A stretch of 64,000 nucleotides of DNA from a virus. Location of the stretch: positions 1 to 64,000 of IMG/VR virus record IMGVR_UViG_3300037475_000240; one strand, written 5' to 3'. Numbering within the stretch: position 1 is the first letter of the stretch; every line of letters begins with the position of its first letter. This document shows positions 1 through 64,000 of this stretch, piece by piece. The notes beneath the pieces are model-generated. The model made no database searches. It saw only the letters and a list, made by a program, of their open reading frames with translations, and had not been told where the DNA came from. A program made the position numbers and the translations under genes.

Positions 1-37
1 ATATAAATCACTTTTAAAGAAATTATTACTACTCATT

Positions 38-3000
38 TTACCACTTATATTTTAAGATGAGGCAGTCAATAGATACTGTACTTGCAGACACAGCAACTCC
101 TCCAAAATCGAGATAAACTAAATTAAAAATTTCATTAGGATCTATTACCCAATTGTTAGCAGATAAATCAACATTTAATGGAACAATAGTATTAGCTATA
201 TAGCCTCCACTAAAAGATGTAGAATCTAAATAAGTATCAAGTGAGCCTAAAGGCAGCTTTTGTCTAACAAAAACTACTCCCATAGTATTAGATCCACTGG
301 AAGTATCAGAAACTACTCTAACAGAACCACTTAATATTTTTACTCCCTTTGGAAGTTTATCCTTTAAAGACATTACTCCTCTGGCACTAAAATTACTCAA
401 ACCACTATTAGTAAAGGCTATAGAACAATTAAATTGAGATAATGATGAATCATTAGGATCTCTACCTAATACTCTATTAATTCCCCAGCCTAAAACAGTA
501 CTATATAAATCAGTTGCATTACAAGATCCCATATCATAACCATTAATAAGAACATGCCAATCTGTTCCATGAATAGCAGTAGTAATAATTTGGTTTTTAT
601 TTCTATCAACAACCATATGATTACTTGCAGTAGAAATATATTCAGCAATAACAACATTTTCGTCTGTATTTGCAACATCAATATATGAACTATCAAAATA
701 ATTATCTGTAATAGTAGCTGTGTGTGAAAAACATCTTACATAAGAATAAAGTCCTACATCATTTCTATACATAGAATTATGATGAATTTTACTAAAAGGA
801 TCATCTGAACTAATTTGTTTTTGCAATAAAATTGCAAAACTATAATCTATTCCTAAATCTTGAACATTAACTAATCCTTTAATAATATTTCCAGTAATTA
901 AAGAAGATTGAGTTACTTTAATTCCACCAGCATAACCATAAAAAATACCATCAATTTTATTTCCTTGAATAATATTATTAGTAATTTCTACACATTCTGC
1001 CGATTCATCAAAACTATAATAATATCTTGAATTAACTGCAATAGCAACATTATTATCAGTAAATAATGTTGACCAAGGAATAGTTCCAAATTTATTAAAA
1101 ACTTTATTTGTATAGTCCTGTCCAAATAATCTATTTTTATCAATAATTAAATGCCCAATATATCCATCAATATCTGCAGAACCTCCTCTTGCATCACAAG
1201 TAATAAAATTTAAATCATTGTCTGAAATAATAACATTTCCAGAAGGTAATCCTGGACCAGTAGCTCCGCTATGTCCAAGACTATCAGCCTGAATAAATGG
1301 ATTCTTGCCAGTTTCATCTAAGGGACCAACAACTGCAATTAATTCATTTCTTTCAATGGAAAATAATTGCTGTCCTACAATATCTGTATTAAATTTATTA
1401 TTGCCCGAAATAGTATATCCAATATATCCTATTTTATTATCGAATATTTTTACATTAACAGAACTTAATCCTGGAATAGAATAACTATTTCCAGTATCAG
1501 AATATGAGTTAACAAAATAAAATACCTGATTTTGATAACAATAATTTCTAGAAATATTAATATTAGAAATTAATGATGGTTCAGCAACAGTAAAAGAAGT
1601 TTCGGTTCCAACAAAAGCAATAGCAGCATCATTATCTGCACCAGAATCATTAAATTTATTATTAATAATATCTATTGAATCAATATATTCGTTAGATCCT
1701 ATTCTAAATGAAATATATGGTGGATGAAATGCTATTGAAGAAGTAAATGTGCAATTTTTAATGCCAATATTAGTAATATTTCCTGATTCATAAGTGCGAC
1801 CAAGAATACAGCCTCTATCCCCATTAATATTTCCAGTTATTGGGAAACCAGATGGGGTATAGTTAAAGGTAATGTTATCAAAAATTATATTACTTTTAAC
1901 AAAAAATCCAATATTTGTATTAACATTAAATATAGCGTTATCCCCTAATAAAGTTAATGGTTTTTCTAATATTGTTAAATCAATCATATTTTCAAAATTA
2001 AATTCACCACGTACTTTAACAATATTATTTAAAGAACCAAATTTATTAGCCCAAGTAATAACTGCATCAATAGTTTTAAAATGACCTGCAACATCTACGT
2101 CTGCTGGAACCCAAGTTAATGGAATAAATTCTGTTTCATTATAAATATATTTTTTAGCATCAATTGCTGTAACTGTAATTGTGATTGTTGGAGTTGTTAC
2201 TACAGAAGTAGCAATATAAAGTATTACCAAGTCTTTTCTTTTAACAATAATGTCTGAAAATGTTTCACCTGGCAAAACATAAATAGAGCCGCTATTAACA
2301 TCATAAGCATTAAACAATCTAATAGAATTAGATGGGGTTGGAAGAGTAGAGTCATAATCTAACAATGGAATTGTTACAAGTTCACCTTTATCATTAACGC
2401 AAATTGCCCAATTAATATCATATAAAATACCACTAATCTCTTTTATAATTGGTACACTAATTGTTTGTGGATTAATAGCTAAAATCTTACCATTAACTAA
2501 TACTTCTCCACCATTAAATTCAGTTTCGCCATCTGTAATAGTAACTATATCTAATCCTCTAATAACTCCATTAGCATGAAGAAGTCTTTCTGGAGCGGCA
2601 ATAAAATCTAATGCCGAAGTACTTAAATCTTTTTCTGATGTATTGCCAAATTGTCTTTGATCTTTAATTAAAGATACTGTATTAGTAACATCATTTAATT
2701 GGCAGGTTGCAAGTAACATGATTTCTTCATCCATAGATAAAGAAGGGAACAATTGAATATCTAATAATTGATCTGTAAAATTAAATACAGTTGTATTTAT
2801 ATTAAAAATAAGATCAATATAGTCTACATTTGTTTCATCATAAAATCTGGTTACTTCTCCACGTTTACCAGTTACATCAGGACCAATTTTACTAAATGTA
2901 ATTCCGTCATAATAAGAAAGATATCCTGTATAAATTCCTGTAGTAGAGTTATAATTAGCAATTTTTAATGTAATTTTAGTTACAGATCCAAATTGATATC

Positions 3001-5386
3001 CTCTTAATTTTGGAGATACTTTAATAATATCTAATTTACTTAATTCTGATGATCCATAAAATGGAACAACACCATTAATAACTAAATTAGATGAGCTAGC
3101 ATTACTTCTGGCTCGTTCATGTGTGAAAGTAGCACCATCTAAATCAACATATACTTCAAAATGTCTTTTAAATGGAGTTACATTTGTAGCGTCAGTTGCA
3201 CTCTCAGCATTAAAAGAAACTGAATCTGAATTAAAATATAATGCTACTTCACTACCAATACTTAATGTAGTGGTTGGAGAAAATCCTGTAGCATGAACGG
3301 CATCAAATACTGTGATGTCTGTATAAACATTAGGATAACATCCAAAATTAATGTCTTGAATAATAAATCTGCCAAAATCTAAAGTGCTTATTTCACCAAG
3401 ATCTTGTACAACTAAAGTTTTTCCAACTTTAAGATTACTGGCAGATAAATCTAACATAATTCTATATGTTGTTTGCACTCTACCTATTGGAATTGGTCCT
3501 GGATAAATATTTTGGCTTAATACTGATGCTACCCAATAACCATCACCATAACCATCAAGAGTTTGTCCAGTCTCTAAATTTAATTTATCTCTTTCAGCAC
3601 CATTTACATAAAAATTGTTTCTTCTAAGAGGAACAAATAATTTAGTTGCATTAACGGCAGCTTCTGCTGAATTATATGTTGGCTGATATAATGGACTTGA
3701 AATATTGGAACCAGTAATACCAATTCCTAAAGGATCAAATGTAGTAAATACATCCACTACATTATTTGGAAAATTAATTTCAGTTTCTGTTAAATCATAA
3801 TTGCCATCGTCATCCACAATTGCATTTGCAATAGAAAATCCTGCATTATTATATGAATCTGCCAACATAATACCAAAATTACCTTGATATTCATAAGCAA
3901 TAAATCTATAATTATATCCGGCTTTTCTAAAAACATTATTAGTTGATTCAACAATAGAACTTAATGTATATTGTCCTGGAGTAATACCAGCATTGCCAGT
4001 AATATCAATTCCTGGTAATACTACGTAACCATCAGACGCATGTCCTGTTGGATATAATACTAAATATAATAAATAGTGAGTTGAATTTAATTGATCTGGC
4101 TTAAATCCATTACCAAGCGCCATAGCACCACTTGGAGACCCAATAATCAAGCTTGGTGTTTGAGAAAATTCATTGTTTGCGGGCGCAATTGCTAATACAC
4201 CAAATTTATTATTATTAAATAATGGTCTATCAATTCTAACAATAGCATTTGGTGAATAAGATAAATTCTTTCCAGCAATTCTTACTATAAATTTTTTATT
4301 TCCACCATTTTGAATATATTTTTTTTCTTTAATTACGAAACCAACTTCAATTGTTCCATAATTAATTCTAATAATATCGCCAATTCTAACTAAAGCAAAT
4401 TTTTCATCAAAAGAATTATTAGCAATATCTCCTGCACTTGGTTTTAATTCAATAATATCGTCTCCTGTATTGATATCATCAAAAGGAGCACTATTGGATC
4501 CAGTATTTAATAAATAAGCAATAGCTGGTGTGACTGGTATAATTGGCGCACCATAACCATCAGTGCTTAAACTAGAAGATCTAGAAACCCTTGATATACC
4601 ATTGGTATACAAATTTTGAATTCTAGTTCCATATAAGAAAATACTAGAACTATCAATAAATTGTGCAAAAGTTTGTAAATCTTGAGCTGTTTGAGGAATA
4701 GTTGAAAATCTATCAGTATTTAAAAAAATACCACTAGCAGTATGTCCATAATTAGATGGATAAACTGAACCATTATGAGTAGTTACATTTTGAATAAATC
4801 CATAAGGTGATCCATCAGTAAGCTGATGATCAATTAAATCGGAATTAATATCATTAATTAAAGTATAAGAATTAGTATTGTCTCTTAAAGTTTCAAATTT
4901 ATTTTTTAAATATTGATTTGTATTGGTACTAACATCAATATGACTTAAAGTATGACGATAAATAACACCAACAAGATGTGGTTCTAATTTAACTCCTGTA
5001 CTAGAAATCCATCCATTAGATGCATTCACATCTAAACTAAGATTTGTAATAAAATTAAATAAATCTTGTGTAGAATGATCTAGCACTAATTTTGATTCTG
5101 GAATTTGAGCACTATTTGAAATTTGAGTATTGGTAATCGGAAGAGTAACTAAACCTAATCCAGTAATAGCTGACGGATTAATTGTTCCATCTGGTAAAAT
5201 AGATACACCTAATCTAGCTGCTACTGTACTGTAACTGTAACCATCAGCTCCCAAACCAAGATATTGTTCAATATTAAATACAGCTTCGCGCAAAGCATTA
5301 ATTGCTTCAGCGCCAATTTCTGTTATATTATCATTAACAATTGGTAGGGTAGTGTCATCATCATAATCTGTAGGAAAGTTACTCAT
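38..5386 (-). CDS. Giant tail fibre/tailspike with parallel beta-helix
   Basis: A 1782-residue virion protein, probably a tail fibre or tailspike that contacts the host surface. The N-terminal 100 residues (many D, T and N, then AARLGVSILPDG) look like an attachment region. The middle is beta-rich and does not match a family I can name. From about residue 1100 (FKTIDAVITWANKFG) to about 1620 there is a run of N/I/G-rich short turns such as ISDNDLNFI, ITNNIIQGNKI and ITDNYF, typical of right-handed parallel beta-helices of the pectate-lyase/NosD type. The last 140 residues form a separate beta-rich tip. DGY occurs six times. It is the last gene of a leftward block with the membrane protein at 5393. 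No catalytic residues for a depolymerase can be assigned by eye, so enzyme activity is open. Confidence 0.75.
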   Translation of the reverse strand: MSNFPTDYDDDTTLPIVNDNITEIGAEAINALREAVFNIEQYLGLGADGYSYSTVAARLGVSILPDGTINPSAITGLGLVTLPITNTQISNSAQIPESKLVLDHSTQDLFNFITNLSLDVNASNGWISSTGVKLEPHLVGVIYRHTLSHIDVSTNTNQYLKNKFETLRDNTNSYTLINDINSDLIDHQLTDGSPYGFIQNVTTHNGSVYPSNYGHTASGIFLNTDRFSTIPQTAQDLQTFAQFIDSSSIFLYGTRIQNLYTNGISRVSRSSSLSTDGYGAPIIPVTPAIAYLLNTGSNSAPFDDINTGDDIIELKPSAGDIANNSFDEKFALVRIGDIIRINYGTIEVGFVIKEKKYIQNGGNKKFIVRIAGKNLSYSPNAIVRIDRPLFNNNKFGVLAIAPANNEFSQTPSLIIGSPSGAMALGNGFKPDQLNSTHYLLYLVLYPTGHASDGYVVLPGIDITGNAGITPGQYTLSSIVESTNNVFRKAGYNYRFIAYEYQGNFGIMLADSYNNAGFSIANAIVDDDGNYDLTETEINFPNNVVDVFTTFDPLGIGITGSNISSPLYQPTYNSAEAAVNATKLFVPLRRNNFYVNGAERDKLNLETGQTLDGYGDGYWVASVLSQNIYPGPIPIGRVQTTYRIMLDLSASNLKVGKTLVVQDLGEISTLDFGRFIIQDINFGCYPNVYTDITVFDAVHATGFSPTTTLSIGSEVALYFNSDSVSFNAESATDATNVTPFKRHFEVYVDLDGATFTHERARSNASSSNLVINGVVPFYGSSELSKLDIIKVSPKLRGYQFGSVTKITLKIANYNSTTGIYTGYLSYYDGITFSKIGPDVTGKRGEVTRFYDETNVDYIDLIFNINTTVFNFTDQLLDIQLFPSLSMDEEIMLLATCQLNDVTNTVSLIKDQRQFGNTSEKDLSTSALDFIAAPERLLHANGVIRGLDIVTITDGETEFNGGEVLVNGKILAINPQTISVPIIKEISGILYDINWAICVNDKGELVTIPLLDYDSTLPTPSNSIRLFNAYDVNSGSIYVLPGETFSDIIVKRKDLVILYIATSVVTTPTITITVTAIDAKKYIYNETEFIPLTWVPADVDVAGHFKTIDAVITWANKFGSLNNIVKVRGEFNFENMIDLTILEKPLTLLGDNAIFNVNTNIGFFVKSNIIFDNITFNYTPSGFPITGNINGDRGCILGRTYESGNITNIGIKNCTFTSSIAFHPPYISFRIGSNEYIDSIDIINNKFNDSGADNDAAIAFVGTETSFTVAEPSLISNINISRNYCYQNQVFYFVNSYSDTGNSYSIPGLSSVNVKIFDNKIGYIGYTISGNNKFNTDIVGQQLFSIERNELIAVVGPLDETGKNPFIQADSLGHSGATGPGLPSGNVIISDNDLNFITCDARGGSADIDGYIGHLIIDKNRLFGQDYTNKVFNKFGTIPWSTLFTDNNVAIAVNSRYYYSFDESAECVEITNNIIQGNKIDGIFYGYAGGIKVTQSSLITGNIIKGLVNVQDLGIDYSFAILLQKQISSDDPFSKIHHNSMYRNDVGLYSYVRCFSHTATITDNYFDSSYIDVANTDENVVIAEYISTASNHMVVDRNKNQIITTAIHGTDWHVLINGYDMGSCNATDLYSTVLGWGINRVLGRDPNDSSLSQFNCSIAFTNSGLSNFSARGVMSLKDKLPKGVKILSGSVRVVSDTSSGSNTMGVVFVRQKLPLGSLDTYLDSTSFSGGYIANTIVPLNVDLSANNWVIDPNEIFNLVYLDFGGVAVSASTVSIDCLILKYKW

Positions 5387-5392
5387 ATTTTA

Positions 5393-5779
5393 TTAATCCT
5401 TATTAATGGATTCTCTGATTGTTTGAGCTTCTGCTTCGGTCGGAGCAGTAACCTTAGAAGCAAGAAAAGATCTAACGATTCTATAAACAAATCCTGATAA
5501 AAATCCTGCCACTAAACCAAAAACAATTCTAGCTGAAGTTATACTTAAACCATCTGGATATGGAAATCCGCTTGCAAGCCAAGCACCCAATGGTCCAAAA
5601 AAAATTGGAAATATTGGTAAAAATAAATCTCTCCAAAATTTGGAGGTCTTTGAAGCTGGAACATTTGGATTATCTAAAATAAATTCAACTATTTTTCTAG
5701 CTACAAAAGTTACAGCAGCAACGGCTAAGCAAAAAAATACAAATTGCCAACTTAAAAACGCCTGTAGTACGGTATCCAT
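5393..5779 (-). CDS. Small membrane protein, holin-like candidate
   Basis: A 128-residue protein with three probable membrane segments (about residues 9-31, 48-70 and 82-104), a basic stretch after the first segment and a charged C-terminal tail. A good ribosome site (aaggag, 7 nt before ATG) precedes it. It sits between two fibre genes. The size and three-segment topology are compatible with a class I holin, but no endolysin lies beside it and holins cannot be recognised by sequence alone. A virion membrane-interacting protein is an equal alternative. I do not recognise a family. Confidence 0.6.
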   Translation of the reverse strand: MDTVLQAFLSWQFVFFCLAVAAVTFVARKIVEFILDNPNVPASKTSKFWRDLFLPIFPIFFGPLGAWLASGFPYPDGLSITSARIVFGLVAGFLSGFVYRIVRSFLASKVTAPTEAEAQTIRESINKD

Positions 5780-5796
5780 TCAAAACTCCTTAGAAG

Positions 5797-5814
5797 TATG
5801 TGTTTTAATTAATA
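5797..5814 (-). promoter_or_regulatory. Candidate late promoter, TA box + CACATA
   Basis: The coding strand reads TATTAATTAAAACACATA, 18 nt before the start of the membrane-protein gene at 5779. It matches the pattern seen before twelve other gene starts in this window (A/T box, 2-5 nt, RCRCATA). The assignment is by pattern only. Confidence 0.4.
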
Positions 5815-5819
5815 TACTA

Positions 5820-7001
5820 TCATATTGACACTATATATTTAAGTGCCCAACCTGATGCTGATCTATAAAAAGTACCTGCTTTATTGTTTGCAACAAGTGA
5901 AATTAAAGCTGGAGAAGGAGAAAATATATAAATTATAAATCCGCTTCTATTAATAACTTCAAATTCATATCCTAAAATGGTTGCGTCATATGACGTTTCA
6001 TCAATAATATATGATCTATCTGCTGTAAATGAACCAGAAGTAATATATACATCATATAATGCAGGATAAACCGTAGTATCTGCATTTCCAGCAGTAGTAT
6101 ATTTTTTATTTATTTTACCTCTGCCAGATAAAAGAAATGGTGCCTGAATAGAAGTGCTAGCTCCATTAAAAATTACAAAAGAAGATCCTGATCCAACCCC
6201 AAATGTTCCTGTATTTTGCTTAACAAAACCAGATAAAAGAGTATTTGTTGCAGTTACAGTCATAGTACTTGATTGCAATAACAATGTATTTGGAGCAATA
6301 ACACGAACACTATCTCCAGAAGTTAAAGTAGCAGACACTGAACCACTATAACTACAAGCTGTTGCGCCCGTTGCCATAAATATTGCAGATCCTACATTTA
6401 AAATACCAGATACCGTTTCATTTCCAGTTATTGTAGCATTTCCAGTAATACCTACTGTTCCAGTAATTGTAGTTGAATCAGCCCCAGAATTTCCTAACAC
6501 AGTATTTCCATTAACAGTTAAATTATTAGATAATGTAGCTTGAGCATTAACAACTAATGTATTACTACTATTTGTTCCTAATGTAGTATTTCCAGTTACA
6601 GTTAAATTAGTAAAAGTTCCAGAAATAGATTGTGGCTTCCAAACAGATCCATCCCAAGTTAATACATCACCAATTGATGGAGTTAATGTACTTATTGGTT
6701 TGCCTTGTATTTTGGTAACAGTAACGCTAGTAGCTGTTCCGGCAATATCACCAGCTAATTTAACAATACCTTTAACTGTTGTACTTGCATCGGCTGGAGG
6801 AGTCCCAATTACTAAAGATATAGCTTCAATAGCATCTTGCACAGTAGATTGCTCAGAACCAATAACTACTGTTGGAAATAAATCAATTTGATTTGCTTTA
6901 TGACGATCATCTTCGCCAACTATATGTTTTTCATATGTAAATCTATCAGTAGCAAGTCTTCCAATGCCGCTAATATAATTTGGAACTACTGGATCAGCCA
7001 T
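5820..7001 (-). CDS. Fibre-like structural protein with beta repeats
   Basis: A 393-residue virion protein. Residues about 1-70 form a possible attachment domain (MADPVVPNYISGIG, then IGSEQSTVQDAIEAI). This is followed by TTVKGIVKLAGDIAGTA, a segment common in phage tail-fibre repeat regions. Residues about 130-210 hold short repeats of the type TVTGNTTLG, NLTVNGNTVLG and TITGNATITGNETVSG, typical of trimeric beta-structured shafts. The C-terminus (about 290-393) is a non-repetitive tip. It is likely a short fibre or whisker. Ribosome site gagag lies before the start. It has its own candidate late promoter at 7032. Confidence 0.65.
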   Translation of the reverse strand: MADPVVPNYISGIGRLATDRFTYEKHIVGEDDRHKANQIDLFPTVVIGSEQSTVQDAIEAISLVIGTPPADASTTVKGIVKLAGDIAGTATSVTVTKIQGKPISTLTPSIGDVLTWDGSVWKPQSISGTFTNLTVTGNTTLGTNSSNTLVVNAQATLSNNLTVNGNTVLGNSGADSTTITGTVGITGNATITGNETVSGILNVGSAIFMATGATACSYSGSVSATLTSGDSVRVIAPNTLLLQSSTMTVTATNTLLSGFVKQNTGTFGVGSGSSFVIFNGASTSIQAPFLLSGRGKINKKYTTAGNADTTVYPALYDVYITSGSFTADRSYIIDETSYDATILGYEFEVINRSGFIIYIFSPSPALISLVANNKAGTFYRSASGWALKYIVSI

Positions 7002-7031
7002 TTTTTACTCTCATTTTGCTAGTTTCAACAC

Positions 7032-7047
7032 TATGTGCTTTTATTAG
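7032..7047 (-). promoter_or_regulatory. Candidate late promoter, TA box + GCACATA
   Basis: The coding strand reads CTAATAAAAGCACATA, 31 nt before the fibre-like gene starting at 7001. It is one of the closest matches to the shared late motif. The assignment is by pattern only. Confidence 0.45.
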
Positions 7048-7071
7048 CTTTATCTACTTTTATGCACGAAT

Positions 7072-8709
7072 TTAAGGTAAAATAATATTGTGGCGGTGGC
7101 CAAGTACTTCCATAATAGTGCCATCTATGACAGGATGGTTATGTCCCTGTACTACAGAAGTAGTTTGATTTATCTGATTTGTTGTTAAAATTCCTTCATT
7201 TACAACAATTTCATGACTGTGAGGCGGTATTCCTATAGTAAATCCAATAGTAGTATTAAGTTTAGATGGAAACATAGCAGTATTTCTAAATACTCTAATT
7301 TGATAAGCCGGGTCGGTCTTTCTGATTCTCATTCCTTTAAATTTTTGACCACCCTCCATGCCAACAATAGTATTATTTCTGGTTACAGTTCCAACTTCAT
7401 ATCTAAATTCTTCATTATCATCAACATCAAATAAAATAATAACATCTCTTTGATGAATTGTTGGAACAGTTAATGTCCACAAATCTAAATTTAATTCAGA
7501 TTCTAATCCTGCTTCTTGCATCTTAACTCCATCATCAGCAGGACTAGTTCTAACTAAAATTCTTCCATCAGATCTTCTAGGATTAAAAAATTGTTCATAA
7601 CCAAATACAAATTTAGTTCCATAACACAATGGGCATCTATCATCTTGATATTCACTAGATGCTAAATAACAAGAACATTGAATACCAGTATGAACTCTTT
7701 TAATTAGTACTGCAGGACGACCAGTAACATTAAGTAAGATTTCTTGTCTTTGATTATTTTGATCTTGTAATGATAATCCTCTTATAAAATTAATATTACC
7801 ATAACCATCAATACATCCCATTTCACCACCAATGTAACTTCCTACACAAGTTCCATTTAATAACTGAACGGGATCAGTTCTATGATATCCAGCATAATCA
7901 TACACTGGAAAATTAATATTTTCTGCATCACTTGAAGATAGATCTGTATTTAAAATATCTTTTAAAACTTGGCGATATCCATCTACCAATGTAAATGGAA
8001 AATTTGGATATTCAAATCTTGATTGACACATAAAAATTCTATCAAAAGAAGTATTTTCACCAGCTATAAATAAACTTATTGAAGGGTTCCATGAATTATA
8101 TCCATCATAACCATTAATTGTATGTAAATAATTTGGTGTATTATTATAGCCTCTTTGATCTAAAGAAGTTAAAATTAAATTATTATTAACTTTATCTACA
8201 CTTGAATATTGAATTAATTCAATTCCTATCTTTATTATTCCTACATCAGGAAATTCATCTGTATTTAATAGTGGTATAATTAAATCACTTTCACTAATAT
8301 TTGATCTTAAAATACTTGTTGGATATGCCCTTAAAGAATCATATACTAATGGTAATTGTGTCTCTAAATCATCAATTATTAAAACTACATTAAAATTATT
8401 AATTAAAATTATATTGAAATCATTTTCTAGATAAGATGGAGTATATTCAACTGGTCTTATTGAAAAAAAATATAACTGTCCAGGTGTTAGTCCAATAATA
8501 TTTGCCTCTAAAGAACCATCGATAGAAACATATTTAACGCCATCAGAATACACATCTTCTTTTACATTAGAATAATATATGTGATAAGCTATACCATTAG
8601 TTTTAATTGAAGGATAAGCTTTATACCATTTAAGATTTATAACCGAACCGTCTCCTAAACTGGAAACAGCATCTAAGCCGGCACGGACAGGATTAAGATA
8701 AAAAGCCAT
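7072..8709 (-). CDS. Baseplate/tip protein, Fn3-like N-terminus and HxH tail
   Basis: A 545-residue structural protein. The N-terminal 90 residues resemble a fibronectin type III domain (INLKWYKAYP, then ANIIGLTPGQLYFFSIRPV). Around residues 340-365 there is a C-x-C and a C-P-L-C pair 14 residues apart, a likely zinc knuckle. The last 45 residues contain three His-x-His pairs (PHSHEI, GHNHPV, GHRHNI). Paired HxH motifs bind iron or other metals at the tips of phage spikes and fibres, which suggests that this end is a metal-stabilised tip. DGY occurs three times. Likely role: baseplate-associated or tail-tip protein. The exact family is not recognised. Confidence 0.65.
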   Translation of the reverse strand: MAFYLNPVRAGLDAVSSLGDGSVINLKWYKAYPSIKTNGIAYHIYYSNVKEDVYSDGVKYVSIDGSLEANIIGLTPGQLYFFSIRPVEYTPSYLENDFNIILINNFNVVLIIDDLETQLPLVYDSLRAYPTSILRSNISESDLIIPLLNTDEFPDVGIIKIGIELIQYSSVDKVNNNLILTSLDQRGYNNTPNYLHTINGYDGYNSWNPSISLFIAGENTSFDRIFMCQSRFEYPNFPFTLVDGYRQVLKDILNTDLSSSDAENINFPVYDYAGYHRTDPVQLLNGTCVGSYIGGEMGCIDGYGNINFIRGLSLQDQNNQRQEILLNVTGRPAVLIKRVHTGIQCSCYLASSEYQDDRCPLCYGTKFVFGYEQFFNPRRSDGRILVRTSPADDGVKMQEAGLESELNLDLWTLTVPTIHQRDVIILFDVDDNEEFRYEVGTVTRNNTIVGMEGGQKFKGMRIRKTDPAYQIRVFRNTAMFPSKLNTTIGFTIGIPPHSHEIVVNEGILTTNQINQTTSVVQGHNHPVIDGTIMEVLGHRHNIILP

Positions 8710-8779
8710 ATTATTATTCTAATTTATTAGTTCTATAAATTAATTAATAAAAATAATCGATATTTGTTAAAATAATTCG

Positions 8780-9349
8780 TCAAATTTTATCTAAAAACAC
8801 TTTTTCTAATTTTTTCTTTTCTTTGCCAGTTTTATCATGATGATCTAATAAATCATCAACATAATTTTCTGCTTCATTTTCACCAAATTGATTTGCAATA
8901 TATTCAACTTGATTTTGAAAGCCTTCTTGTTCAAATTTATTATGTAAATAGTCTCCATCATCAGAACTTGTTGTTGCTTTTTTTCCCGCAGTTTGTTGCA
9001 GCCAATGAGTCATTTCATGAACACCATAAGAAAAATCTTTAAAAAAATCTCCATCAGTCAATAAACTATAATTAAATATAATTACACCATGATCTGTTTT
9101 AGCAGAAACATCAAGTTTACCAAACTTCATTGGAATTAAATCAATTTCTTCAATATCAACTTCATATTCCTTAAACATATTAAGAACAGTTTCATCTGTT
9201 TTTAAATATTCTCTCATCTTCTTAATCATGCGATTAAGTGATTTATAAGGCAATTTCTTGACTTGTGCCATACTTAAAGTTTTGTCTTTTTTTGCTTCTT
9301 TAGAAATCATGCTATTTATATGTAAAATTATTGCTTGAACAAACACCAT
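8780..9349 (-). CDS. Small HExxH zinc metalloprotease
   Basis: A 189-residue protein with a clear zinc-protease motif, GVHEMTHWLQQ (His111, Glu112, His115). The sequence NQVEYIANQFG about 35 residues later could supply Glu149 as the third zinc ligand, as in gluzincin-type peptidases. A positively charged helical region precedes it, and the C-terminus is acidic, then lysine-rich. There is no signal peptide. It stands alone, divergent from the gene at 9468. Met14 (start at 9310) is an alternative start, and neither start has a strong ribosome site. Possible substrates are host proteins or a virion precursor. The motif is secure; the target is unknown. Confidence 0.65.
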   Translation of the reverse strand: MVFVQAIILHINSMISKEAKKDKTLSMAQVKKLPYKSLNRMIKKMREYLKTDETVLNMFKEYEVDIEEIDLIPMKFGKLDVSAKTDHGVIIFNYSLLTDGDFFKDFSYGVHEMTHWLQQTAGKKATTSSDDGDYLHNKFEQEGFQNQVEYIANQFGENEAENYVDDLLDHHDKTGKEKKKLEKVFLDKI

Positions 9350-9372
9350 ATGTCTTTAACTGGCGATGTATG

Positions 9373-9387
9373 TATGCGTAATCATTA
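9373..9387 (-). promoter_or_regulatory. Candidate promoter, TA box + CGCATA
   Basis: The coding strand reads TAATGATTACGCATA, 24 nt before the metalloprotease start at 9349, in the divergent region shared with the plus-strand gene at 9468. It is a weaker match to the late motif. Confidence 0.3.
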
Positions 9388-9467
9388 AGATTTTTCTACT
9401 ATTAATAGTTTATATAACTGTTGAGCAAGATAGTCAACAATAAATACATAACATAGGAGAATAAAAT

Positions 9468-10346
9468 ATGCCTTTAGATACGTTCATACCAACCGGCACA
9501 AATGCCGTTGTAACAGAAAGACGCGATGATTATCAACATCATGGTTATCGCGGTCCAGTAGTTTATAGAGACGATGGAGATATCCTTCGCACTATCAAGG
9601 ATTCAGAAGCCCAACTTGATAGAGCTGCTGGAGATAGATATGCTGACACAGTCAAAACTGTTAAGGATTCAGAGGCTCAACTCGATCGCTCTGCAGGAGA
9701 TCGTTTTATGCAAACTGTTGAAGATATCAAAGATGCTGAAGCAAGATTAGACAGATCATCTGGTGATAGATTCATTCAAACAGTACAAGATATCAAGGAA
9801 GTAGAAATTGCAGCTGAGAGATCAAAAGGTAAGTTAGTTGAACTAATCAAAGATTCTGAGTTTGAAAACGAAAAAGCCGAAGGTAAAACCCGAGGCATGC
9901 TTGCAGAAAACTTCAGAGAATTATTTAGACAAGACTGGAAAGGTGTTGATAATATTAAAGAAGAGATTCACGAAGCTCGTCGTGAGTTAATGTATCATCA
10001 ATTAGATGGTGTCAAAGATAATCTTCTTGAGTTTAAAAACAGTCAAGGATTAGCTTATAAACTAGCTGCTGAGGCTGATAAAACAGCTTGTGCAAATCAA
10101 ACTCAGACTCTATTGCAATTCAAAGAACAAGCATTATTAAGTGAAAAACTTGCTGCGCAAGCTGCTCGTGAATTAGCTGAATGTTGCTGTGAGTTAAAGA
10201 GTCTGATTCGTGACGATGGACAAAAGACTAGAGATCTTATCAACAGTCAAGAAGTTGATCGTTTACGTGAACGTGCTCGTCGTGCAGAAGATGGACTGGC
10301 TGCCTATTTCGCAAGAAATGTGCCACCAGTTGTACCAACTGTATAA
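9468..10346 (+). CDS. Coiled-coil protein with 22-residue repeats
   Basis: A 292-residue, highly charged, mostly helical protein. Residues 44-131 carry four tandem 22-residue repeats of the type KDSEAQLDRAAGDRYADTVK, with later copies diverged. The 11/22-residue periodicity suggests a long amphipathic helix or coiled coil. A C-terminal helical part has an ACANQTQTLLQFKEQALL segment and an unusual ECCCE run, and the protein ends PPVVPTV. The ribosome site (ataggagaataaaatATG) is strong and a perfect 14-bp hairpin terminator follows, so it is probably an abundant single-gene transcript. Its codons look less AT-biased than those of its neighbours. I do not recognise the family; a structural or DNA- or membrane-associated protein is plausible. 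Confidence 0.7.
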   Translation: MPLDTFIPTGTNAVVTERRDDYQHHGYRGPVVYRDDGDILRTIKDSEAQLDRAAGDRYADTVKTVKDSEAQLDRSAGDRFMQTVEDIKDAEARLDRSSGDRFIQTVQDIKEVEIAAERSKGKLVELIKDSEFENEKAEGKTRGMLAENFRELFRQDWKGVDNIKEEIHEARRELMYHQLDGVKDNLLEFKNSQGLAYKLAAEADKTACANQTQTLLQFKEQALLSEKLAAQAARELAECCCELKSLIRDDGQKTRDLINSQEVDRLRERARRAEDGLAAYFARNVPPVVPTV

Positions 10347-10369
10347 TTAACACACTAGTTACATAAATG

Positions 10370-10402
10370 GAACAATAGGATGTGTTTGACATCCTATTGT
10401 TC
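10370..10402 (+). terminator. Hairpin terminator after the repeat protein
   Basis: A perfect 14-bp stem, GAACAATAGGATGT (10370-10383) with ACATCCTATTGTTC (10389-10402), and a 5-nt loop. It lies 24 nt after the stop codon at 10346. The T-tract is short (tgttct), so it may be a weak or bidirectional terminator or a 3' end stabiliser. Confidence 0.75.
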
Positions 10403-10569
10403 TGTTCTAAACATCATATAAACAATAAAGTATTTGTCATCATCATGATATCAACAATGGCACGATGCTACAGGACAAAATACAACAAAAAAAATGAATA
10501 AAAGTTCCATTAAATTAGTTATAAGTGTCATTGTTAAGGAAAATAACATATGTGAGGATAAAGTTTGCT

Positions 10570-11076
10570 ATGAAAAAGAGATTGGATTTAACAAACGTAA
10601 GGTTCGGATTTTGGATAGTATTAGGTCCTGCTGGAAAAAATGGACAAGGTAAAACACAGTGGTTATGTCAATGCGATTGTGGAACAAAAAGAGCAATCAC
10701 GACTAACTCACTTAGAACTGGTAATAGCACATCTTGTGGATGTAATCATTGTCCAGATTTGATTAATCAAAAATTTGGCAATGTCACAGTATTGTCATTA
10801 AGTGAATCAAAGAAAAATAATCGTCGAAACTGGTTATGTAAATGTGAATGTGGAAAATCGATAACATTAACTACATATCAACTTCGAAATTCTAATATAA
10901 AAAAATGTGATTGTTTAATTCAAACAAATACTAACGCTAGCATTAATGATGTAATGTCTACACAAGGCATATATAATAATATGTCTATTCTTAAATTCAA
11001 AGTAGAAACAATTAAAAATAATTGCGAAATACTGATTAATGAAACGCAGCAAATTATGGAACTTTTATACGCATAA
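10570..11076 (+). CDS. Double zinc-ribbon DNA-binding protein
   Basis: About 168 residues from the ATG at 10570, preceded by a gaggataaag ribosome site. A GTG at 10525 in the same frame would add 15 residues but looks less likely. The sequence holds two copies of a zinc-ribbon module: RFGFWIVLGP then WLCQCDCGTK then TSCGC, and KFGNVTVLSL then WLCKCECGKS then KKCDC. This CxCxCG ... CxC module is common in phage HNH and homing endonucleases, where it helps bind DNA. Here no nuclease motif follows; the C-terminus is a short helical tail. It could be a free DNA-binding protein or the remnant of a homing endonuclease. Confidence 0.65.
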   Translation: MKKRLDLTNVRFGFWIVLGPAGKNGQGKTQWLCQCDCGTKRAITTNSLRTGNSTSCGCNHCPDLINQKFGNVTVLSLSESKKNNRRNWLCKCECGKSITLTTYQLRNSNIKKCDCLIQTNTNASINDVMSTQGIYNNMSILKFKVETIKNNCEILINETQQIMELLYA

Positions 11077-11117
11077 TTTTTAAAATTTTATTATTCATAA
11101 TAAATTAGCAGCATATC

Positions 11118-11145
11118 TTGACATATTACTGAAAAGAATTAATTT
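11118..11145 (+). promoter_or_regulatory. Sigma70-like promoter before the 2H/ParB gene
   Basis: TTGACA (11118-11123), a 16-nt spacer and TAATTT (11140-11145), 17 nt before the ATG at 11163. The -35 is perfect and the -10 is weak. A gaggataaatt ribosome site follows. Confidence 0.45.
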
Positions 11146-11162
11146 ACAAACGAGGATAAATT

Positions 11163-12191
11163 ATGGCTTTTTTGGGTGTCCGTATACCTTTAGAGATAGG
11201 AAGAATGCTAAATGTAATTGAGGTACCGGGGGTTAAAGAATCTCCTTCGGAATACCACATTACTATTCTTTTGTTTGATGACAACTGGCCAATTACAGAA
11301 GTGGCTAAAGCTCTTGAAGCGACGTATGATGTTGTTAACAAAGAAAAACCTTTCAATATTGAAATAAATAAAGTCACCAGTTTCCCTAAGGTGAAGGATA
11401 AACCTTTGCCTATTATTGCTCGTCTTACAAGCGAAGATTTACATAAACTTTCAGATAAACTTAGAGCTAAATTTGATGAAGAGGGCATTGATTATAAAAA
11501 ACACTTTAAAGATTTTAATCCTCATATTACATTAGCTTATGATCATGAATTAGAAAAGTTTGATGATATTAAGATTGAGCCCGTTAACTTTACTGTACAA
11601 GAAATTGTATTGTGGGGTGGTGACTATGGTGACAGTCGTTTGTTTGTTAATTTTCAATTAAAAAAACCTGAAAAACGTGCAGAATTATTGGCTAAAATAG
11701 AAGCTTATTATAAAACAGCTCAAATAAAAAATTATAAATATGATACTCATGCAGCTGATAGATTTTTAGAAATGTTTAATGGTGATGAAGAAGCTAAACA
11801 AGAAGAATTCAATCAATATGGTGGTTGGGGCAATTATTATTTTGATATTATTCCAATCAATGATATTGAAGATAAACCCATTTGGAGTCAAGAAAAATAT
11901 GATGCAGTACTTCAAAAAATGAAAGATGGAGTAGCATTAGATCCTATAAGAATTGCTCGTCCTGATAGTGTAGGTAAATTTGTTATTATAGATGGCATTC
12001 ATCGTATTGCTGCATCTAAAGAGTTAGGATATACTCATGTCCCTGCTCTAATAAATGACTGGATAACAACTCCGCCTCATCAAACTAAAATATCTTTATT
12101 TGATAAAATTAATATGTTCTATAAACTTGCGTTTATTGATCCAGATGGATATTTAACACCAAGTCGTAATCGAAGAAAAATTGAGCGCTGA
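11163..12191 (+). CDS. 2H phosphoesterase fused to ParB-like domain
   Basis: A 342-residue two-domain protein. The N-terminal half carries the two His-x-Thr motifs of 2H phosphoesterases, HIT at residues 32-34 and again at 121-123 (FNPHITLAY), spaced as in 2'-5' RNA ligase/cyclic phosphodiesterase proteins. Such enzymes open cyclic phosphates or cut 2'-5' and cyclic-oligonucleotide bonds; phage members include the anti-CBASS nuclease Acb1. The C-terminal half (about 255-300) contains PIRIARPD ... IDGIHRIAASKELGY, a ParB/sulfiredoxin-like fold signature. A linker carries YYKTAQ, a motif repeated in the virion proteins of this phage. The ribosome site is good. Both catalytic HxT motifs are intact; the substrate is unknown. 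Tail-like basic end RNRRKIER. Confidence 0.75.
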   Translation: MAFLGVRIPLEIGRMLNVIEVPGVKESPSEYHITILLFDDNWPITEVAKALEATYDVVNKEKPFNIEINKVTSFPKVKDKPLPIIARLTSEDLHKLSDKLRAKFDEEGIDYKKHFKDFNPHITLAYDHELEKFDDIKIEPVNFTVQEIVLWGGDYGDSRLFVNFQLKKPEKRAELLAKIEAYYKTAQIKNYKYDTHAADRFLEMFNGDEEAKQEEFNQYGGWGNYYFDIIPINDIEDKPIWSQEKYDAVLQKMKDGVALDPIRIARPDSVGKFVIIDGIHRIAASKELGYTHVPALINDWITTPPHQTKISLFDKINMFYKLAFIDPDGYLTPSRNRRKIER

Positions 12192-12227
12192 TATATTTCA
12201 ATCGTGTATTTACATAAGGAAAATAAA

Positions 12228-12245
12228 ATGATAACAACAAAATGA
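12228..12245 (+). CDS. Five-codon leader ORF coupled to next gene
   Basis: ATG at 12228, after a good aagga ribosome site, opens a five-codon frame (MITTK). Its TGA stop overlaps the ATG of the next gene (aaATGAat). The only good ribosome site serves this mini-ORF, so the following gene may be translated by coupling. The peptide itself may have no function. Confidence 0.3.
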   Translation: MITTK

Positions 12246-12574
12246 ATAAACAAATGCTCTTGCAATCTATTGCAGATACCGTTCGCAAGAAGCATCCATG
12301 GAAAATTTCTCAAGAGAGGTATCTTGCAGTATTTAAAGAATTACCCAGACAATTTCTGGAAGAGCGACAAGCGTACGATAATTTATTAGAAAAATGTAAA
12401 CAATTTAAGTTATGTAATTTATTTCTATCACATGTTAAAGTAGAAGTAAATCTTACATTAGATGAATGTATTGAACATGAACTTAGTTTAGATAAATGGG
12501 ATGATGCTAGAGCCCATAATATATTACCTAATGATATTAAGAAAATTTTAAAAGATGAAAAGATTCAAACATAA
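12242..12574 (+). CDS. Small protein of unknown function
   Basis: 110 residues, charged and mostly helical, with no motif I recognise. The start overlaps the stop of a five-codon leader. The 3' end overlaps the next gene by 20 nt. It belongs to a plus-strand run of three small overlapping genes after the 2H/ParB gene, the usual look of phage early accessory genes. Confidence 0.6.
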   Translation: MNKQMLLQSIADTVRKKHPWKISQERYLAVFKELPRQFLEERQAYDNLLEKCKQFKLCNLFLSHVKVEVNLTLDECIEHELSLDKWDDARAHNILPNDIKKILKDEKIQT

Positions 12575-12899
12575 AGAACCTCAATATACTAAATTTAAAT
12601 ATAAAAATTTATTTGATCTTATATTAGATTTAAAAACAGATGTAGATAGCGGAAGCCATATTTCATGTTACTCTTCTAATCAAGGATACTACAGATGGAA
12701 ATGTGCAGATTCTAAAAAATCTTATCATATTAAACAAAGAGATTTTAATACCAATCATATTCCAAAAATAATTCAATCTTATCTTCATGATAACAGTTTG
12801 TATTATATGCCTTATATGCCTTATAACAAATTGATTTCATGGATAAAAATAAACTCTAAAATAATTCAAGTATTAAATAACTTAACGGCTTTTTTATGA
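12555..12899 (+). CDS. Small protein, possible paralogue of next gene
   Basis: 114 residues, basic. The segment FDLILDLKTDVDSGSHISCY resembles LLILLTLKKELDKNKRVYC in the next gene, including spacing to a Cys and a following aromatic-rich strand, so the two may be diverged duplicates. It overlaps both neighbours (20 nt upstream, ATGA downstream). No family is recognised. Confidence 0.55.
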   Translation: MKRFKHKEPQYTKFKYKNLFDLILDLKTDVDSGSHISCYSSNQGYYRWKCADSKKSYHIKQRDFNTNHIPKIIQSYLHDNSLYYMPYMPYNKLISWIKINSKIIQVLNNLTAFL

Positions 12900-13186
12900 A
12901 AATAGAAAACAATACCTTATTAATTCTTTTAACATTGAAAAAGGAGTTAGATAAAAATAAACGGGTTTATTGTAATTGGAGTGCCACAAGTCATAACCCA
13001 GATATTGCTTCATTTACATATGTAAATTTTTCACGCAATGATTTTATTTTAAGAGGTAGAATTACAGATTTTAATCCTCCAAAATTACCTCCAATATCAT
13101 TTGATGATATCGCAAATTTAGAAACATATATTAAAGATAACTATAAAACTTTAGAAAAAATAGAGAAGATAGCAGTATTTATTTAA
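12896..13186 (+). CDS. Small protein of unknown function
   Basis: 96 residues. The start overlaps the previous stop (ATGA). It has a short helix (about 8-20), then beta-like strands with aromatics (FTYVNFSRNDFILRGRI), and ends in a helix. It is weakly similar to the gene before it. It is the last gene of the plus-strand cassette and converges on the minus-strand gene at 13229 with 42 nt between them. Confidence 0.55.
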   Translation: MKIENNTLLILLTLKKELDKNKRVYCNWSATSHNPDIASFTYVNFSRNDFILRGRITDFNPPKLPPISFDDIANLETYIKDNYKTLEKIEKIAVFI

Positions 13187-13228
13187 ACGCCATTTAAGTT
13201 TAAACAGTGATGAAAATGTATGATATTA

Positions 13229-14128
13229 TTAAACTAATCGTCTGGCTCGCAAATGCCTAAGGCGTGCATAAGCCGGGTTCACACCAGAGTTCATACTGAA
13301 GGTACCAAGACCTTTAGGCGCAGGTCTTAATGAGTTTTTCACATACTTGAGTTTTTCCCAGTAATGCGTTAATAATGTACTATATTGAGTGCTCATTAAT
13401 TCAGATACTGAAGGAGGATTAAAGTTTAATCCATTATCAGTAATTTGAAATTCACGACCACGCTCAATTAAGGCTTTAGAAGCAAGAGCTTGTAAAGTAG
13501 CTCCTTCAACTAAAATTTCTCCAAATTGCTCTACGAAATCAGTTTCATCAAATTGAAAGAACGTAAAATAAGGTACTTGATTAAAGTCCCAAAGAGCAGT
13601 TGCTAAAAATGTAGTCAACATGTCTACAGAAAAAATATCACAATCAACATATTGAACGTTTCCATAAGAATCCTGTGATCTAGCTTTACCAGCACTATTT
13701 AATCTTGCTCTTAAAGACTTAATTAGCTTATTAATATTTTTAATTGCAAGTTGAGAATAGTTAAATCCAGGATCATCTCCCAAATGAACATAACCATCTG
13801 TGTTGATGGCTGGTAATTGGGTGTGTGCTACTACAAAGTTAAATGTAGATTCGACTCTGTAGCCATTAATGTATCCAGTCCATACATCAGTGAAAACGCC
13901 ATAGGGACCGTTTATAGGAACAGTAAAAATAAAAGAATATTTACCTGTGCTCACACGTGCGACCCCAGCTGAAGTTGGTGCTAAAGCAACCAAGCCACTT
14001 GGCTGAATAATAGAAATTTGAGGAAATGAATCCATATCCACAGGCGCACCCGTACCATCTTTAAATTGTACGGTTAAATTAACTTGATCTGTGACGTCAA
14101 TATATTCGCCGCGTGCTTTTATTGCCAT
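13229..14128 (-). CDS. Structural protein with N-terminal Ig-like domain
   Basis: A 299-residue virion protein. The first 100 residues look like an Ig-like beta-sandwich with the signature STGKYSFIFTVPINGPYGVF, also seen in the two next genes. Residues about 120-299 are different: helical (NINKLIKSLRARLNSAG) with an aromatic-rich region (YFTFFQFDETDF) and a basic C-terminus (YARLRHLRARRLV). This resembles neck, connector or baseplate proteins of large phages, but I cannot place it in a family. It has a gagg ribosome site. Together with 14158 and 14514 it forms a small leftward operon. Confidence 0.65.
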   Translation of the reverse strand: MAIKARGEYIDVTDQVNLTVQFKDGTGAPVDMDSFPQISIIQPSGLVALAPTSAGVARVSTGKYSFIFTVPINGPYGVFTDVWTGYINGYRVESTFNFVVAHTQLPAINTDGYVHLGDDPGFNYSQLAIKNINKLIKSLRARLNSAGKARSQDSYGNVQYVDCDIFSVDMLTTFLATALWDFNQVPYFTFFQFDETDFVEQFGEILVEGATLQALASKALIERGREFQITDNGLNFNPPSVSELMSTQYSTLLTHYWEKLKYVKNSLRPAPKGLGTFSMNSGVNPAYARLRHLRARRLV

Positions 14129-14157
14129 AGTTCCTCACATTAATATTAAAATATTGA

Positions 14158-14517
14158 TTATAAATGTGGAATTGTCGCAACATAATCTCCTGCTGCATTT
14201 GGCGGAGATTTACAAATTATTTGATAATGAGTTTGTTTTTGATTCAACGTATCAGGGTCTTCCCAGATAATATTTACAATATAAGTGCCAACAGCTGTTG
14301 GACCAGTTGGCAAAGTAATAGTAAATGAATATAATCCTACATCAATATTTGTCATAGCTGCAGGATAACCATCTAATAAGTCAAAATTAGGATTATAAAT
14401 ACTTAAGATAAGGGGATCGCTAGGCGAGTCTGTTCTTTCTTGATTAGAATCAAGAACTTCAAAAAATAAAGTTAATATTTGTTTTGGAGCTGCATAAATA
14501 ATTGATTCCATAGTCAT
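14158..14517 (-). CDS. Ig-like structural protein, copy 2
   Basis: 119 residues forming one Ig-like domain: DVGLYSFTITLPTGPTAVGTYIV is the core signature, shared with the genes on either side. It has one DGY. Its ATG overlaps the stop of the upstream paralogue by 4 nt (ATGA), so the two are translationally coupled. It is probably a small virion decoration or baseplate component. Confidence 0.65.
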   Translation of the reverse strand: MTMESIIYAAPKQILTLFFEVLDSNQERTDSPSDPLILSIYNPNFDLLDGYPAAMTNIDVGLYSFTITLPTGPTAVGTYIVNIIWEDPDTLNQKQTHYQIICKSPPNAAGDYVATIPHL

Positions 14518-14855
14518 ACCGTTGAATTAAATCCAAAATTTCCAGTTACTGCCGTCACAACTATCTGATAAGCTATGGTTGTTGTATTACCTGTTGCTGG
14601 ATCGTCAAAAGTAACGTCAGCAATATAAGTACCAAATGAAGCCGCCCCAGTTGGTAAAGTAAATTTATAATAATATAATCCAGTATCTAATTGAATCATT
14701 GATTGAGGATAATCGGCAGCTAATGTTAAGGCAGGAAGAATAATTCTATCAACTACAGGAAAAAGATATCCATCGGATCTGTAACCATCAGAATCATGGG
14801 TTTCTAAAACTAAAGTAACAGATTGTCCTGGATTGTGATATAAAACTGTTGTCAT
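14514..14855 (-). CDS. Ig-like structural protein, copy 1
   Basis: 113 residues, a single Ig-like domain with the same core (LDTGLYYYKFTLPTGAASFG) as its neighbour at 14158 and as the N-terminus of the protein at 13229, so it is a tandem duplicate. It has two DGY tripeptides close together (DSDGYRSDGYLF). It is the first gene of this leftward operon, divergent from the gene at 14916 with 60 nt between the start codons. Confidence 0.65.
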   Translation of the reverse strand: MTTVLYHNPGQSVTLVLETHDSDGYRSDGYLFPVVDRIILPALTLAADYPQSMIQLDTGLYYYKFTLPTGAASFGTYIADVTFDDPATGNTTTIAYQIVVTAVTGNFGFNSTV

Positions 14856-14915
14856 AACGCCTCCATCTTATACTTTAATATTAATTGGAGCTTAGCAATA
14901 TGATAACATTTAATC

Positions 14916-15308
14916 ATGAACACTAAAAATAAAGCATTTTGGATAACTAATATTTCTAAAAGAAACGTTAGTTTAGCCGATTTGAATCTTACAATTAATG
15001 CACTTTCTTCTATTAATCTTTTAGAAGAAGGTCATTACTATTATACAGTTGAAGAATTAGAAAAATCAGCAAAAGAAGGATCTATTTATCATAAAAGAGA
15101 TAAAATATTCGTTCGTACAGTGGAACCCGAAGTATTTAAAATGAATATTCCTTTTGATAGGGAGACATTTATTCCAAATAAGGAACGTTCCTTGTTTAAA
15201 ATAAAACAAGAGATTTATGAAGAATTAAGTTTAAGTGATGAAGCTTTTGCTGAAGAAAATGCTGACATTGCCGAACAAGATCGTCAACCTACATTTAAAA
15301 AGGGTTAA
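14916..15308 (+). CDS. Small protein of unknown function
   Basis: 130 residues. The first half is probably beta-rich (AFWITNISKRNVSLADLNLTI). The middle has a helical YTVEELEKSAKEG segment and the C-terminus is acidic and charged. It looks like a small phage virion or assembly protein, but no family is recognised. Its stop overlaps the stop of the minus-strand cold-shock gene by 4 nt, tail to tail. It is one of few plus-strand genes in this part. Confidence 0.55.
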   Translation: MNTKNKAFWITNISKRNVSLADLNLTINALSSINLLEEGHYYYTVEELEKSAKEGSIYHKRDKIFVRTVEPEVFKMNIPFDRETFIPNKERSLFKIKQEIYEELSLSDEAFAEENADIAEQDRQPTFKKG

Positions 15309-15541
15309 TTTTTAAGAATTACAACATCAACAGCTTTTGGAATACCATTTTTATTAGTGCCTAAACCAAATGATACTTTTTGTCCTTTGTATAAAGTTTT
15401 ATATCCTTCACAAACAATATCAGAGAAGTGAACAAACAAATCTTTTTGTTGTACATCTTCCTTTGTCCATAAAATAAAACCATATCCTCTTTTAGGATCA
15501 AAAAAGATAACTTCGCCGTAAAATTTTTCTTGTCCACTCAT
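15305..15541 (-). CDS. Cold-shock domain protein
   Basis: 78 residues forming a single cold-shock domain. RNP1-like RGYGFI (residues 18-23) and RNP2-like DLFVHFSDI (34-42) are present, followed by GQKVSFGLG and a beta strand typical of the last part of the fold. Such proteins bind single-stranded RNA or DNA and can act as RNA chaperones or antiterminators. An unusual basic/acidic insert (WTKEDVQQK) sits between the two RNP motifs. Its start overlaps the stop of the next upstream gene (ATGA), so it is probably co-translated with the small gene at 15538 and the HNH gene. Confidence 0.85.
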   Translation of the reverse strand: MSGQEKFYGEVIFFDPKRGYGFILWTKEDVQQKDLFVHFSDIVCEGYKTLYKGQKVSFGLGTNKNGIPKAVDVVILKN

Positions 15542-15840
15542 ATTATTACCTTATTCTTATTTTCATCATCAGCTACTAACTGACCATCAACATAAAGTTG
15601 TCCACCACCACCAAGAAGCCTCCAAACTTCATAGGCTCCCATTTTACCAATATCTTCTCTTTCTTTAGAATTGGTACAATTTCTCATTAATTTATCAATT
15701 TTAGCAAAGAGCTTTAACATATCACCTTCACAGCCAACCATTTTAGCATGATATAAAATCTTTTTACGAGTTTCTTGCTCAGGCATTACTTTACCACTAA
15801 GATTATTTGGGTCAGTTGCATCAATTAATAAATCAGACAT
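15538..15840 (-). CDS. Small protein of unknown function
   Basis: 100 residues, mostly helical in the middle (TRKKILYHAKMVGCEGDMLKL), with a GGGG run and an acidic C-terminus. No family is recognised. It overlaps the cold-shock gene by 4 nt and its start touches the stop of the HNH gene (TAATG), so the three are one translational unit. Confidence 0.55.
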   Translation of the reverse strand: MSDLLIDATDPNNLSGKVMPEQETRKKILYHAKMVGCEGDMLKLFAKIDKLMRNCTNSKEREDIGKMGAYEVWRLLGGGGQLYVDGQLVADDENKNKVII

Positions 15841-16163
15841 TACTCATCTCCATAAACTTTAAAAGATTTGTTTTTAAATTCCATATAAGGAACATCAATA
15901 TCGATGTTCTTTTTGCCGTTTAATTCATAAACCAAAGTTCTTTTATTTGGTAACTTAGTTGATGGATAAACTCCAATAATTTTTAAGTATCCACTATGCG
16001 TTAACTCATGATGAACTGCACAAAGAATGGCTAAATTCATTGGATTGTTTGTAGTATTTACTTTGGTGCGCTCAATAATATGATGAAAATGTAAAGCATC
16101 TGCGATGCAAACATCACATGATTCAATTTCACATTTATTTTTAATTAACTTACTTGTCTTCAT
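15840..16163 (-). CDS. HNH endonuclease
   Basis: 107 residues with the HNH core LHFHHIIERTKVNTTNNP followed by MNLAILCAVHHELTH. The paired His, the Asn and the final His are in the correct order, and Cys11, Cys16, Cys19 and Cys48 may bind a structural zinc. Length and layout fit a free-standing small HNH nuclease, which in phages may act as a homing or DNA-packaging nuclease. It is far from the terminase genes, so a packaging role is less likely. Confidence 0.8.
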   Translation of the reverse strand: MKTSKLIKNKCEIESCDVCIADALHFHHIIERTKVNTTNNPMNLAILCAVHHELTHSGYLKIIGVYPSTKLPNKRTLVYELNGKKNIDIDVPYMEFKNKSFKVYGDE

Positions 16164-16181
16164 CTTACGTTTTAATATAAC

Positions 16182-16526
16182 TTACCAGGCTTGAACTGTA
16201 ACAGTACCAGTAGAGCTTCCAGATTTGACTCTAAACCAAATTTTTGAAACTACACGATAAGGCATTTCTAATTTTTGATAAGGGCTAGCGGCAGTACCAG
16301 TTATCTCTCCATGAACAGTTGTTCCATTAAAAGAATATTCTATGGTAGAAGATGTAGTTTCATTAATAAAAATTACATATTGAGTACTAAAAGTAATAAA
16401 CATATCTGGTTGATAGCCATCAGTTGATGCTCCACCAAACGAAGACGTAGAAATTATTTTTCTTTGAAAAAAATTATGGTCTCTACCAAAATTTACATAG
16501 CCTACACCAGGAAATACGTTCGTCAT
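16182..16526 (-). CDS. Small beta-rich virion protein
   Basis: 114 residues, almost all beta-strand in character (FITFSTQYVIFINET, WFRVKSGSSTGTVTVQAW), with one DGY and a GxGYVNFGRDHNFF N-terminus. Probably a small structural or decoration protein. No family is recognised. A good ribosome site (aggag) and a candidate late promoter at 16555 support late expression. Confidence 0.6.
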   Translation of the reverse strand: MTNVFPGVGYVNFGRDHNFFQRKIISTSSFGGASTDGYQPDMFITFSTQYVIFINETTSSTIEYSFNGTTVHGEITGTAASPYQKLEMPYRVVSKIWFRVKSGSSTGTVTVQAW

Positions 16527-16554
16527 ACTTTAACTCCTGCAGAATATACATAAA

Positions 16555-16569
16555 TATTGCATTATTATA
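16555..16569 (-). promoter_or_regulatory. Candidate late promoter, TA box + GCAATA
   Basis: The coding strand reads TATAATAATGCAATA, 29 nt before the gene starting at 16526. The TA box is good; the initiator part differs from RCRCATA. Confidence 0.35.
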
Positions 16570-16574
16570 TTAAT

Positions 16575-17435
16575 TTAAATACCATAGTTAGAAACAGCAT
16601 CAGAATAGCCCTTTTCTGCCATTTCTTTTAATTTTATAGGATCAAAGTCTAATAAATTTTCTGTAAGATTAAAATTCGGTCTTAAAATGTTAATTTTAAC
16701 ATATTTTTTGTCTATTAAACCGGCTTGTACTAATTTATTATACATTTCAACTTTTTCTAGATCATTTGACATTATTTTATCTGTACTAAGATCAATTACT
16801 CTTCTTAAAATGTCAACTATTGTAGGCTTTTTAATAAACTTTTTTATACGATTTTGTGGTGATGTAATAATAACATCTATTTCTGTTGCGCCTAAATCGA
16901 TAGCAGTCTTTAAAGGAGAAAGCTCTTTTAATCCACCATCTGACCATAATTGTCCATCAAATTCTATTGGAGTTAACATTCCAGGAAATGATGCACTTGC
17001 AACAACCGCATTAATAAAATAATTAGAATTTTGATCAAAAATTGTATATTTACCTGTACTTAATGACACCGCCCCCACAGCCACCTTTTTATTGCTATTT
17101 TTAATAGCATCTAATTTAATATTATTTCTAATTAATTCATTTAAAGGAGAACTATCATAAAAACTTGGTTTAAATAAGGCGTGCCATCTACCCCAAGGAA
17201 AATGTCTTTTATATATTTTTCGTGTATTTAATTGTAACCATAATTCATAAAGTTTGTTGCCTGCGGCATGTTCATGTCCTTGACAATATTGAGATAGAAA
17301 AGCAGCATTAATTGCACCAGCAGATACTCCACAAAATATATCATATTTAATACCAAGATCTCCTAATAAATATTTAATACAACCAGCTTGCCATGCACCT
17401 TTATTTCCACCACCCGATAAAACAAGAGCTTTCAT
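16575..17435 (-). CDS. Patatin-like phospholipase
   Basis: 286 residues from the preferred Met at 17435, which has a ggaag ribosome site 5 nt away; a Met four codons earlier (17447) is also possible. Patatin signatures are complete: the oxyanion-hole loop GGGNKG (8-13), the nucleophile elbow GVSAG with Ser38, and the catalytic Asp in SDGG (Asp166). Patatins are acyl hydrolases of membrane lipids. There is no signal peptide, so it acts in the cytoplasm or from the virion. A role in membrane damage, late lysis or lipid remodelling is inference. It begins where the GIY-YIG gene ends. Confidence 0.88.
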   Translation of the reverse strand: MKALVLSGGGNKGAWQAGCIKYLLGDLGIKYDIFCGVSAGAINAAFLSQYCQGHEHAAGNKLYELWLQLNTRKIYKRHFPWGRWHALFKPSFYDSSPLNELIRNNIKLDAIKNSNKKVAVGAVSLSTGKYTIFDQNSNYFINAVVASASFPGMLTPIEFDGQLWSDGGLKELSPLKTAIDLGATEIDVIITSPQNRIKKFIKKPTIVDILRRVIDLSTDKIMSNDLEKVEMYNKLVQAGLIDKKYVKINILRPNFNLTENLLDFDPIKLKEMAEKGYSDAVSNYGI

Positions 17436-18079
17436 ATATGCTTCCATGTTTTTCTAGTAATAATACGATAAATATTATCTTTTTTTAAACCAAATTTAAT
17501 TGCAATGTCATCATAAGTATATTTTCCTGTTTCATATTCTTTTCTTATTTGCAAAACTTGATTTTCAGTAATTTTAGCTTGTGGATTATTTTCTCCTCGT
17601 TGTTTTTTTGACATTTTTAATAAAGTTTCACTTGATCTTTTAAGTCCAAAATTAGGATTATTAATACCAGTATTTAATATTGATAATTTTTCTTTGGTCT
17701 CTTTTGAAATTTTTTTACCTAACATAGCTAATGATTTTTTAATAATAGTTTCAGGAGATGGTTTTAACCCACCTTTTCCGCCAGAAGTTAAATTATATCC
17801 TAAATTTCCGTTTTTAGAGTCTAAAAATTCAATGTACCATTCTTCAAAAAAATAAGCACTATCTTCTGTAATAAATTCTTTAATAATTTCAAATTGAAAA
17901 TTTTCTTTACCATATTTTTTAATTGCCTTATGTATTAAAGAATATTCATTTGGATATTTTTCTAAACTACCTGCAGCTACTTTCTTATGCTGCGCCCAGC
18001 GTTTGGAAGGATTATTAGTTTTACCTACATAAATTTTACCATTTATTAAATTTGTAATTAAATATACATAAAAAATCAT
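17432..18079 (-). CDS. GIY-YIG homing endonuclease
   Basis: 215 residues. The N-terminal nuclease domain has the GIY-YIG pattern (YVYLITNLINGKIYVGKT), the conserved Arg in SKRWAQH, and NLGYNLTSGGKGG. It is followed by NUMOD3-type short motifs (SPETIIKKS, SKETKEKLS, SSETLLKMS) and a C-terminal helix-turn-helix (YTYDDIAIKFGLKKDNIYRII) that would bind the target site. Intact and probably free-standing. It touches the patatin gene, so it may have inserted at that junction. Confidence 0.9.
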   Translation of the reverse strand: MIFYVYLITNLINGKIYVGKTNNPSKRWAQHKKVAAGSLEKYPNEYSLIHKAIKKYGKENFQFEIIKEFITEDSAYFFEEWYIEFLDSKNGNLGYNLTSGGKGGLKPSPETIIKKSLAMLGKKISKETKEKLSILNTGINNPNFGLKRSSETLLKMSKKQRGENNPQAKITENQVLQIRKEYETGKYTYDDIAIKFGLKKDNIYRIITRKTWKHI

Positions 18080-18140
18080 TCTTACGCCCTATTAAATGTA
18101 GTAAAATAAGTACAATTTTATTTATTTTAAATATATTAAT

Positions 18141-18692
18141 TTAAGCTTTTACTAAAGTGGCAATTATATCTTGAGCTGCTTCTTTATAATTAGATAAAGC
18201 ATAATTTTGATATTCGCTATTTTTTACCATTAAACTTTGTTGCATACTATAGCCCCAAGTTGCCACAAAATTACAATTATAATCTACATTATGAGGAGCA
18301 TTTACTGCCCGCCATTCAGAAGAAAGATAATAAAACCAAAATTCTGATACTGGTGGCCATTTATGAGTTAAATCTCCATATGCACGACAACTAGCCCAAT
18401 GTGGAACAATAATTGTAGCTTTTGAACCTGGCTTTAAAATTCTATATATTTCATTTACAAAATTAACTCTTTCGTTAGCATCTAAATGTTCTATAAAATG
18501 AGAGGCATGAATTTCATCTACTGAATTATCTTCCCATGGCCATTTTTTAAATTTATTTTTAACTTTAGTGGTTAAATCGCAAACAACATCAACGCCATCA
18601 AATGACATTGAATCTACACCTGTCCACTCTGGACCAATTTTATTTTTTCCACAACCTAAATCAAGTTTAACTAATTTATTTTCGCTCATCAT
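18141..18692 (-). CDS. SAM-dependent methyltransferase, class I
   Basis: 183 residues. Motif I, LDLGCGKNKIG, binds S-adenosylmethionine. An acidic residue follows (GVDS), then WEDNSVDEIHASHFIEHL (motif IV region) and IYRILKPGSKATIIVPH, the usual late strands. It is not a DNA methylase by motif (no DPPY or NPPY) and looks like the small sugar- or lipid-type methyltransferases found near glycosyltransferases. The next gene is a glycosyltransferase, so the pair may modify a virion or cell-surface glycan. Substrate unknown. Confidence 0.8.
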   Translation of the reverse strand: MMSENKLVKLDLGCGKNKIGPEWTGVDSMSFDGVDVVCDLTTKVKNKFKKWPWEDNSVDEIHASHFIEHLDANERVNFVNEIYRILKPGSKATIIVPHWASCRAYGDLTHKWPPVSEFWFYYLSSEWRAVNAPHNVDYNCNFVATWGYSMQQSLMVKNSEYQNYALSNYKEAAQDIIATLVKA

Positions 18693-18732
18693 CTTTACTT
18701 TCTTTTATAGTATAACTTCTTTCATATAATAC

Positions 18733-19473
18733 TCACCACATCATATCTGGAATTCCGAAATCGCCCTTTAGATCATAGTGTCCCACCTTAATAGAACAAT
18801 CTATTGCGCATCTATATCCATATTTTCTTGCATCACTCCAAAAATACAAATCTTGTGTAGATACTCCATCTTTAACCTGAGTTTTGAACCAAGGCTTACG
18901 TAATTTAGCATCTTTAAACATAGATAATCTAAATAAATTAAATCCCATACCTGTACCACAACATTCTACTAAACCACCATTAGGATCTGGCAATTGTGGT
19001 CTAAAATTAATAATTGGATCAGTAGGATCTCCCCAAATTTGAGCCACACCACCAGGACCTTTTGTAAAATACAATCCACCAATACAAGAAAGTTCTGGAT
19101 GTAATTCCATTTGTTCAATTAATTTAATTACACCATCAGCGGGCGGCGCATTATCATGTTCTAATGTTAATATAAATTCCCATTGACTCAAATTAGGATC
19201 AGCTAAAATGCCATCTATAGCACTAGAATAAGCTTCTCCTACTTCCATACCTTGAGCTAATATTCTAACTACACCATTATTTGGGGGAAATGCTAAATTC
19301 CAATGAGATAATGCAACTTTAGCTGGAATTACATCAGCAGCAGGTAATATTACAATAATCCTTTGCTTTTTCCAACTGGCACCTTTCATTAATCTAGCTT
19401 TTGTGCCATCTAAATCATCATTATTATAACCGCCCATATTTTGTACAACAAGTTGTGGTTTTAAATTTGTCAT
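18733..19473 (-). CDS. Glycosyltransferase, GT-A-like
   Basis: 246 residues. It has RIIVILPAADVIP near the start, an acidic motif ILTLEHDNAPP in the place of the DxD that binds the sugar-nucleotide metal, and ECCGTGMGFNLFRLSMF, which resembles the acceptor region of family-2-type transferases. Such phage enzymes often transfer sugars to virion proteins or to DNA. It follows the giant fibre gene and precedes the methyltransferase, so fibre or capsid decoration is a fair inference. Confidence 0.7.
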   Translation of the reverse strand: MTNLKPQLVVQNMGGYNNDDLDGTKARLMKGASWKKQRIIVILPAADVIPAKVALSHWNLAFPPNNGVVRILAQGMEVGEAYSSAIDGILADPNLSQWEFILTLEHDNAPPADGVIKLIEQMELHPELSCIGGLYFTKGPGGVAQIWGDPTDPIINFRPQLPDPNGGLVECCGTGMGFNLFRLSMFKDAKLRKPWFKTQVKDGVSTQDLYFWSDARKYGYRCAIDCSIKVGHYDLKGDFGIPDMMW

Positions 19474-19519
19474 AATTTTATATATATCTTTCTTTTTCTT
19501 ACATTAAATTTATTAAAAT

Positions 19520-22500
19520 TTAAGTTTGTACACTAACTAATCTAATATATGGTATTATTGAAAAAGAACTACCTGTAATAGCCGACAACGCAACGCTTGC
19601 TGGTAAATTAGTTTGAGCTGCGGAAGAATAATTTCCAATTCCTAAATACCATGGTCCACCAATACCAGATGGAATTCCTGTACCAGTATAAGCACTAGAA
19701 AAAGAACCAATAGGTGCTAATCCACCAATAATATCTGTAGATAAAGCAAATCCAATAAAACTCTGACTAATACCAACATTTATACTATTTGTTGACACTC
19801 TTTGGTATAATCCTAACCAATATTGACCGGGTGACATTGTGCTATTTATTGGAAATTGAATTAATTTAGCACCAGTATAACCGCTTGAAATATTAAATCC
19901 TGCAGATGTTGTAGATCCAGTTCCATAGCCAGTATTATTAGATGTTGTTGGCTGATTAATAGTATAAGTACTATTATTACCAGTTACACCAATACTATAA
20001 GATCCAGAAGTAATAGATCCTAATGTAGTACTATTAGTTCCTGTTCCGCGTGTATAAATACCATAAGATAATGTTAATGATTGTTGTCCAGAACTTGTTC
20101 CATTAGTAATAAAGCTCATAGTTTGAATCATATTAATCCAACCTGCCGCAACATATTGATTTAAAGTAAATGGTACAAAAGATGCACTACCAGATGTTGC
20201 TGTATTTGCACTTAATACTGTAGTATCAGAGTTATTTAATGGATATGGCTCATAACTATATAATGTAACTTGAGAATAAGAAGCTGTTAAAGTAGATCCA
20301 TTAAGTCCAAATGAAATTCCATTAGAATTACTAAAAGTAATTGCTGATAAATTGTTACTAGTAGTACCAGCAGAAATATTAAAGGCTGCACCAATACTAA
20401 TAGTATTTCCATTTACAGAAATAGATGCACCACCAGTTGCTGACAAACTTGAAGTTGCTGGCGCTGATAATTGAATGGATCCGTTAGAGTATCCTACAGT
20501 CATAGCCCCTAAACCATTGTAAGATAATGTTCTAACATCTAAAGTAGTACTAGAGTTTTGAGTAGTATTGCCTAAAGCATATAGTCCTGCAGTTTGATTT
20601 GATTGTACAGCAGAAATTTGAATTGATCCATTAGAATATCCTGCAGTAACAATTCCTAACCCATTAAAACTTAAACTTCTAGCATCTAATGTAGTGCTAG
20701 AATTCTGAGTAGTATTGCCAAGAGCATACAAACCTACGGTTTGATTAGTTTGAGTTGGTACAGTATAACTAGCTGTTAAAGTAGATCCGTCTAACCCAAA
20801 GCTTATTCCATTAATATTACTAAATGTAACTGCATTTAAATTATTGCTAGTAGTACCAGCAGAAATATTAAAGTTATAGCTAGCAGTAATACGTGAACTA
20901 CCAGACATACCAAAAGAAATATTATTACTGTTAGAATAAACTACTGTTCCAGAAGTAGCTGTTTGAGTTCCAGCTGAAGGAACAACTACGTTTTGTGTTT
21001 GAGATGTTTGAGATCCTGAAATTTGTATACTACCATTAGAATAACCAACAGTTATATTTCCTAAACCGTTGAATGATAAAGTTCTGGCATCTAAAATTGT
21101 GCTAGAGTTTTGAGTTGTATTACCAAGAGCATACAAACCTACAGTTTGATTGGTTTGCGCTGCAACTGAGCCAGTAATAGTAGAGCCATCTAATCCAAAA
21201 GAAACTCCGTTAGCATTATTAAAAGTAATAGCACTTAAATTATTGCTTGTGGTTCCAGCAGAAACATTAATATTTGTTAATGCGTTAGGTACAGAAATAA
21301 TAACACTACCACTAGAATAACCAACTGAAGCTGCGCCAGCTCCGGAGAATGTAATTGAACGAGCATCAACTGTACTACTTGAACTTTGTCCCGTAGTATT
21401 TCCTACGGCATATAATCCTTGAGTTTGATTAGTCTGAGAAGTAATGCCATTGTGCGATGCAGTAATAGTTTGACCATTGATTCCAAAAGTAATTCCATTG
21501 CTATTAGAAAATCTAATAGTGCCGGTTGTAATACTATTAACACCATCATAGATGGCTTGAATTAATGATTGAGTTTGTGCAGTTTGGACCGGCGCTGATA
21601 TTTGAATAGATCCGTTAGAATATCCAATAGTAGCCGCCCCTAATCCATTAAATGATAAACTTCTAACATCTAATGTTGTACTAGAGTTTTGAGTAGTATT
21701 GCCTAAAGCATATAATCCTGCAGTTTGTGCTGACTGAGCAGATTGTGTTGCAGAAATTTGAATACTACCATTAGAATAACCAACAGTAACAATTCCTAAA
21801 CCATTAAATGATAGTGAACGAGCATCAAGTGTGGTGCTAGAATTTTGAGTAGTATTACCTAATCCATATAATCCTACAGTTTGATTTGTTTGTGTAGGAA
21901 CGGTATAACTTCCTGTTAAAGTTGATCCATTGAGACCAAATGCTAATCCATTAGAGTTACTAAAAGTAATTGCTGATAAATTGTTACTAGTAGTACCAGC
22001 AGACACATTAATTGCAGAAATTAATCCTGCAGTTGATGGTACTGTATAAGAAGCTGTAATTCTTGTACTACCAGACAAACCAAAGCTAATACCATTACTA
22101 TTACTAAATAATATAGTACCAGAAGTTCCAGTTTGAGTTCCAGCTGCAATTGCTCCTGGTGCTGTTGATTGAGAATATGAGGCAGAAGCTGTAATAGTAG
22201 ATCCATTAGCTCCAAAACTAACATTATTAGAGTTGCTAAATGTAACTGCATTTAAATTATTGCTAGTAGTACCAGCAGAAATATTAAAGTTATAACTAGC
22301 AGTAATACGTGAACTACCAGACATACCAAAAGAAATATTATTACTGTTAGAATATATAATAGTACCGCTTGTTGCTGTTTGAGTTCCCGCTGAAGGTACA
22401 ACTATATTTTGTGTTTGAGTAGTTTGAACTGGAATAGAAGCTGTTAAAGTAGAGCCATCCAATCCAAAAGAAACTCCATTAGCATTGCTAAAAGTTAAAG

Positions 22501-23896
22501 CGGAAACGAAGTTACTAGTAGTTCCTGCAGAAACATTAAGAGAAACAGGAGCTGCTGAAACACTAGCAGTTATAATAGATCCATTAAGACCAAAACTTAC
22601 ACCATTGGAATTGCTAAAAGTAATAGCATTTAAATTATTACTAGTAGTACCAGCCGAAATATTAATATTTCCATTTCCACCTGCACCAGAAACTATTAAA
22701 GCATTTCCAGAATATCCGACAGAAATATTTCCTGCTCCAGAAATAGAAATAGTACGCATATCAAAAGTACTACTAGAAGATTGTCCTGTAGTATTTCCAA
22801 TAGCATATTGTCCGCCAGTTTGATTAGTTTGAGATTGAACCGAAGCAGTTAATGTTGATCCATTCAACCCAAATGACACACCATTTAAATTAGAAAAGCT
22901 TAAAGAAGTTTGAATTGGAACCGTATATGAAGCCGTAATAGTACTTCCATTGGTTCCAAAAGAAATACCATTTGAATTAGAAAATATATTGGCTGTTTGT
23001 GAATTAACTGATGCAGTAACAGTAGATCCGGCTGTTCCAAATGTTACACCATTTCCATTGCTAAATAAATATTGTGTTTGAGTTGGAACAGTATATGATC
23101 CAGTTAATGTTGATCCTGCTATTCCAAATGATAAACCATTTAAATTAGAAAAACTTAAAGAAGTTTGATCTGGAACAGATCCTGTAATAATAGATCCATT
23201 CATTCCAAAACTAACATTATTAGAGTTGCTAAATGTAATAGCGCTTAAATTATTACTAGTAGTACCAGCAGACACATTTATATTAGAAATTAATCCGACT
23301 GTATTAGGAACAGTGTATGATGCAGTAATTTGACTAGAGTTTGACATTCCAAATGTCATACCATTGGAATTTACAAAAACTAAAGTCCCAGAAGTTTGAG
23401 TTTGCGTTCCGCCCTGAACAGCTCCAATGCCAACAGATGGCAAGATGCTGGCAGTCATTATTAAACCATTAATACCGAAAGTTACACCATTACCATTTTG
23501 AAAACTTAAAGTTCCACTAGTTGCTGTTCCTGTACCCGCAATCAATCCAGCTAATCCACTAGGTTGAACACTAGCAGTAATAGTAGATCCATTAGCTCCA
23601 AAAGATACACCATTAGCATTAGAAAAAACTACAGTTGGACCATTAGCTTGTGTGGTTCCTGCACTAATTCCTTGAACTAAACTAGGATTAGATCCAACAT
23701 CTATCCATGTGGCAGGAGAAGTATTTATTAACATCCAAATAGAGTTATCGTCTAATTGAATTGCTTGTTTATATAAATCTTCAGGCTGAAATCCAGATGC
23801 AGCTAATCTAGCCGGAGCATCATCATATTCATATGCAATGGTACCATGAATACCTTGAGATAAAGTTTGTTTGCCGTGTTTATTGCTATTAGCCAT
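19520..23896 (-). CDS. Giant repetitive fibre protein
   Basis: 1458 residues from the Met at 23896 (MANSNKHGKQTL), which has an aggt upstream; a Met at 23932 would add 12 hydrophobic residues that look unrelated. About 19 copies of a beta repeat like NGVSFGLNGSTITAS alternate with about seven copies of a second repeat, GLYALGNTTQNSSTTLDARS ... GYSNGSIQIS. The N-terminal 80 residues look like an attachment domain, and the C-terminal 270 form a non-repetitive tip. Almost no Cys. It is probably a long trimeric fibre; the repeats allow change in length by recombination. The glycosyltransferase and methyltransferase lie next to it. Confidence 0.8.
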   Translation of the reverse strand: MANSNKHGKQTLSQGIHGTIAYEYDDAPARLAASGFQPEDLYKQAIQLDDNSIWMLINTSPATWIDVGSNPSLVQGISAGTTQANGPTVVFSNANGVSFGANGSTITASVQPSGLAGLIAGTGTATSGTLSFQNGNGVTFGINGLIMTASILPSVGIGAVQGGTQTQTSGTLVFVNSNGMTFGMSNSSQITASYTVPNTVGLISNINVSAGTTSNNLSAITFSNSNNVSFGMNGSIITGSVPDQTSLSFSNLNGLSFGIAGSTLTGSYTVPTQTQYLFSNGNGVTFGTAGSTVTASVNSQTANIFSNSNGISFGTNGSTITASYTVPIQTSLSFSNLNGVSFGLNGSTLTASVQSQTNQTGGQYAIGNTTGQSSSSTFDMRTISISGAGNISVGYSGNALIVSGAGGNGNINISAGTTSNNLNAITFSNSNGVSFGLNGSIITASVSAAPVSLNVSAGTTSNFVSALTFSNANGVSFGLDGSTLTASIPVQTTQTQNIVVPSAGTQTATSGTIIYSNSNNISFGMSGSSRITASYNFNISAGTTSNNLNAVTFSNSNNVSFGANGSTITASASYSQSTAPGAIAAGTQTGTSGTILFSNSNGISFGLSGSTRITASYTVPSTAGLISAINVSAGTTSNNLSAITFSNSNGLAFGLNGSTLTGSYTVPTQTNQTVGLYGLGNTTQNSSTTLDARSLSFNGLGIVTVGYSNGSIQISATQSAQSAQTAGLYALGNTTQNSSTTLDVRSLSFNGLGAATIGYSNGSIQISAPVQTAQTQSLIQAIYDGVNSITTGTIRFSNSNGITFGINGQTITASHNGITSQTNQTQGLYAVGNTTGQSSSSTVDARSITFSGAGAASVGYSSGSVIISVPNALTNINVSAGTTSNNLSAITFNNANGVSFGLDGSTITGSVAAQTNQTVGLYALGNTTQNSSTILDARTLSFNGLGNITVGYSNGSIQISGSQTSQTQNVVVPSAGTQTATSGTVVYSNSNNISFGMSGSSRITASYNFNISAGTTSNNLNAVTFSNINGISFGLDGSTLTASYTVPTQTNQTVGLYALGNTTQNSSTTLDARSLSFNGLGIVTAGYSNGSIQISAVQSNQTAGLYALGNTTQNSSTTLDVRTLSYNGLGAMTVGYSNGSIQLSAPATSSLSATGGASISVNGNTISIGAAFNISAGTTSNNLSAITFSNSNGISFGLNGSTLTASYSQVTLYSYEPYPLNNSDTTVLSANTATSGSASFVPFTLNQYVAAGWINMIQTMSFITNGTSSGQQSLTLSYGIYTRGTGTNSTTLGSITSGSYSIGVTGNNSTYTINQPTTSNNTGYGTGSTTSAGFNISSGYTGAKLIQFPINSTMSPGQYWLGLYQRVSTNSINVGISQSFIGFALSTDIIGGLAPIGSFSSAYTGTGIPSGIGGPWYLGIGNYSSAAQTNLPASVALSAITGSSFSIIPYIRLVSVQT
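20265..23650 (-). repeat. Coding repeat array inside the fibre gene
   Basis: Two interleaved coding repeat families, about 19 copies of a short FG-x-N/D-G-S unit and seven copies of a longer GLYALGNTT...GYSNGS unit. Nearly identical stretches repeat at the DNA level (for example several copies of gtagtaccagcagaaat). This is protein-coding repetition, not CRISPR. Confidence 0.8.
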
Positions 23897-23923
23897 AATT
23901 AACCTAGTTAAATAACTCAAGAA

Positions 23924-23938
23924 TATGTGCAATTATTA
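23924..23938 (-). promoter_or_regulatory. Candidate late promoter, TA box + GCACATA
   Basis: The coding strand reads TAATAATTGCACATA, 28 nt before the fibre start at 23896. One of the best matches to the shared late motif. Confidence 0.45.
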
Positions 23939-23963
23939 GCTTAACTTATTTTTTAAGTTGCTA

Positions 23964-23991
23964 TTGACAATATTTTTAAAATATTTATACT
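23964..23991 (+). promoter_or_regulatory. Sigma70-like promoter, possibly leaderless gene
   Basis: TTGACA (23964-23969), 16-nt spacer, TATACT (23986-23991). The ATG of the next gene begins only 6 nt later at 23998, where transcription would be expected to start, and there is no ribosome site. This suggests a leaderless mRNA. Confidence 0.6.
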
Positions 23992-23997
23992 GTCGCT

Positions 23998-25227
23998 ATG
24001 GAAAAATTTAAAAATATAAATAACAAAGCTATACAAATCTGTCAAACTTTAAATCAATCTGGATTTCAAGGTTACATTGTAGGCGGATGTGTACGTGATT
24101 TACTTTTAGGAGTTTCTCCAAAAGATTGGGACATTTGCACTGATGCTAATCCAGAAAAAATAATGGAATTATTTCCAAAGCATTATCCAACTGGCTTGGA
24201 ACATGGCACTATTACCGTTGCTATGGGTGAAGGTGTGGAAAATCATTTTGAAGTTACTACTTTTAGAACTGAAGGCAAATATTTAGATGGTCGTAGACCT
24301 GAAAGTGTTTCTTTTGTTAAAAATATAAAAGAAGATTTGGCTCGAAGAGATTTAACTATTAATGCGATAGCTTTTGATCCTATTTCTGCGCAGCTTGTTG
24401 ATCCTTTTAATGGAATTAATGATCTAGAAAATAAAATAATTAAGTCTGTAGGTATTGCAGATGATCGATTTAAAGAAGATGGTTTAAGATTACTAAGAGT
24501 AGCTAGATTTGCAGCTCGTTTTGGCTATGAAATTGAAGAAAAAACATTTCAAGCTATAAAAAATAATAATAAGATGCTTAGATTAATTTCTAAAGAGAGA
24601 ATTAAAGATGAATTTTGTAAACTTTTACAAACCAAACATGCTTTTTATGGTTTAAATATATTAAAAGAAACTGGTCTTATTCATATTTTCTGTCGAACTC
24701 TTATGGGAAATTTTGATGATGATTTTCCTCCTGACATAACTAAATGTTTAGGAAATGTAGAAACAAAAATAGCTTTATTATATCATAAAGTTTATGATTG
24801 GAACGAAGCTGAACAAGATCTTATTGATTTAAAGTTTTCTAACAAAGAAATAAAGAAAATTATTTTTCAATTAAAACTTTTACATATGATTCATAATGAC
24901 TTTGATAAAGATTATTACATTTACTTTATATCATACTTGAAAAACAATAGCCCTGATCCTTGGGAATATACTTTAAATCAATTTATAACTTTAACTGATG
25001 CTCTTAATATCGATTTTAAATCATTAGTCGATCATCATAAATCAACTATAGTTTTTTCTAGAAAAGAATTGCAAATAAACGGTAATCATCTAATAGATTT
25101 AGGAATTAGATCAGGTCCTGAAATTAAATCTATATTAGACAAATGTTATTCTGAAATATTAAAAAATCCTGATAATAATAATTTGGATTCTTTACTTAAA
25201 TTTGTTGCATTTAATACTAAACAATAA
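23998..25227 (+). CDS. cca: CCA-adding/poly(A)-type nucleotidyltransferase
   Basis: 409 residues, class II tRNA nucleotidyltransferase/poly(A) polymerase layout. Motif A: GGCVRDLLLG (29-38) and DWDIC (Asp43, Asp45) for metal binding. Then RRDLTINAIAFD (117-128), followed by DGLRLLRVARFAARFG (161-176) of the neck. The C-terminal half is helical with an HD-domain-like region. Such enzymes add CCA or A residues to RNA 3' ends. Length is normal for bacterial CCA enzymes. The gene stands alone on the plus strand with its own promoter and terminator, so it is likely expressed separately from the late genes, possibly early, to keep or repair tRNA. A poly(A) role cannot be excluded from sequence. Confidence 0.85.
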   Translation: MEKFKNINNKAIQICQTLNQSGFQGYIVGGCVRDLLLGVSPKDWDICTDANPEKIMELFPKHYPTGLEHGTITVAMGEGVENHFEVTTFRTEGKYLDGRRPESVSFVKNIKEDLARRDLTINAIAFDPISAQLVDPFNGINDLENKIIKSVGIADDRFKEDGLRLLRVARFAARFGYEIEEKTFQAIKNNNKMLRLISKERIKDEFCKLLQTKHAFYGLNILKETGLIHIFCRTLMGNFDDDFPPDITKCLGNVETKIALLYHKVYDWNEAEQDLIDLKFSNKEIKKIIFQLKLLHMIHNDFDKDYYIYFISYLKNNSPDPWEYTLNQFITLTDALNIDFKSLVDHHKSTIVFSRKELQINGNHLIDLGIRSGPEIKSILDKCYSEILKNPDNNNLDSLLKFVAFNTKQ

Positions 25228-25231
25228 AAAC

Positions 25232-25263
25232 GAATAAGGCGTTGGAAAACCAACGCCTTATTC
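25232..25263 (+). terminator. Bidirectional intrinsic terminator
   Basis: Perfect 14-bp stem GAATAAGGCGTTGG (25232-25245), AAAA loop, CCAACGCCTTATTC (25250-25263). It lies between the stop codons of the nucleotidyltransferase (plus) and the capsid gene (minus), so it can serve both. T-rich on either side is modest. Confidence 0.85.
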
Positions 25264-25288
25264 TTCATTCATTCAACTAATTGCTTAA

Positions 25289-26299
25289 TTAGGCAACAGT
25301 TGTGCTCTTGCGTCCAGCAGCTACGCCACGTGGATTGACAATTGCAAGACCGATAATCTCAGAAACTACCCAACCGAGCTTCAATTGCTTTGGCTCATCA
25401 GCTGGTAAGACTTCGATGTCTTGACGAATTGGCATGACGCCTACGAACTCAGGGTCGGCCGCGCCGTAGATCGTACCAGGAGGAACGATCTTAGATACCA
25501 TAATGTCAGTTCCCCAGATGTGGGCATAAAGACCAGTTTGCAATACTTCACGCATTGTTACTGGATCGAAATCTCCACCGCTTGTTCCTTGACCACCACC
25601 AGAACCCCACTTAAGGATGTCTGTGAACTCAGAAATATTCATGAAGTACTTGGTTGTAACTAAGTCCCAACGATCAATTTGTTGTTTGATCTCAACTAAG
25701 TCTCTCTTCAAAAGACCAGCATCGGCAACGTCGGTGATGGTGTTTTCAACAGAGGCAGCAGCATCAAGGGCAGCAAAAATGTTAGCATCTTCTTGAGCCA
25801 TGATTTCTTGACGAGCCTTTTGAACGGCACGGTCAATAACGTTGAATCTGCGTCTTTTAACTTCAGCGATACGAACGGTTGGGTTTGCGAAAATCTCGAA
25901 CTCTGGTACTACGATACGATCACCGAATACGCGAGACTCTGGACCTGTTCCGTTTGAAGAAATTACGACGGCAGCAACGTCAATATCGCGCTCGTAAGTT
26001 GGGTTTGCACCTTGTGGCAATGGATCAACTACAAGGGCTCTACGTGCAATACCGTGGTAATCCAAGTTCTTACGAATTGGGTTTGCCATGGCTTGAGCTA
26101 ATGCTACTTTACCATCTTGTGTCATAATTGCGCGAGAAATAAGTTCATCACGCTTGTCGTCACTTACAGAAGGTTGTCCTGCAAGACCAGCATTGGCTGG
26201 CATATTCTCTTCTAAAATACTTGCATATTTAACTAATTGTGCAAGTGCATCTTTTAATGAAGAAGCATTAACTTCTCCGGATTTCGAAAACATATTCAT
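25289..26299 (-). CDS. Major capsid protein, HK97-like
   Basis: 336 residues from the Met at 26299, which has a perfectly placed ggag (6 nt before); an in-frame Met at 26338 would add 13 residues and lacks this. The N-terminal 55 residues (SSLKDALAQLVKYASILEEN) are helical and may be a propeptide. The body has features of HK97-fold capsids: YERDIDVAAVVISSNG, a spine-helix-like NVIDRAVQKARQEIMAQEDA and a C-terminal GWVVSEIIGLAIVNPRGVA. Codons are clearly richer in G and C than in most neighbours, as expected for the most abundant virion protein. It has its own candidate promoter (26354) and lies between two terminators. Confidence 0.85.
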   Translation of the reverse strand: MNMFSKSGEVNASSLKDALAQLVKYASILEENMPANAGLAGQPSVSDDKRDELISRAIMTQDGKVALAQAMANPIRKNLDYHGIARRALVVDPLPQGANPTYERDIDVAAVVISSNGTGPESRVFGDRIVVPEFEIFANPTVRIAEVKRRRFNVIDRAVQKARQEIMAQEDANIFAALDAAASVENTITDVADAGLLKRDLVEIKQQIDRWDLVTTKYFMNISEFTDILKWGSGGGQGTSGGDFDPVTMREVLQTGLYAHIWGTDIMVSKIVPPGTIYGAADPEFVGVMPIRQDIEVLPADEPKQLKLGWVVSEIIGLAIVNPRGVAAGRKSTTVA

Positions 26300-26353
26300 T
26301 TGTGTCTCCACTAAATTATTTGAAATTGTTGCCAGCAAAATACCAGCTGCACC

Positions 26354-26369
26354 TATGTGCGTTAATTAA
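26354..26369 (-). promoter_or_regulatory. Candidate late promoter of the capsid gene
   Basis: The coding strand reads TTAATTAACGCACATA, 55 nt before the capsid start at 26299 and downstream of the terminator at 26432-26459, so the capsid gene can be transcribed on its own. Confidence 0.5.
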
Positions 26370-26431
26370 ATGAAGTATTATTACCTGTTTTTAAAATAAA
26401 TGTGAAAATAAATTTTAAATAGCACAAAAAC

Positions 26432-26459
26432 AAAAGAGCGGACCAAGGTCCGCTCTTTT
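26432..26459 (-). terminator. Intrinsic terminator upstream of the capsid gene
   Basis: 13-bp stem AAAAGAGCGGACC (26432-26444) and GGTCCGCTCTTTT (26447-26459) with a 2-nt loop. Read leftwards it ends in TTTTG then TTTTTG, a good T-tract, so it stops transcription from the gene at 26484-27173. Confidence 0.88.
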
Positions 26460-26483
26460 AACTATCTATTTAACTTTTACTTA

Positions 26484-27173
26484 TTATGCATTAAAATACA
26501 AAACTACCCAAGTATAACTACGAGAAGTTGTGGTCAAAGCACCATCTGGTGGGTTGAAGGTACCAACTAAGTTATTTGGAGTGGTTACCAAAGAACCGTT
26601 TGTAGCGAATTCAACGAAGTTACCAACTGAAGTTCCATTAGAACCTGCAGTAGTTGTTAAAAGACCAGAAGTAGTAAGATCGTTAGCTAAAGTTGCATAA
26701 AGAGCTGTACCTGCAGCAACTGGAGTTGCAGCTGTTGGTTGAAGTGTTGCGTCTACAGCATCAATAGAGACGGCATATAATCCTGGTTGTGACCAGCAAG
26801 TTACCTTACCAGAACCAGAAGTTGTGTGTGGTCCTAAGACAGCGCCACCAGTAGATACTTGACCTACGGTTCCACCAACTACAGTTCCGAACAATGTACC
26901 GTAACCAGCAATACCTTCGTCAGCTAACATCAAAGGGCGGGTTGTTAAAATTGGAGCAGCAGAAACGCCTGTAGCATAACCATAACGATTAATTACTGGA
27001 CGAAATGTAGCAGCTTCATATCCATCAAATGAATCTGCAGCAGCTTTATCAGTTCCTGTTCTTGTTACTTGACTAAAAGTAACACACTCTCCACCTTTTA
27101 AGGTAGTAAGTATTGCGTCGAGTCCATCGAATTGCCCTAATGGCATAGTTGCTTGAAGTGGTTTAAGAGCCAT
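26484..27173 (-). CDS. Virion surface/decoration protein
   Basis: 229 residues, rich in G, T, A and V, with beta character. The C-terminal half holds SGSGKVTCWSQPGLYAVSID, SGLLTTTAGSNGT and VGNFVEFA, in the same order as similar segments of the 229-residue protein at 34527 (SGSGRMTVWFQR, TGFLTTRKPS, VGMVTAPP), suggesting paralogues. Codons are G+C-richer, like the capsid gene, and it has its own promoter region and a strong terminator, so it is probably abundant. A head decoration or stabilising protein is my best guess from position next to the capsid gene. Confidence 0.65.
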   Translation of the reverse strand: MALKPLQATMPLGQFDGLDAILTTLKGGECVTFSQVTRTGTDKAAADSFDGYEAATFRPVINRYGYATGVSAAPILTTRPLMLADEGIAGYGTLFGTVVGGTVGQVSTGGAVLGPHTTSGSGKVTCWSQPGLYAVSIDAVDATLQPTAATPVAAGTALYATLANDLTTSGLLTTTAGSNGTSVGNFVEFATNGSLVTTPNNLVGTFNPPDGALTTTSRSYTWVVLYFNA

Positions 27174-27190
27174 GATTTTATCCTATTTAA

Positions 27191-27212
27191 TTTGTGCTAA
27201 ATAATATTTAGC
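27191..27212 (-). promoter_or_regulatory. Candidate late promoter with inverted repeat
   Basis: The coding strand reads TATTATTTAGCACAAA, 18 nt before the gene starting at 27173. It overlaps a perfect 8-bp inverted repeat, GCTAAATA-A-TATTTAGC (27196-27212). A second inverted repeat, GCGCA/TGCGC, lies at 27247-27262. The DNA may be an operator or form a 5' mRNA hairpin. Confidence 0.35.
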
Positions 27213-27292
27213 TTATATACTTACACCTAAAAACTTACAAAATTTAGCGCAAATTAATGCGCAATTACATAAATATATTGTTATGCCCAGAA

Positions 27293-28525
27293 TTACATTA
27301 AATTAGGAAAATCTTTTCCTAAATCTTCTAGATCTTTACTTAAGTCACTAGCCTCATTATCAACATCTTTGACTGACTTTTCTGGCGCAAAATGTTCTTG
27401 TGATTCGTTGGCAGCTTGCTCAAGTTCTTCTTTGGCTTTAGCTTGCATATTTTGAGCAGCAGCAAAAACTTTCAAAATTTCTTGAACTGATTGTTTATAT
27501 GGAGGAATTGCATTAGCAACATCCTCAAAATCATCAGCAATTAAGCCCTTTCCACCATGCAAAACTTCAGTTTTATCAATTAATGAAGTAAAAAATCCTT
27601 TATCTTGTACTTGTCTTGCTTTAAAGCTCTCAGAGGTGAAATTCTTTTGCATTTCATTAATAAGAGGAATCATATTGGCAAATAATTTTAATAAAGTATT
27701 ATATGCTTGTACTGCTTCTGTTCCAGCGGGTTTAGAAGCTAAATTCATTAACTCTTTAGCAGTCTTTGGTTTTTCAAAATCAGTAATAATAGATTTATTT
27801 TTTAAATAAGTAGTATAAAATTCTTCTAATTTATTAACAAAATTAGATACACTGTCAACAAATGGCTTTGTATAAGTAGTTCCTACACCAAAATTAGAAT
27901 TAGATGTTACAAAATCATTTAATTCAGATACTAATCTAGTATGATTTTGTTCATATCCACGATCTACATCTGGCAAATGTTGTTGTGCATAAATAGCACC
28001 AATTAAAGCCGGAACTCCCACAACTGCTGCCCAAGCTAGTGGAGCTAATGCTATTTTTTTAATGTTTTTATTAGCTACTTGAGCTAAACAAGTATCAGCC
28101 AATACTCTTAACTCATCTTGATTTACATTATCTAAATGGTTCCCTAAACTAACTAAACTTAAAACTAATTCTTGTTCAGCATATTTATGATTTGTTGATT
28201 GTCCATTAGTTGGTTTATTAACAATATGCAACATAATATTTTGTCTTTCAATATTATTTTCAACTAATCCATTTAATTTATCATAAGAGGGGGAGACAAT
28301 GGCATTACCTTCATGTGCAATTTCCATTATATTATGCTTATATTCCATACCTTTAGCGGTTTCAGGTTTAACATCATAAAGCTTTTCAATATCTTTAGCA
28401 GTTAAAGCACTCATTCTTGGATTTTTTTCCAAAGCAGCTTTGGCTTTCTCTGGAGCATCCTTAGAAATAAGTCCCTTTTCTTGTGCTATTTTGACAAAAC
28501 TTTCAAATATATCGCTTTTTCTCAT
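27293..28525 (-). CDS. Internal virion protein, helical
   Basis: 410 residues, mostly helical, with one hydrophobic segment (about 157-180, IALAPLAWAAVVGVPALIGA). It starts with FVKIAQEKGLISK, a sequence resembling the start of the protein at 32341 (LIKVAYEKGLIKE). Pieces of the middle also correspond: LNGLVENNIERQNIMLHIVNKPT here and ILDQHLKMVNVVNKKPTG there, so the two appear to be distant paralogues. The C-terminus is acidic. Likely an internal head or tail-lumen protein; function unknown. Confidence 0.65.
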   Translation of the reverse strand: MRKSDIFESFVKIAQEKGLISKDAPEKAKAALEKNPRMSALTAKDIEKLYDVKPETAKGMEYKHNIMEIAHEGNAIVSPSYDKLNGLVENNIERQNIMLHIVNKPTNGQSTNHKYAEQELVLSLVSLGNHLDNVNQDELRVLADTCLAQVANKNIKKIALAPLAWAAVVGVPALIGAIYAQQHLPDVDRGYEQNHTRLVSELNDFVTSNSNFGVGTTYTKPFVDSVSNFVNKLEEFYTTYLKNKSIITDFEKPKTAKELMNLASKPAGTEAVQAYNTLLKLFANMIPLINEMQKNFTSESFKARQVQDKGFFTSLIDKTEVLHGGKGLIADDFEDVANAIPPYKQSVQEILKVFAAAQNMQAKAKEELEQAANESQEHFAPEKSVKDVDNEASDLSKDLEDLGKDFPNLM

Positions 28526-28567
28526 TAGATTCTCACCATTAGGGTAAAGTACAATTACATATCTTTA

Positions 28568-28582
28568 TATGCGCAATTATAC
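28568..28582 (-). promoter_or_regulatory. Candidate late promoter, TATAAT + GCGCATA
   Basis: The coding strand reads GTATAATTGCGCATA, 43 nt before the gene starting at 28525. It overlaps the stop codon of the upstream gene. Confidence 0.4.
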
Positions 28583-29713
28583 CAAATAAGAGCCAGCAGG
28601 CAACGCTGGTTTTGTATTATTTGGAGTAGTCGTCGGAGCAGAACCTGCGCTAGCAGCAATTTGATCAATAAAATTGTCTACTAATTGTTTCTTAGAGGTA
28701 AAATGTTTTGGAATAAACACAAGAGGGTCTCCAGCTGATGAATGATTGTACCAAGCAATATTATCTGCTGTTATCTGAAATCCAGGTACAGATCTAATTA
28801 ATGCATCTTGACCATTTAATCCATCATATATTTCTTTTACAAATGAAACTAACATATTTTCTATGCTAGATTTATTATTGCTAACTCTTTCAATCCAATT
28901 AGTATCATTACTAGTATTATATCTAGTATCAACATAACTCGGCTTAACTGGAAATTTAGTTTGTGTACTCTTTGGTGTGGTTGGAGCTATATCTTTTACA
29001 GTTTCAACTGGTTTCCCATCTCTAATGGTACCATCAAATGCATTAGGTCTATCTAATAATTTATTAACTGCATCTCCAGCAACCATAAATCCAGCAGAAG
29101 CTAATGCTACTTTAAAAATCCAACTAAAAACTCTGGCAAGTACACTTGATGTCTTGCTTCGACGAGATTTAAACATAGAGGACAAATCAGATTGTTTTTT
29201 AATTCCTCTAAGTTCTTCATCATAAGTAATTAAAGCTAATTTTACTATTTTAGCATCCATTAATTCTCTATTAACAGAAGCAGTTTGAATTTTAGATAAA
29301 TCAGGTTCATCACCAGGATTGTGAGCTTGAACTGCTGAATTAACAAGTCCATCAATTTGAGCTGATGTAACTTTTTTATCACCAGCAATTAATTCTTTAA
29401 TTCCATTATAAACGGAAGATAAAATTCCCTTAACATCAATGTTAAAAATTCTCATAGCGAAGCTTATAAGAACACCTACCCAACCTAATCCCATGGCTGC
29501 AAATGTTACAGATAAAGCTCCAGGAGCTAAGATATTAAGTAAACTACCCTCACGATCATTTGGATCAATATGAGCGCCTACATAATTTTTAACACTGTTA
29601 GTTATTCCAGATACAACATCACCATCAGCCTTTTTAATTAGGTTTTGATCTGATAGTATTGTTTCAACTATCATTGTATCTACATAGAATCTTATTTCTG
29701 AATTACTAGCCAT
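28577..29713 (-). CDS. Membrane-segment virion protein
   Basis: 378 residues. Two hydrophobic segments (about 60-88, LAPGALSVTFAAMGLGWVGV; and about 195-216, ARVFSWIFKVALASAGFMVA) could cross or line a membrane. LIKKAD near residue 25 is one of the recurrent h-K-x-A sites. The start overlaps the stop of the next upstream gene by one base (TAATG). A role as an ejected pore-forming or tape-measure-associated protein is possible; no family is recognised. Confidence 0.6.
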   Translation of the reverse strand: MASNSEIRFYVDTMIVETILSDQNLIKKADGDVVSGITNSVKNYVGAHIDPNDREGSLLNILAPGALSVTFAAMGLGWVGVLISFAMRIFNIDVKGILSSVYNGIKELIAGDKKVTSAQIDGLVNSAVQAHNPGDEPDLSKIQTASVNRELMDAKIVKLALITYDEELRGIKKQSDLSSMFKSRRSKTSSVLARVFSWIFKVALASAGFMVAGDAVNKLLDRPNAFDGTIRDGKPVETVKDIAPTTPKSTQTKFPVKPSYVDTRYNTSNDTNWIERVSNNKSSIENMLVSFVKEIYDGLNGQDALIRSVPGFQITADNIAWYNHSSAGDPLVFIPKHFTSKKQLVDNFIDQIAASAGSAPTTTPNNTKPALPAGSYLV

Positions 29714-31242
29714 TATTTAACTTTCAATACTTGATTTACTTTATTACTTAAAGATCTAATATATTCCATATTTCTTTGAGCCACAGAATTATCACTTTCA
29801 TTTCTTCCAACTTGTGAAAGAAGTGTAGTTTTAGCTGTGTCGCTCAATCTATTTCCATAAGCACTATAGAACTCTAAAATTAAACGACGAGTTAATCCGA
29901 CAATTTGTGACAATTTATCGGTAGCTGCCAAATAATTTCTATAATCTTTAAGACTATCAGCAAATTCATGAGGACCTACATTTGTAGAAAAGATAGCATC
30001 ACCATTACGTGTAAGATTCTTTAAATCCAAAATTCTTTTTGATAAATCTTGAATATAATTTTCCATTCTCATTCCTCTTTCACCGCTAGCTAAGACTTGT
30101 ACTTGTTCAATAAAATCAGAAATTTTATCGGTATTAATTTCTTGAATAGCTAAAGGTAAGGAATTAACAATTTTATAAACTTGTTGAACTACAGCGGCAT
30201 CAGCTGAACCAGAATCTGGTTTGTCACCACTTTTGCCGGTATTAAATCCAACAGGAATAATATCACTAGCAGATGGAGAAGTATAAGATGCAGCCACCAT
30301 ACAAGATTGTCCATTTGGACCAGTGAATGTTTGTCCAATTTCTTTTATCTTATTAATATAAAAATTATATTTCTTAGTATCTTCTGGAGAAGTAGCACGC
30401 GATTGTAATAAATTTTGAGCACGTTTAAATAATGTATTAACAATAACACATCTATCAGCATGTTCATCAGAATATTTTACTGAAGACTTCTTACCGTCTT
30501 TATCATAAATAATAACTTGTGCTTCTGGAGCTGCTAACATCCAAGCATTTAATGATTCTCTGCTCTTTAAATCTTTAGCAAATAATTGAGCACCACCACT
30601 ATCAGTAGACATTGATTTAGAGTCAAATACTTTATTTCCAAATCCATCAATTACTGTATTGTCTGGTAATTCATTAACAACTTGACCTGGAATAGATTTT
30701 GGTTTTCTAGATAATCCAGAATCTGGTTTAACTGAATTGACTTGATCAATTAATTTTCCAACCATAACACCTAATACTTTATTGTCTTCATCTTTTGCTT
30801 TATTTTGCAAATATCCGACATATTTAATTAGGGCAGGTAAATTAGTATAATAATCAGCTGTATTCCATTTTCTAGACTCAGCATCTCTAGATACATTTAT
30901 AGTAACTGGAGATAATTTATTTTGTTCAGCTTCTTGAAGGTTTTCACTTTCAGCTTGATCATAAACAACTCTTTCACCATTTATTTTGATTTGATTGGTG
31001 TCTAAAAATTGAAGTAAATTACCAATATTTTGTAAATTAGCCATACCTAAACCAACTGGTGTTGGAGAATCCGCTGTAACATTTGGGGCTTCCTCACCTC
31101 CACTAACTTCTCTTGATAATCTAGCAACTAATTTTTTAGCTACTTCTGTTGGATTACCAATGGGCGCTGGTGCTTGTTGAGCTTTTTTATTTAAAGCACT
31201 TGCTAATGTTTTTAAAATATCTTGTTCATATAAGAAAGTCAT
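29713..31242 (-). CDS. Internal virion protein of unknown function
   Basis: 509 residues, helical, charged. The N-terminus FLYEQDILKTLASALNKKAQ carries the hydrophobic-K-x-A-Q motif shared by other virion proteins. It is chained by TAATG overlaps to both neighbours, in a run of four genes (28577-33462) of similar size and composition. No catalytic motif is seen. Confidence 0.6.
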   Translation of the reverse strand: MTFLYEQDILKTLASALNKKAQQAPAPIGNPTEVAKKLVARLSREVSGGEEAPNVTADSPTPVGLGMANLQNIGNLLQFLDTNQIKINGERVVYDQAESENLQEAEQNKLSPVTINVSRDAESRKWNTADYYTNLPALIKYVGYLQNKAKDEDNKVLGVMVGKLIDQVNSVKPDSGLSRKPKSIPGQVVNELPDNTVIDGFGNKVFDSKSMSTDSGGAQLFAKDLKSRESLNAWMLAAPEAQVIIYDKDGKKSSVKYSDEHADRCVIVNTLFKRAQNLLQSRATSPEDTKKYNFYINKIKEIGQTFTGPNGQSCMVAASYTSPSASDIIPVGFNTGKSGDKPDSGSADAAVVQQVYKIVNSLPLAIQEINTDKISDFIEQVQVLASGERGMRMENYIQDLSKRILDLKNLTRNGDAIFSTNVGPHEFADSLKDYRNYLAATDKLSQIVGLTRRLILEFYSAYGNRLSDTAKTTLLSQVGRNESDNSVAQRNMEYIRSLSNKVNQVLKVK

Positions 31243-32339
31243 TAAAGTGCCTCAATTTTTGGTTTAATAACAGTATTGAAAATATGCCAAGCGCCTGCTT
31301 CATTAGGAATACCAGCATAATTTAACATCCACTTTAAAAATTCTTCTTTACTGCTTAAAGCTTTAAGAGGAACATAATGTAATTGTTTATCAGGTAAACG
31401 AGGAGCAGGGTAAACAATATTATCAACTTTAGTAATATCTGAATTAGCCATTTGTTGTTCAGTTGGATTTAAAGTTTCTTTATTTGATCCATGTTGATCA
31501 TATTTATCAAATGATCTTTTACCTTCAATAAATGGTCTAAATTCGGGACGAGCAATAACTTGTTGTCTAAATTCATTATACATTCTAGTTATTGCTTTAA
31601 GGTGCTTAGTAATTTTAGCAGCTTTTGTAGTTTTTTCTTCTGCAGATAAATCTACTACATTTCCTTCAACACGATATCCTGATAAAGTGTTTTTAAAATC
31701 AGTCCAGTTTGAAGAATTATAAATATGATTATCTAAACCAAAGTCTCCTTCAATTTGAAGAAGAGCATAAGCAAAGCCTAGCATATTTTTTAATGCATTA
31801 TTAGTTCTCCAGTCCCAATTACCATCAGCTTTAAATTCGCTTTTTTCTGAACCAATTCTGCTAAGAGTATTCATAACAACATCAAGCTCATAAATATCAG
31901 TTTGTGTTTTATGTTTATCAGGATGAGTTACGACTTTAGAATCTTTATTCCACTCAACACCTTTATTACTTTCATCTAAACCACCCATATATTGTTCAGC
32001 AATAAAATCATTGAAAGATTTTTTAGATTGTTGTACTGGCTGAGCTGCCTCTTGATGTACTACATCTTTGTTTTTTAATGACATAGTGGCAGAATTGGCA
32101 TCATGCATAACAGATTCAGCAAGATCTTGCATAGCAAGTTGCATCTCTCTAACAGCAGGATTAGATGGTCCTTTTACTGGACCCCTAACAGATGGCTTTG
32201 CATCAGTTGGTGTATTTTTATGAAAGAATGAGTTTTGTGGTGGAACTATTCCAGCAGCTGGTGCAGTTGGAGCTTTAGATCCAGGTACTGCCGCCAATTT
32301 CTCAATTTCTTCTTTCAAATTCTTTAAGTTATTTGTCAT
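31242..32339 (-). CDS. Internal virion protein of unknown function
   Basis: 365 residues. The N-terminus is helical (NLKNLKEEIEKLAAVPG), followed by a P/A-rich linker, then a soluble mixed domain (DWRTNNALKNMLGFAYALLQ) and a compact C-terminus (FLKWMLNYAGIPNEAGAWHI). IEKLAA is a variant of the recurrent h-K-x-A site. It overlaps the next gene by one base. No family is recognised. Confidence 0.6.
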   Translation of the reverse strand: MTNNLKNLKEEIEKLAAVPGSKAPTAPAAGIVPPQNSFFHKNTPTDAKPSVRGPVKGPSNPAVREMQLAMQDLAESVMHDANSATMSLKNKDVVHQEAAQPVQQSKKSFNDFIAEQYMGGLDESNKGVEWNKDSKVVTHPDKHKTQTDIYELDVVMNTLSRIGSEKSEFKADGNWDWRTNNALKNMLGFAYALLQIEGDFGLDNHIYNSSNWTDFKNTLSGYRVEGNVVDLSAEEKTTKAAKITKHLKAITRMYNEFRQQVIARPEFRPFIEGKRSFDKYDQHGSNKETLNPTEQQMANSDITKVDNIVYPAPRLPDKQLHYVPLKALSSKEEFLKWMLNYAGIPNEAGAWHIFNTVIKPKIEAL

Positions 32340-32340
32340 A

Positions 32341-33462
32341 TTAACCTAACCAAGCTTTAAAACCAGCAAATGAGTCATCACTACCATCAGGATCTTTTGC
32401 GGTCTCAACTCCCTTTAATCTTGTAATGAAAACTTCAGCATTGCTTAGCTTTTGTTCATCATTTTCCATTCTATCAAAATTATCTTTAACAAATTTAATT
32501 TCATTTGCTTTTTTATCAATCCACTTTAAGCCTTCAGCTTTATCTGCTTGCGATTTTGCTAAAATTGGAACTCTGGCGCGCCATGCTGACAAGATGTCAT
32601 TTAGTCTTTTATATTCAATGTTAAATTGATCTATTAAACTAGTAGAAGCGGCTGGAGCAGGAGCCTTTAAAGCTTTTAATGCACTAGAAGTAAATCTCTT
32701 TAAATTATTAAAATGAGGAAGCATACCTTCCCAAGTTACTTCATCAACACCACCAAGTAATGTTCCTAACATACCTGATTTTAAATCACTCATTGATTTA
32801 TCTGCAAGAGTTAAAACGTATTTTAAATTATCTTCGCTTGGATCATTTTGAGCTTCAGTTACTGCAGGTAATAATTTTTGCGTAGCCTGAGATCTCGGTC
32901 TTTCGATCCAACTAATATCATTAAACTTAGCACTAATATTAGTTGCAGCTTTTAACATTTCTTGTAAAGAAGTTTTTAAATCTACTTGTTGTGCAACTAC
33001 ATTTTTAACTGCTTTTAAAATATCTAAACTTGTTGCAAGTTTACCTGTTGGTTTTTTATTTACAACATTAACCATTTTTAAATGTTGATCTAAAATTGTT
33101 TCAACAACAGCATCGCCTTCAATATCAGAAATCTTATGTGAACCATCTGGATGAGCCATATCAATGACATCTTCTCCAGTTTCACCATGAGCATCATAAA
33201 GATGTGCTGCTCGTTTATAATCAACAAATTTACCTTCTAATTCATTGGCTGCCTTTTCAAGACCCAATGTTCTTAGACCGGCACAAAGAGTAAGAACATT
33301 TTCCATTAAATTACCAGAAATAGTGTAATTTTGGTTTTTATTAATTGTTGAAGCTGTTTTAACCATTGAAGGCTCTTCTTTAATTAGACCCTTTTCATAC
33401 GCTACCTTTATAAGTGAACGTCCTATAGAAGAATCTTCAAGTTTAACATGTTTATAAGTCAT
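32341..33462 (-). CDS. Internal virion protein, helical
   Basis: 373 residues. The N-terminus (IGRSLIKVAYEKGLIKEEPS, then MVKTAS) resembles the start of the protein at 27293. Around residues 45-70 is ENVLTLCAGLRTLGLEKAAN, a copy of the helical L-x-GL-x-K-AA motif found in several virion proteins here. The rest is helical with two or three long helices. It has a gagg ribosome site and its own candidate promoter at 33490. Likely an internal head component. Confidence 0.6.
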   Translation of the reverse strand: MTYKHVKLEDSSIGRSLIKVAYEKGLIKEEPSMVKTASTINKNQNYTISGNLMENVLTLCAGLRTLGLEKAANELEGKFVDYKRAAHLYDAHGETGEDVIDMAHPDGSHKISDIEGDAVVETILDQHLKMVNVVNKKPTGKLATSLDILKAVKNVVAQQVDLKTSLQEMLKAATNISAKFNDISWIERPRSQATQKLLPAVTEAQNDPSEDNLKYVLTLADKSMSDLKSGMLGTLLGGVDEVTWEGMLPHFNNLKRFTSSALKALKAPAPAASTSLIDQFNIEYKRLNDILSAWRARVPILAKSQADKAEGLKWIDKKANEIKFVKDNFDRMENDEQKLSNAEVFITRLKGVETAKDPDGSDDSFAGFKAWLG

Positions 33463-33489
33463 TTTGCCTCAAAATTATATTACCCATAA

Positions 33490-33504
33490 TAATGCGATAT
33501 TATA
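33490..33504 (-). promoter_or_regulatory. Candidate late promoter, TATAAT + CGCATTA
   Basis: The coding strand reads TATAATATCGCATTA, 28 nt before the gene starting at 33462. The TA box is a perfect TATAAT. Confidence 0.4.
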
Positions 33505-33542
33505 GAAAGCTTACTATAAATAAAAAAATATGCCGTAAAGCA

Positions 33543-34453
33543 TTATTTATTAATATTCTCATTTCTAATACGCTTAATAACCTTTTCAGTATATCCAAAT
33601 TCTCTTGATAAACTTTTAATTGAACGAGATGTATCAAGAATAATTTTGATTTGGTCTTCAGAAAATTGTATTTTATTAGCTGGTGTTCTCCCCCTTAATT
33701 TAACTAAAACTTCTTCTGATGTTGATTTTCCTTTATTATGCGATGTTCTTGGCAATAATTCTAAACTATTAGTTCTAATTAATCGTAAACTATGTTTATT
33801 ACAATATCTAATTCCTTCTATGATATGATATGAATTACCTGTTCCTACAACATCACAACCAGGAGCAAAACATCTAATATCTTCTTTTAACATTCTTTCA
33901 GAATTACGAATTTCCCAAGCTTTTTTAATCCCCGTTGACATTTTTTGTCTTTGTTCCTCTGATATTATATTCCCTATATGAGCTTCAGACATATTATTTC
34001 TAATCTCATCAGTGTAATTTATAGGATTCTTTAGACGGGTTTCTCGCATTTGAGCGCGCTGTTCATCAGAACGCTTTTTACCAAGAGAAGGATGACCTTG
34101 TTCGGCAATTTGTTTAAACGTAGCTTTACTCATTTTCTCTCTAGTTTCTTCGGAAGGAGAAGAAACATTGCCGCCAGGCTGAATATTATATCCAAATTCT
34201 TTATTTCTACTATTATATTGGATAATTAAAATTTCTTCCGTATAATCAACATCTTCTTGTGTAATACAAGTAGCAATCACTTCATAAGTAAAATTATCTA
34301 CACCATATTTATTTATAGCTCGACTAATATATTGAGGGGATTTTCTGCTTTGGCTTTTGATTTATGTGCTCCCCAACGAGATTTATAATTTACTGTTTGA
34401 CCAATATAAATTTTGTTATTTAATATATTTGTAATTCTGTATAAGTAATACAT
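33543..34453 (-). pseudogene. GIY-YIG homing endonuclease with frameshift
   Basis: The gene starts at ATG 34453 (MYYLYRITNILNNKIYIGQT, a clean GIY-YIG start), but after codon 38 the frame is lost at a four-C run (GGGG on plus, 34336-34339). Reading one more C there would give PPQYISRAINKYGVDNFTYE and join the long downstream frame (start of that frame at 34280), which has the rest of the nuclease domain (FGYNIQPGGNV), NUMOD3-like motifs, a Cys/His cluster (CFAPGC ... YCNKH) and a C-terminal helix-turn-helix. So the full nuclease is about 302 codons interrupted by one missing base. It may be a real mutation, a programmed slip, or an assembly error in a homopolymer. Confidence 0.85.
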
Positions 34454-34526
34454 ACTTACAATTATATCACAACTTAAATATTTTTATTAAGAAAACTTAA
34501 AACATCAATGATTTCAATGACTTCCC

Positions 34527-35216
34527 TTAATACCACATAACTTCTAAATTTACATTCATCGGAGTTGGAGGAGCAGTAACCATTCCTACAGCTGGATGAG
34601 ATGCGCTTGGTTTTCTAGTAGTTAAGAATCCAGTTTCACTAACAAATAAATTAGCTCTAACTGGATAAATTTGATTAGTTTCATATTGATCTGTTTGAAA
34701 AAACATTCTCTGAAACCATACGGTCATTCTTCCAGAACCAGAAACACTATCATCTCCAGGAATATTAGCTACATAATAAGTATAATTTACAATTGTTCTA
34801 ATTGCATTTGGAGTACCAGTTCCAGTTAAATCAAAATTTAATTGAGTACCAGCAACAAATGTAATAACTCCATTAACTGGATTAAGTTCAACACTAACTG
34901 TTGAAACAAAAGTATTGCTAAGAATATTCGGTTTTTTTAATTCCGCTTTAACATCAATTGGAGTTACTAATGTATTATTAGGTCCAGCCACACCCACAGC
35001 TGGTACAATAATTACTTCATTCCAAGAAATATTGGTAAAAGCTTTTGTTCTAATTTCATCAATAACACCAATAGGAGCAGTGCCATTACTGACAGTACCC
35101 ATTACTTGATTTCCAATAACAGTTAATTCGCAAATTTGACCTGGCTGAAATTCGGCGCTAGGATCACAAATAAAAGAAATTGGTAAACTATTACCGGGCT
35201 GAATTAAACGTAGCAT
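34527..35216 (-). CDS. Virion surface protein, paralogue of 26484
   Basis: 229 residues, beta-rich. The N-terminus (LIQPGNSLPISFICDPSAEF) is followed by QICELTVIGNQVMGTVSNGT, a beta-barrel-like stretch. The C-terminal part (SGSGRMTVWFQR ... TGFLTTRKPS ... VGMVTAPP) matches the order of similar segments in the protein at 26484, so they are likely homologous. It has a gagg ribosome site and a candidate promoter at 35230. Probably a capsid decoration or head protein. Confidence 0.6.
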   Translation of the reverse strand: MLRLIQPGNSLPISFICDPSAEFQPGQICELTVIGNQVMGTVSNGTAPIGVIDEIRTKAFTNISWNEVIIVPAVGVAGPNNTLVTPIDVKAELKKPNILSNTFVSTVSVELNPVNGVITFVAGTQLNFDLTGTGTPNAIRTIVNYTYYVANIPGDDSVSGSGRMTVWFQRMFFQTDQYETNQIYPVRANLFVSETGFLTTRKPSASHPAVGMVTAPPTPMNVNLEVMWY

Positions 35217-35229
35217 TAAACCTCACGAT

Positions 35230-35242
35230 TATACGAATTAAA
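35230..35242 (-). promoter_or_regulatory. Candidate late promoter, TTTAATTCGTATA
   Basis: 14 nt before the gene starting at 35216. The match to the shared motif is partial (CGTATA in place of CGCATA). Confidence 0.3.
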
Positions 35243-35315
35243 CCACAAAAAATATACTCTCTTAGTAATATATCTACTAAGTAAGCAAAATTCCAAGGCT
35301 TTATTAATATATAAT

Positions 35316-35732
35316 TTATACTTCGTCTTCAAAGTCCATATCAGAAAGAATTTCATCTTCTAATACTTCTAAGTCAGCATCATTAATATCTAAATTTAAT
35401 AAGTCATCAACTTGACCATCATCTGCCATATTAAATTCTGTTCCATGATCTAAAAGATTCTTTACCATTTTGTCTGGAGTTAATCCTTTAGTATGTCTAT
35501 CAAAAACTTTTGTAGGATTCTTTGGTTTTTTATGTTTAGCTATACTAGTTAATACATTAAGTACTTCATCAGCGTTCTTTATTAAACCCATATCTTCAAA
35601 AATTTCGGCTGCAGAATTTAAATATTCAACAGCCGTTTCTAGTTTGCTAGAAGCAGATTTAACCAGTGGTGAACTCAAAGATTGGTTCATGTTGATTAAA
35701 ATTTCCTCTTCAAACATCTTTTTATTAATCAT
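35316..35732 (-). CDS. Small helical virion protein
   Basis: 138 residues. LVKSASSKLETAVEYLNSAA (about 23-42) is followed by EIFEDMGLIKNADEVLNVL, very like the next upstream gene (KAADYLNSAASIFENAGM), so the two are duplicates. The C-terminus is acidic (EVLEDEILSDMDFEDEV). It overlaps the upstream gene by TAATG. Probably a scaffold-like or internal head protein. Confidence 0.6.
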   Translation of the reverse strand: MINKKMFEEEILINMNQSLSSPLVKSASSKLETAVEYLNSAAEIFEDMGLIKNADEVLNVLTSIAKHKKPKNPTKVFDRHTKGLTPDKMVKNLLDHGTEFNMADDGQVDDLLNLDINDADLEVLEDEILSDMDFEDEV

Positions 35733-35953
35733 TATTTGGAACTTAATTGATCTGCTAAGTCTTTTAAAACTTGAGTTATTTGGTCAGAAATTTCAGGCAT
35801 ACCTGCATTTTCAAAGATTGAAGCAGCAGAATTTAAGTAATCAGCAGCTTTGGCGAGTTTATTAAAGCCGTGAATTTTTTCAATTGAATTAGTTTTTAAT
35901 TCTTTTTCCATATCACTAACAATATCATTTTCAAAACTGCTGATTTTAAACAT
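35732..35953 (-). CDS. Small helical virion protein, duplicate
   Basis: 73 residues, all helical. FNKLAKAADYLNSAASIFEN is the recurrent helical motif in its cleanest form. It is clearly related to the first half of the protein at 35316. Function unknown; perhaps a head-internal or assembly protein. Confidence 0.6.
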   Translation of the reverse strand: MFKISSFENDIVSDMEKELKTNSIEKIHGFNKLAKAADYLNSAASIFENAGMPEISDQITQVLKDLADQLSSK

Positions 35954-35975
35954 ATTACCTACTTATTTAAGAGAA

Positions 35976-36671
35976 TTATTTTTTAGCTTTGTCTTTAGCT
36001 GCTTTATCTTTAGCAGCCTTTTCTTTAGCGGCTTTTTCTTTCTCTTTTTCCTTCTCTTTTTCCTTAGCAAGCTTCTCTTTTTCTTTAGCAGCTTTTTCTT
36101 TCTCTTTATCTTTAGCTGCCTTATCTTTAGCAGATTGAGAATCCTTAGCAGCTTTCTCTTTTGCTTTTTCTTTAGCGGCTTTTTCTTTTTCCTTGGCAGC
36201 CTTCTCTTTATCTTTATCCTTATCTTTCTTCTTAGCTTCAACAACTAAAGAAGCAATCTTAAGGCTTAAAGCGGCAGTTTTTTCCATACCAAGATTATCT
36301 AAGGCGGCAGATGCAGTTAACAAGCTGTCAATAGCAACATCAAAGCCTGCAGAAGCATCTAAGTCATCAGCACTTGAAGAATCACTGTCACTTGAAGAAT
36401 CATCTTTTTCAAAATTATATTTCTTCTTTTTAGCATCATTATCATCAGCACTTGAAGAATCGCTGGAAGAAGATTCTTCCTCTTCTTTTTCTTTCTTCTT
36501 GCGTGCATCGTTATCATCTGCTAATGAACAATCCTCTTCTTTATGATCGGAAGCAAGCAACTCATCTGAAGCAGTCTTGTAATGAGTTCCGAATAGTGTA
36601 TTATGAGCTTCACTCTTTAATACTGCATCCATTGTTGCGGCAACAAAATCTGATACGCTGTTATTTTTCAT
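35976..36671 (-). CDS. Acidic/Ser then Lys-Ala repeat protein
   Basis: 231 residues in three parts: a helical N-terminus (VSDFVAATMDAVLKSEAHN, then HYKTAS), an acidic serine-rich region (SSSSDSSSADD, DSSSDSDSSSADDLD), the recurrent helical motif (LLTASAALDNLGMEKTAA), and a C-terminal 80 residues of K, A, E, D only (KEKAAKEKEK type). The last part is a long charged single helix or a DNA-binding tail. It may be an internal head protein packed with the DNA. The gagga ribosome site is good. A reading frame in the Lys-rich DNA at 35963-36244 is a shadow of it. Confidence 0.6.
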   Translation of the reverse strand: MKNNSVSDFVAATMDAVLKSEAHNTLFGTHYKTASDELLASDHKEEDCSLADDNDARKKKEKEEEESSSSDSSSADDNDAKKKKYNFEKDDSSSDSDSSSADDLDASAGFDVAIDSLLTASAALDNLGMEKTAALSLKIASLVVEAKKKDKDKDKEKAAKEKEKAAKEKAKEKAAKDSQSAKDKAAKDKEKEKAAKEKEKLAKEKEKEKEKEKAAKEKAAKDKAAKDKAKK

Positions 36672-36684
36672 ATGTCCTCGTTAA

Positions 36685-39600
36685 TTAAAAGTTTCTTTTG
36701 TTAGAGGTGGAAAGTGCAGAAGATAATTGACTAAACAAGTCACCTTCATCAGCTGCAGTATTTACTTCACCAGAACCAATCATACCAACTTGAGGCATAC
36801 GACCGGCAGTTTTGACATTGTGTTTAGCTACTACTCTCTTAAGTGAATCAAAAGAGTTATCATTAAAGTTCATTATTTCTTCGACTTGAGCATCAACAGA
36901 AGCTCTGTCATCTAAACATAAACCACGAGCAACCATGTCATAAGCTAATCCATAAGCTCTACCTAATTTGACTTTATAGGTATTAAGCTCTTGTTCTAAG
37001 GCAGCTTTAGTGTGCTCTTTAACAAGTTCACTTGCAAACTCAGAACCACCATCAACTTGACTGTAGAATTTCTTGTAATAAGAAACTGCATCTTTATCCA
37101 AACCTTCAGCAACAAGTGCATCTAAGTCTGTTACATCCAATTTGCCTTCAGAAACTAATTTGTGAATAGCTTCAGCTTCTTTACGAACCTTTGGAGGAGC
37201 ATTAGCTAAGTCCATCATAGCATCATGAATCTCTTCAAGATCTTCAACTTTAGCTAAATCACCAGTTGGCTTGACATCAAGTTGTGTGGTGAAACCGCCC
37301 TTTGGATGAGCATCATGTAGAAGTGGGCTCACTTTAAGAGTATCAGCAGCTAATTTGGCACGAAGAACAGCGCGTCCCTCTTTACTGTCAAAATCAGCGG
37401 AAGCTACTACGTGAACTTCAGTCCCTGGCTTAACTTCAAGGTTCTTAAGTTCTTCTGGTTTTGCATCTAAATCATTATCATCTGATAATTCTTCTAATTC
37501 ATCAAGAGCAGACTCATCTTCAAGTGCTCCATCAACATCGCAGTCCTCATCAAGCATATCTTTTGCTGCATCTAAGTCAGCATTAGTGTCTTGGATAAGA
37601 CTCATTAAATCGTCACTTGAGTGACTATCATGTTCATCGTTCATAGAATCTCCCTCGGCTAATGCCTCAAGTTCAGCCTCAAATTGTGCACGCTTGACAA
37701 TAGCTTTAGTTCCACGAGCATATTTGACAAATGCACTTAGTAAATTAAATCCTTCTCCAACAGCAGTCTTGGCTTCCTTAATAACATCATCAGATACTGC
37801 TGCAACTAAATCAGCATTAGAAGCAGAAACTGCATCTTTATCATATAATCCTGTAATAAGATTAAGCTCTTCTTGATGTTGATCTAATTCAGCAATTACT
37901 TCTTTCATTGCAGTTGTTAATGCAGAATTAAGTTCTTTTCTAATTGTAGTTAATGATCCTGAAGCTGCTGTAGCCATTCCATTATCTACATCACCCATCT
38001 CAGCTTGTTCGCCAGTTAAGGCTCTAACTGCCTCAACTAAATCAGAACTTAAATCTCTTACTTTTTCAGAAAGTTCAGTTACGTTAGCTTTTGGATCGCC
38101 TTCTGCACCTGTATCTTCAGCTGGAGCTGCCCCCATATCTGGTGACGCTGGAGCTGGTTCTGCTGCTGGTTCAGCGGCAGGAGGTGGCATCTCTTGAGCA
38201 CTCTTAACTAAGCTACGTACTTTATCAGCACCTTGTACTTTAATTTTTTCAATTAACTTAGATCCGAATTCTTTGGTTGCAATACTGTCATACAACATTT
38301 CTGCACGTTGACCAGAAAGATCATTAACAGAAGCTGTTAACAAAAGTTTGTCACCCAAGAATACTTCCCACGCACTTTTACCAATATTTTGTGTACCATC
38401 AGCATTAGCGGCTTTAACAAATCTAGCTCTTAAAGATGCTCTTTGTAGTAATTCTTTACGTTTCTTTTCATCAGCAATATCAGCTGAATCTGGACTTGGA
38501 TGCAATCCATCAACAGATCCAACACCTGGGAATGGTTTTTGACCAACCATGTGTTTATCTTCGTGATCGCGAAGTTGATCATTCAATTTCTCAGCCGGAT
38601 ATTTTACTTTACCTGGAGTTGGCTCATTAACACCGCCACCACCTTGAAAATAAGCTTCTTTGCTCTTAAGAGCATCTTTAGCTAAACCAAGAATAGCTGT
38701 GCGACGCATAGCTCTCTCTTCGGAAGTTGCACGAGCTAACATTTTTTTGCGCTCTAACTCAGACATAGGAACGGAATCAACGCCTGGGTGCATTCCATCA
38801 ACAGGACCCATATCTTGAGCCTGCATATGTTTATCCTCATGATCACGAACTTTTTCGTTCATTGGATCTGCTGGATATTGTTTTTGGCCGGGTTTTGGCT
38901 CTTCGGTACCTTGGAAATAACCCTTTTTATTAAGTTCTGTTCCTGACATATTTTCCTCTTGTGTGTTTGAATTATTTGCTAACTTATCTAAACTTACCTT
39001 CATTTGACTCAACTTTTCTTCAATCACCTTAGTTACATCACGAAGTTCTTGAATAGATTCTGTTTCTAAGTTAGCAGAAGCGTATCTTTCGTGTGGTGGA
39101 GCCAATCCTGAATCTGTGTTTGGGTCTGCGGAATTTTCCATCGCAATAGAACCCGACGATTGATTAAATGCAAGATCATTAGTATCTTTTTCAGAAATAT
39201 TTGCAGAGGCTTGAATCTCTTGTAACTTCTGAAAAGCATCTTCCATATCAATCTTAAATTTATTTAAATCTGAAGCATCAATAGTAATTTCTGAAACCTT
39301 ATTATCTTTGCCAGCTCCATCACTAACTGTAATTTTGCCACAAAAATGCTGTTCTGAAATCTTTTTTAATTCATTAGATTTACTTTCTACATATGAATTA
39401 AGAGTATTTGCTGCTGCAATAATGTGCTTAATATTAGCTTTTGGATCTGCCCCATTTACAACAATAGATAATTCTATTGGATTTAAATCTACGTTAATTT
39501 CACCATAACCAGATTTTCTTCTCATATGGTCACAGAAATCTTGTTCTGTTTTAGCAACAACAGCACAATCACTACAAATTGCTTTGCCAACAGCTGTACC

Positions 39601-40152
39601 CATTGATACACAGTTAGAAACACCAGTAGATACTTGTCTTGCTAATTGAGGATATCCTGCTTTATCTAAAGCACATAAAGCAATAACTCTCTTTAAATTA
39701 CGATCATAATATGTATCAACAATAAAACCTCTTACGTGGTCTACTGAACTTGATTTATGATCCACACAAAGAGGCTTTCCTACCCATTTTTTATAAGCTT
39801 TTACTAATTCTTCTTCCGGAAAAATATCTCCATTAGAATTTCTATAAGGTTTAACAGAACTATCAGTTGTTGTCCAGCGCCAAGTTCCACCAGATTTATT
39901 CCAACCTACTTGAACTGGTTCACCTTTTACAGTGAGACGTGGAGTTCCATCATCATTAAGAGCAGCTGCTTCAGCAGCATGCATCATAACAGCAGAGAAA
40001 TATAAAAAGTCTTCTGCTTTTGGTGCTATTTTCTTAAGATTAGTAGCAAATTTTCTAAAATTATCTAATATTTCCGGACTAACAGCTGGAAGACAGGAGT
40101 CTGTATTCTCTACTCTGCTAATCTCTATTAATTCACCAAGTTTAACAAACAT
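36685..40152 (-). CDS. Prohead serine protease fused to scaffold
   Basis: 1155 residues. The N-terminal 210 residues look like a prohead maturation protease: His132 in CVDHKSSSVDHVRG and Ser183 in SNCVSMGTAVG, in the order used by these proteases; a Cys/His cluster (ICSDC, FCDHM) may bind zinc. The remaining 900 residues are helical and acidic, typical of scaffold, and include an internal duplication (about 415-495 and 505-590) built around RDHEDKHM and VDGMHP or VDGLHP, plus LVKSAQ and IVKRAQ sites. It has a gggag ribosome site. The protease would process capsid and internal proteins and then the scaffold. Role by family analogy; catalytic residues inferred. Confidence 0.7.
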   Translation of the reverse strand: MFVKLGELIEISRVENTDSCLPAVSPEILDNFRKFATNLKKIAPKAEDFLYFSAVMMHAAEAAALNDDGTPRLTVKGEPVQVGWNKSGGTWRWTTTDSSVKPYRNSNGDIFPEEELVKAYKKWVGKPLCVDHKSSSVDHVRGFIVDTYYDRNLKRVIALCALDKAGYPQLARQVSTGVSNCVSMGTAVGKAICSDCAVVAKTEQDFCDHMRRKSGYGEINVDLNPIELSIVVNGADPKANIKHIIAAANTLNSYVESKSNELKKISEQHFCGKITVSDGAGKDNKVSEITIDASDLNKFKIDMEDAFQKLQEIQASANISEKDTNDLAFNQSSGSIAMENSADPNTDSGLAPPHERYASANLETESIQELRDVTKVIEEKLSQMKVSLDKLANNSNTQEENMSGTELNKKGYFQGTEEPKPGQKQYPADPMNEKVRDHEDKHMQAQDMGPVDGMHPGVDSVPMSELERKKMLARATSEERAMRRTAILGLAKDALKSKEAYFQGGGGVNEPTPGKVKYPAEKLNDQLRDHEDKHMVGQKPFPGVGSVDGLHPSPDSADIADEKKRKELLQRASLRARFVKAANADGTQNIGKSAWEVFLGDKLLLTASVNDLSGQRAEMLYDSIATKEFGSKLIEKIKVQGADKVRSLVKSAQEMPPPAAEPAAEPAPASPDMGAAPAEDTGAEGDPKANVTELSEKVRDLSSDLVEAVRALTGEQAEMGDVDNGMATAASGSLTTIRKELNSALTTAMKEVIAELDQHQEELNLITGLYDKDAVSASNADLVAAVSDDVIKEAKTAVGEGFNLLSAFVKYARGTKAIVKRAQFEAELEALAEGDSMNDEHDSHSSDDLMSLIQDTNADLDAAKDMLDEDCDVDGALEDESALDELEELSDDNDLDAKPEELKNLEVKPGTEVHVVASADFDSKEGRAVLRAKLAADTLKVSPLLHDAHPKGGFTTQLDVKPTGDLAKVEDLEEIHDAMMDLANAPPKVRKEAEAIHKLVSEGKLDVTDLDALVAEGLDKDAVSYYKKFYSQVDGGSEFASELVKEHTKAALEQELNTYKVKLGRAYGLAYDMVARGLCLDDRASVDAQVEEIMNFNDNSFDSLKRVVAKHNVKTAGRMPQVGMIGSGEVNTAADEGDLFSQLSSALSTSNKRNF

Positions 40153-40310
40153 TAATTACTCCCAGCGTCCTGTTTATCAGTTTCGTCTGTTTTTGATTGC
40201 TTCATTTTGCTTGCAGATATATTTTTAGCGGCTTTTTTCTGCTCATCAGTAAGCTCTTCTGTTTCTACAACAGCTACTATTTTTCCATCACCATGCTTTA
40301 TAAAAGCCAT
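40152..40310 (-). CDS. Small charged protein
   Basis: 52 residues from the Met at 40310 (MAFIKHGDGKIVAVVETEEL), which has an agga ribosome site 8 nt before; an upstream TTG would add 9 residues and is unlikely. It starts as a short beta hairpin and becomes a charged helix (TDEQKKAAKNISASKMKQS). The stop overlaps the start of the protease/scaffold gene by one base (TAATG), so it is probably co-translated. No family known. Confidence 0.6.
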   Translation of the reverse strand: MAFIKHGDGKIVAVVETEELTDEQKKAAKNISASKMKQSKTDETDKQDAGSN

Positions 40311-40436
40311 ATTTTTGTTCCTAATAGGAGACCACAACTTGTTATTTATTATAATGAATTATTACCACAATTTATCCACTGAATGGATTAAACAGTAACT
40401 ATATATTTAATTATTACCATTTAATGATGTCAAAAT

Positions 40437-41090
40437 TCACTCACCAAGCTGTGACTTCTCCTTTATTATATCGTTTAATTGATTTTGTCTTTTATTAAAC
40501 AAGTCTAAAATCAATGGAGTCTTTTTTTCTATCTTCATTTGAATTTCATCTCCAACAGTATCAACCCAACTAGTGGCTAAAATATTGTTTTGAATATGTC
40601 TTTTAATTCTTTCTTCAACAATTTCTTCAATATCATGACATTCAGATTGAATATCTTCAATATTTTTAACTATATTTGGAGCAAAATCTTTTGATTCTAA
40701 ATCATTAAATAAATCACTAAATTTATTTACATTATATTCTAAATCATCTATTGATGCAATGAAAGATTTAATTAATTTTACGGTTTGAGTATCAAAGGAG
40801 AAACTCTGCATAGCATTAACGCATTTAAATGCTGCTTTTTTAAATTCATTAAAATTTTCAATAGATTTATCTCTAAATCTTCTAAGAGCAGCACGTGCTT
40901 TCATTACATCATCTTCACTCATTCCAGGATTATCCTTGAAAGGAGTTTTCATGATATCTAAATGATCGGCTGATAAATGAAGTAATTTCAAAGAATGATT
41001 AAAAAATACAAGCGCACGGGATGCTTGGATTTTCTCCACATCCGAAACTTCATATGTCATATTGACTATATATGCTTTTTTCTTAATCAT
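40437..41090 (-). CDS. Helical protein of unknown function
   Basis: 217 residues, almost wholly helical (FRDKSIENFNEFKKAAFKC, DLEYNVNKFSDLFNDLES, DIEEIVEERIKRHIQNNIL). No enzyme motif. It overlaps the phosphatase gene by 8 nt. Likely a structural or assembly factor in the head operon. Confidence 0.55.
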   Translation of the reverse strand: MIKKKAYIVNMTYEVSDVEKIQASRALVFFNHSLKLLHLSADHLDIMKTPFKDNPGMSEDDVMKARAALRRFRDKSIENFNEFKKAAFKCVNAMQSFSFDTQTVKLIKSFIASIDDLEYNVNKFSDLFNDLESKDFAPNIVKNIEDIQSECHDIEEIVEERIKRHIQNNILATSWVDTVGDEIQMKIEKKTPLILDLFNKRQNQLNDIIKEKSQLGE

Positions 41091-41838
41091 GGATAAATCC
41101 GCCTACACTTTCACTTGGACCAGCACCAGCAATACCAGCACTATTATCATATTGTCCTACTTGAGGTATATGAGAAGTCACTAAAGAATGTTCTTTTATT
41201 GGTTTATCCATATAATTTTCACGAGTTGGACTTTGATTATTTATAGTACTATAAACTGGATCGTCCCGATCCATTAAATTTTTGCCCATATAAGCTTCAA
41301 AAGATGATCTATTAGCTTCATCTAAAAATGAATCTCTACTGTCTCCAGTATATTCTCTTTCATTAGAAACTATATCTGCATTATTATTATCTGTATTAGG
41401 TTTCGATGCCCTAATTAATTTTTCAAAAATATTAATATATTTAGGATCTACTCCAACACCAAACCCCAGCATTTTGGCTTCTTTAATAGCTTCTTCGGGA
41501 TCTTTACCTTTATATTTACATTCATATAAAGCTACTACAAGACCCGTTCTATCTTTTCCATGCCAACAATGAATAAATGTTGGTCCACCATTGATTAATA
41601 AGTCTTTTAAATCATAAGACATTAAATTAATTAATGATTGCATTGTGCCATCTAAAGGAATTACTACTTGTTTAATATTTAGTAATTTACAGGTATTTGC
41701 AATTTGATCTGCAGCTGCCTGATCTAAACTAACAATTTTATTAATACCATATTTTTCTTTTAGATATTGAACGTCTTTAGGACTTGGCGCCGATCCTCTG
41801 TATAATCCATTGTCCACTTGAATGAACTTGGAAATCAT
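41083..41838 (-). CDS. Dual-specificity phosphatase-like protein
   Basis: 251 residues. The N-terminal 150 carry the phosphatase loop HCWHGKDRTG (nucleophile Cys91, Arg97), the HCx5R of tyrosine/dual-specificity phosphatases. NGLYRGSAPSPKDV is typical of the N-terminus of this family. The C-terminal 100 residues are polar and disordered, ending SESVGGFIHD. No transmembrane segment. It sits among head and portal genes, which suggests that it is made late or carried in the virion. Substrate unknown: protein, phosphoinositide or RNA 5' phosphate are all possible. Confidence 0.8.
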   Translation of the reverse strand: MISKFIQVDNGLYRGSAPSPKDVQYLKEKYGINKIVSLDQAAADQIANTCKLLNIKQVVIPLDGTMQSLINLMSYDLKDLLINGGPTFIHCWHGKDRTGLVVALYECKYKGKDPEEAIKEAKMLGFGVGVDPKYINIFEKLIRASKPNTDNNNADIVSNEREYTGDSRDSFLDEANRSSFEAYMGKNLMDRDDPVYSTINNQSPTRENYMDKPIKEHSLVTSHIPQVGQYDNSAGIAGAGPSESVGGFIHD

Positions 41839-42569
41839 TACAAATTCCTTACTAAATTATTTAATACTTCTCTAATATAGGTTGAGTTATGGTTAAATAG
41901 GACGTGCTTAACGAATGTTATAGATTGTCCTATAGCAGATGATGCAGGCATTTTCTTACTTGCTATCTCTGTTTCATTAAGGGAGTATAACTTATTCTTT
42001 AAATTTTCAAGCGAACCTGGTCTTTTCTCAGGAGAAATTCTTTGTAAAGTAAATTTAACAATATTAGCTAAGTAAGCACCAACTGCTGCTGCATCACCTA
42101 ATTCACTAATAGCAGCATTCTTAACCATTTTCTTAGGAAATTTTATTTTGAATTTTTTACTAAATTTAACTACTGCATTTTGTAATGCAACTTTTTCTGG
42201 TTTTTGCAATTTATCTTTTACAGCATTATCAAAATGTTTTTTATATAAAGTTAAAAATAATCTCACTTGCTCTTTATCCGCTTTTTCTCTAAGCTTACGC
42301 ATAATAGCGGAATAAGAAAATTCTTCAACATCAGTTAAATCTAGTTCTTTATCTTCTGCAGAGTGTTGATCTCTATGTTTAAAATATTCAACTTGTCTTA
42401 ATCTTTTTTCAGCTCCAGCCTTAGAGTCTGATTCGCCCAAGTTTTTGCCTTTTTCAGATACAACGCGATATTTGCCCTTCATCTTCATGATGCGGGCTTC
42501 TTTTAGTAATTCAATGCATTCATTATGATATGCATTAGCTAACTTTAGAATATCGTTAGTATTAGTCAT
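41838..42569 (-). CDS. Helical structural protein
   Basis: 243 residues from the Met at 42569; an upstream TTG at 42581 would add four. ILKLANAYHNECIEL is followed by a small basic module, MKGKYRVVSEKGKNLGESDS ... RLRQVEYFKHR, and a long helical body. The start overlaps the end of the upstream gene, and the stop touches the phosphatase start (TAATG). Likely a virion or assembly protein of this operon; no family assigned. Confidence 0.55.
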   Translation of the reverse strand: MTNTNDILKLANAYHNECIELLKEARIMKMKGKYRVVSEKGKNLGESDSKAGAEKRLRQVEYFKHRDQHSAEDKELDLTDVEEFSYSAIMRKLREKADKEQVRLFLTLYKKHFDNAVKDKLQKPEKVALQNAVVKFSKKFKIKFPKKMVKNAAISELGDAAAVGAYLANIVKFTLQRISPEKRPGSLENLKNKLYSLNETEIASKKMPASSAIGQSITFVKHVLFNHNSTYIREVLNNLVRNL

Positions 42570-42966
42570 TTTTCTTAGCAAAATCCTTATATATTCCTAG
42601 TGATTCAGAACCACTCTTAATAAATAGATCGTTAATAGTACCATTACCATCAACTTCTTTTAAAGCTCTAATAGCTCTTTCATTTACAAAAATTAAATTA
42701 CCTAATTGTTTAGTACCTTTAGAGTCAGCAGAATAAAATGAATTAAGAATTATACACTCTTTAAATGCGCCAACTACTTTTCCACAAAATACTGCAGGAT
42801 ATGACATACTTGTTTGTTCTAATTTAATTTCTTCAAAAGAATCTCCTAAATAAAGTTCTATAAATTTATCTTTAAGTAATTCTCCAATAAACTCAGCAAA
42901 TGTTTTGCTTCTATGATGCTCATTAAAGTTACTAATTAAATCGCTTATTTCTTTGGGTTGACGCAT
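42562..42966 (-). CDS. Small protein of unknown function
   Basis: 134 residues, mixed helix and strand. MSYPAVFCGKVVGAFKECII is a hydrophobic core segment. It has a good ribosome site (aagga). It lies between the lytic transglycosylase and the helical protein. No family recognised. Confidence 0.55.
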   Translation of the reverse strand: MRQPKEISDLISNFNEHHRSKTFAEFIGELLKDKFIELYLGDSFEEIKLEQTSMSYPAVFCGKVVGAFKECIILNSFYSADSKGTKQLGNLIFVNERAIRALKEVDGNGTINDLFIKSGSESLGIYKDFAKKND

Positions 42967-42975
42967 TAGAAGTCC

Positions 42976-44052
42976 TTAAACAAATTTTAGTAAAAATTTT
43001 CTGTGTTCTGATTCTGCCAATTTTAAGTTAACAGTTTGATATGATGACTTTTTATTGGTAATTAATTGTGTTTTTATGCTAATACCACCAATTTTCTTGG
43101 TAACGTCAAAAAATACTTCAGCTAAAGAATTAGCTAATTGATCTATAGCATTAAAAACATCTTCTTGAGGACCAACGGCATCACATTCTACTTCTACATA
43201 ACCATTACCTAAATGTGTACTTACTTTAGCTGAAAGCTCTTCATCTAATGCTAAAGATAATATTCTAGCAAATTCTAAAGCTTCATTAATATTACTGGCA
43301 TTAATTTTAATCAAAGAAGAGTTATATGGCAAATATTTTTTATGCATTTTATTTAAACTAGAATTATCAGCAACTAAAGCTAAATAACGAGACAAAACAG
43401 TATCAACACTTGGAGAAACTTGTTTTGTTTGTTTGTTATTTAAATATTTGTCAAAAATAGATTCTTGTGAATTTCCTTTTGATGAGTCTATTTGTGCAAT
43501 TGCTTCACGATAGGCTGATTTGCCACGGGCTCTTTTTAAAACAGCCTGAATGTCACCATAAGTAATTTCTCCACTATGGTCAGCATCTAAACCAACATTA
43601 GATTCATAAAATTTCTTTTCTCTTTCAACACTTACACCAGGTAAATGTGGAGAAGTTGGATTTTTAGCTACAATTACAGTTTTAGGATCACCTTGACGCA
43701 CTCCTGGAAGTTTTAATGCAACAGGCAAGAAATTACCAATATAATATTGTTCAGCAGAAGTTAATGGTCCGCCATTAACTCTAATCATATTTTGAATTAA
43801 TTTTTCAACATAATCTAATTGATCTGATGCACTTGTTTGTCTAAACTCTTCATGAGTTCCTTTAAAACCAAGTGATGGTAAAAATTTTGGCATAATTTGG
43901 ACCAATCCAGACGCATTGCCATCTTTATTATGAGCAGACGGATCTAATCCAGACTCTACAGCCATAACATTGAGAATGTCCTCAGGCTTCATACCTACTT
44001 TGGTAGAAAGCTGAAGCAATTTCTGGTAAAAATTGGAGTCCAATTTAGACAT
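42976..44052 (-). CDS. Lytic transglycosylase with EF-hand-like loop
   Basis: 358 residues. The N-terminal SLT domain has VMAVESGLDPSAHN with catalytic Glu33, then GNASGLVQIMP and LTSAEQYYIGNFLP, the normal SLT order. At about 156-167 there is DADHSGEITYGD, an EF-hand calcium-loop match. The C-terminal 150 residues are a different, beta-containing domain. This would cut peptidoglycan during DNA entry as a virion enzyme, since it is in the head/portal operon and has no signal peptide. It has a gaggag ribosome site. Confidence 0.85.
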   Translation of the reverse strand: MSKLDSNFYQKLLQLSTKVGMKPEDILNVMAVESGLDPSAHNKDGNASGLVQIMPKFLPSLGFKGTHEEFRQTSASDQLDYVEKLIQNMIRVNGGPLTSAEQYYIGNFLPVALKLPGVRQGDPKTVIVAKNPTSPHLPGVSVEREKKFYESNVGLDADHSGEITYGDIQAVLKRARGKSAYREAIAQIDSSKGNSQESIFDKYLNNKQTKQVSPSVDTVLSRYLALVADNSSLNKMHKKYLPYNSSLIKINASNINEALEFARILSLALDEELSAKVSTHLGNGYVEVECDAVGPQEDVFNAIDQLANSLAEVFFDVTKKIGGISIKTQLITNKKSSYQTVNLKLAESEHRKFLLKFV

Positions 44053-44055
44053 CTA

Positions 44056-45300
44056 TTACTCCTCGATTGATTTAGCTAATTTGAATAATTGAACTGCAGT
44101 CGAAGTATCAGTGGCTTGAATAGATTTTGCATATGCACGGATACGCATAGCCATTAACGCAGGGCTTTCGTTAGCCATCGCTTCAAGCGAGTCCATAAAC
44201 TTTTTGTGGGCGCTTTTAGGAGGAGGAGGTATTTCTTCTAACTCTTCTTCATGAACTTCATCATGAGTTTCAGGAACTGGAGCAATAGGTGTTTTAGCGA
44301 CCAAATCACTTGGAAGTTTACCTGGAGCAAAGGTTCCAGACCCTGGTTGAATTGCATCTTCATAAACATCTTCTACGGGTGGTGGAGATGGTTGAGTTTT
44401 TGAAATCATAGGAATTGCATCATTTTCTTCATGTACTTCTAAATCTGAAACTTCTGATGTAGGAGGTGTTGAAGAAGATGGTATTACTTCTTGTTTACCT
44501 AAACTGGCTGCATCCTCTACTTTTTTAGTAGGAGCTAATAATTCTTGTTTCTCTAAAAATCCTTTAACATTTGATGTATAATGATCTCTAAACAATTTAT
44601 CATAATTATTATAAACAGAAGTTATTTTTCCTGCAGCTTTAATATAATCATCAACTTTTCTGGTTGCTCGAGCGGCAGCCATTTCTTTTAATGTAGAAAG
44701 TAATGAAGATAAAATACTTTCTGATTTTGTAATCAAATTAGATGTATCTTTCTTTAATTTACCAACTTGTTTTGGATATCTTTTTTCCCAAGCAGCTAAA
44801 GCTTTGCCACGCTCAGAAGAAATATTATGTAAAAAATCCATAATTCCAGCCTGAGAAATTAAAGAAGAACTTCTAGCAACAGCAAATCTACTTTTCATTT
44901 CAGAAAGATGTTTTCTTTGATCTTCATCTAAATCTTTAAATAAGAAATCATGATGTACTTGATCAACATCACCATTAAGATTATCAATAATTTTAACTAT
45001 ATCATAAAGTTTTTTATGAAATCTTCCTAAAAAAGCAACAGAAGTCATATATTCTCTTCTGTTTAAATTTGATTTGGCTCCTTTAATTAAATCCTTAAGA
45101 GAAGTAGAATCACTTCCAGGGTCTTCTCCTTCAATTTCTGTACCAGAAGCTATTGATCTTATTTTAGCATCTGCTGTTCGTAAGCTATTCATAACCCTTT
45201 CAAATTCTGGATTAAAGAATTTTTCGGCAGCAATACCGCTAACATTGCTCATTTCTCTGAGTTTATTAAGAATGCTTCTCTTTTGGGCAGTTTTCTGCAT
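44056..45300 (-). CDS. Helical virion protein with Pro-rich linker
   Basis: 414 residues from the Met at 45300, which follows an agagga ribosome site; an upstream Met at 45330 is unlikely. The N-terminus is MQKTAQKRSILNKLREM (h-K-x-A-Q site). A long helical domain (about 20-260) is followed by an acidic Pro-rich linker (EVHEEELEEIPPPPKSAHKK), and the protein ends in a helix (MAMRIRAYAKSIQATD) that recalls the shared helical motif. Located directly after portal; probably a head or connector protein. Confidence 0.6.
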   Translation of the reverse strand: MQKTAQKRSILNKLREMSNVSGIAAEKFFNPEFERVMNSLRTADAKIRSIASGTEIEGEDPGSDSTSLKDLIKGAKSNLNRREYMTSVAFLGRFHKKLYDIVKIIDNLNGDVDQVHHDFLFKDLDEDQRKHLSEMKSRFAVARSSSLISQAGIMDFLHNISSERGKALAAWEKRYPKQVGKLKKDTSNLITKSESILSSLLSTLKEMAAARATRKVDDYIKAAGKITSVYNNYDKLFRDHYTSNVKGFLEKQELLAPTKKVEDAASLGKQEVIPSSSTPPTSEVSDLEVHEENDAIPMISKTQPSPPPVEDVYEDAIQPGSGTFAPGKLPSDLVAKTPIAPVPETHDEVHEEELEEIPPPPKSAHKKFMDSLEAMANESPALMAMRIRAYAKSIQATDTSTAVQLFKLAKSIEE

Positions 45301-45379
45301 GATATTCCTCTTAGTACGGACAATTAACAAATAAATACTAAATTATACATACGTAACATTATTACTTATTTGATTTTAA

Positions 45380-47212
45380 TTAGGCTAATGGTGTTCCACC
45401 ACTTGGAGGTGGTGAACTTCCACTGCCAGGTGGACCGGGAGGAGGAGGATTTGATAAATCTAGCCCTGGCAATCCAGAAGGTGGAGCTTCAGGTCCGCCA
45501 TTAGGTGGGGCGCTGGGAGATTCTCCTGGAACAGAAGCATTATTTTTAGCATCGGCTGATGGTTCTGGAATTTCATCCTCATCATCCAAGGCACGTAAAG
45601 TATTCAAGTCCATAGTATCCAAAGAAACTTTTTCTTTTTTAGAGATAGCATTTTGAATTGCTTCTTTTCTAATTTTTCTTTGTTCATCCGCATATTCAAG
45701 ACCCATAGAACGATAAAGCGTATGTACAGACACTCTCTTTTGATCATCTTGCCCTTGAGACAAAGTGACTAAATTATTAATATAGTCTCCTGCATCAAAA
45801 ATAGACATATGATTCCAATCAACTTCAGGAATAATAAGTTGTTTTTCTCCACCACTATAATCATAAAATCCTTGAATTTTAGAAATAGGAGCAAAAATCT
45901 TTCTCTTTAACCAAGAAGATAACATATTACGAAATTGCATATAACGTTGTCTTAAAACATCTAATGCAACACCACCATTAGCATAAGTAGTATCAGCCCC
46001 ACCATCCATCAAAACTGGTGGTACTTGTAATCCAACATAAATTTCTTTAATAATTTGAGTAATATCACCAGAAATATCATAAATACCTGAACCATAACCA
46101 ACTCTAGTTACATCAACGCCTTCATGAGTAAATACTTTAAAATCTTTATCATTTTGAGCTTGTTCAAAAGTTTGTCTCCAAGCTTCTAAGTCAGCTACAG
46201 TTGGTTTAAAATCAGCCGAACCAATTTTAACCAATGTCAAAGGATTAATCATATTATCTGCTTGAGCATATTTAGATTCTCTTAATTTATCAAATAACAT
46301 TAATTGTCTAAAAATACAAACTGGCAAACCAGTTCCTCTAATTTCATATGGACTAATTCTTCTAGCTAAATGAGAAATATTAAAACTATCCAATGGAATA
46401 TCACCGCCACGCTTAATACAATCAATTATATGTTGATTTAATTGCTTGCGCTGTTCAATATCAGAAGGTTTATTAGAATTAACTATTCTTTTTAAATTAG
46501 AATCGGGACGTAACATAATAACAGATTCATGTGCAGATACAGTTGCCTTTACTAACATATGATCTGGATTTTGAATTACTAAACGACTCCACTTTCCTTT
46601 ACTTTCATCTAATTCAGCATAAACAAATGTTTCACCTAATAACCAATATTCTTGAGCTATTTGAACACAAATATTCATTAAATCAATTTCTTCAATCATA
46701 TCATTAAAGAATTTTTCAATATCTTTATTTGGACATTTAATATTTAATTTACTAATTGGATATGTACTATGTAAATTAATAGCATTATGTACAAATGGGT
46801 TTAAAGCATAAAAACTTCTACACCAAGCATTAATAGTTGCTCTATCACGAGGTAAATTTAGATTGCTATTTAACCATAATGGAGAATAAACTTCCGGACC
46901 TTGTTTAACTGTGTCGCCCATACCACCACGAAATCCTCCGCCGCCACCACTTACAACTTGAGCAAATTTATTTACTCCAACAGAAGATGTAACATAAGAA
47001 TTTTGTGTTAATTCATTTTCAGAAGCTTTAGAATTATCAGTACCATCTCTATATAATCCTTGTTCAACTTCTCTTCCTAGAGCTTCTTTTCTGGGTTGAG
47101 AGATATTATGTGCCATAATAGCACTAACTTGTGGAGCTTGTGATCTATTATTTAAATAATTATCAGAATTGGATGGTCCAAACCATTTTTTCCCAGTTTT
47201 ATCAATAGGCAT
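45380..47212 (-). CDS. Portal protein
   Basis: 610 residues. Positions and sequence fit a phage portal: NAWCRSFYALNPFVHNAINL, EYWLLGETFVYAELDES, YEIRGTGLPVCIFRQLML and IIKEIYVGLQVPPVLMDGG are portal-like wing and stem segments. The C-terminal 80 residues are rich in Pro, Gly and Ser (PPPPGPPGSGSSPPPSGG). It lies immediately downstream of the large terminase gene, the usual order. It has a gagga ribosome site and a candidate promoter at 47243. Confidence 0.85.
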   Translation of the reverse strand: MPIDKTGKKWFGPSNSDNYLNNRSQAPQVSAIMAHNISQPRKEALGREVEQGLYRDGTDNSKASENELTQNSYVTSSVGVNKFAQVVSGGGGGFRGGMGDTVKQGPEVYSPLWLNSNLNLPRDRATINAWCRSFYALNPFVHNAINLHSTYPISKLNIKCPNKDIEKFFNDMIEEIDLMNICVQIAQEYWLLGETFVYAELDESKGKWSRLVIQNPDHMLVKATVSAHESVIMLRPDSNLKRIVNSNKPSDIEQRKQLNQHIIDCIKRGGDIPLDSFNISHLARRISPYEIRGTGLPVCIFRQLMLFDKLRESKYAQADNMINPLTLVKIGSADFKPTVADLEAWRQTFEQAQNDKDFKVFTHEGVDVTRVGYGSGIYDISGDITQIIKEIYVGLQVPPVLMDGGADTTYANGGVALDVLRQRYMQFRNMLSSWLKRKIFAPISKIQGFYDYSGGEKQLIIPEVDWNHMSIFDAGDYINNLVTLSQGQDDQKRVSVHTLYRSMGLEYADEQRKIRKEAIQNAISKKEKVSLDTMDLNTLRALDDEDEIPEPSADAKNNASVPGESPSAPPNGGPEAPPSGLPGLDLSNPPPPGPPGSGSSPPPSGGTPLA

Positions 47213-47242
47213 ATTTCCTCGTTCTCTATTCTACCTACCTAC

Positions 47243-47260
47243 TATGCTTTTTAAATAATA
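47243..47260 (-). promoter_or_regulatory. Candidate late promoter, TATTATTT + GCATA
   Basis: The coding strand reads TATTATTTAAAAAGCATA, 31 nt before the portal start at 47212. Confidence 0.4.
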
Positions 47261-47279
47261 TATCAATGAAAAGACATAG

Positions 47280-49136
47280 TTAGAATTTTCGAGGAATATA
47301 TCCTGCAATCACAAGAGGTTTTTGATTAAATCCTACTTGTTGTAAAATAGGATTATTATTAGTAAATCCACCAGTTAATATAAATTTATATGCAATATAA
47401 GCATTTAATAAAGCCATAAATCCATCGTTTGGTGTCCCACCTTTAATATAATGAATGCTTGGATCTCCAAATTTAGAAATAGATGGCTTAATTTCCATAC
47501 TAGCACAATGAGCCACTAACCAAGCAATTTTTTCATAATCACCAAATGGAAATTTAATATTTCCATTTTTCATTAAACCATAAAGTTCTCCAATATAATG
47601 ATCTCTTTCAAAAATAATTTCTTTTGGATACGCATCTTGATTATATTTAATATGATTATTAATTTTATTATGTGCTCTAGACACCAAATATTTATCACCA
47701 TAAGATGTGTGCATCATTTCAGAAAAATCATTAGAAAAACCAATATCTCCAATAGTTAATTGTAAACTATATTGCCTCATAAGCTGATCAATAATTCCTT
47801 TTTTGCTTTCCATATCATTTCTTTTAAATTTAGTAGCAAATTCTATTGATAATAAATTAGGTCCTTTAGCAGTTAATACTACTGCCGTACTGTAAGATTG
47901 TCCAGCTGCTTTAGCTTTATTTGGATTAGCTAATTGTTCTAAATCATTTCTAGCACCATAGTCGATTCCACAAACAACTATTGGTTCTTCGCCCGGAGCA
48001 ATAGATGCTCTAAATTTTCTACCAACATCGCCACATTTTTCTCTAATTTCTTCAATTGTAATTGGAGAGGTATCGCCTTGAAAAAATTCTCCAAGAACTT
48101 CATTTTTATAAACACGATCAGTATTAATCGGATGAACGCCAGGCTTTTCACCAAGAATATCTTCTTTAGTAAAAGTAGGCATGTATAATTGATTAATATG
48201 AAAACCAATCATCTGACAATCATCGTCATCAGTATCTTTAGTAGCTACCCATTTACCACGTTCAGCTGCTTGACGTTTATCCTGTTCATGACCACAATGG
48301 GTACATTTAACAATAAATCCAGTAATCCAAATTTTTTCCCAATCATCAGATTCTGGAGTATAAAGCGGAAAATGTTTTTCACAACTTTCACATCCTAAAT
48401 GATAATATTGTTGTGAAGACACTTGCCACATTTTATGAAAATCTGATCCCTTACGACGAGGAGTTCCAAAAAATACCTGCACACCTTTACCAGCTTTACC
48501 ATATTTAGCTGTAGTTAAAATCTTAAGGGAATTACCCATAGCTTCACTAGTCGTGTCCTGACATTCGTCGAAGAATATAATATCGGCAGTACGACCTCTA
48601 AGTCTATCACCAGTTAAACCAGTAGACTCTACCCAAATATGATTACCACCAACGAATTGTTTAAAATGTAATGAATCATTAGTTGCACTAGTTTGATCCA
48701 TAAGAGAGTGCATGTAAGATTTTATTTTGATACCAGGTTTTTTTTCTGGGTCATCCATTTGAATAGATGACATAATCATTGGATTAAGTTTTGTCTTAGA
48801 ATAAGCGGCAGCTAACTCTAATTGTGGAAATGCATGAATAATTCTGATTGGAGACTTTTCCCCAACTCCAAAAATTCCAGAACCCATGAAATACATTTCA
48901 AGAGCACTTGCCATAGTAGTTCCACCAACCTGACGACCTTTAACTAAAATAACAGGTTTAGCATTTGGTTCTAAAGCTTTAATTCCAATGTAACGATATA
49001 TGTCGGCGAAGGGCTTATACCCATTATTGTGCAGTCTAAATGGCTTTCCATCTAATGTTAAATAATTTTCTACGAATGCAACTGGATCTAAATTTAATAA
49101 AGACTTTCTTAATTTATGAAAAACTTCCGATGACAT
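47280..49136 (-). CDS. terL: Terminase large subunit
   Basis: 618 residues. Walker A variant GRQVGGTT (67-74) and Walker B IIFFDECQ (Asp190, Glu191) make the packaging ATPase. A four-Cys zinc site (Cys249, 252, 278, 281) lies between ATPase and nuclease domains. The nuclease domain begins CGIDYGARND with Asp392, and LTIGDIGFSND supplies another acidic position. Full-length and intact. It has an aagga ribosome site and a candidate promoter at 49166. It cuts and pumps genome DNA through the portal encoded next door. Confidence 0.93.
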   Translation of the reverse strand: MSSEVFHKLRKSLLNLDPVAFVENYLTLDGKPFRLHNNGYKPFADIYRYIGIKALEPNAKPVILVKGRQVGGTTMASALEMYFMGSGIFGVGEKSPIRIIHAFPQLELAAAYSKTKLNPMIMSSIQMDDPEKKPGIKIKSYMHSLMDQTSATNDSLHFKQFVGGNHIWVESTGLTGDRLRGRTADIIFFDECQDTTSEAMGNSLKILTTAKYGKAGKGVQVFFGTPRRKGSDFHKMWQVSSQQYYHLGCESCEKHFPLYTPESDDWEKIWITGFIVKCTHCGHEQDKRQAAERGKWVATKDTDDDDCQMIGFHINQLYMPTFTKEDILGEKPGVHPINTDRVYKNEVLGEFFQGDTSPITIEEIREKCGDVGRKFRASIAPGEEPIVVCGIDYGARNDLEQLANPNKAKAAGQSYSTAVVLTAKGPNLLSIEFATKFKRNDMESKKGIIDQLMRQYSLQLTIGDIGFSNDFSEMMHTSYGDKYLVSRAHNKINNHIKYNQDAYPKEIIFERDHYIGELYGLMKNGNIKFPFGDYEKIAWLVAHCASMEIKPSISKFGDPSIHYIKGGTPNDGFMALLNAYIAYKFILTGGFTNNNPILQQVGFNQKPLVIAGYIPRKF

Positions 49137-49165
49137 CTAAACTTCCTTACACAATAATGTTTAAA

Positions 49166-49181
49166 TATGTAAGGTTAATTA
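49166..49181 (-). promoter_or_regulatory. Candidate late promoter, TAATTAA + TACATA
   Basis: The coding strand reads TAATTAACCTTACATA, 30 nt before the terminase start at 49136. The flanking CCTTACA/TGTAAGG (49145-49151 and 49168-49174) is a weak inverted repeat. Confidence 0.4.
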
Positions 49182-49198
49182 TGTCATTCTAAATAAAA

Positions 49199-49852
49199 TT
49201 AATTGTTAGAAGATGGCATCAAAATATTAAAAGCATCTGTATTAGAAGGATTTAAGTCACTATCACTTACTTGATCCATTGTGCCTAAATTATTATGTTG
49301 TTCATAATTCGTTGGATTTTGTTGTTTAGCTCTTAAATTAAGTTGACTAACTAATCTAACAAAACTATCTTCATCCCAATCTTTATCTTCAGAAACATCA
49401 TTATGATGAATTCTTTTCACTCTTTCAATAATAGCTGGAATTGAATTATTACCTTTAGTATCTCGAATAATATTTTCTAAAGTGTTTTTTATTTGTGGAC
49501 ACTTTTTAATTACCATTGGCACTTTTAAAGATTTTTCTGGTGCTTGCTCTTGTGCAACCTTAGTGTTGACTTTTTCTTCTTCAGAAATCTTATTCATCTT
49601 ACTTAAATAAGCAGTTAATCCACTACGAGCTTTCATATCTTCAACTGCAGCATCTACAGAAGTATATTTTGATTTAGTTCCACCATTCATGATATCATTA
49701 ATTTGATGAAATAATGAATTATCAACACTTCTTGGTTGAACTGCATCTTTAGTTAAAGATTGCTCTAATTTATTTACCCAATTATCTTCATCTTGTTGAG
49801 AGTCAGAATGTTTGGAAATAACTGATTGATGTCTATTATATTTTTTGGACAT
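49199..49852 (-). CDS. Protein of unknown function upstream of terminase
   Basis: 217 residues, polar and charged, with few hydrophobic clusters. A middle helix region (LKVPMVIKKCPQIKNTLENI) and KVNTKVAQEQ (the h-K-x-A-Q type) are the only features. It could be a terminase or portal accessory protein because of its position, but no HTH is visible. It has a good ribosome site (aaagg). Confidence 0.5.
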   Translation of the reverse strand: MSKKYNRHQSVISKHSDSQQDEDNWVNKLEQSLTKDAVQPRSVDNSLFHQINDIMNGGTKSKYTSVDAAVEDMKARSGLTAYLSKMNKISEEEKVNTKVAQEQAPEKSLKVPMVIKKCPQIKNTLENIIRDTKGNNSIPAIIERVKRIHHNDVSEDKDWDEDSFVRLVSQLNLRAKQQNPTNYEQHNNLGTMDQVSDSDLNPSNTDAFNILMPSSNN

Positions 49853-49854
49853 AA

Positions 49855-50769
49855 TTAACCTTTGTAATTTGCCATAAAATCAAAATTATCAGAAGATGAA
49901 AGATCATAATCTTCACTTAAATAACCACGATCCTGTCTCATTGGAAAGCCCATATCTTCAAGTAATTGTTGAACTTCGGCTTGTTCACGATCATTTAGCT
50001 TATATTTTTTAACTTGTCTTGAATATAAATCTTCAATATCATGACCAGCAGAAACTGTTCCATTAATACAAATTCTGGCAATTCTAGAAATCAATAATGG
50101 AACAGTTACAAAAACGCCTTGAACACCAGTAATTTTTTGTCCCTCTTTAACTAAAGAAGACTCAGAATCGGATTCTGCGCTTTTCTTTCTCTTGGACTTT
50201 TTCTTACTTTGCTTAACCTTATCTAATCTATCATGAAGTTTTGCAATACCATTTTCAATTTGGGCGCGAACTTCCTCAATTTTATTGGCATCTAATTCGC
50301 CATCAACATCTAATCTCATAGCTTTAGAAATTTCCGAATCCAATTTATCTAAATAAGAAACAGCTCTCTCTAATCCTGCTGTATCATAACCTGAATGTTT
50401 TGGAATGCTATCAATTCTTTCTTTAACCCAAGAAATAAAACCCTCAGATCCTTTTGAAGACCAATCCCATTTTTCTGGCTTCTTAGATTTTGCTTCATTT
50501 TCATCTTCTTTATCTTTTTTATCATCTTCCTCAATAACCTCTAATAAAGGTTCTGGATCAGAAGTGCCTCTTGGAGCACCAGGCAGATCATCAATAACAA
50601 TAGAAATTTCACCAGGTTCATTAACTTCTAATGGGCTCATGTCAAAATGAGATCCTACTTCAGCAGGACCATCTATAATTTCTAATGGAATCATAGACAT
50701 CTCATGATTATTCATGTCTGGTGCTGGTTCAAGTACTATTAATTCTTGGGCGGTGGTTTCAAATGACAT
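49855..50769 (-). CDS. Acidic protein with basic cluster, unknown
   Basis: 304 residues. The N-terminal 90 are acidic with MSPLEVNEPGEISIVIDDL, then a helical part, then KQSKKKSKRKKSAESDSESS, a strongly basic stretch. The C-terminal 90 residues form a compact domain (VFVTVPLLISRIARICINGT, LLEDMGFPMRQDRGYLSEDY). A DNA- or capsid-binding assembly protein is possible. It has a gagg ribosome site and candidate promoter at 50813. Confidence 0.55.
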   Translation of the reverse strand: MSFETTAQELIVLEPAPDMNNHEMSMIPLEIIDGPAEVGSHFDMSPLEVNEPGEISIVIDDLPGAPRGTSDPEPLLEVIEEDDKKDKEDENEAKSKKPEKWDWSSKGSEGFISWVKERIDSIPKHSGYDTAGLERAVSYLDKLDSEISKAMRLDVDGELDANKIEEVRAQIENGIAKLHDRLDKVKQSKKKSKRKKSAESDSESSLVKEGQKITGVQGVFVTVPLLISRIARICINGTVSAGHDIEDLYSRQVKKYKLNDREQAEVQQLLEDMGFPMRQDRGYLSEDYDLSSSDNFDFMANYKG

Positions 50770-50812
50770 TTATGGTACCTCAAACAAAATCTTATTCTTT
50801 CATATGCATTTA

Positions 50813-50830
50813 TATGTACAAATAATATTT
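50813..50830 (-). promoter_or_regulatory. Candidate late promoter, TATTATTT + GTACATA
   Basis: The coding strand reads AAATATTATTTGTACATA, 44 nt before the gene starting at 50769. Confidence 0.35.
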
Positions 50831-50832
50831 TG

Positions 50833-51420
50833 TTAAAATGATATATTATCGAACAAAGTGTTACCAGAATCGGTTATTCCATAGTCAGCAGACCTATCGC
50901 TAATAGTTTTATCAGCATCTAATTCTGCAGGGTCCATGCCATCTGGAAGTCCTAACAAAGGTGTCTGAGTGGGTCTAATGACCTTCTCTAATTTTTCTTC
51001 TATATTTTTTGGATCAGATTCATCATTTTGATAATCCCTTCCAAAATCCAATTTATCTGGACTTTTATCTTCTTGATCATTAAATGGAAGATATTCATCA
51101 GCAATTCCACCAAATGGTAAAGAAACCTGTATTATACCTGATTCATCAGGAGTAATAGGATTTTTTATTGATTCATCTAAAGGAAAATCAATAGCTTGCT
51201 TTAAAATTGCTTTTAATATTTTTATCCTTAAAGCAGCTTTCTTTTTCCCCTTATTTCTTTTTCTTTTCTTTTTAAGAAAATCAGCTACACTTTTGTATTT
51301 ACTCATATTTTGATAAAGACCGGCACCTGGACCAGTATTATTTTCATATAGATCGTAATTTTTAAATAGAGGCTCATCAAAACGTGCTTTATCTAATTCA
51401 TGATTTTTATTTTTTGGCAA
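50833..51420 (-). CDS. Small charged protein, TTG start
   Basis: 195 residues. The only start near a ribosome site is TTG at 51420; it is preceded by a perfect AAGGAGGT with 4-nt spacing, located inside the end of the nucleotidyltransferase gene. FLKKKRKRNKGKKKAALRIK is a strongly basic patch; the rest is acidic, and there is a short beta region (IIQVSLPFGGIADEYL). No family recognised. It may be an assembly or DNA-binding protein. Confidence 0.55.
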   Translation of the reverse strand: MPKNKNHELDKARFDEPLFKNYDLYENNTGPGAGLYQNMSKYKSVADFLKKKRKRNKGKKKAALRIKILKAILKQAIDFPLDESIKNPITPDESGIIQVSLPFGGIADEYLPFNDQEDKSPDKLDFGRDYQNDESDPKNIEEKLEKVIRPTQTPLLGLPDGMDPAELDADKTISDRSADYGITDSGNTLFDNISF

Positions 51421-52180
51421 GAATACCTCCTTTTACATTTTTTATATAATATGGATATACAATTTCTGTAATAGGAATATAATTCCATAAATTCATTTTA
51501 GTTAAATAAAACGAGGCTTTATCAGGATTTTTAGCAAAAGCTTCATTTAATTTTTCTGACATTACTTTATTTGTAGAAATTTTAACAGATTCAGGATGTT
51601 GTTTGACATATTTAACTATACTTTCATCAATATTAAAATCTAATTTACAAGCTAAATAAATGGCTCTAATAACCCTATTCCTATTTGTAGTTAAAGTAAT
51701 TTCTGGATCTAAACAAGTTTTAATTAATTTAGCGTCAATATCCTTAAATCCTTTATGTGTTGGATCAATAACATTTTTTAAATCTAAAGATAATAATAAA
51801 GAATTACAGGTAAAATCTCTACTGAACATTTCTTTTTGCATTTCAGTAGGCTTATTTATACCTATTTTATTTAAATAAGTATTAATATTAGGTACATTAT
51901 AATTTGATGAAAAATCTATTTTTAAATTACCAATAAAAATAGTGCTATGTCCATCTGACATAGTTTTTCTTTCTACATTATATTTTTTCTTTAATTCAGC
52001 ACTAAATTCTTGCGAAAGATATTCTACAGTTTTATCACCAGTAGTTAGATCAATATCAGCAATATTTTCTAAATGTTTTAAATAACGATCACGAGGCGTA
52101 CCGCCACAAATGTAGCAAGGAGATGCTCCAGTTTTTTCTTGCACGCTTTGTAGTTGTGAAAGTAGTTCTTTTAATTTCAT
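51407..52180 (-). CDS. Second CCA-type nucleotidyltransferase
   Basis: 257 residues, polymerase-beta superfamily head domain. CGGTPRDRYL (25-34) replaces the usual GGxVRD, ADIDLTTGD provides the two metal Asp (42, 44), KIDF supplies a third carboxylate (Asp89), and FSRDFTCNSLLL plus NRVIRAIYLACKLDF match the neck. It lacks the long C-terminal body of the enzyme at 23998, so it is shorter and less certain to be a CCA enzyme. It lies within the head operon, its 3' end overlapping the next gene. Possible roles: RNA tailing, tRNA repair, or an antibiotic-type nucleotide transfer. Confidence 0.8.
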   Translation of the reverse strand: MKLKELLSQLQSVQEKTGASPCYICGGTPRDRYLKHLENIADIDLTTGDKTVEYLSQEFSAELKKKYNVERKTMSDGHSTIFIGNLKIDFSSNYNVPNINTYLNKIGINKPTEMQKEMFSRDFTCNSLLLSLDLKNVIDPTHKGFKDIDAKLIKTCLDPEITLTTNRNRVIRAIYLACKLDFNIDESIVKYVKQHPESVKISTNKVMSEKLNEAFAKNPDKASFYLTKMNLWNYIPITEIVYPYYIKNVKGGILAKK

Positions 52181-52190
52181 TCATCATCGC

Positions 52191-53960
52191 TTAGACTGGT
52201 GGTGCTGGAGGAATTTTTGGAGCTGGTGGCTTGATAGGAGCTTCAGGTACAGCTAAATCTTCACTTATCTCTACTTCAGGTGTTTCTTTTTGTGCATTAT
52301 CAAGCTCAGAATTTTGTTGTTGTTTTCTTTGCTCTTTGCGTGCTTTTTCCTTATCTTCATTTTGTTTAAGTGTATTTTTAATGCCTTGAACAGCTGGATT
52401 ATTTTCTTGTTCATTACCTCTTAAATCAATATCTTTAGTTTCCATCGCACCACGTAATTTAGAGATAATATCTTCTACACGAGTAGAAATATAATTATTA
52501 GATTCCAATGCCTTATTAGTTGCCTCAGAAAGTGAAGGGAAAAATGAAGCTAACCCTAAACTATCCAACATCATATCAACAATAGATAATTGTCTTGGAA
52601 CTTCTCTAGTTTTAAAAATTTTAGCTAAATCTTCTAATTTAGCAACAACATCATTAATAGATAAATTAGCAAAGGCTGCATCAATCATATGATCGAAATC
52701 TTTTGCTGTTGCGGCTGGTGTATCTGTTTTACTTACTACATCATCTTCATTTACTTCTAATGGTGCCTCTCTTTTAACAACATCTTTTGGTTCAGCACGT
52801 GGAGGAGGTATTTCTTGAGCTTCAGTAATTAAAATTTCATCATTTACTTCTAAATCATCAACATCACTTACATCAGCAATGTCATTTTTATCTTCTTTAG
52901 TAGTAATTTTTCCTGTGTCCAAATTTTCTAAAAATTTATCAATAGCCTTTGATTTTGGAGGATTATTGGGAGCACTATCTGGGGGATTTTGTGGCATACC
53001 TGGTCCAACTGATGGTAATCCGCCGGGTGCACCAGAAGCATTACCTGGAGGAGCAGGAGGAGTCACAGGAGGTGATTTGTCCGTTGGTTTGGCTGATGGG
53101 GCTCCTTCTTCCTCGGCAACAGAATATAATAACTCAGAAGCTTTTACAAAGCCCTTTTTATTAAGCATATTAGCTTCACGAATAATCATATCTTCATAAA
53201 GTTTAGTTGATGTACTTAACTTATTAACAAGTTGAACTTTTTTCTTTAAATTATAAATAGCTTCCATTAAAGATTCTAATTCTTTGCCTGCAAACATTTG
53301 ACCATCTTGCGATCTTAATAGTTTTTCAGCAGAATCTAATCTTCCAATAATTTTGTGTCTTTGTTTTTCAATTATTTTTTTCTTTTCGGAAGTGGGCATT
53401 TGTTCGGAAGCATCATCACGTGCAAAATCAATATCTTTACCACTAACAGTAGGTTCTGGTTCTTTTGGTTGATCTTTTTTAATATGTAAAAAATAACCGG
53501 GCTCGCCATTTTCATACCATAATTGAGCTGTTTTATATTTCAAGTGAGTGCCCTCTTCATAGAATTTAAGCCAGTTAAGAAAGTCATAAGTCTCCATTAA
53601 GTTCCAACCAGATGTTATATGGCGAATAGCGTGGCGACGATTAATGCCATCTCTTTCTTTACTATATACGTCTTTAACGGCTTGTAACCACTTTTGAGTA
53701 TTATGCTGACCAGGCACATACATATAATAATCATTATTTGGATAAGCATCTTTTTTATTAAAATTTAATTTAGGTATTTCATCTGGATTATATTTTTCAT
53801 AATCCATTCCGGTTTCATTAAAAAAGTTTAATAATTTTTCAATTTTAGCTTCTAAATGAGCTGGAACATCTGCTGAGCTAGGCTCTGATAATACATTATC
53901 AAAATCCTCAACTGGAGATTCCCAAACATTAATATTTTCAGTAGGCGATGTTTTAGTCAT
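52191..53960 (-). CDS. Large virion protein with Pro-rich linkers
   Basis: 589 residues. The N-terminal 170 residues form a folded domain (YMYVPGQHNTQKWLQAVKDV, LMETYDFLNWLKFYEEG) with KYKTAQ, an h-K-x-A-Q site. A helical stretch (EDMIIREANMLNKKGFVKAS) recalls the shared helical motif. Then come Pro/Gly-rich linkers (PPVTPPAPPGNASGAPGG), two LEVN-type acidic motifs (DDLEVNDE, APLEVNEDD) and a helical C-terminus ending APKIPPAPPV. Likely a head or connector-associated structural protein. Confidence 0.6.
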   Translation of the reverse strand: MTKTSPTENINVWESPVEDFDNVLSEPSSADVPAHLEAKIEKLLNFFNETGMDYEKYNPDEIPKLNFNKKDAYPNNDYYMYVPGQHNTQKWLQAVKDVYSKERDGINRRHAIRHITSGWNLMETYDFLNWLKFYEEGTHLKYKTAQLWYENGEPGYFLHIKKDQPKEPEPTVSGKDIDFARDDASEQMPTSEKKKIIEKQRHKIIGRLDSAEKLLRSQDGQMFAGKELESLMEAIYNLKKKVQLVNKLSTSTKLYEDMIIREANMLNKKGFVKASELLYSVAEEEGAPSAKPTDKSPPVTPPAPPGNASGAPGGLPSVGPGMPQNPPDSAPNNPPKSKAIDKFLENLDTGKITTKEDKNDIADVSDVDDLEVNDEILITEAQEIPPPRAEPKDVVKREAPLEVNEDDVVSKTDTPAATAKDFDHMIDAAFANLSINDVVAKLEDLAKIFKTREVPRQLSIVDMMLDSLGLASFFPSLSEATNKALESNNYISTRVEDIISKLRGAMETKDIDLRGNEQENNPAVQGIKNTLKQNEDKEKARKEQRKQQQNSELDNAQKETPEVEISEDLAVPEAPIKPPAPKIPPAPPV

Positions 53961-53963
53961 AAT

Positions 53964-54719
53964 TTACTCGTTTAGTTTTTTACTAATGTTTTCATTAAGT
54001 AATTTAGCTTCAGCCAACCTGACTTCAGTTGGAATAATAGCTCTCTCGCTAGGTGGCTTTAATTTAGCCATTTTATCATTAAAAACTTCCATGAAATATA
54101 GAGAAGTTTCAAGATCCATTTGAGATAAAACTTCCTTAATTACATCATGAAATACCGTAATATGCTGATCTACTACTTGTAATGTAACATTATGTTGTAC
54201 GACTTGATCCGCTGGAGATTCAGTAAATTTATAATATTTTTCTAAAATATTACCAAGAACTTCAGTATATTCTATAAGAAGTCTATCTATTCTAGTATTT
54301 ATATTTCTAGGATCTTCTTGAATTTCATCGAAAACTTGTGCTAATCTAGTTTCAATAGCAACACATAAGCTTTTAATTGTTTTTCTAATATCTAATTCTT
54401 GACCAGCCGTTTTAAGCATAATATCTTTATAGGCTTGAGAATTATTTACAGCAAATTCTAATTGATCTTCAGTTGATTTATTAACTGCTAATTTGGTTTT
54501 AGCTATATCTTCTTGAATAATTGAATAAATATCTAAATAGTTATCTTGAAAAGATTTAATACTTTTCTCGGCAATAACAAATTTAGATTCACTTACATTT
54601 GTATATTTAGATGATAACCAATCATGCACATCCTTCGGGGAAAACCCCATAACTAATTTAGAAATAAATTCGTCTTTGTCAGGATGTTCTAAAATACGTT
54701 TCATTGAAGGTTTAGACAT
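53964..54719 (-). CDS. Possible small terminase subunit
   Basis: 251 residues from the Met at 54719, preceded by ggaaaa; an upstream Met at 54761 lies inside the endonuclease gene and is unlikely. The N-terminal 50 residues (SMKRILEHPDKDEFISKLVM, GFSPKDVHDWLSSKY) look like the helix-turn-helix start of small terminase-type proteins that recognise packaging DNA. The rest is helical coiled coil (MLKTAGQELDIRKTIKSL). The large terminase is about 5 kb away, so this is only a guess. Its 5' end overlaps the homing endonuclease by 8 nt. Confidence 0.5.
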   Translation of the reverse strand: MSKPSMKRILEHPDKDEFISKLVMGFSPKDVHDWLSSKYTNVSESKFVIAEKSIKSFQDNYLDIYSIIQEDIAKTKLAVNKSTEDQLEFAVNNSQAYKDIMLKTAGQELDIRKTIKSLCVAIETRLAQVFDEIQEDPRNINTRIDRLLIEYTEVLGNILEKYYKFTESPADQVVQHNVTLQVVDQHITVFHDVIKEVLSQMDLETSLYFMEVFNDKMAKLKPPSERAIIPTEVRLAEAKLLNENISKKLNE

Positions 54720-55617
54720 TTTTCCAATCACTTTCCCATATAGAAATAACATTAAATCCATTATTTTTCAATGTTATTTCTCTTTTTATTGTTTTTTCAT
54801 ATAAAAATTCAAAAGTTGTATTTGTACTTAAATTTATGTCTTTACTATTAAATTTTATAGGATTGCCGTGCCAATAATCTCCATAAAACTCATAAACAGT
54901 ATTTGTGTCTGGATTAAATCCATCAACCTTATAAAGTTTTTTATCAATATAAATATTGTATTGCCTATTTTCTTTTGAAATACTTAAACTATCAAGCCAT
55001 AGTATTTCTGATTTTGAGATATAATTTATACAAAATGGGCATCCTTGTCCTTGTAAATGATTACAAGGATTTTGATTAAAATAATTATTACATTTATTAC
55101 ACAATATATTAATTTTAATTTTACTGGAAATATAAATTATATTATCATAATTAAAATTATTTTTATGAACTATAATAGCTTGTTTAATAAACTCTTCCTT
55201 ATTTGAAAACTTAGAATTATAATAACATGTGGGACAACCATTACCATGTAAATGATTACCTGGAGTTTGATTAAAAATTTCGTTACATAAAATACAAATA
55301 ATTGGTATTTTAATGTCTTTATTTATAAAATTTTCTTTTGAAACTAATGAATAATTATATTTAAAATTATGAATAATATTAGCTTCATCAATAAAAACAT
55401 TAATATTTTTACGCTTTTTAGCAGAGTTTATTTTTATAGCACAACTTGGACAACCTTTACCTTGAAGGTGATTGTCTGGTGTTTGATAAAATTCACTATC
55501 ACATTGATTGCAAATTATTAGAACTTTTAATTTGCAATTAATATAATTAACCTTATCATAACAATATTTATCATTATGAATATTAATAGCTTTAGTTATA
55601 AATTTTTCTGGAGACAT
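54712..55617 (-). CDS. Vsr-like homing endonuclease with zinc ribbons
   Basis: 301 residues. Three zinc-ribbon repeats are each of the type IHxxKYxY...C-x2-C...QTPxNHLxGxGCPxC (about 10-60, 80-130, 145-195). The C-terminal 90 residues contain KVDGFNPDTNTVYEFYGDYWHG, matching the Asp/Glu/His pattern of Vsr-like (EDxHD) homing endonucleases of phages. Intact. It lies in the head operon and ends inside the start of the next gene, so it probably inserted at this junction. Confidence 0.85.
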   Translation of the reverse strand: MSPEKFITKAINIHNDKYCYDKVNYINCKLKVLIICNQCDSEFYQTPDNHLQGKGCPSCAIKINSAKKRKNINVFIDEANIIHNFKYNYSLVSKENFINKDIKIPIICILCNEIFNQTPGNHLHGNGCPTCYYNSKFSNKEEFIKQAIIVHKNNFNYDNIIYISSKIKINILCNKCNNYFNQNPCNHLQGQGCPFCINYISKSEILWLDSLSISKENRQYNIYIDKKLYKVDGFNPDTNTVYEFYGDYWHGNPIKFNSKDINLSTNTTFEFLYEKTIKREITLKNNGFNVISIWESDWKNV

Positions 55618-55635
55618 TACTCATAATATATCAAA

Positions 55636-56352
55636 TTATGGTTGGTTTGATTCGAGCCTTCCCTCGCGTGTATCAAAAATAGATTCAGTTGGGTTACTTA
55701 ATCCTTGGGTTTGATTTGCAACATCACCACCAGGAACTTTTGTGCCGTTATTTAACTCAAAACCTGTCTCAAAGTTATAAGTTTTCTTATCTAATTCACA
55801 TTGCCAAAAATGCTCACCAATACGAGAAATTTGAACTCCAGCATGATCTGGACAGTATCTTGTACTTAATGGAGCTTCTAAAATTCTATATTCTTTAGTC
55901 ATATTACTTTTATCAATAGCTTTAATTGATTCAGCAACTTTATTATTATCATCTATTTCTTCTTTAGCACTATGATATTTTTTTTTAAGCTCTTCTAATC
56001 TAAGATCTTCAGCAGCTTTTTTATCTTTTAAAGCATTTGGAGGTGCAGCAATTGTAAGTAATAATTCATCTAATACAGAAGCCTGTTTCATAAGTTCAGG
56101 ATCTCCTGATGAATCTAGGGCTGATGCTAAGTTAGCAATTCCTTCAATTGATTCTTCAGTAATTAAAGATTCTTCTGGAGGCTCAATAGATTCAACTTTA
56201 GTGGCAGCTTTCTTTAAAGCAGCAGCAGCGGAAACACATGATTCTGCAACAACTTTTAAGCATTGTTCATCATACTCAGCTAGTAATAAAGCTTCATTAT
56301 CTGGGCTTTCCAACCAAGATGCTATTGAATTTAATAGTTCTGCAATTCTCAT
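55636..56352 (-). CDS. Virion protein with C-terminal zinc-ribbon-like end
   Basis: 238 residues. The N-terminal half is helical with EGIANLASALDSSGDPELMK and LMKQAS, the recurrent virion motifs. The C-terminal 70 residues hold RYCPDHAGVQISRIGEHFWQ and a Cys, a possible zinc site, ending in NPTESIFDTREGRLESNQP. No enzyme activity visible. Good ribosome site (aaggag). Likely a structural or assembly protein. Confidence 0.6.
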   Translation of the reverse strand: MRIAELLNSIASWLESPDNEALLLAEYDEQCLKVVAESCVSAAAALKKAATKVESIEPPEESLITEESIEGIANLASALDSSGDPELMKQASVLDELLLTIAAPPNALKDKKAAEDLRLEELKKKYHSAKEEIDDNNKVAESIKAIDKSNMTKEYRILEAPLSTRYCPDHAGVQISRIGEHFWQCELDKKTYNFETGFELNNGTKVPGGDVANQTQGLSNPTESIFDTREGRLESNQP

Positions 56353-56361
56353 AAGTGCTCC

Positions 56362-57252
56362 TTAAACAGTCTCTTCAAAAAGATGTGCATTAGTTGGTTG
56401 TAAATCTTTGTGTCTTTGTAAAATTTGCTTTATTTCTTCTCTGACAGCCAAACCATCTACTGGACTATGCCCTCTATTTAAGGCATTAATAACGCTAGTT
56501 ATTTCTTCTCTAAGAACAGGATCATGCTCAAATACTGTATTCCAGTCTTCTTTTGAAGACAGACCATAATCATCACCATGTTGTCTTAAAAAGTCTATAA
56601 TATCATTATGAGCTAAAGGCGCACGTTGGGGCGCAAATCTTTCAGGATTTTCTTGATTAATATCAACATCAGGAGAATCATGGGTAAATTTCTCTGGAGA
56701 CATAACTTCCAATTGTTTAAGCTCATCTAACATTGTACTAGATAAACTTAATATTCTAGATAAACCTGTTCTCGCTTTTCCTTGCATATCATTTCTAACT
56801 TTAATATCATGTCTTCTAACAACTGGCATCAACTCAAATATTAAAGCAGAAACATGTGGAAACTGTGTGGCAACTAAATCAGAAGGAGACTTTTTAGAAA
56901 GTTTTCCATCAACACCAAAGGTTAAATCTTTATTACCATCAATTAAATTAACAATATGAAGTAATACTTTTCTAATCTCACCCAAACTAAAAGTATGGGC
57001 ATTGTTTTTTAAATACTCAATTAAATCTAATAAGTTTTTACAAAACTTATATCCTGCAATAGCTTTTTTTTCATGAGGAGTTTTGGCTTTCCCGGCTCCA
57101 GAATCAGCACAAGCTTTAAGAACAGGAAATAATTTATTAGGATAATTCCAAAGTACAGAAATTTGCTTGCGCAAGGAATTTTCTATATTTCCTGCATCTT
57201 CCGCAAATTTATATTTAGCAGTAAGTAAAGTTGCTAGTCTATATATTCTCAT
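56362..57252 (-). CDS. Helical virion protein of unknown function
   Basis: 296 residues, helical, with several Lys/Leu-rich segments (LLDLIEYLKNNAHTFSLGEI). The N-terminus IYRLATLLTAKYKFAEDAGN has KYKFAED, a variant of the h-K-x-A site. It is tightly coupled to both neighbours (3 and 10 nt). No family recognised. Confidence 0.55.
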   Translation of the reverse strand: MRIYRLATLLTAKYKFAEDAGNIENSLRKQISVLWNYPNKLFPVLKACADSGAGKAKTPHEKKAIAGYKFCKNLLDLIEYLKNNAHTFSLGEIRKVLLHIVNLIDGNKDLTFGVDGKLSKKSPSDLVATQFPHVSALIFELMPVVRRHDIKVRNDMQGKARTGLSRILSLSSTMLDELKQLEVMSPEKFTHDSPDVDINQENPERFAPQRAPLAHNDIIDFLRQHGDDYGLSSKEDWNTVFEHDPVLREEITSVINALNRGHSPVDGLAVREEIKQILQRHKDLQPTNAHLFEETV

Positions 57253-57254
57253 GA

Positions 57255-58856
57255 TTATCCAAAGATTTTGGAGTTCATGAATGTAGCACCATCGTAGGTC
57301 TCATCCATGCCTCTTCTGTAAAGAGGACGGCAATTACCATCCTTGTCTTGATAGACCTTATGAATTGGTAAGTTTGTATGACCGCATACTGGGTGTTGAC
57401 TGCTGGCACTCTTTAAAATCATGCAGCATGTAGACTGTGCAGAAGATTCTTTTTTTCCAGAAAGACCATCCATGTAAATTTGGAATCCTGTTGCATAAGC
57501 CTTTTCATCACCACAATTAGCTAATACATTTAAAGCATCTTCAGCCTTAGCATGATTGCTTTCGCCCAAAGCAACTCTAATATTATTTACTAAATCACTT
57601 GGTTTAAGAGAAAATTGAGGAGATGCAACGGCAGCGGCTTTATAATCTGATGCATTTTTTGCACGTAATTCATTAATAGAGTCAGCGGTAAATGGTGCTA
57701 CACTTCCATTACACAACATAACTGATGGAATCATTACTTTACTATTAGTAATTTTTACTGGTACAGTGAAAGCAATTTTACCACCATCAACAGCTACACT
57801 GTAAAATACAGTATTTTTATCGTTCTTTGCAACAACAACTTGTGGATTCTTAAATCCAAAGCTAAACAATTCTCTATTTAAATAAGAAATGCCTGCAGTT
57901 ACAGCCGTTCCGAATTCAAAATAAGCTTGACCATGTGGTGAAGCTAATTGTTCTTCGAAAGTAGAAAAATCTTTGTGTTGTGGAACACTTACATCAGAAA
58001 CAGATTCTGCAATTGTAAGTCCAACAATTTGATTTGCAGAAAACTCAGTGTTTCCTTCTCTTTTAGCATTTAATCTAGTTAATGCTAATTCAGTATCAGA
58101 AACTTCTCTGTTCTCAGACGCAGCTTTTGTTAATACATCTAAAATATTAGATCCACTAATTTTAAGCTTATTTCCAGCAAAACTAGTTAAATAAGACTTA
58201 ATAGTTACATGATTTAAATCTTGAGGACCAGCATTTCCCATAAATACTGAAGCTTCTACAATTTTATTTCCATTAACTTCAACAGGAACATAAAAGCTAG
58301 TTACGCCTTTTGGGGTTTCATAGTTGGCTTTAATTACTAAAAATTTATCACTACCACTATCAACTTCAAGTTGAGATGGTTTTAAATTCCAAGCATCTAA
58401 AGTAGATGCTACAGATTTAATTGCTTTATCAGCAAGATTTTGTGAATACATCTTAAGAGGACCATCACTAAATACGCTGGTAAGTGCATTAGCTAATATT
58501 GGATCAGCTACTTCATATGCCTTAACTTCAGCAGTAGAGTCATCTCTTTTATAAGTTGTAACTGAAGATGACTCCTCTTGTAAACCTAATTCATCTTGAA
58601 ATAGTTCAGCGAATTTTGTATTGCGAGACCAAAGTTTAGAATAAAGGGACTTTAAATCAGCTTTACGAATAAAAAGGGTATTATTTGATGCCATTTTGTT
58701 AATGACAGTTGCCATAGCCCCTAAAGTTTGATCATGAGGATATGCATCCACACACTTTGCTAATTTGGCAGAAAGAACTGGAGTTGCTAATTTTTCATTA
58801 TCATCTAAGTTCTTAGATATAAAACCAATTAGTTGATTTATTTTTTCGTGGCTCAT
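57255..58856 (-). CDS. Virion protein with Cys-rich C-terminus
   Basis: 533 residues, mixed helix/strand; two similar-looking beta domains (DKFLVIKANYETPKGVTSFY and FYSVAVDGGKIAFTVPVK) suggest an internal duplication. The C-terminus has CCMILKSASSQHPVCGHTNL with a later DGNCRPLYRRGMDE, a possible zinc site. NEKLATPVLSAKLAK is the N-terminal h-K-x-A region. Good ribosome site. Probably a large head/tail structural protein; no family assigned. Confidence 0.6.
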   Translation of the reverse strand: MSHEKINQLIGFISKNLDDNEKLATPVLSAKLAKCVDAYPHDQTLGAMATVINKMASNNTLFIRKADLKSLYSKLWSRNTKFAELFQDELGLQEESSSVTTYKRDDSTAEVKAYEVADPILANALTSVFSDGPLKMYSQNLADKAIKSVASTLDAWNLKPSQLEVDSGSDKFLVIKANYETPKGVTSFYVPVEVNGNKIVEASVFMGNAGPQDLNHVTIKSYLTSFAGNKLKISGSNILDVLTKAASENREVSDTELALTRLNAKREGNTEFSANQIVGLTIAESVSDVSVPQHKDFSTFEEQLASPHGQAYFEFGTAVTAGISYLNRELFSFGFKNPQVVVAKNDKNTVFYSVAVDGGKIAFTVPVKITNSKVMIPSVMLCNGSVAPFTADSINELRAKNASDYKAAAVASPQFSLKPSDLVNNIRVALGESNHAKAEDALNVLANCGDEKAYATGFQIYMDGLSGKKESSAQSTCCMILKSASSQHPVCGHTNLPIHKVYQDKDGNCRPLYRRGMDETYDGATFMNSKIFG

Positions 58857-58875
58857 TTAGCGTCCTATATTATGG

Positions 58876-59337
58876 TTAGACTAACTCAGGGTACTTAATT
58901 AATACCGCATTTTTAGCTGATGGAGTCAATTGACTTAATAAAGCTTTCACTAATTTCTTATTTTCTGCTAATTTAGCAGGTAAGTAAGTTGGAACCTTAT
59001 GGAGTTCGTTGGCTGGTACACCAAGTTTACTGGCAGCTAATTTTACAATTGGCTCGCCTTTGTAAGAAATTTGAAGATCTCCGGCAGTCTTGGAAAGAAA
59101 TACTTCCCAACCAGCATCAGCTTTTAATTCTTCTGTTTCTTCATTATAAATAGAGACAATGTAATCGCCATCCTCTGCGCTCTGGACTTGCCAAAGATCA
59201 GCCGATTTATCACCATCTTTAAATCTTACGATATCAAATGCTACGGTCTCAAGTTGATCCTTAACATCTGATAATCTATAAGCTTTTTTATAGATTTTCT
59301 GCTCAACACCCGTATAATCTACTGAAAACTTTGTCAT
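58876..59337 (-). CDS. Small virion protein, WEVF module
   Basis: 153 residues from the Met at 59337 (MTKFSVDYTG), which has gggag 5 nt upstream; a Met at 59361 is unlikely. The middle (LWQVQSAEDGDYIVSIYNEE, AGWEVFLSKTAGDLQISYKG) shares its AGWEVF core with SAWEVFLGDKLLLTASV in the protease/scaffold protein, so they may share a small beta domain. IVKLAAS is the h-K-x-A-A site. Likely a structural or assembly protein. Confidence 0.55.
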   Translation of the reverse strand: MTKFSVDYTGVEQKIYKKAYRLSDVKDQLETVAFDIVRFKDGDKSADLWQVQSAEDGDYIVSIYNEETEELKADAGWEVFLSKTAGDLQISYKGEPIVKLAASKLGVPANELHKVPTYLPAKLAENKKLVKALLSQLTPSAKNAVLIKYPELV

Positions 59338-59439
59338 TACGACTCCCGTAAAATCGAACATATCCCTATCGTAGATAAGAAAATATTGATAATATTCTGA
59401 CTTTATTAATAATTAAAGCCACTTATATTTTCCAAAATA

Positions 59440-59613
59440 TTACCAAAAGACTAAAAGTTTTAATTTTTTAGGAAAATCTGCCTCTGAAACTTGCTCTCCA
59501 TACAAATAATATTTTGCTTTCTTAAAATACTTATGAATATAAGCTGGACCAGTTTCTCTGTGAAGTTTACCTTCCAAATACCAAATCTCTTCTCCATCTA
59601 TATTTTTTAACAC
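59440..59613 (-). pseudogene. Short GKLHRETGPA-type protein, start lost
   Basis: A frame of 57 residues (GTG at 59613, stop TAA at 59440-59442) encodes GEEIWYLEGKLHRETGPAY, the repeat found in many phage and bacterial WYLNGKLHRExGPA proteins. There is no ATG: just upstream the text is GGGTAATAAAACTTACAAAG, where a single inserted G (TAATGAAAAC) would give a normal start. So it either uses GTG, or it has lost its start by a small mutation or assembly error. Function unknown. It lies in the largest gap in the window. Confidence 0.5.
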
Positions 59614-59650
59614 TTTGTAAGTTTTATTACCCTAATTGTAGAAATTCTTT

Positions 59651-60091
59651 TTACCATTTTTCATCACGGGCAGCTTGCATTTTATTAAGGATGTCTTTAA
59701 TCTTGTCATCGTTCTCTATAATTTTCCTAATCTTCTTGCGCGCGCCTCCGTATACCTTTTTCCCATTTTTATAATCTACATTTCCGTTAAGTGACTTTGT
59801 TATACTGCTTTGATTCACATTAAGCATTTTAGCTATCTCCATTTGGGTATAGCCATCAGCGTAAAGTCTAATTACTTCTTTTTGTCTTGGAGTTAATAGT
59901 GTATCAACCACTCTCCAGAACTCTATTTTGAGTTGTTCTTCAAGCTCAATAAGTGTTTCATTATATTCAAATGGATTAAGTCTAGCAGAAATAGAATCTT
60001 CATTACAGAAGGCTTCCATCATGTCATTTGAACATACAGTTTCTAATAATATATATTGGTACTTATCTGAGCGATTCTTTCTCTTTTCCAT
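59651..60091 (-). CDS. Sigma region-4-like HTH regulator
   Basis: 146 residues. Residues 66-102 (LTPRQKEVIRLYADGYTQME, then IAKMLNVNQSSITKSLNG) match the region 4 helix-turn-helix of sigma factors and LuxR-type HTHs; the preceding acidic helical part (LIELEEQLKIEFWRVVDT) is like a sigma linker. There is no region 2, so it is not a complete sigma factor; it could be a small late transcription regulator that helps RNA polymerase find promoters. Good ribosome site (aagga). Lies at the boundary of the late and replication gene blocks. Confidence 0.7.
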   Translation of the reverse strand: MEKRKNRSDKYQYILLETVCSNDMMEAFCNEDSISARLNPFEYNETLIELEEQLKIEFWRVVDTLLTPRQKEVIRLYADGYTQMEIAKMLNVNQSSITKSLNGNVDYKNGKKVYGGARKKIRKIIENDDKIKDILNKMQAARDEKW

Positions 60092-60101
60092 AATAGTCCT
60101 T

Positions 60102-60800
60102 TTATAATTTTACATTATGTCTTAACAAGATATCTCTAATAGTAGTTTTACCACAATTAAATTGTTTAGCCAAAGCAGTTCTTGTTATACTTTCATTTGC
60201 ATATAATTCACATATCTCTTTTTCTTGATCTAAAGTAAATATATTTCTACCATTAAAATGTCCTATATAATTTGATTGTCTAATAGATATATTTTCTCTA
60301 ATTAAAATATTCTGAATAACACTCCTATAACAATCAAAATTTTTAGCCAAAGCATATGTAGACATCTCTTCTTCCACATATAATCTACAAATTTCCAATT
60401 CAACTTCTTCAGAAAACTTACGTTTATTTAATTTGGGCACACCTGCCGCTGCTTGAGACATATTCAATTTATGCTCATCATCAAATTTCTTACCTAAATT
60501 AGTAGGTCCACCCTCGCCTCCTGGTGTATCATTATACCCACAAGGAGATTTATAAGTATCAAAATAGGCAATCCAATCTATTTCACCTTGAATCATTTTT
60601 TCTTTATTAGAATAAGTTTCAATCATTCTAATATTAAAATTATTTTCACCATATTTTCTTATAGCTTTAAAAAGTGAAGTAGAGCTACTTTGTTTTGCTT
60701 TACTAATATGTCTTTGAAGTCTAACTTCAAGTGGTACTTCAGTGTATCCTACGTACATCTTATTATTAATTTTATTTACAATTACATATACTTTATACAC
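60102..60800 (-). CDS. GIY-YIG homing endonuclease with two HTHs
   Basis: 232 residues, GTG start at 60800. The GIY-YIG nuclease domain (YKVYVIVNKINNKMYVGYTE, then SLFKAIRKYGENNFNIRMIE and GYNDTPGGEGG) is followed by two similar helix-turn-helix units (FSEEVELEICRLYVEEEMST, then FTLDQEKEICELYANESITR), each ending in a DILL/NILI RxNV or RENI tail, a DNA-targeting array. Intact. Free-standing between the regulator and the primase. Confidence 0.88.
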   Translation of the reverse strand: MYKVYVIVNKINNKMYVGYTEVPLEVRLQRHISKAKQSSSTSLFKAIRKYGENNFNIRMIETYSNKEKMIQGEIDWIAYFDTYKSPCGYNDTPGGEGGPTNLGKKFDDEHKLNMSQAAAGVPKLNKRKFSEEVELEICRLYVEEEMSTYALAKNFDCYRSVIQNILIRENISIRQSNYIGHFNGRNIFTLDQEKEICELYANESITRTALAKQFNCGKTTIRDILLRHNVKL

Positions 60801-60812
60801 AGCAAGTATATA

Positions 60813-61577
60813 TCAATTCTCAATGCTTAATTCCATATTTTCATACGATACATCTTTTAAATACTCATCTATGTCTTTATATTTTTGTGGAAGATAAAAG
60901 TTTTGTATATTTGCATATTTTCCGAATTTATCTATAATACGTTTTCTTCCCTTTAAACCTGCTTCATCATTATCTAATAACAAAAATACATTTTCTGTAT
61001 ATCTTGTAATTAAAGAAAACTGATATTGTGATAAACTTGCCGAACCAATACCTAGAACATTATTAAATCCTTTCTCATAAGATTTAATAACATCTAATTG
61101 TCCTTCAACTAAAAAGACACTATCTTTTTCTATAATTGATTTTTTATTTTCGTATAAACCAAATATATGATTTGTCTTTGTAAAACCAAAAGTGTTTTTA
61201 TATTTTGAAATACTTTTTTCTTGCCTTTCATGTTCAGATAAAAGAGTTCTTCCTACTAATGCTACAACTGAACCATAACAATCTCTAAATGGAATAATAA
61301 GAGGATAGTCTTCAAAATAACAAAAATTAAGGGTTCTAGGATAAAGAGAATCTTCTATTTCTTTAGTGAAAATTAAAGAAGACTCTTTTAAACAATCCAT
61401 TCCAACCAAAGAAGATATTACATCAATATTATTCATGCCTGGGAAATATCCAAACTTAAATACCTCTTGACAATCTTTACTCACTCTCGAATCTAAATAA
61501 TCTTGACATGCCTGTGCATCAGGATAATTTTGTAATAAGAATCTGCAAGAATCTGAAATTTTTTCAAAATTATTCAT
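60813..61577 (-). CDS. TOPRIM-domain primase
   Basis: 254 residues. LIIPFRDCYGSVVALVGRTL (about 93-112) is the DnaG RNA-polymerase core start, SKYKNTFGF follows, then FLVEGQLDVI (Glu159, Asp162) and LLLDNDEAGLKGRKR (Asp202, Asp204) of the TOPRIM fold. The N-terminal CHC2 zinc finger and the C-terminal helicase-binding domain are missing, so it is a minimal catalytic primase. The next gene upstream (overlap 8 nt) is a small zinc-ribbon protein that might supply DNA binding in trans. No helicase is visible in the window. Confidence 0.85.
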   Translation of the reverse strand: MNNFEKISDSCRFLLQNYPDAQACQDYLDSRVSKDCQEVFKFGYFPGMNNIDVISSLVGMDCLKESSLIFTKEIEDSLYPRTLNFCYFEDYPLIIPFRDCYGSVVALVGRTLLSEHERQEKSISKYKNTFGFTKTNHIFGLYENKKSIIEKDSVFLVEGQLDVIKSYEKGFNNVLGIGSASLSQYQFSLITRYTENVFLLLDNDEAGLKGRKRIIDKFGKYANIQNFYLPQKYKDIDEYLKDVSYENMELSIEN

Positions 61578-61902
61578 CTGATTGTTTTTTCAATTTTTCT
61601 CTCAACATAATCTTAAAAGGTTCACTCAATTGATCTAGTGGTTTTTTGCAACCTGCACATACTATATCCTTACCCATTAATAGTGGACGATCATCTTTTC
61701 CACATAAATTACACTTAACCCCAAATGCAACAGAATTCTTTTTTCTAAATTGTTTATTTGATTTTAATTGAACCTTAGTAAAATGTGTAACATTTAATAA
61801 TTCTCCATCACAAATAGAACAATAAACTTTATCTGTTTTAGGATCTATATAAGGTTCCATTTGCTTATAACAACCTTTAATTGAACAACTCATAGAAAAC
61901 AT
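61570..61902 (-). CDS. Small zinc-ribbon protein
   Basis: 110 residues. Two Cys pairs make up each of two zinc ribbons: CSIKGC with YCSIC in the N-terminal half, CNLCGK with CAGCKK in the C-terminal half. Basic C-terminus (MLREKLKKQSDE). It overlaps the primase by 8 nt and has ggag 5 nt before its ATG. It may bind DNA or assist the primase. The cysteine spacing is not that of the DnaG CHC2 finger. Confidence 0.7.
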   Translation of the reverse strand: MFSMSCSIKGCYKQMEPYIDPKTDKVYCSICDGELLNVTHFTKVQLKSNKQFRKKNSVAFGVKCNLCGKDDRPLLMGKDIVCAGCKKPLDQLSEPFKIMLREKLKKQSDE

Positions 61903-61904
61903 TA

Positions 61905-62861
61905 TTACTCCAATGCTTTAATTAAAGGTTCTACATCAACAGGATATGATACATTTAAAATAACTTTATGAGATCCTATTTTATTAATTCCTGCATTAGG
62001 AATAATGACCTCTTCTTTATTTCTAGATAACGGATCTATTTTTATATCTTTATCACCAATAACAGTTCTTATAACTTTAGTGCATCCTTTAATAGCATCT
62101 AATAAAGTAATATTTAAATCACTAATTACAAATTCATCCTCAAGTCTCATATCTTTATCTTTTTCTACATTTAGAACAAGAAAAGCATCAGTATATTGAT
62201 CTATATGTCCAAGATTACCTACAAAATTACCCATTTGATTTAATCTTAATGCATTTTGATCATGAACTCCACCAGGTATAGTTACATTAACAGATGATTC
62301 ACTTTTAATAATTCCATCACTACAAACATCACATTTTTTAGATTGTGCTTTTCCAAAACAAAGATCGCAAGGTTGAACCATAATCATACCACGTTGTTGA
62401 ATCATGACATGACCACTGCCACCACATTTTTTACAACCAGTATTTAATTTAAATTTACCTTGTCCATTACAGGTATTACACTTAATATCTCTAGTATATT
62501 TTATTTCTTTTTTACATCCTAAAATTGACTCAATAAAAGAAATGTTTGTTGAACATTGAATATGTTCTGAGTGCCTAAATCTTTGTACGTTTCCTCCGCC
62601 AGAAAAACCAAATCCACTAAAATCAAAACCTATTCCGCCAGTACCATCGCTAAATTGATCTTCATTTATTTCTCTTGGTCCAGGATTAATAATTCTTTGA
62701 TAAGCCTCATTTATTTCTTTGAATTTGGCTTCGGCATCTTTATTTCCAGGATTTTTATCTGGATGGAGCTTTTTACTAAGTTCTCTAAATTTCTTCTTGA
62801 CCTCATCATCACTTGCTGTCGGATCAATTTCTAACTTTGAATAAGCTTCACTACGATTCAT
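61905..62861 (-). CDS. dnaJ: DnaJ-like co-chaperone
   Basis: 318 residues, shorter than a normal DnaJ. J domain at about 3-60 with HPD at 33-35 (for DnaK stimulation), a G/F-rich region (GTGGIGFDFSGFGFSGGGN), a zinc domain with four Cys pairs (128/131, 143/146, 165/168, 177/180; only the first two keep CxxCxGxG), then the peptide-binding C-terminal domain. The last part is shortened. A phage-made DnaJ would redirect the host DnaK to replication or capsid assembly. It overlaps the RuvC gene by 4 nt, which points to replication. Confidence 0.9.
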   Translation of the reverse strand: MNRSEAYSKLEIDPTASDDEVKKKFRELSKKLHPDKNPGNKDAEAKFKEINEAYQRIINPGPREINEDQFSDGTGGIGFDFSGFGFSGGGNVQRFRHSEHIQCSTNISFIESILGCKKEIKYTRDIKCNTCNGQGKFKLNTGCKKCGGSGHVMIQQRGMIMVQPCDLCFGKAQSKKCDVCSDGIIKSESSVNVTIPGGVHDQNALRLNQMGNFVGNLGHIDQYTDAFLVLNVEKDKDMRLEDEFVISDLNITLLDAIKGCTKVIRTVIGDKDIKIDPLSRNKEEVIIPNAGINKIGSHKVILNVSYPVDVEPLIKALE

Positions 62862-63412
62862 TTTTTCTTACCTTTGGGTTTCACTTTGCCAGTCAACAAT
62901 AAAGCATGATAAAGAGCAACAGCAATGCCATCCGCCATATCATAATTTTCTATTTTTATTTTACCTTTTTTGTTAAACTGGTAAGGGAATGTAATTCCTA
63001 AATGTTTAGCGACAAGCTCGGGCATTTGTTCTTTTTTTGGGAAGATATTATTTTCTTTTAATCCGTGCCTAATAGACATCACATTAAACATATCTGGACT
63101 GGCTTTTAAATAATCATAGGCTAATAAACAAACCATTCTATTAAATGTAGTTAACATAATAATTGTTTTAGCAGTACTTTTGCCTTGCATAAATTGAATA
63201 ATTTCTTCAATACCAATATAGTCTGGTTTTATTTCTTCTATAATAGACTTTATCTTATTTCTAGTATCAACTACTCTTTCTATAATAGAACCTTTTTTTA
63301 AAGGCTTTAAATAATTAGCAGAAATAAATTTAATTTCGTTATCATCTACTTCTAATACACAATATCCTATACATGAACTAGAACAATCTATACCTAAAAC
63401 AATTTTACTCAT
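62858..63412 (-). CDS. RuvC-like Holliday junction resolvase
   Basis: 184 residues. RNase-H-fold resolvase with GIDCSSSCIGY (Asp9), IGIEEIIQF (Glu69 or Glu70) and YDMADGIAVAL (Asp158, Asp161), in the order of RuvC's acidic site. Lys-rich end. It would resolve recombination or replication branches before packaging. The start overlaps no upstream gene; a TATAAT sequence lies only 5 nt before its ATG (63418-63423). Confidence 0.9.
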   Translation of the reverse strand: MSKIVLGIDCSSSCIGYCVLEVDDNEIKFISANYLKPLKKGSIIERVVDTRNKIKSIIEEIKPDYIGIEEIIQFMQGKSTAKTIIMLTTFNRMVCLLAYDYLKASPDMFNVMSIRHGLKENNIFPKKEQMPELVAKHLGITFPYQFNKKGKIKIENYDMADGIAVALYHALLLTGKVKPKGKKK

Positions 63413-63434
63413 AGAGTATTATATAACAAATAAA

Positions 63435-63460
63435 AAAGGGATACATCACTGTATCCCTTT
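63435..63460 (-). terminator. Intrinsic terminator of the ssDNA-binding gene
   Basis: 11-bp stem AAAGGGATACA (63435-63445), TCAC loop, TGTATCCCTTT (63450-63460). Read leftwards it is followed by a TTTTTTAT tract. It ends transcription of the gene at 63489 before RuvC. Confidence 0.9.
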
Positions 63461-63488
63461 CTTCACACTTCATTTAAGCTATTAAAGC

Positions 63489-64000
63489 TTATTGTCCATC
63501 ATAAGCTGGAAAAGAACCATCCAACTCTTCATCGTCAGTCATGCTAACGGTTGGGGCTTTTACGGCTGGCTTTACAGCTGCAGTAACGGCACCAGTTGAA
63601 CCACCATTAATCTTGTCAATTCTCTTTTGAACCAAATCAGGAGTTGGTGGAGTTACTTTACGCTTCAATTCATCTAAATCAGCACTATCTTTGATAACTT
63701 GATCCGCGGCAGATAATGGCTCTTTTGGTACTGGTTGTACTGAATAGTATCCAGTTGCGCCACCTTGTTTGTCAACTACGATATTAAGATCGTACTTGGT
63801 TGGATCTCCCCATTTTGGATTCTTGGCTAATTTTCTAACTGTAGAAAAAATAGCATAAGAAATATCTAAAATCTTATAGGTATTAGTCTTACGGCTAATT
63901 ACGCCAAGCAACCAACGTGGCTTTGCTTTATCTCCCATATCACACAATGGACAGCTGCCATGAACAGCTGAACAATATACTTTTTGACCAAACTTGTCAG
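63489..64000 (-). CDS. gp32-like ssDNA-binding protein, 5' partial
   Basis: The frame is open to the right edge, so only the C-terminal about 170 residues are present. The first in-window part reads YCSAVHGSCPLCDMGDKAKP, a Cys-x3-His-x2-Cys-x2-Cys zinc cluster like that of T4 gp32. Then RWLLGVISRKTNTYKILDIS and KYDLNIVVDKQGGATGYYSV follow the gp32 core. The tail is acidic (DDEELDGSFPAYDGQ), the usual protein-contact end of ssDNA-binding proteins. It would coat single-stranded DNA during replication and recombination. A shorter start within the window (TTG 63947) would cut the zinc cluster and is wrong. Confidence 0.88.
   Translation of the reverse strand, partial: DKFGQKVYCSAVHGSCPLCDMGDKAKPRWLLGVISRKTNTYKILDISYAIFSTVRKLAKNPKWGDPTKYDLNIVVDKQGGATGYYSVQPVPKEPLSAADQVIKDSADLDELKRKVTPPTPDLVQKRIDKINGGSTGAVTAAVKPAVKAPTVSMTDDEELDGSFPAYDGQ

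Follow-up and report, generated by a model that had tools for sequence, protein, structure and literature searches.

A 2H phosphoesterase with an inserted ParB-like module: a possible packaged effector of phage-G-like huge phages

Results

The 2H-ParB gene and its neighbourhood

The window, a stretch of 64,000 nucleotides contained in a 126,875-bp virus record (G000), carries an open reading frame without interruption whose translation, P0001, is 342 amino acids long. Its features, all on the plus strand, are the following.

11163..12191, +: whole gene, laid out as 2H domain, site, ParB-like module, site and basic tail (homologue with the same layout; dN/dS)
11163..11657, +: 2H phosphoesterase domain, residues 1-165 (PF13563/PF02834 above cut-off, AlphaFold, Foldseek)
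11256..11264, +: first HxT motif, H32-I33-T34 (26-member family alignment, H32 and T34 invariant)
11523..11531, +: second HxT motif, H121-I122-T123, then L124-A125-Y126 (family alignment)
11706..11723, +: site 1, YYKTAQ (KIEAYYKTAQ), residues 182-187, candidate head-protease site (aligned with the F-x-K-[LI]-A of homologues)
11724..12095, +: ParB/Srx-like insertion together with its N-terminal helices, residues 188-311 (two records only)
11850..12062, +: ParB_N/Srx core, residues 230-300 (profiles, model of residues 186-326, Foldseek)
11991..12014, +: DGIHRIAA nucleotide-pocket motif (GxxR), residues 277-284 (aligned to SerK, Noc and ParB)
12117..12134, +: site 2, FYKLAF (KINMFYKLAF), residues 319-324, candidate site (sequence)
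12135..12188, +: conserved basic C-terminal tail IDPDGYLTPSRNRRKIER, residues 325-342 (family tail query)

The translation places both HxT motifs, YYKTAQ and DGIHRIAA exactly at the residues given for them in the original prediction, and the claim that a 2H enzyme is fused here to a ParB-like domain is backed for both halves by profiles, AlphaFold and Foldseek. What that prediction overlooked is the second site and the C-terminal tail, the latter common to homologues that have no ParB-like module. We regard the fusion as real because a second phage (G001, a 447,763-bp contig) encodes a full-length homologue of 81% identity and identical architecture and because purifying selection acts on both the 2H half and the ParB half. 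Between the two proteins dN/dS (Nei-Gojobori) is 0.107 for the 2H segment, 0.125 for the ParB segment and 0.114 for the tail, low values from which we conclude that all parts of P0001 are maintained. An assembly chimera was ruled out as the source of the fusion, as the same fusion occurs in two records that are 19% apart at the protein level. A tblastn search with P0001 against 50,697 phage records returned nothing at E<=0.01, and relaxed limits added only weakly similar proteins, 57B of the T4 type and gp240 of phage G; PADLOC gave no match.

The same gene block encodes the major capsid protein, a head maturation protease, the portal and the large terminase, and the closest named relative of the capsid protein is that of Bacillus phage G (54% identity). 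In other loci the order is p545(-), a zincin-like gene(-), the 2H gene(+) and p299(-), with small genes interspersed; the 2H gene lies on the strand opposite to the late virion genes. The zincin-like gene of the window is:

8780..9349, -: zincin-like metallopeptidase candidate, HEMTH ... E (HExxH in relatives, synteny, 12/15 records)

In relatives this gene is upstream of the 2H gene and divergent from it, and the HExxH motif and the downstream glutamate are kept in those that were read, while neither Pfam nor PHROG matched the protein. One clade has a sigma-70-like sequence, TTGACA-17-TA(A/G)GAT, just upstream of the 2H gene (10/12 matches in 7/25 loci versus 4.6% of shuffles). A AAATAGTCATA-type motif is conserved between the zincin-like and 2H genes of L013, L017, L018, L022, L024, L026, L027 and L041. 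It is not a general promoter in G000; the conserved ATAGTCATA motif upstream of the 2H gene in relatives was rejected as a general late promoter when tested.

Several other genes of the region were recorded in passing. A CCA-adding enzyme (23998-25227, +) sits inside the virion block on the 2H gene's strand and has strong matches in 11/15 related records, and a second, divergent nucleotidyltransferase with a PolyA_pol head lies near the terminase (51407-52180, -), with weaker similar matches in several of them. A patatin-like phospholipase (16575-17447, -; PF01734, 2.1e-30) is found among the tail-region genes and a protein like the tyrosine/dual-specificity phosphatases (41083-41838, -; PF03162, 8e-10) in the head gene cluster. 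At the end of the G000 record, a calcineurin-like phosphatase and an ATP-grasp RNA ligase lie close together (125217-125933 and 126250-126858, -). ARAGORN reports a tRNA with a CTA anticodon (named tRNA-Pyl) at about 108597-108672 on the minus strand of G000 (L006 4596-4671), a possible amber suppressor, close to two tRNA-Thr genes; of the 143 G000 ORFs that are 100 aa or longer, 3 end in TAG, all of them outside the window.

The 2H domain

Sequence and model together indicate that the fold and active site of the 2H half are intact. P0001 matches 2_5_RNA_ligase2 (PF13563) at E=3.6e-12, with 47 bits against a cut-off of 27, and LigT_PEase (PF02834) at 3e-11, also above cut-off. Across the 26-member family alignment H32, T34, H121 and L124 are invariant, T123 and Y126 are kept in at least 90%, and a MAFxG start and W151 are conserved as well. 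The AlphaFold model of the domain has pLDDT mostly above 90 and shows the bilobal 2H fold with both HxT motifs that marks the superfamily. Structure prediction and structural search, which had been proposed as a check on this half, thus recovered the 2H fold; the CPDases of T. thermophilus (TtCPDase) and D. radiodurans (drCPDase) and E. coli LigT come out on top in Foldseek (2e-10 to 1e-7), whereas Acb1 ranks far lower (5e-5).

Which family the enzyme belongs to is less clear-cut. Its score against TIGR02258 falls short of the equivalog cut-off (43 versus 65.7 bits), and the arginine that follows the second HxT of E. coli ThpR (HITLLR) is replaced in P0001 by Tyr126. On the other side, the Acb1 profile of Pfam (PF23474) matches P0001 at E=1.8e-4 with 21.7 bits (23.7 for the domain alone) against a cut-off of 27; T4 Acb1 scored 202.7 bits, the relative L041 scored 41.7 and so passed the cut-off, and E. 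coli ThpR, the control, gave no match. Every one of the 26 family members hits the Acb1 profile with E<=0.01 (best 2.2e-10) and, at relaxed limits, TIGR02258 as well. The HxT/HxT tetrad of Acb1 is present in P0001. Acb1 is known to stack bases on Y12, W74, F107 and W147 and to use E141 and a lid (PMC9117128); in our alignment F3, F74 and F115 of P0001 align with Y12, W74 and F107, and no clear counterpart appears for the lid, E141 or W147. P0001 is not a proven Acb1, to judge from its score below the Acb1 cut-off and a modelled fold closest to ThpR/LigT. We read the 2H half as an enzyme standing between the ThpR/LigT and Acb1 families, probably acting on an RNA-type substrate.

Two rival explanations draw on these data. 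According to the first, P0001 is not packaged but expressed early as an Acb1-like counter-defence enzyme that breaks down cyclic oligonucleotide signals, with the ParB-like half as an NTP-sensing or ligand-binding accessory and the KxA segments as helical linkers. The family-wide Acb1 matches with none for E. coli ThpR, the Acb1-type second motif, the tyrosine in place of the ThpR arginine, the three aromatics that align with base-stacking positions and the promoter-like site of one clade are all consistent with this, but the sub-threshold score of P0001, the missing alignment for lid, E141 and W147, and the wide lead of ThpR/LigT/CPDase folds over Acb1 in Foldseek (2e-10 versus 5e-5) weigh against it, and we consider it unlikely, if the strongest of the rivals. 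According to the second, to which we give somewhat less credence still, the enzyme would serve RNA repair by opening the 2',3'-cyclic phosphates that host anticodon nucleases leave on RNAs (tRNAs), which would then receive CCA or be ligated. That the closest folds and profiles are RNA 2',3'-cyclic phosphodiesterases speaks for it, as do the CCA-adding enzyme in the same gene block of most of the phages, an RNA ligase over its family cut-off in 8/15 records and the metallophosphatase beside the ligase of G000. That ligase, however, is about 114 kb away, and a ligase was not found in 6/15 records (some of them fragments); polyvalent-type phage 2H domains do not associate with RNA ligases (Iyer et al., PMC5512222); the shortfall against the TIGR02258 equivalog cut-off applies here too; and the ParB-like module is left with no role.

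The ParB-like module

Profile evidence for the second half is weaker than for the first. Pfam ParB_N matches at E=2.7e-4 with 21.3 bits, below its 26.3 cut-off, and NCBIfam ranks the serine kinase SerK first (5.6e-7, well short of that model's cut-off), with ParB next. Because the full-length AlphaFold model left the ParB half without confidence, residues 186-326 were modelled alone from 13 sequences. This model, of moderate confidence (core pLDDT about 70-88), has an E-H-E-E-H-E core in the ParB/Srx strand-helix order, and with it Foldseek matched Noc, ParB, SerK and Srx structures at E values down to 1.7e-5, so that the ParB-like fold looked for in the second half was indeed found. The glycine and arginine of GxxR are invariant across the alignment with distant ParB-like modules; the module thus combines the alpha+beta core with the GxxR pocket that mark the ParB/Srx fold. 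Used as a query, it found no close viral relative beyond G001, and a looser search brought in unrelated ParB-like proteins that served only to deepen the alignment.

The weak similarity to ParB_N and TIGR00180 might suggest a true ParB that acts in partition or segregation of the phage DNA. We think this highly improbable: P0001 has only the N-terminal fold of about 75 aa, an N-domain-sized module followed directly by site and tail, and lacks the helix-turn-helix and dimerisation domains that a partition ParB has, on which ground partition-ParB identity was rejected; in addition, SerK outscores partition ParB (29 versus 19.3 bits) and ParB_N has no other match in G000 or G001. ParB folds serve generally as NTP-binding modules and in phages are often joined to enzymes (PMC12704722), and from the modelled fold it is plausible that the module of P0001 binds nucleotide. 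The suggestion that this half supplies substrate or nucleotide binding is thus plausible in its nucleotide part; the 2H domain stands alone in most relatives, which shows that it does not need the ParB half.

Relatives and the insertion point

Profile searches yielded 30 loci, mostly on huge-phage contigs of up to 512 kb. The ParB-like module is confined to P0001 and its G001 homologue; the other full-length homologues were found without it. Most of these ParB-less proteins continue after the 2H domain with an F-x-K-[LI]-A segment and then a basic tail (LTPSxERRKIER; for example GNPLQDYLTPSKERRKIER), and P0001 ends in the same tail (SRNRRKIER): a 28-aa family tail query matched the P0001 C-terminus in G000 at E=1.3e-4. 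With this query no match outside the 2H family was found in 15 records, so that a general signal borne by other proteins was not found there. Given that the module lies upstream of the family tail with one site on either side, the fusion is not a simple C-terminal addition. No convincing DNA repeat flanks the insertion, and for this reason the second site does not look recently duplicated.

Some relatives depart from the common plan. L028, although syntenic, has neither site nor tail; L030-L032 and L034, also syntenic, have the site and lack the basic tail; and L033, L036 and L037, next to which none of the neighbouring genes was found, are likewise without site and tail. Apart from these, L038-L040 (5001-5243) contain a 2H gene truncated after about residue 73 with homing-endonuclease-like ORFs adjoining, and the record that holds L038 (G013) gave no 2H match. 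L085 (22-6066) has a viral open frame of 2015 aa, cut at the locus end, with a ParB-like KELGYTH module, a candidate polyvalent protein.

KxA sites in head proteins

The linker sequence YYKTAQ had been described as being of the same type as sites in the virion proteins. This likeness is real: head proteins conserve such sites near their N-termini, and P0001 has two copies, one on each side of the ParB-like module. The motif [FYILMVH]-x-K-[LTIVFY]-A was compared over 31 orthologue groups of G000, G001 and the syntenic G007. It occurs 23 times in G000; 11 of these occurrences are conserved in all three phages, 8 of the 11 within the first 45 residues. The reversed motif occurs 11 times, with 3 conserved and none near an N-terminus, and in controls with K or A substituted no more than 4 sites were conserved and no more than 2 lay near an N-terminus. 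A first version of the motif, which differed slightly, had 14 matches in the 25-60 kb head region where 5.8 were expected; in the record's other half it was not in excess (2 versus 4.2 and 4 versus 3.2 expected). As the motif was defined after P0001 had been seen, these statistics should be taken as indicative only. Several of the motif-bearing proteins are only 22-43% identical over the three phages; conserved examples are SFVKIAQ, EIEKLAA, SLIKVAY, GFNKLAK, THYKTAS and, in the capsid protein, LVKYAS. The head genes concerned are:

25289..26338, -: major capsid protein, N-terminal extension with LVKYAS (PHROG major head protein 1.9e-79; motif 3/3)
27293..28525, -: head-cluster protein, N-terminal SFVKIAQ (motif 3/3, protein only 39% identical in three phages)
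31242..32339, -: head-cluster protein, N-terminal EIEKLAA (motif 3/3, 22% identical)
32341..33462, -: head-cluster protein, N-terminal SLIKVAY (motif 3/3, 24% identical)
35976..36671, -: head-cluster protein with THYKTAS (motif 3/3)
36685..40152, -: 1155-aa protein with a head maturation protease domain, candidate cutter (PHROG E=1.3e-14, residues 105-213)

The N-terminal extension of the capsid protein is absent from the capsid protein of phage G. In T4 and in giant phages, the head protease is known to cut off targeting peptides at protein N-termini (PMC5694885), and the pattern described here supports, though it does not prove, a role of the KxA motif as a head-targeting or cutting signal. 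The 1155-aa protease protein has several conserved F-x-K-[x]-A sites of its own, and for that reason may itself be a polyprotein.

Discussion

We propose that P0001 may be a two-module effector of phage-G-like huge phages that is packaged, cut and delivered with the DNA, a proposal to which we assign about an even chance. The ancestor would have been a 2H phosphodiesterase on its own, with an F-x-K-[LI]-A segment and a short basic tail behind it, and in the lineage of P0001 a nucleotide-binding module of the ParB/Srx fold would have been added between enzyme and tail, leaving a site on each side. If the sites are head-targeting and processing signals, P0001 could be packed into the prohead, where the head maturation protease would separate the 2H enzyme from the ParB-like protein and trim away the tail, to be discarded; the 2H enzyme and the ParB-like protein would enter the host along with the DNA. 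There the 2H part would hydrolyse an RNA-type phosphodiester by HxT/HxT acid-base catalysis. As its substrate we narrowly favour a host nucleotide immune signal, with a 2',3'-cyclic-phosphate RNA end nearly as likely, and the ParB-like part would bind an NTP. A more specific version holds that phage-G-like huge phages load enzymes into the capsid by means of a common F-x-K-[LI]-A processing signal, in the 2H family joined by the C-terminal basic tail, and that P0001 is a capsid-matured cargo polyprotein split by the head protease into an anti-nucleotide-immunity 2H enzyme and an NTP-binding enzyme of the ParB fold; this we put forward tentatively, as clearly less probable than the general proposal.

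In favour of packaging, besides the KxA sites shared with head proteins, are: (i) the strict synteny of the 2H gene with virion genes and the zincin-like gene and (ii) the absence of site and tail from the relatives that fall outside it (L033, L036 and L037). Against it are: (i) the orientation of the 2H gene relative to the late virion genes; (ii) the promoter-like site of one clade, which fits ordinary early expression as well; (iii) the F-x-K-[LI]-A segment, which can equally be a plain amphipathic-helix pattern and (iv) the syntenic relatives that lack the tail (L030-L032 and L034) or both tail and site (L028). Furthermore, a C-terminal targeting tail would be unusual, as the targeting sequences of T4 are N-terminal (PMC5694885).

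There is precedent for delivery of such proteins. Polyvalent proteins join unrelated conflict domains, often 2H or ParB, and are encoded near virion genes; 2H domains occur fused to MuF or portal proteins; and the ParB protein DdrB of P1 undergoes processing and is packaged in the phage head (Iyer et al. 2017, PMC5512222). P0001 shares with this group the presence of unrelated conflict-type domains in one polypeptide encoded next to virion genes. In Gordonia phage GMA6 (L094 5324-13003) a portal-MuF gene is followed by genes for 2H, ADP-ribosyltransferase-type and HNH proteins, and the genes behind the portal look like an effector cluster. It is on account of the polyvalent-protein precedents and this cluster that we prefer delivery with the DNA. 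A GMA6 protein, the top BFVD match with a long alignment, was considered as a homologue of the fusion and discarded, being a 2H protein without a ParB domain.

Should the packaged-effector proposal be true, capsid cargo would be recognisable by an address and cut signal across many uncultivated huge phages, the sequence alone would suffice to list other injected effectors, and P0001 would be a case of a phage adding a second enzyme by insertion between such signals. On a more modest reading, the result is a conserved 2H family intermediate between the RNA phosphodiesterases and the anti-CBASS enzyme Acb1, occurring in most of the sampled phages of the phage-G-like lineage.

Comparison with known systems

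With the ThpR/LigT enzymes (TtCPDase, 1iuh; drCPDase, 5h7e; E. coli LigT, 5ldm) P0001 shares the 2H fold across the whole domain, the two HxT motifs and the C-terminal strand pair (Foldseek 2.3e-10); it differs in having only about 20% identity, in missing the TIGR02258 equivalog cut-off, in Y126 for arginine and in its extra C-terminal site, module and tail. With Acb1 (T4 gp57B; PDB 7t26) it has in common the HxT/HxT tetrad and the second motif [FY]xD[YF]xPH[IV]TL[AS]Y, and the alignment suggests aromatics at three of the four base-stacking positions, whereas its score is below the Pfam cut-off, the lid, E141 and W147 are not alignable and its C-terminal strands are longer and ThpR-like. The closest named phage relative by profile is the 2H protein gp240 of Bacillus phage G (43 bits; rank 2 in a further search), but gp240 is a stand-alone 2H protein with no tail, KxA site or ParB module.

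The orphan ParB/Srx fold on a phage enzyme resembles the ParB-CTPase-fold fusions of Kaljevic et al. 2025 (PMC12704722), although the main text of that study names no phosphoesterase or phosphodiesterase. Like the polyvalent proteins (P1 DdrB; the 2H-MuF and 2H-portal fusions), P0001 has conflict-type domains beside virion genes and a zincin peptidase, but it is small (342 aa) and the peptidase is a separate gene. DdrB is a ParB-fold protein that is processed and packaged in P1, as P0001 may be; the P0001 module resembles SerK and Noc.
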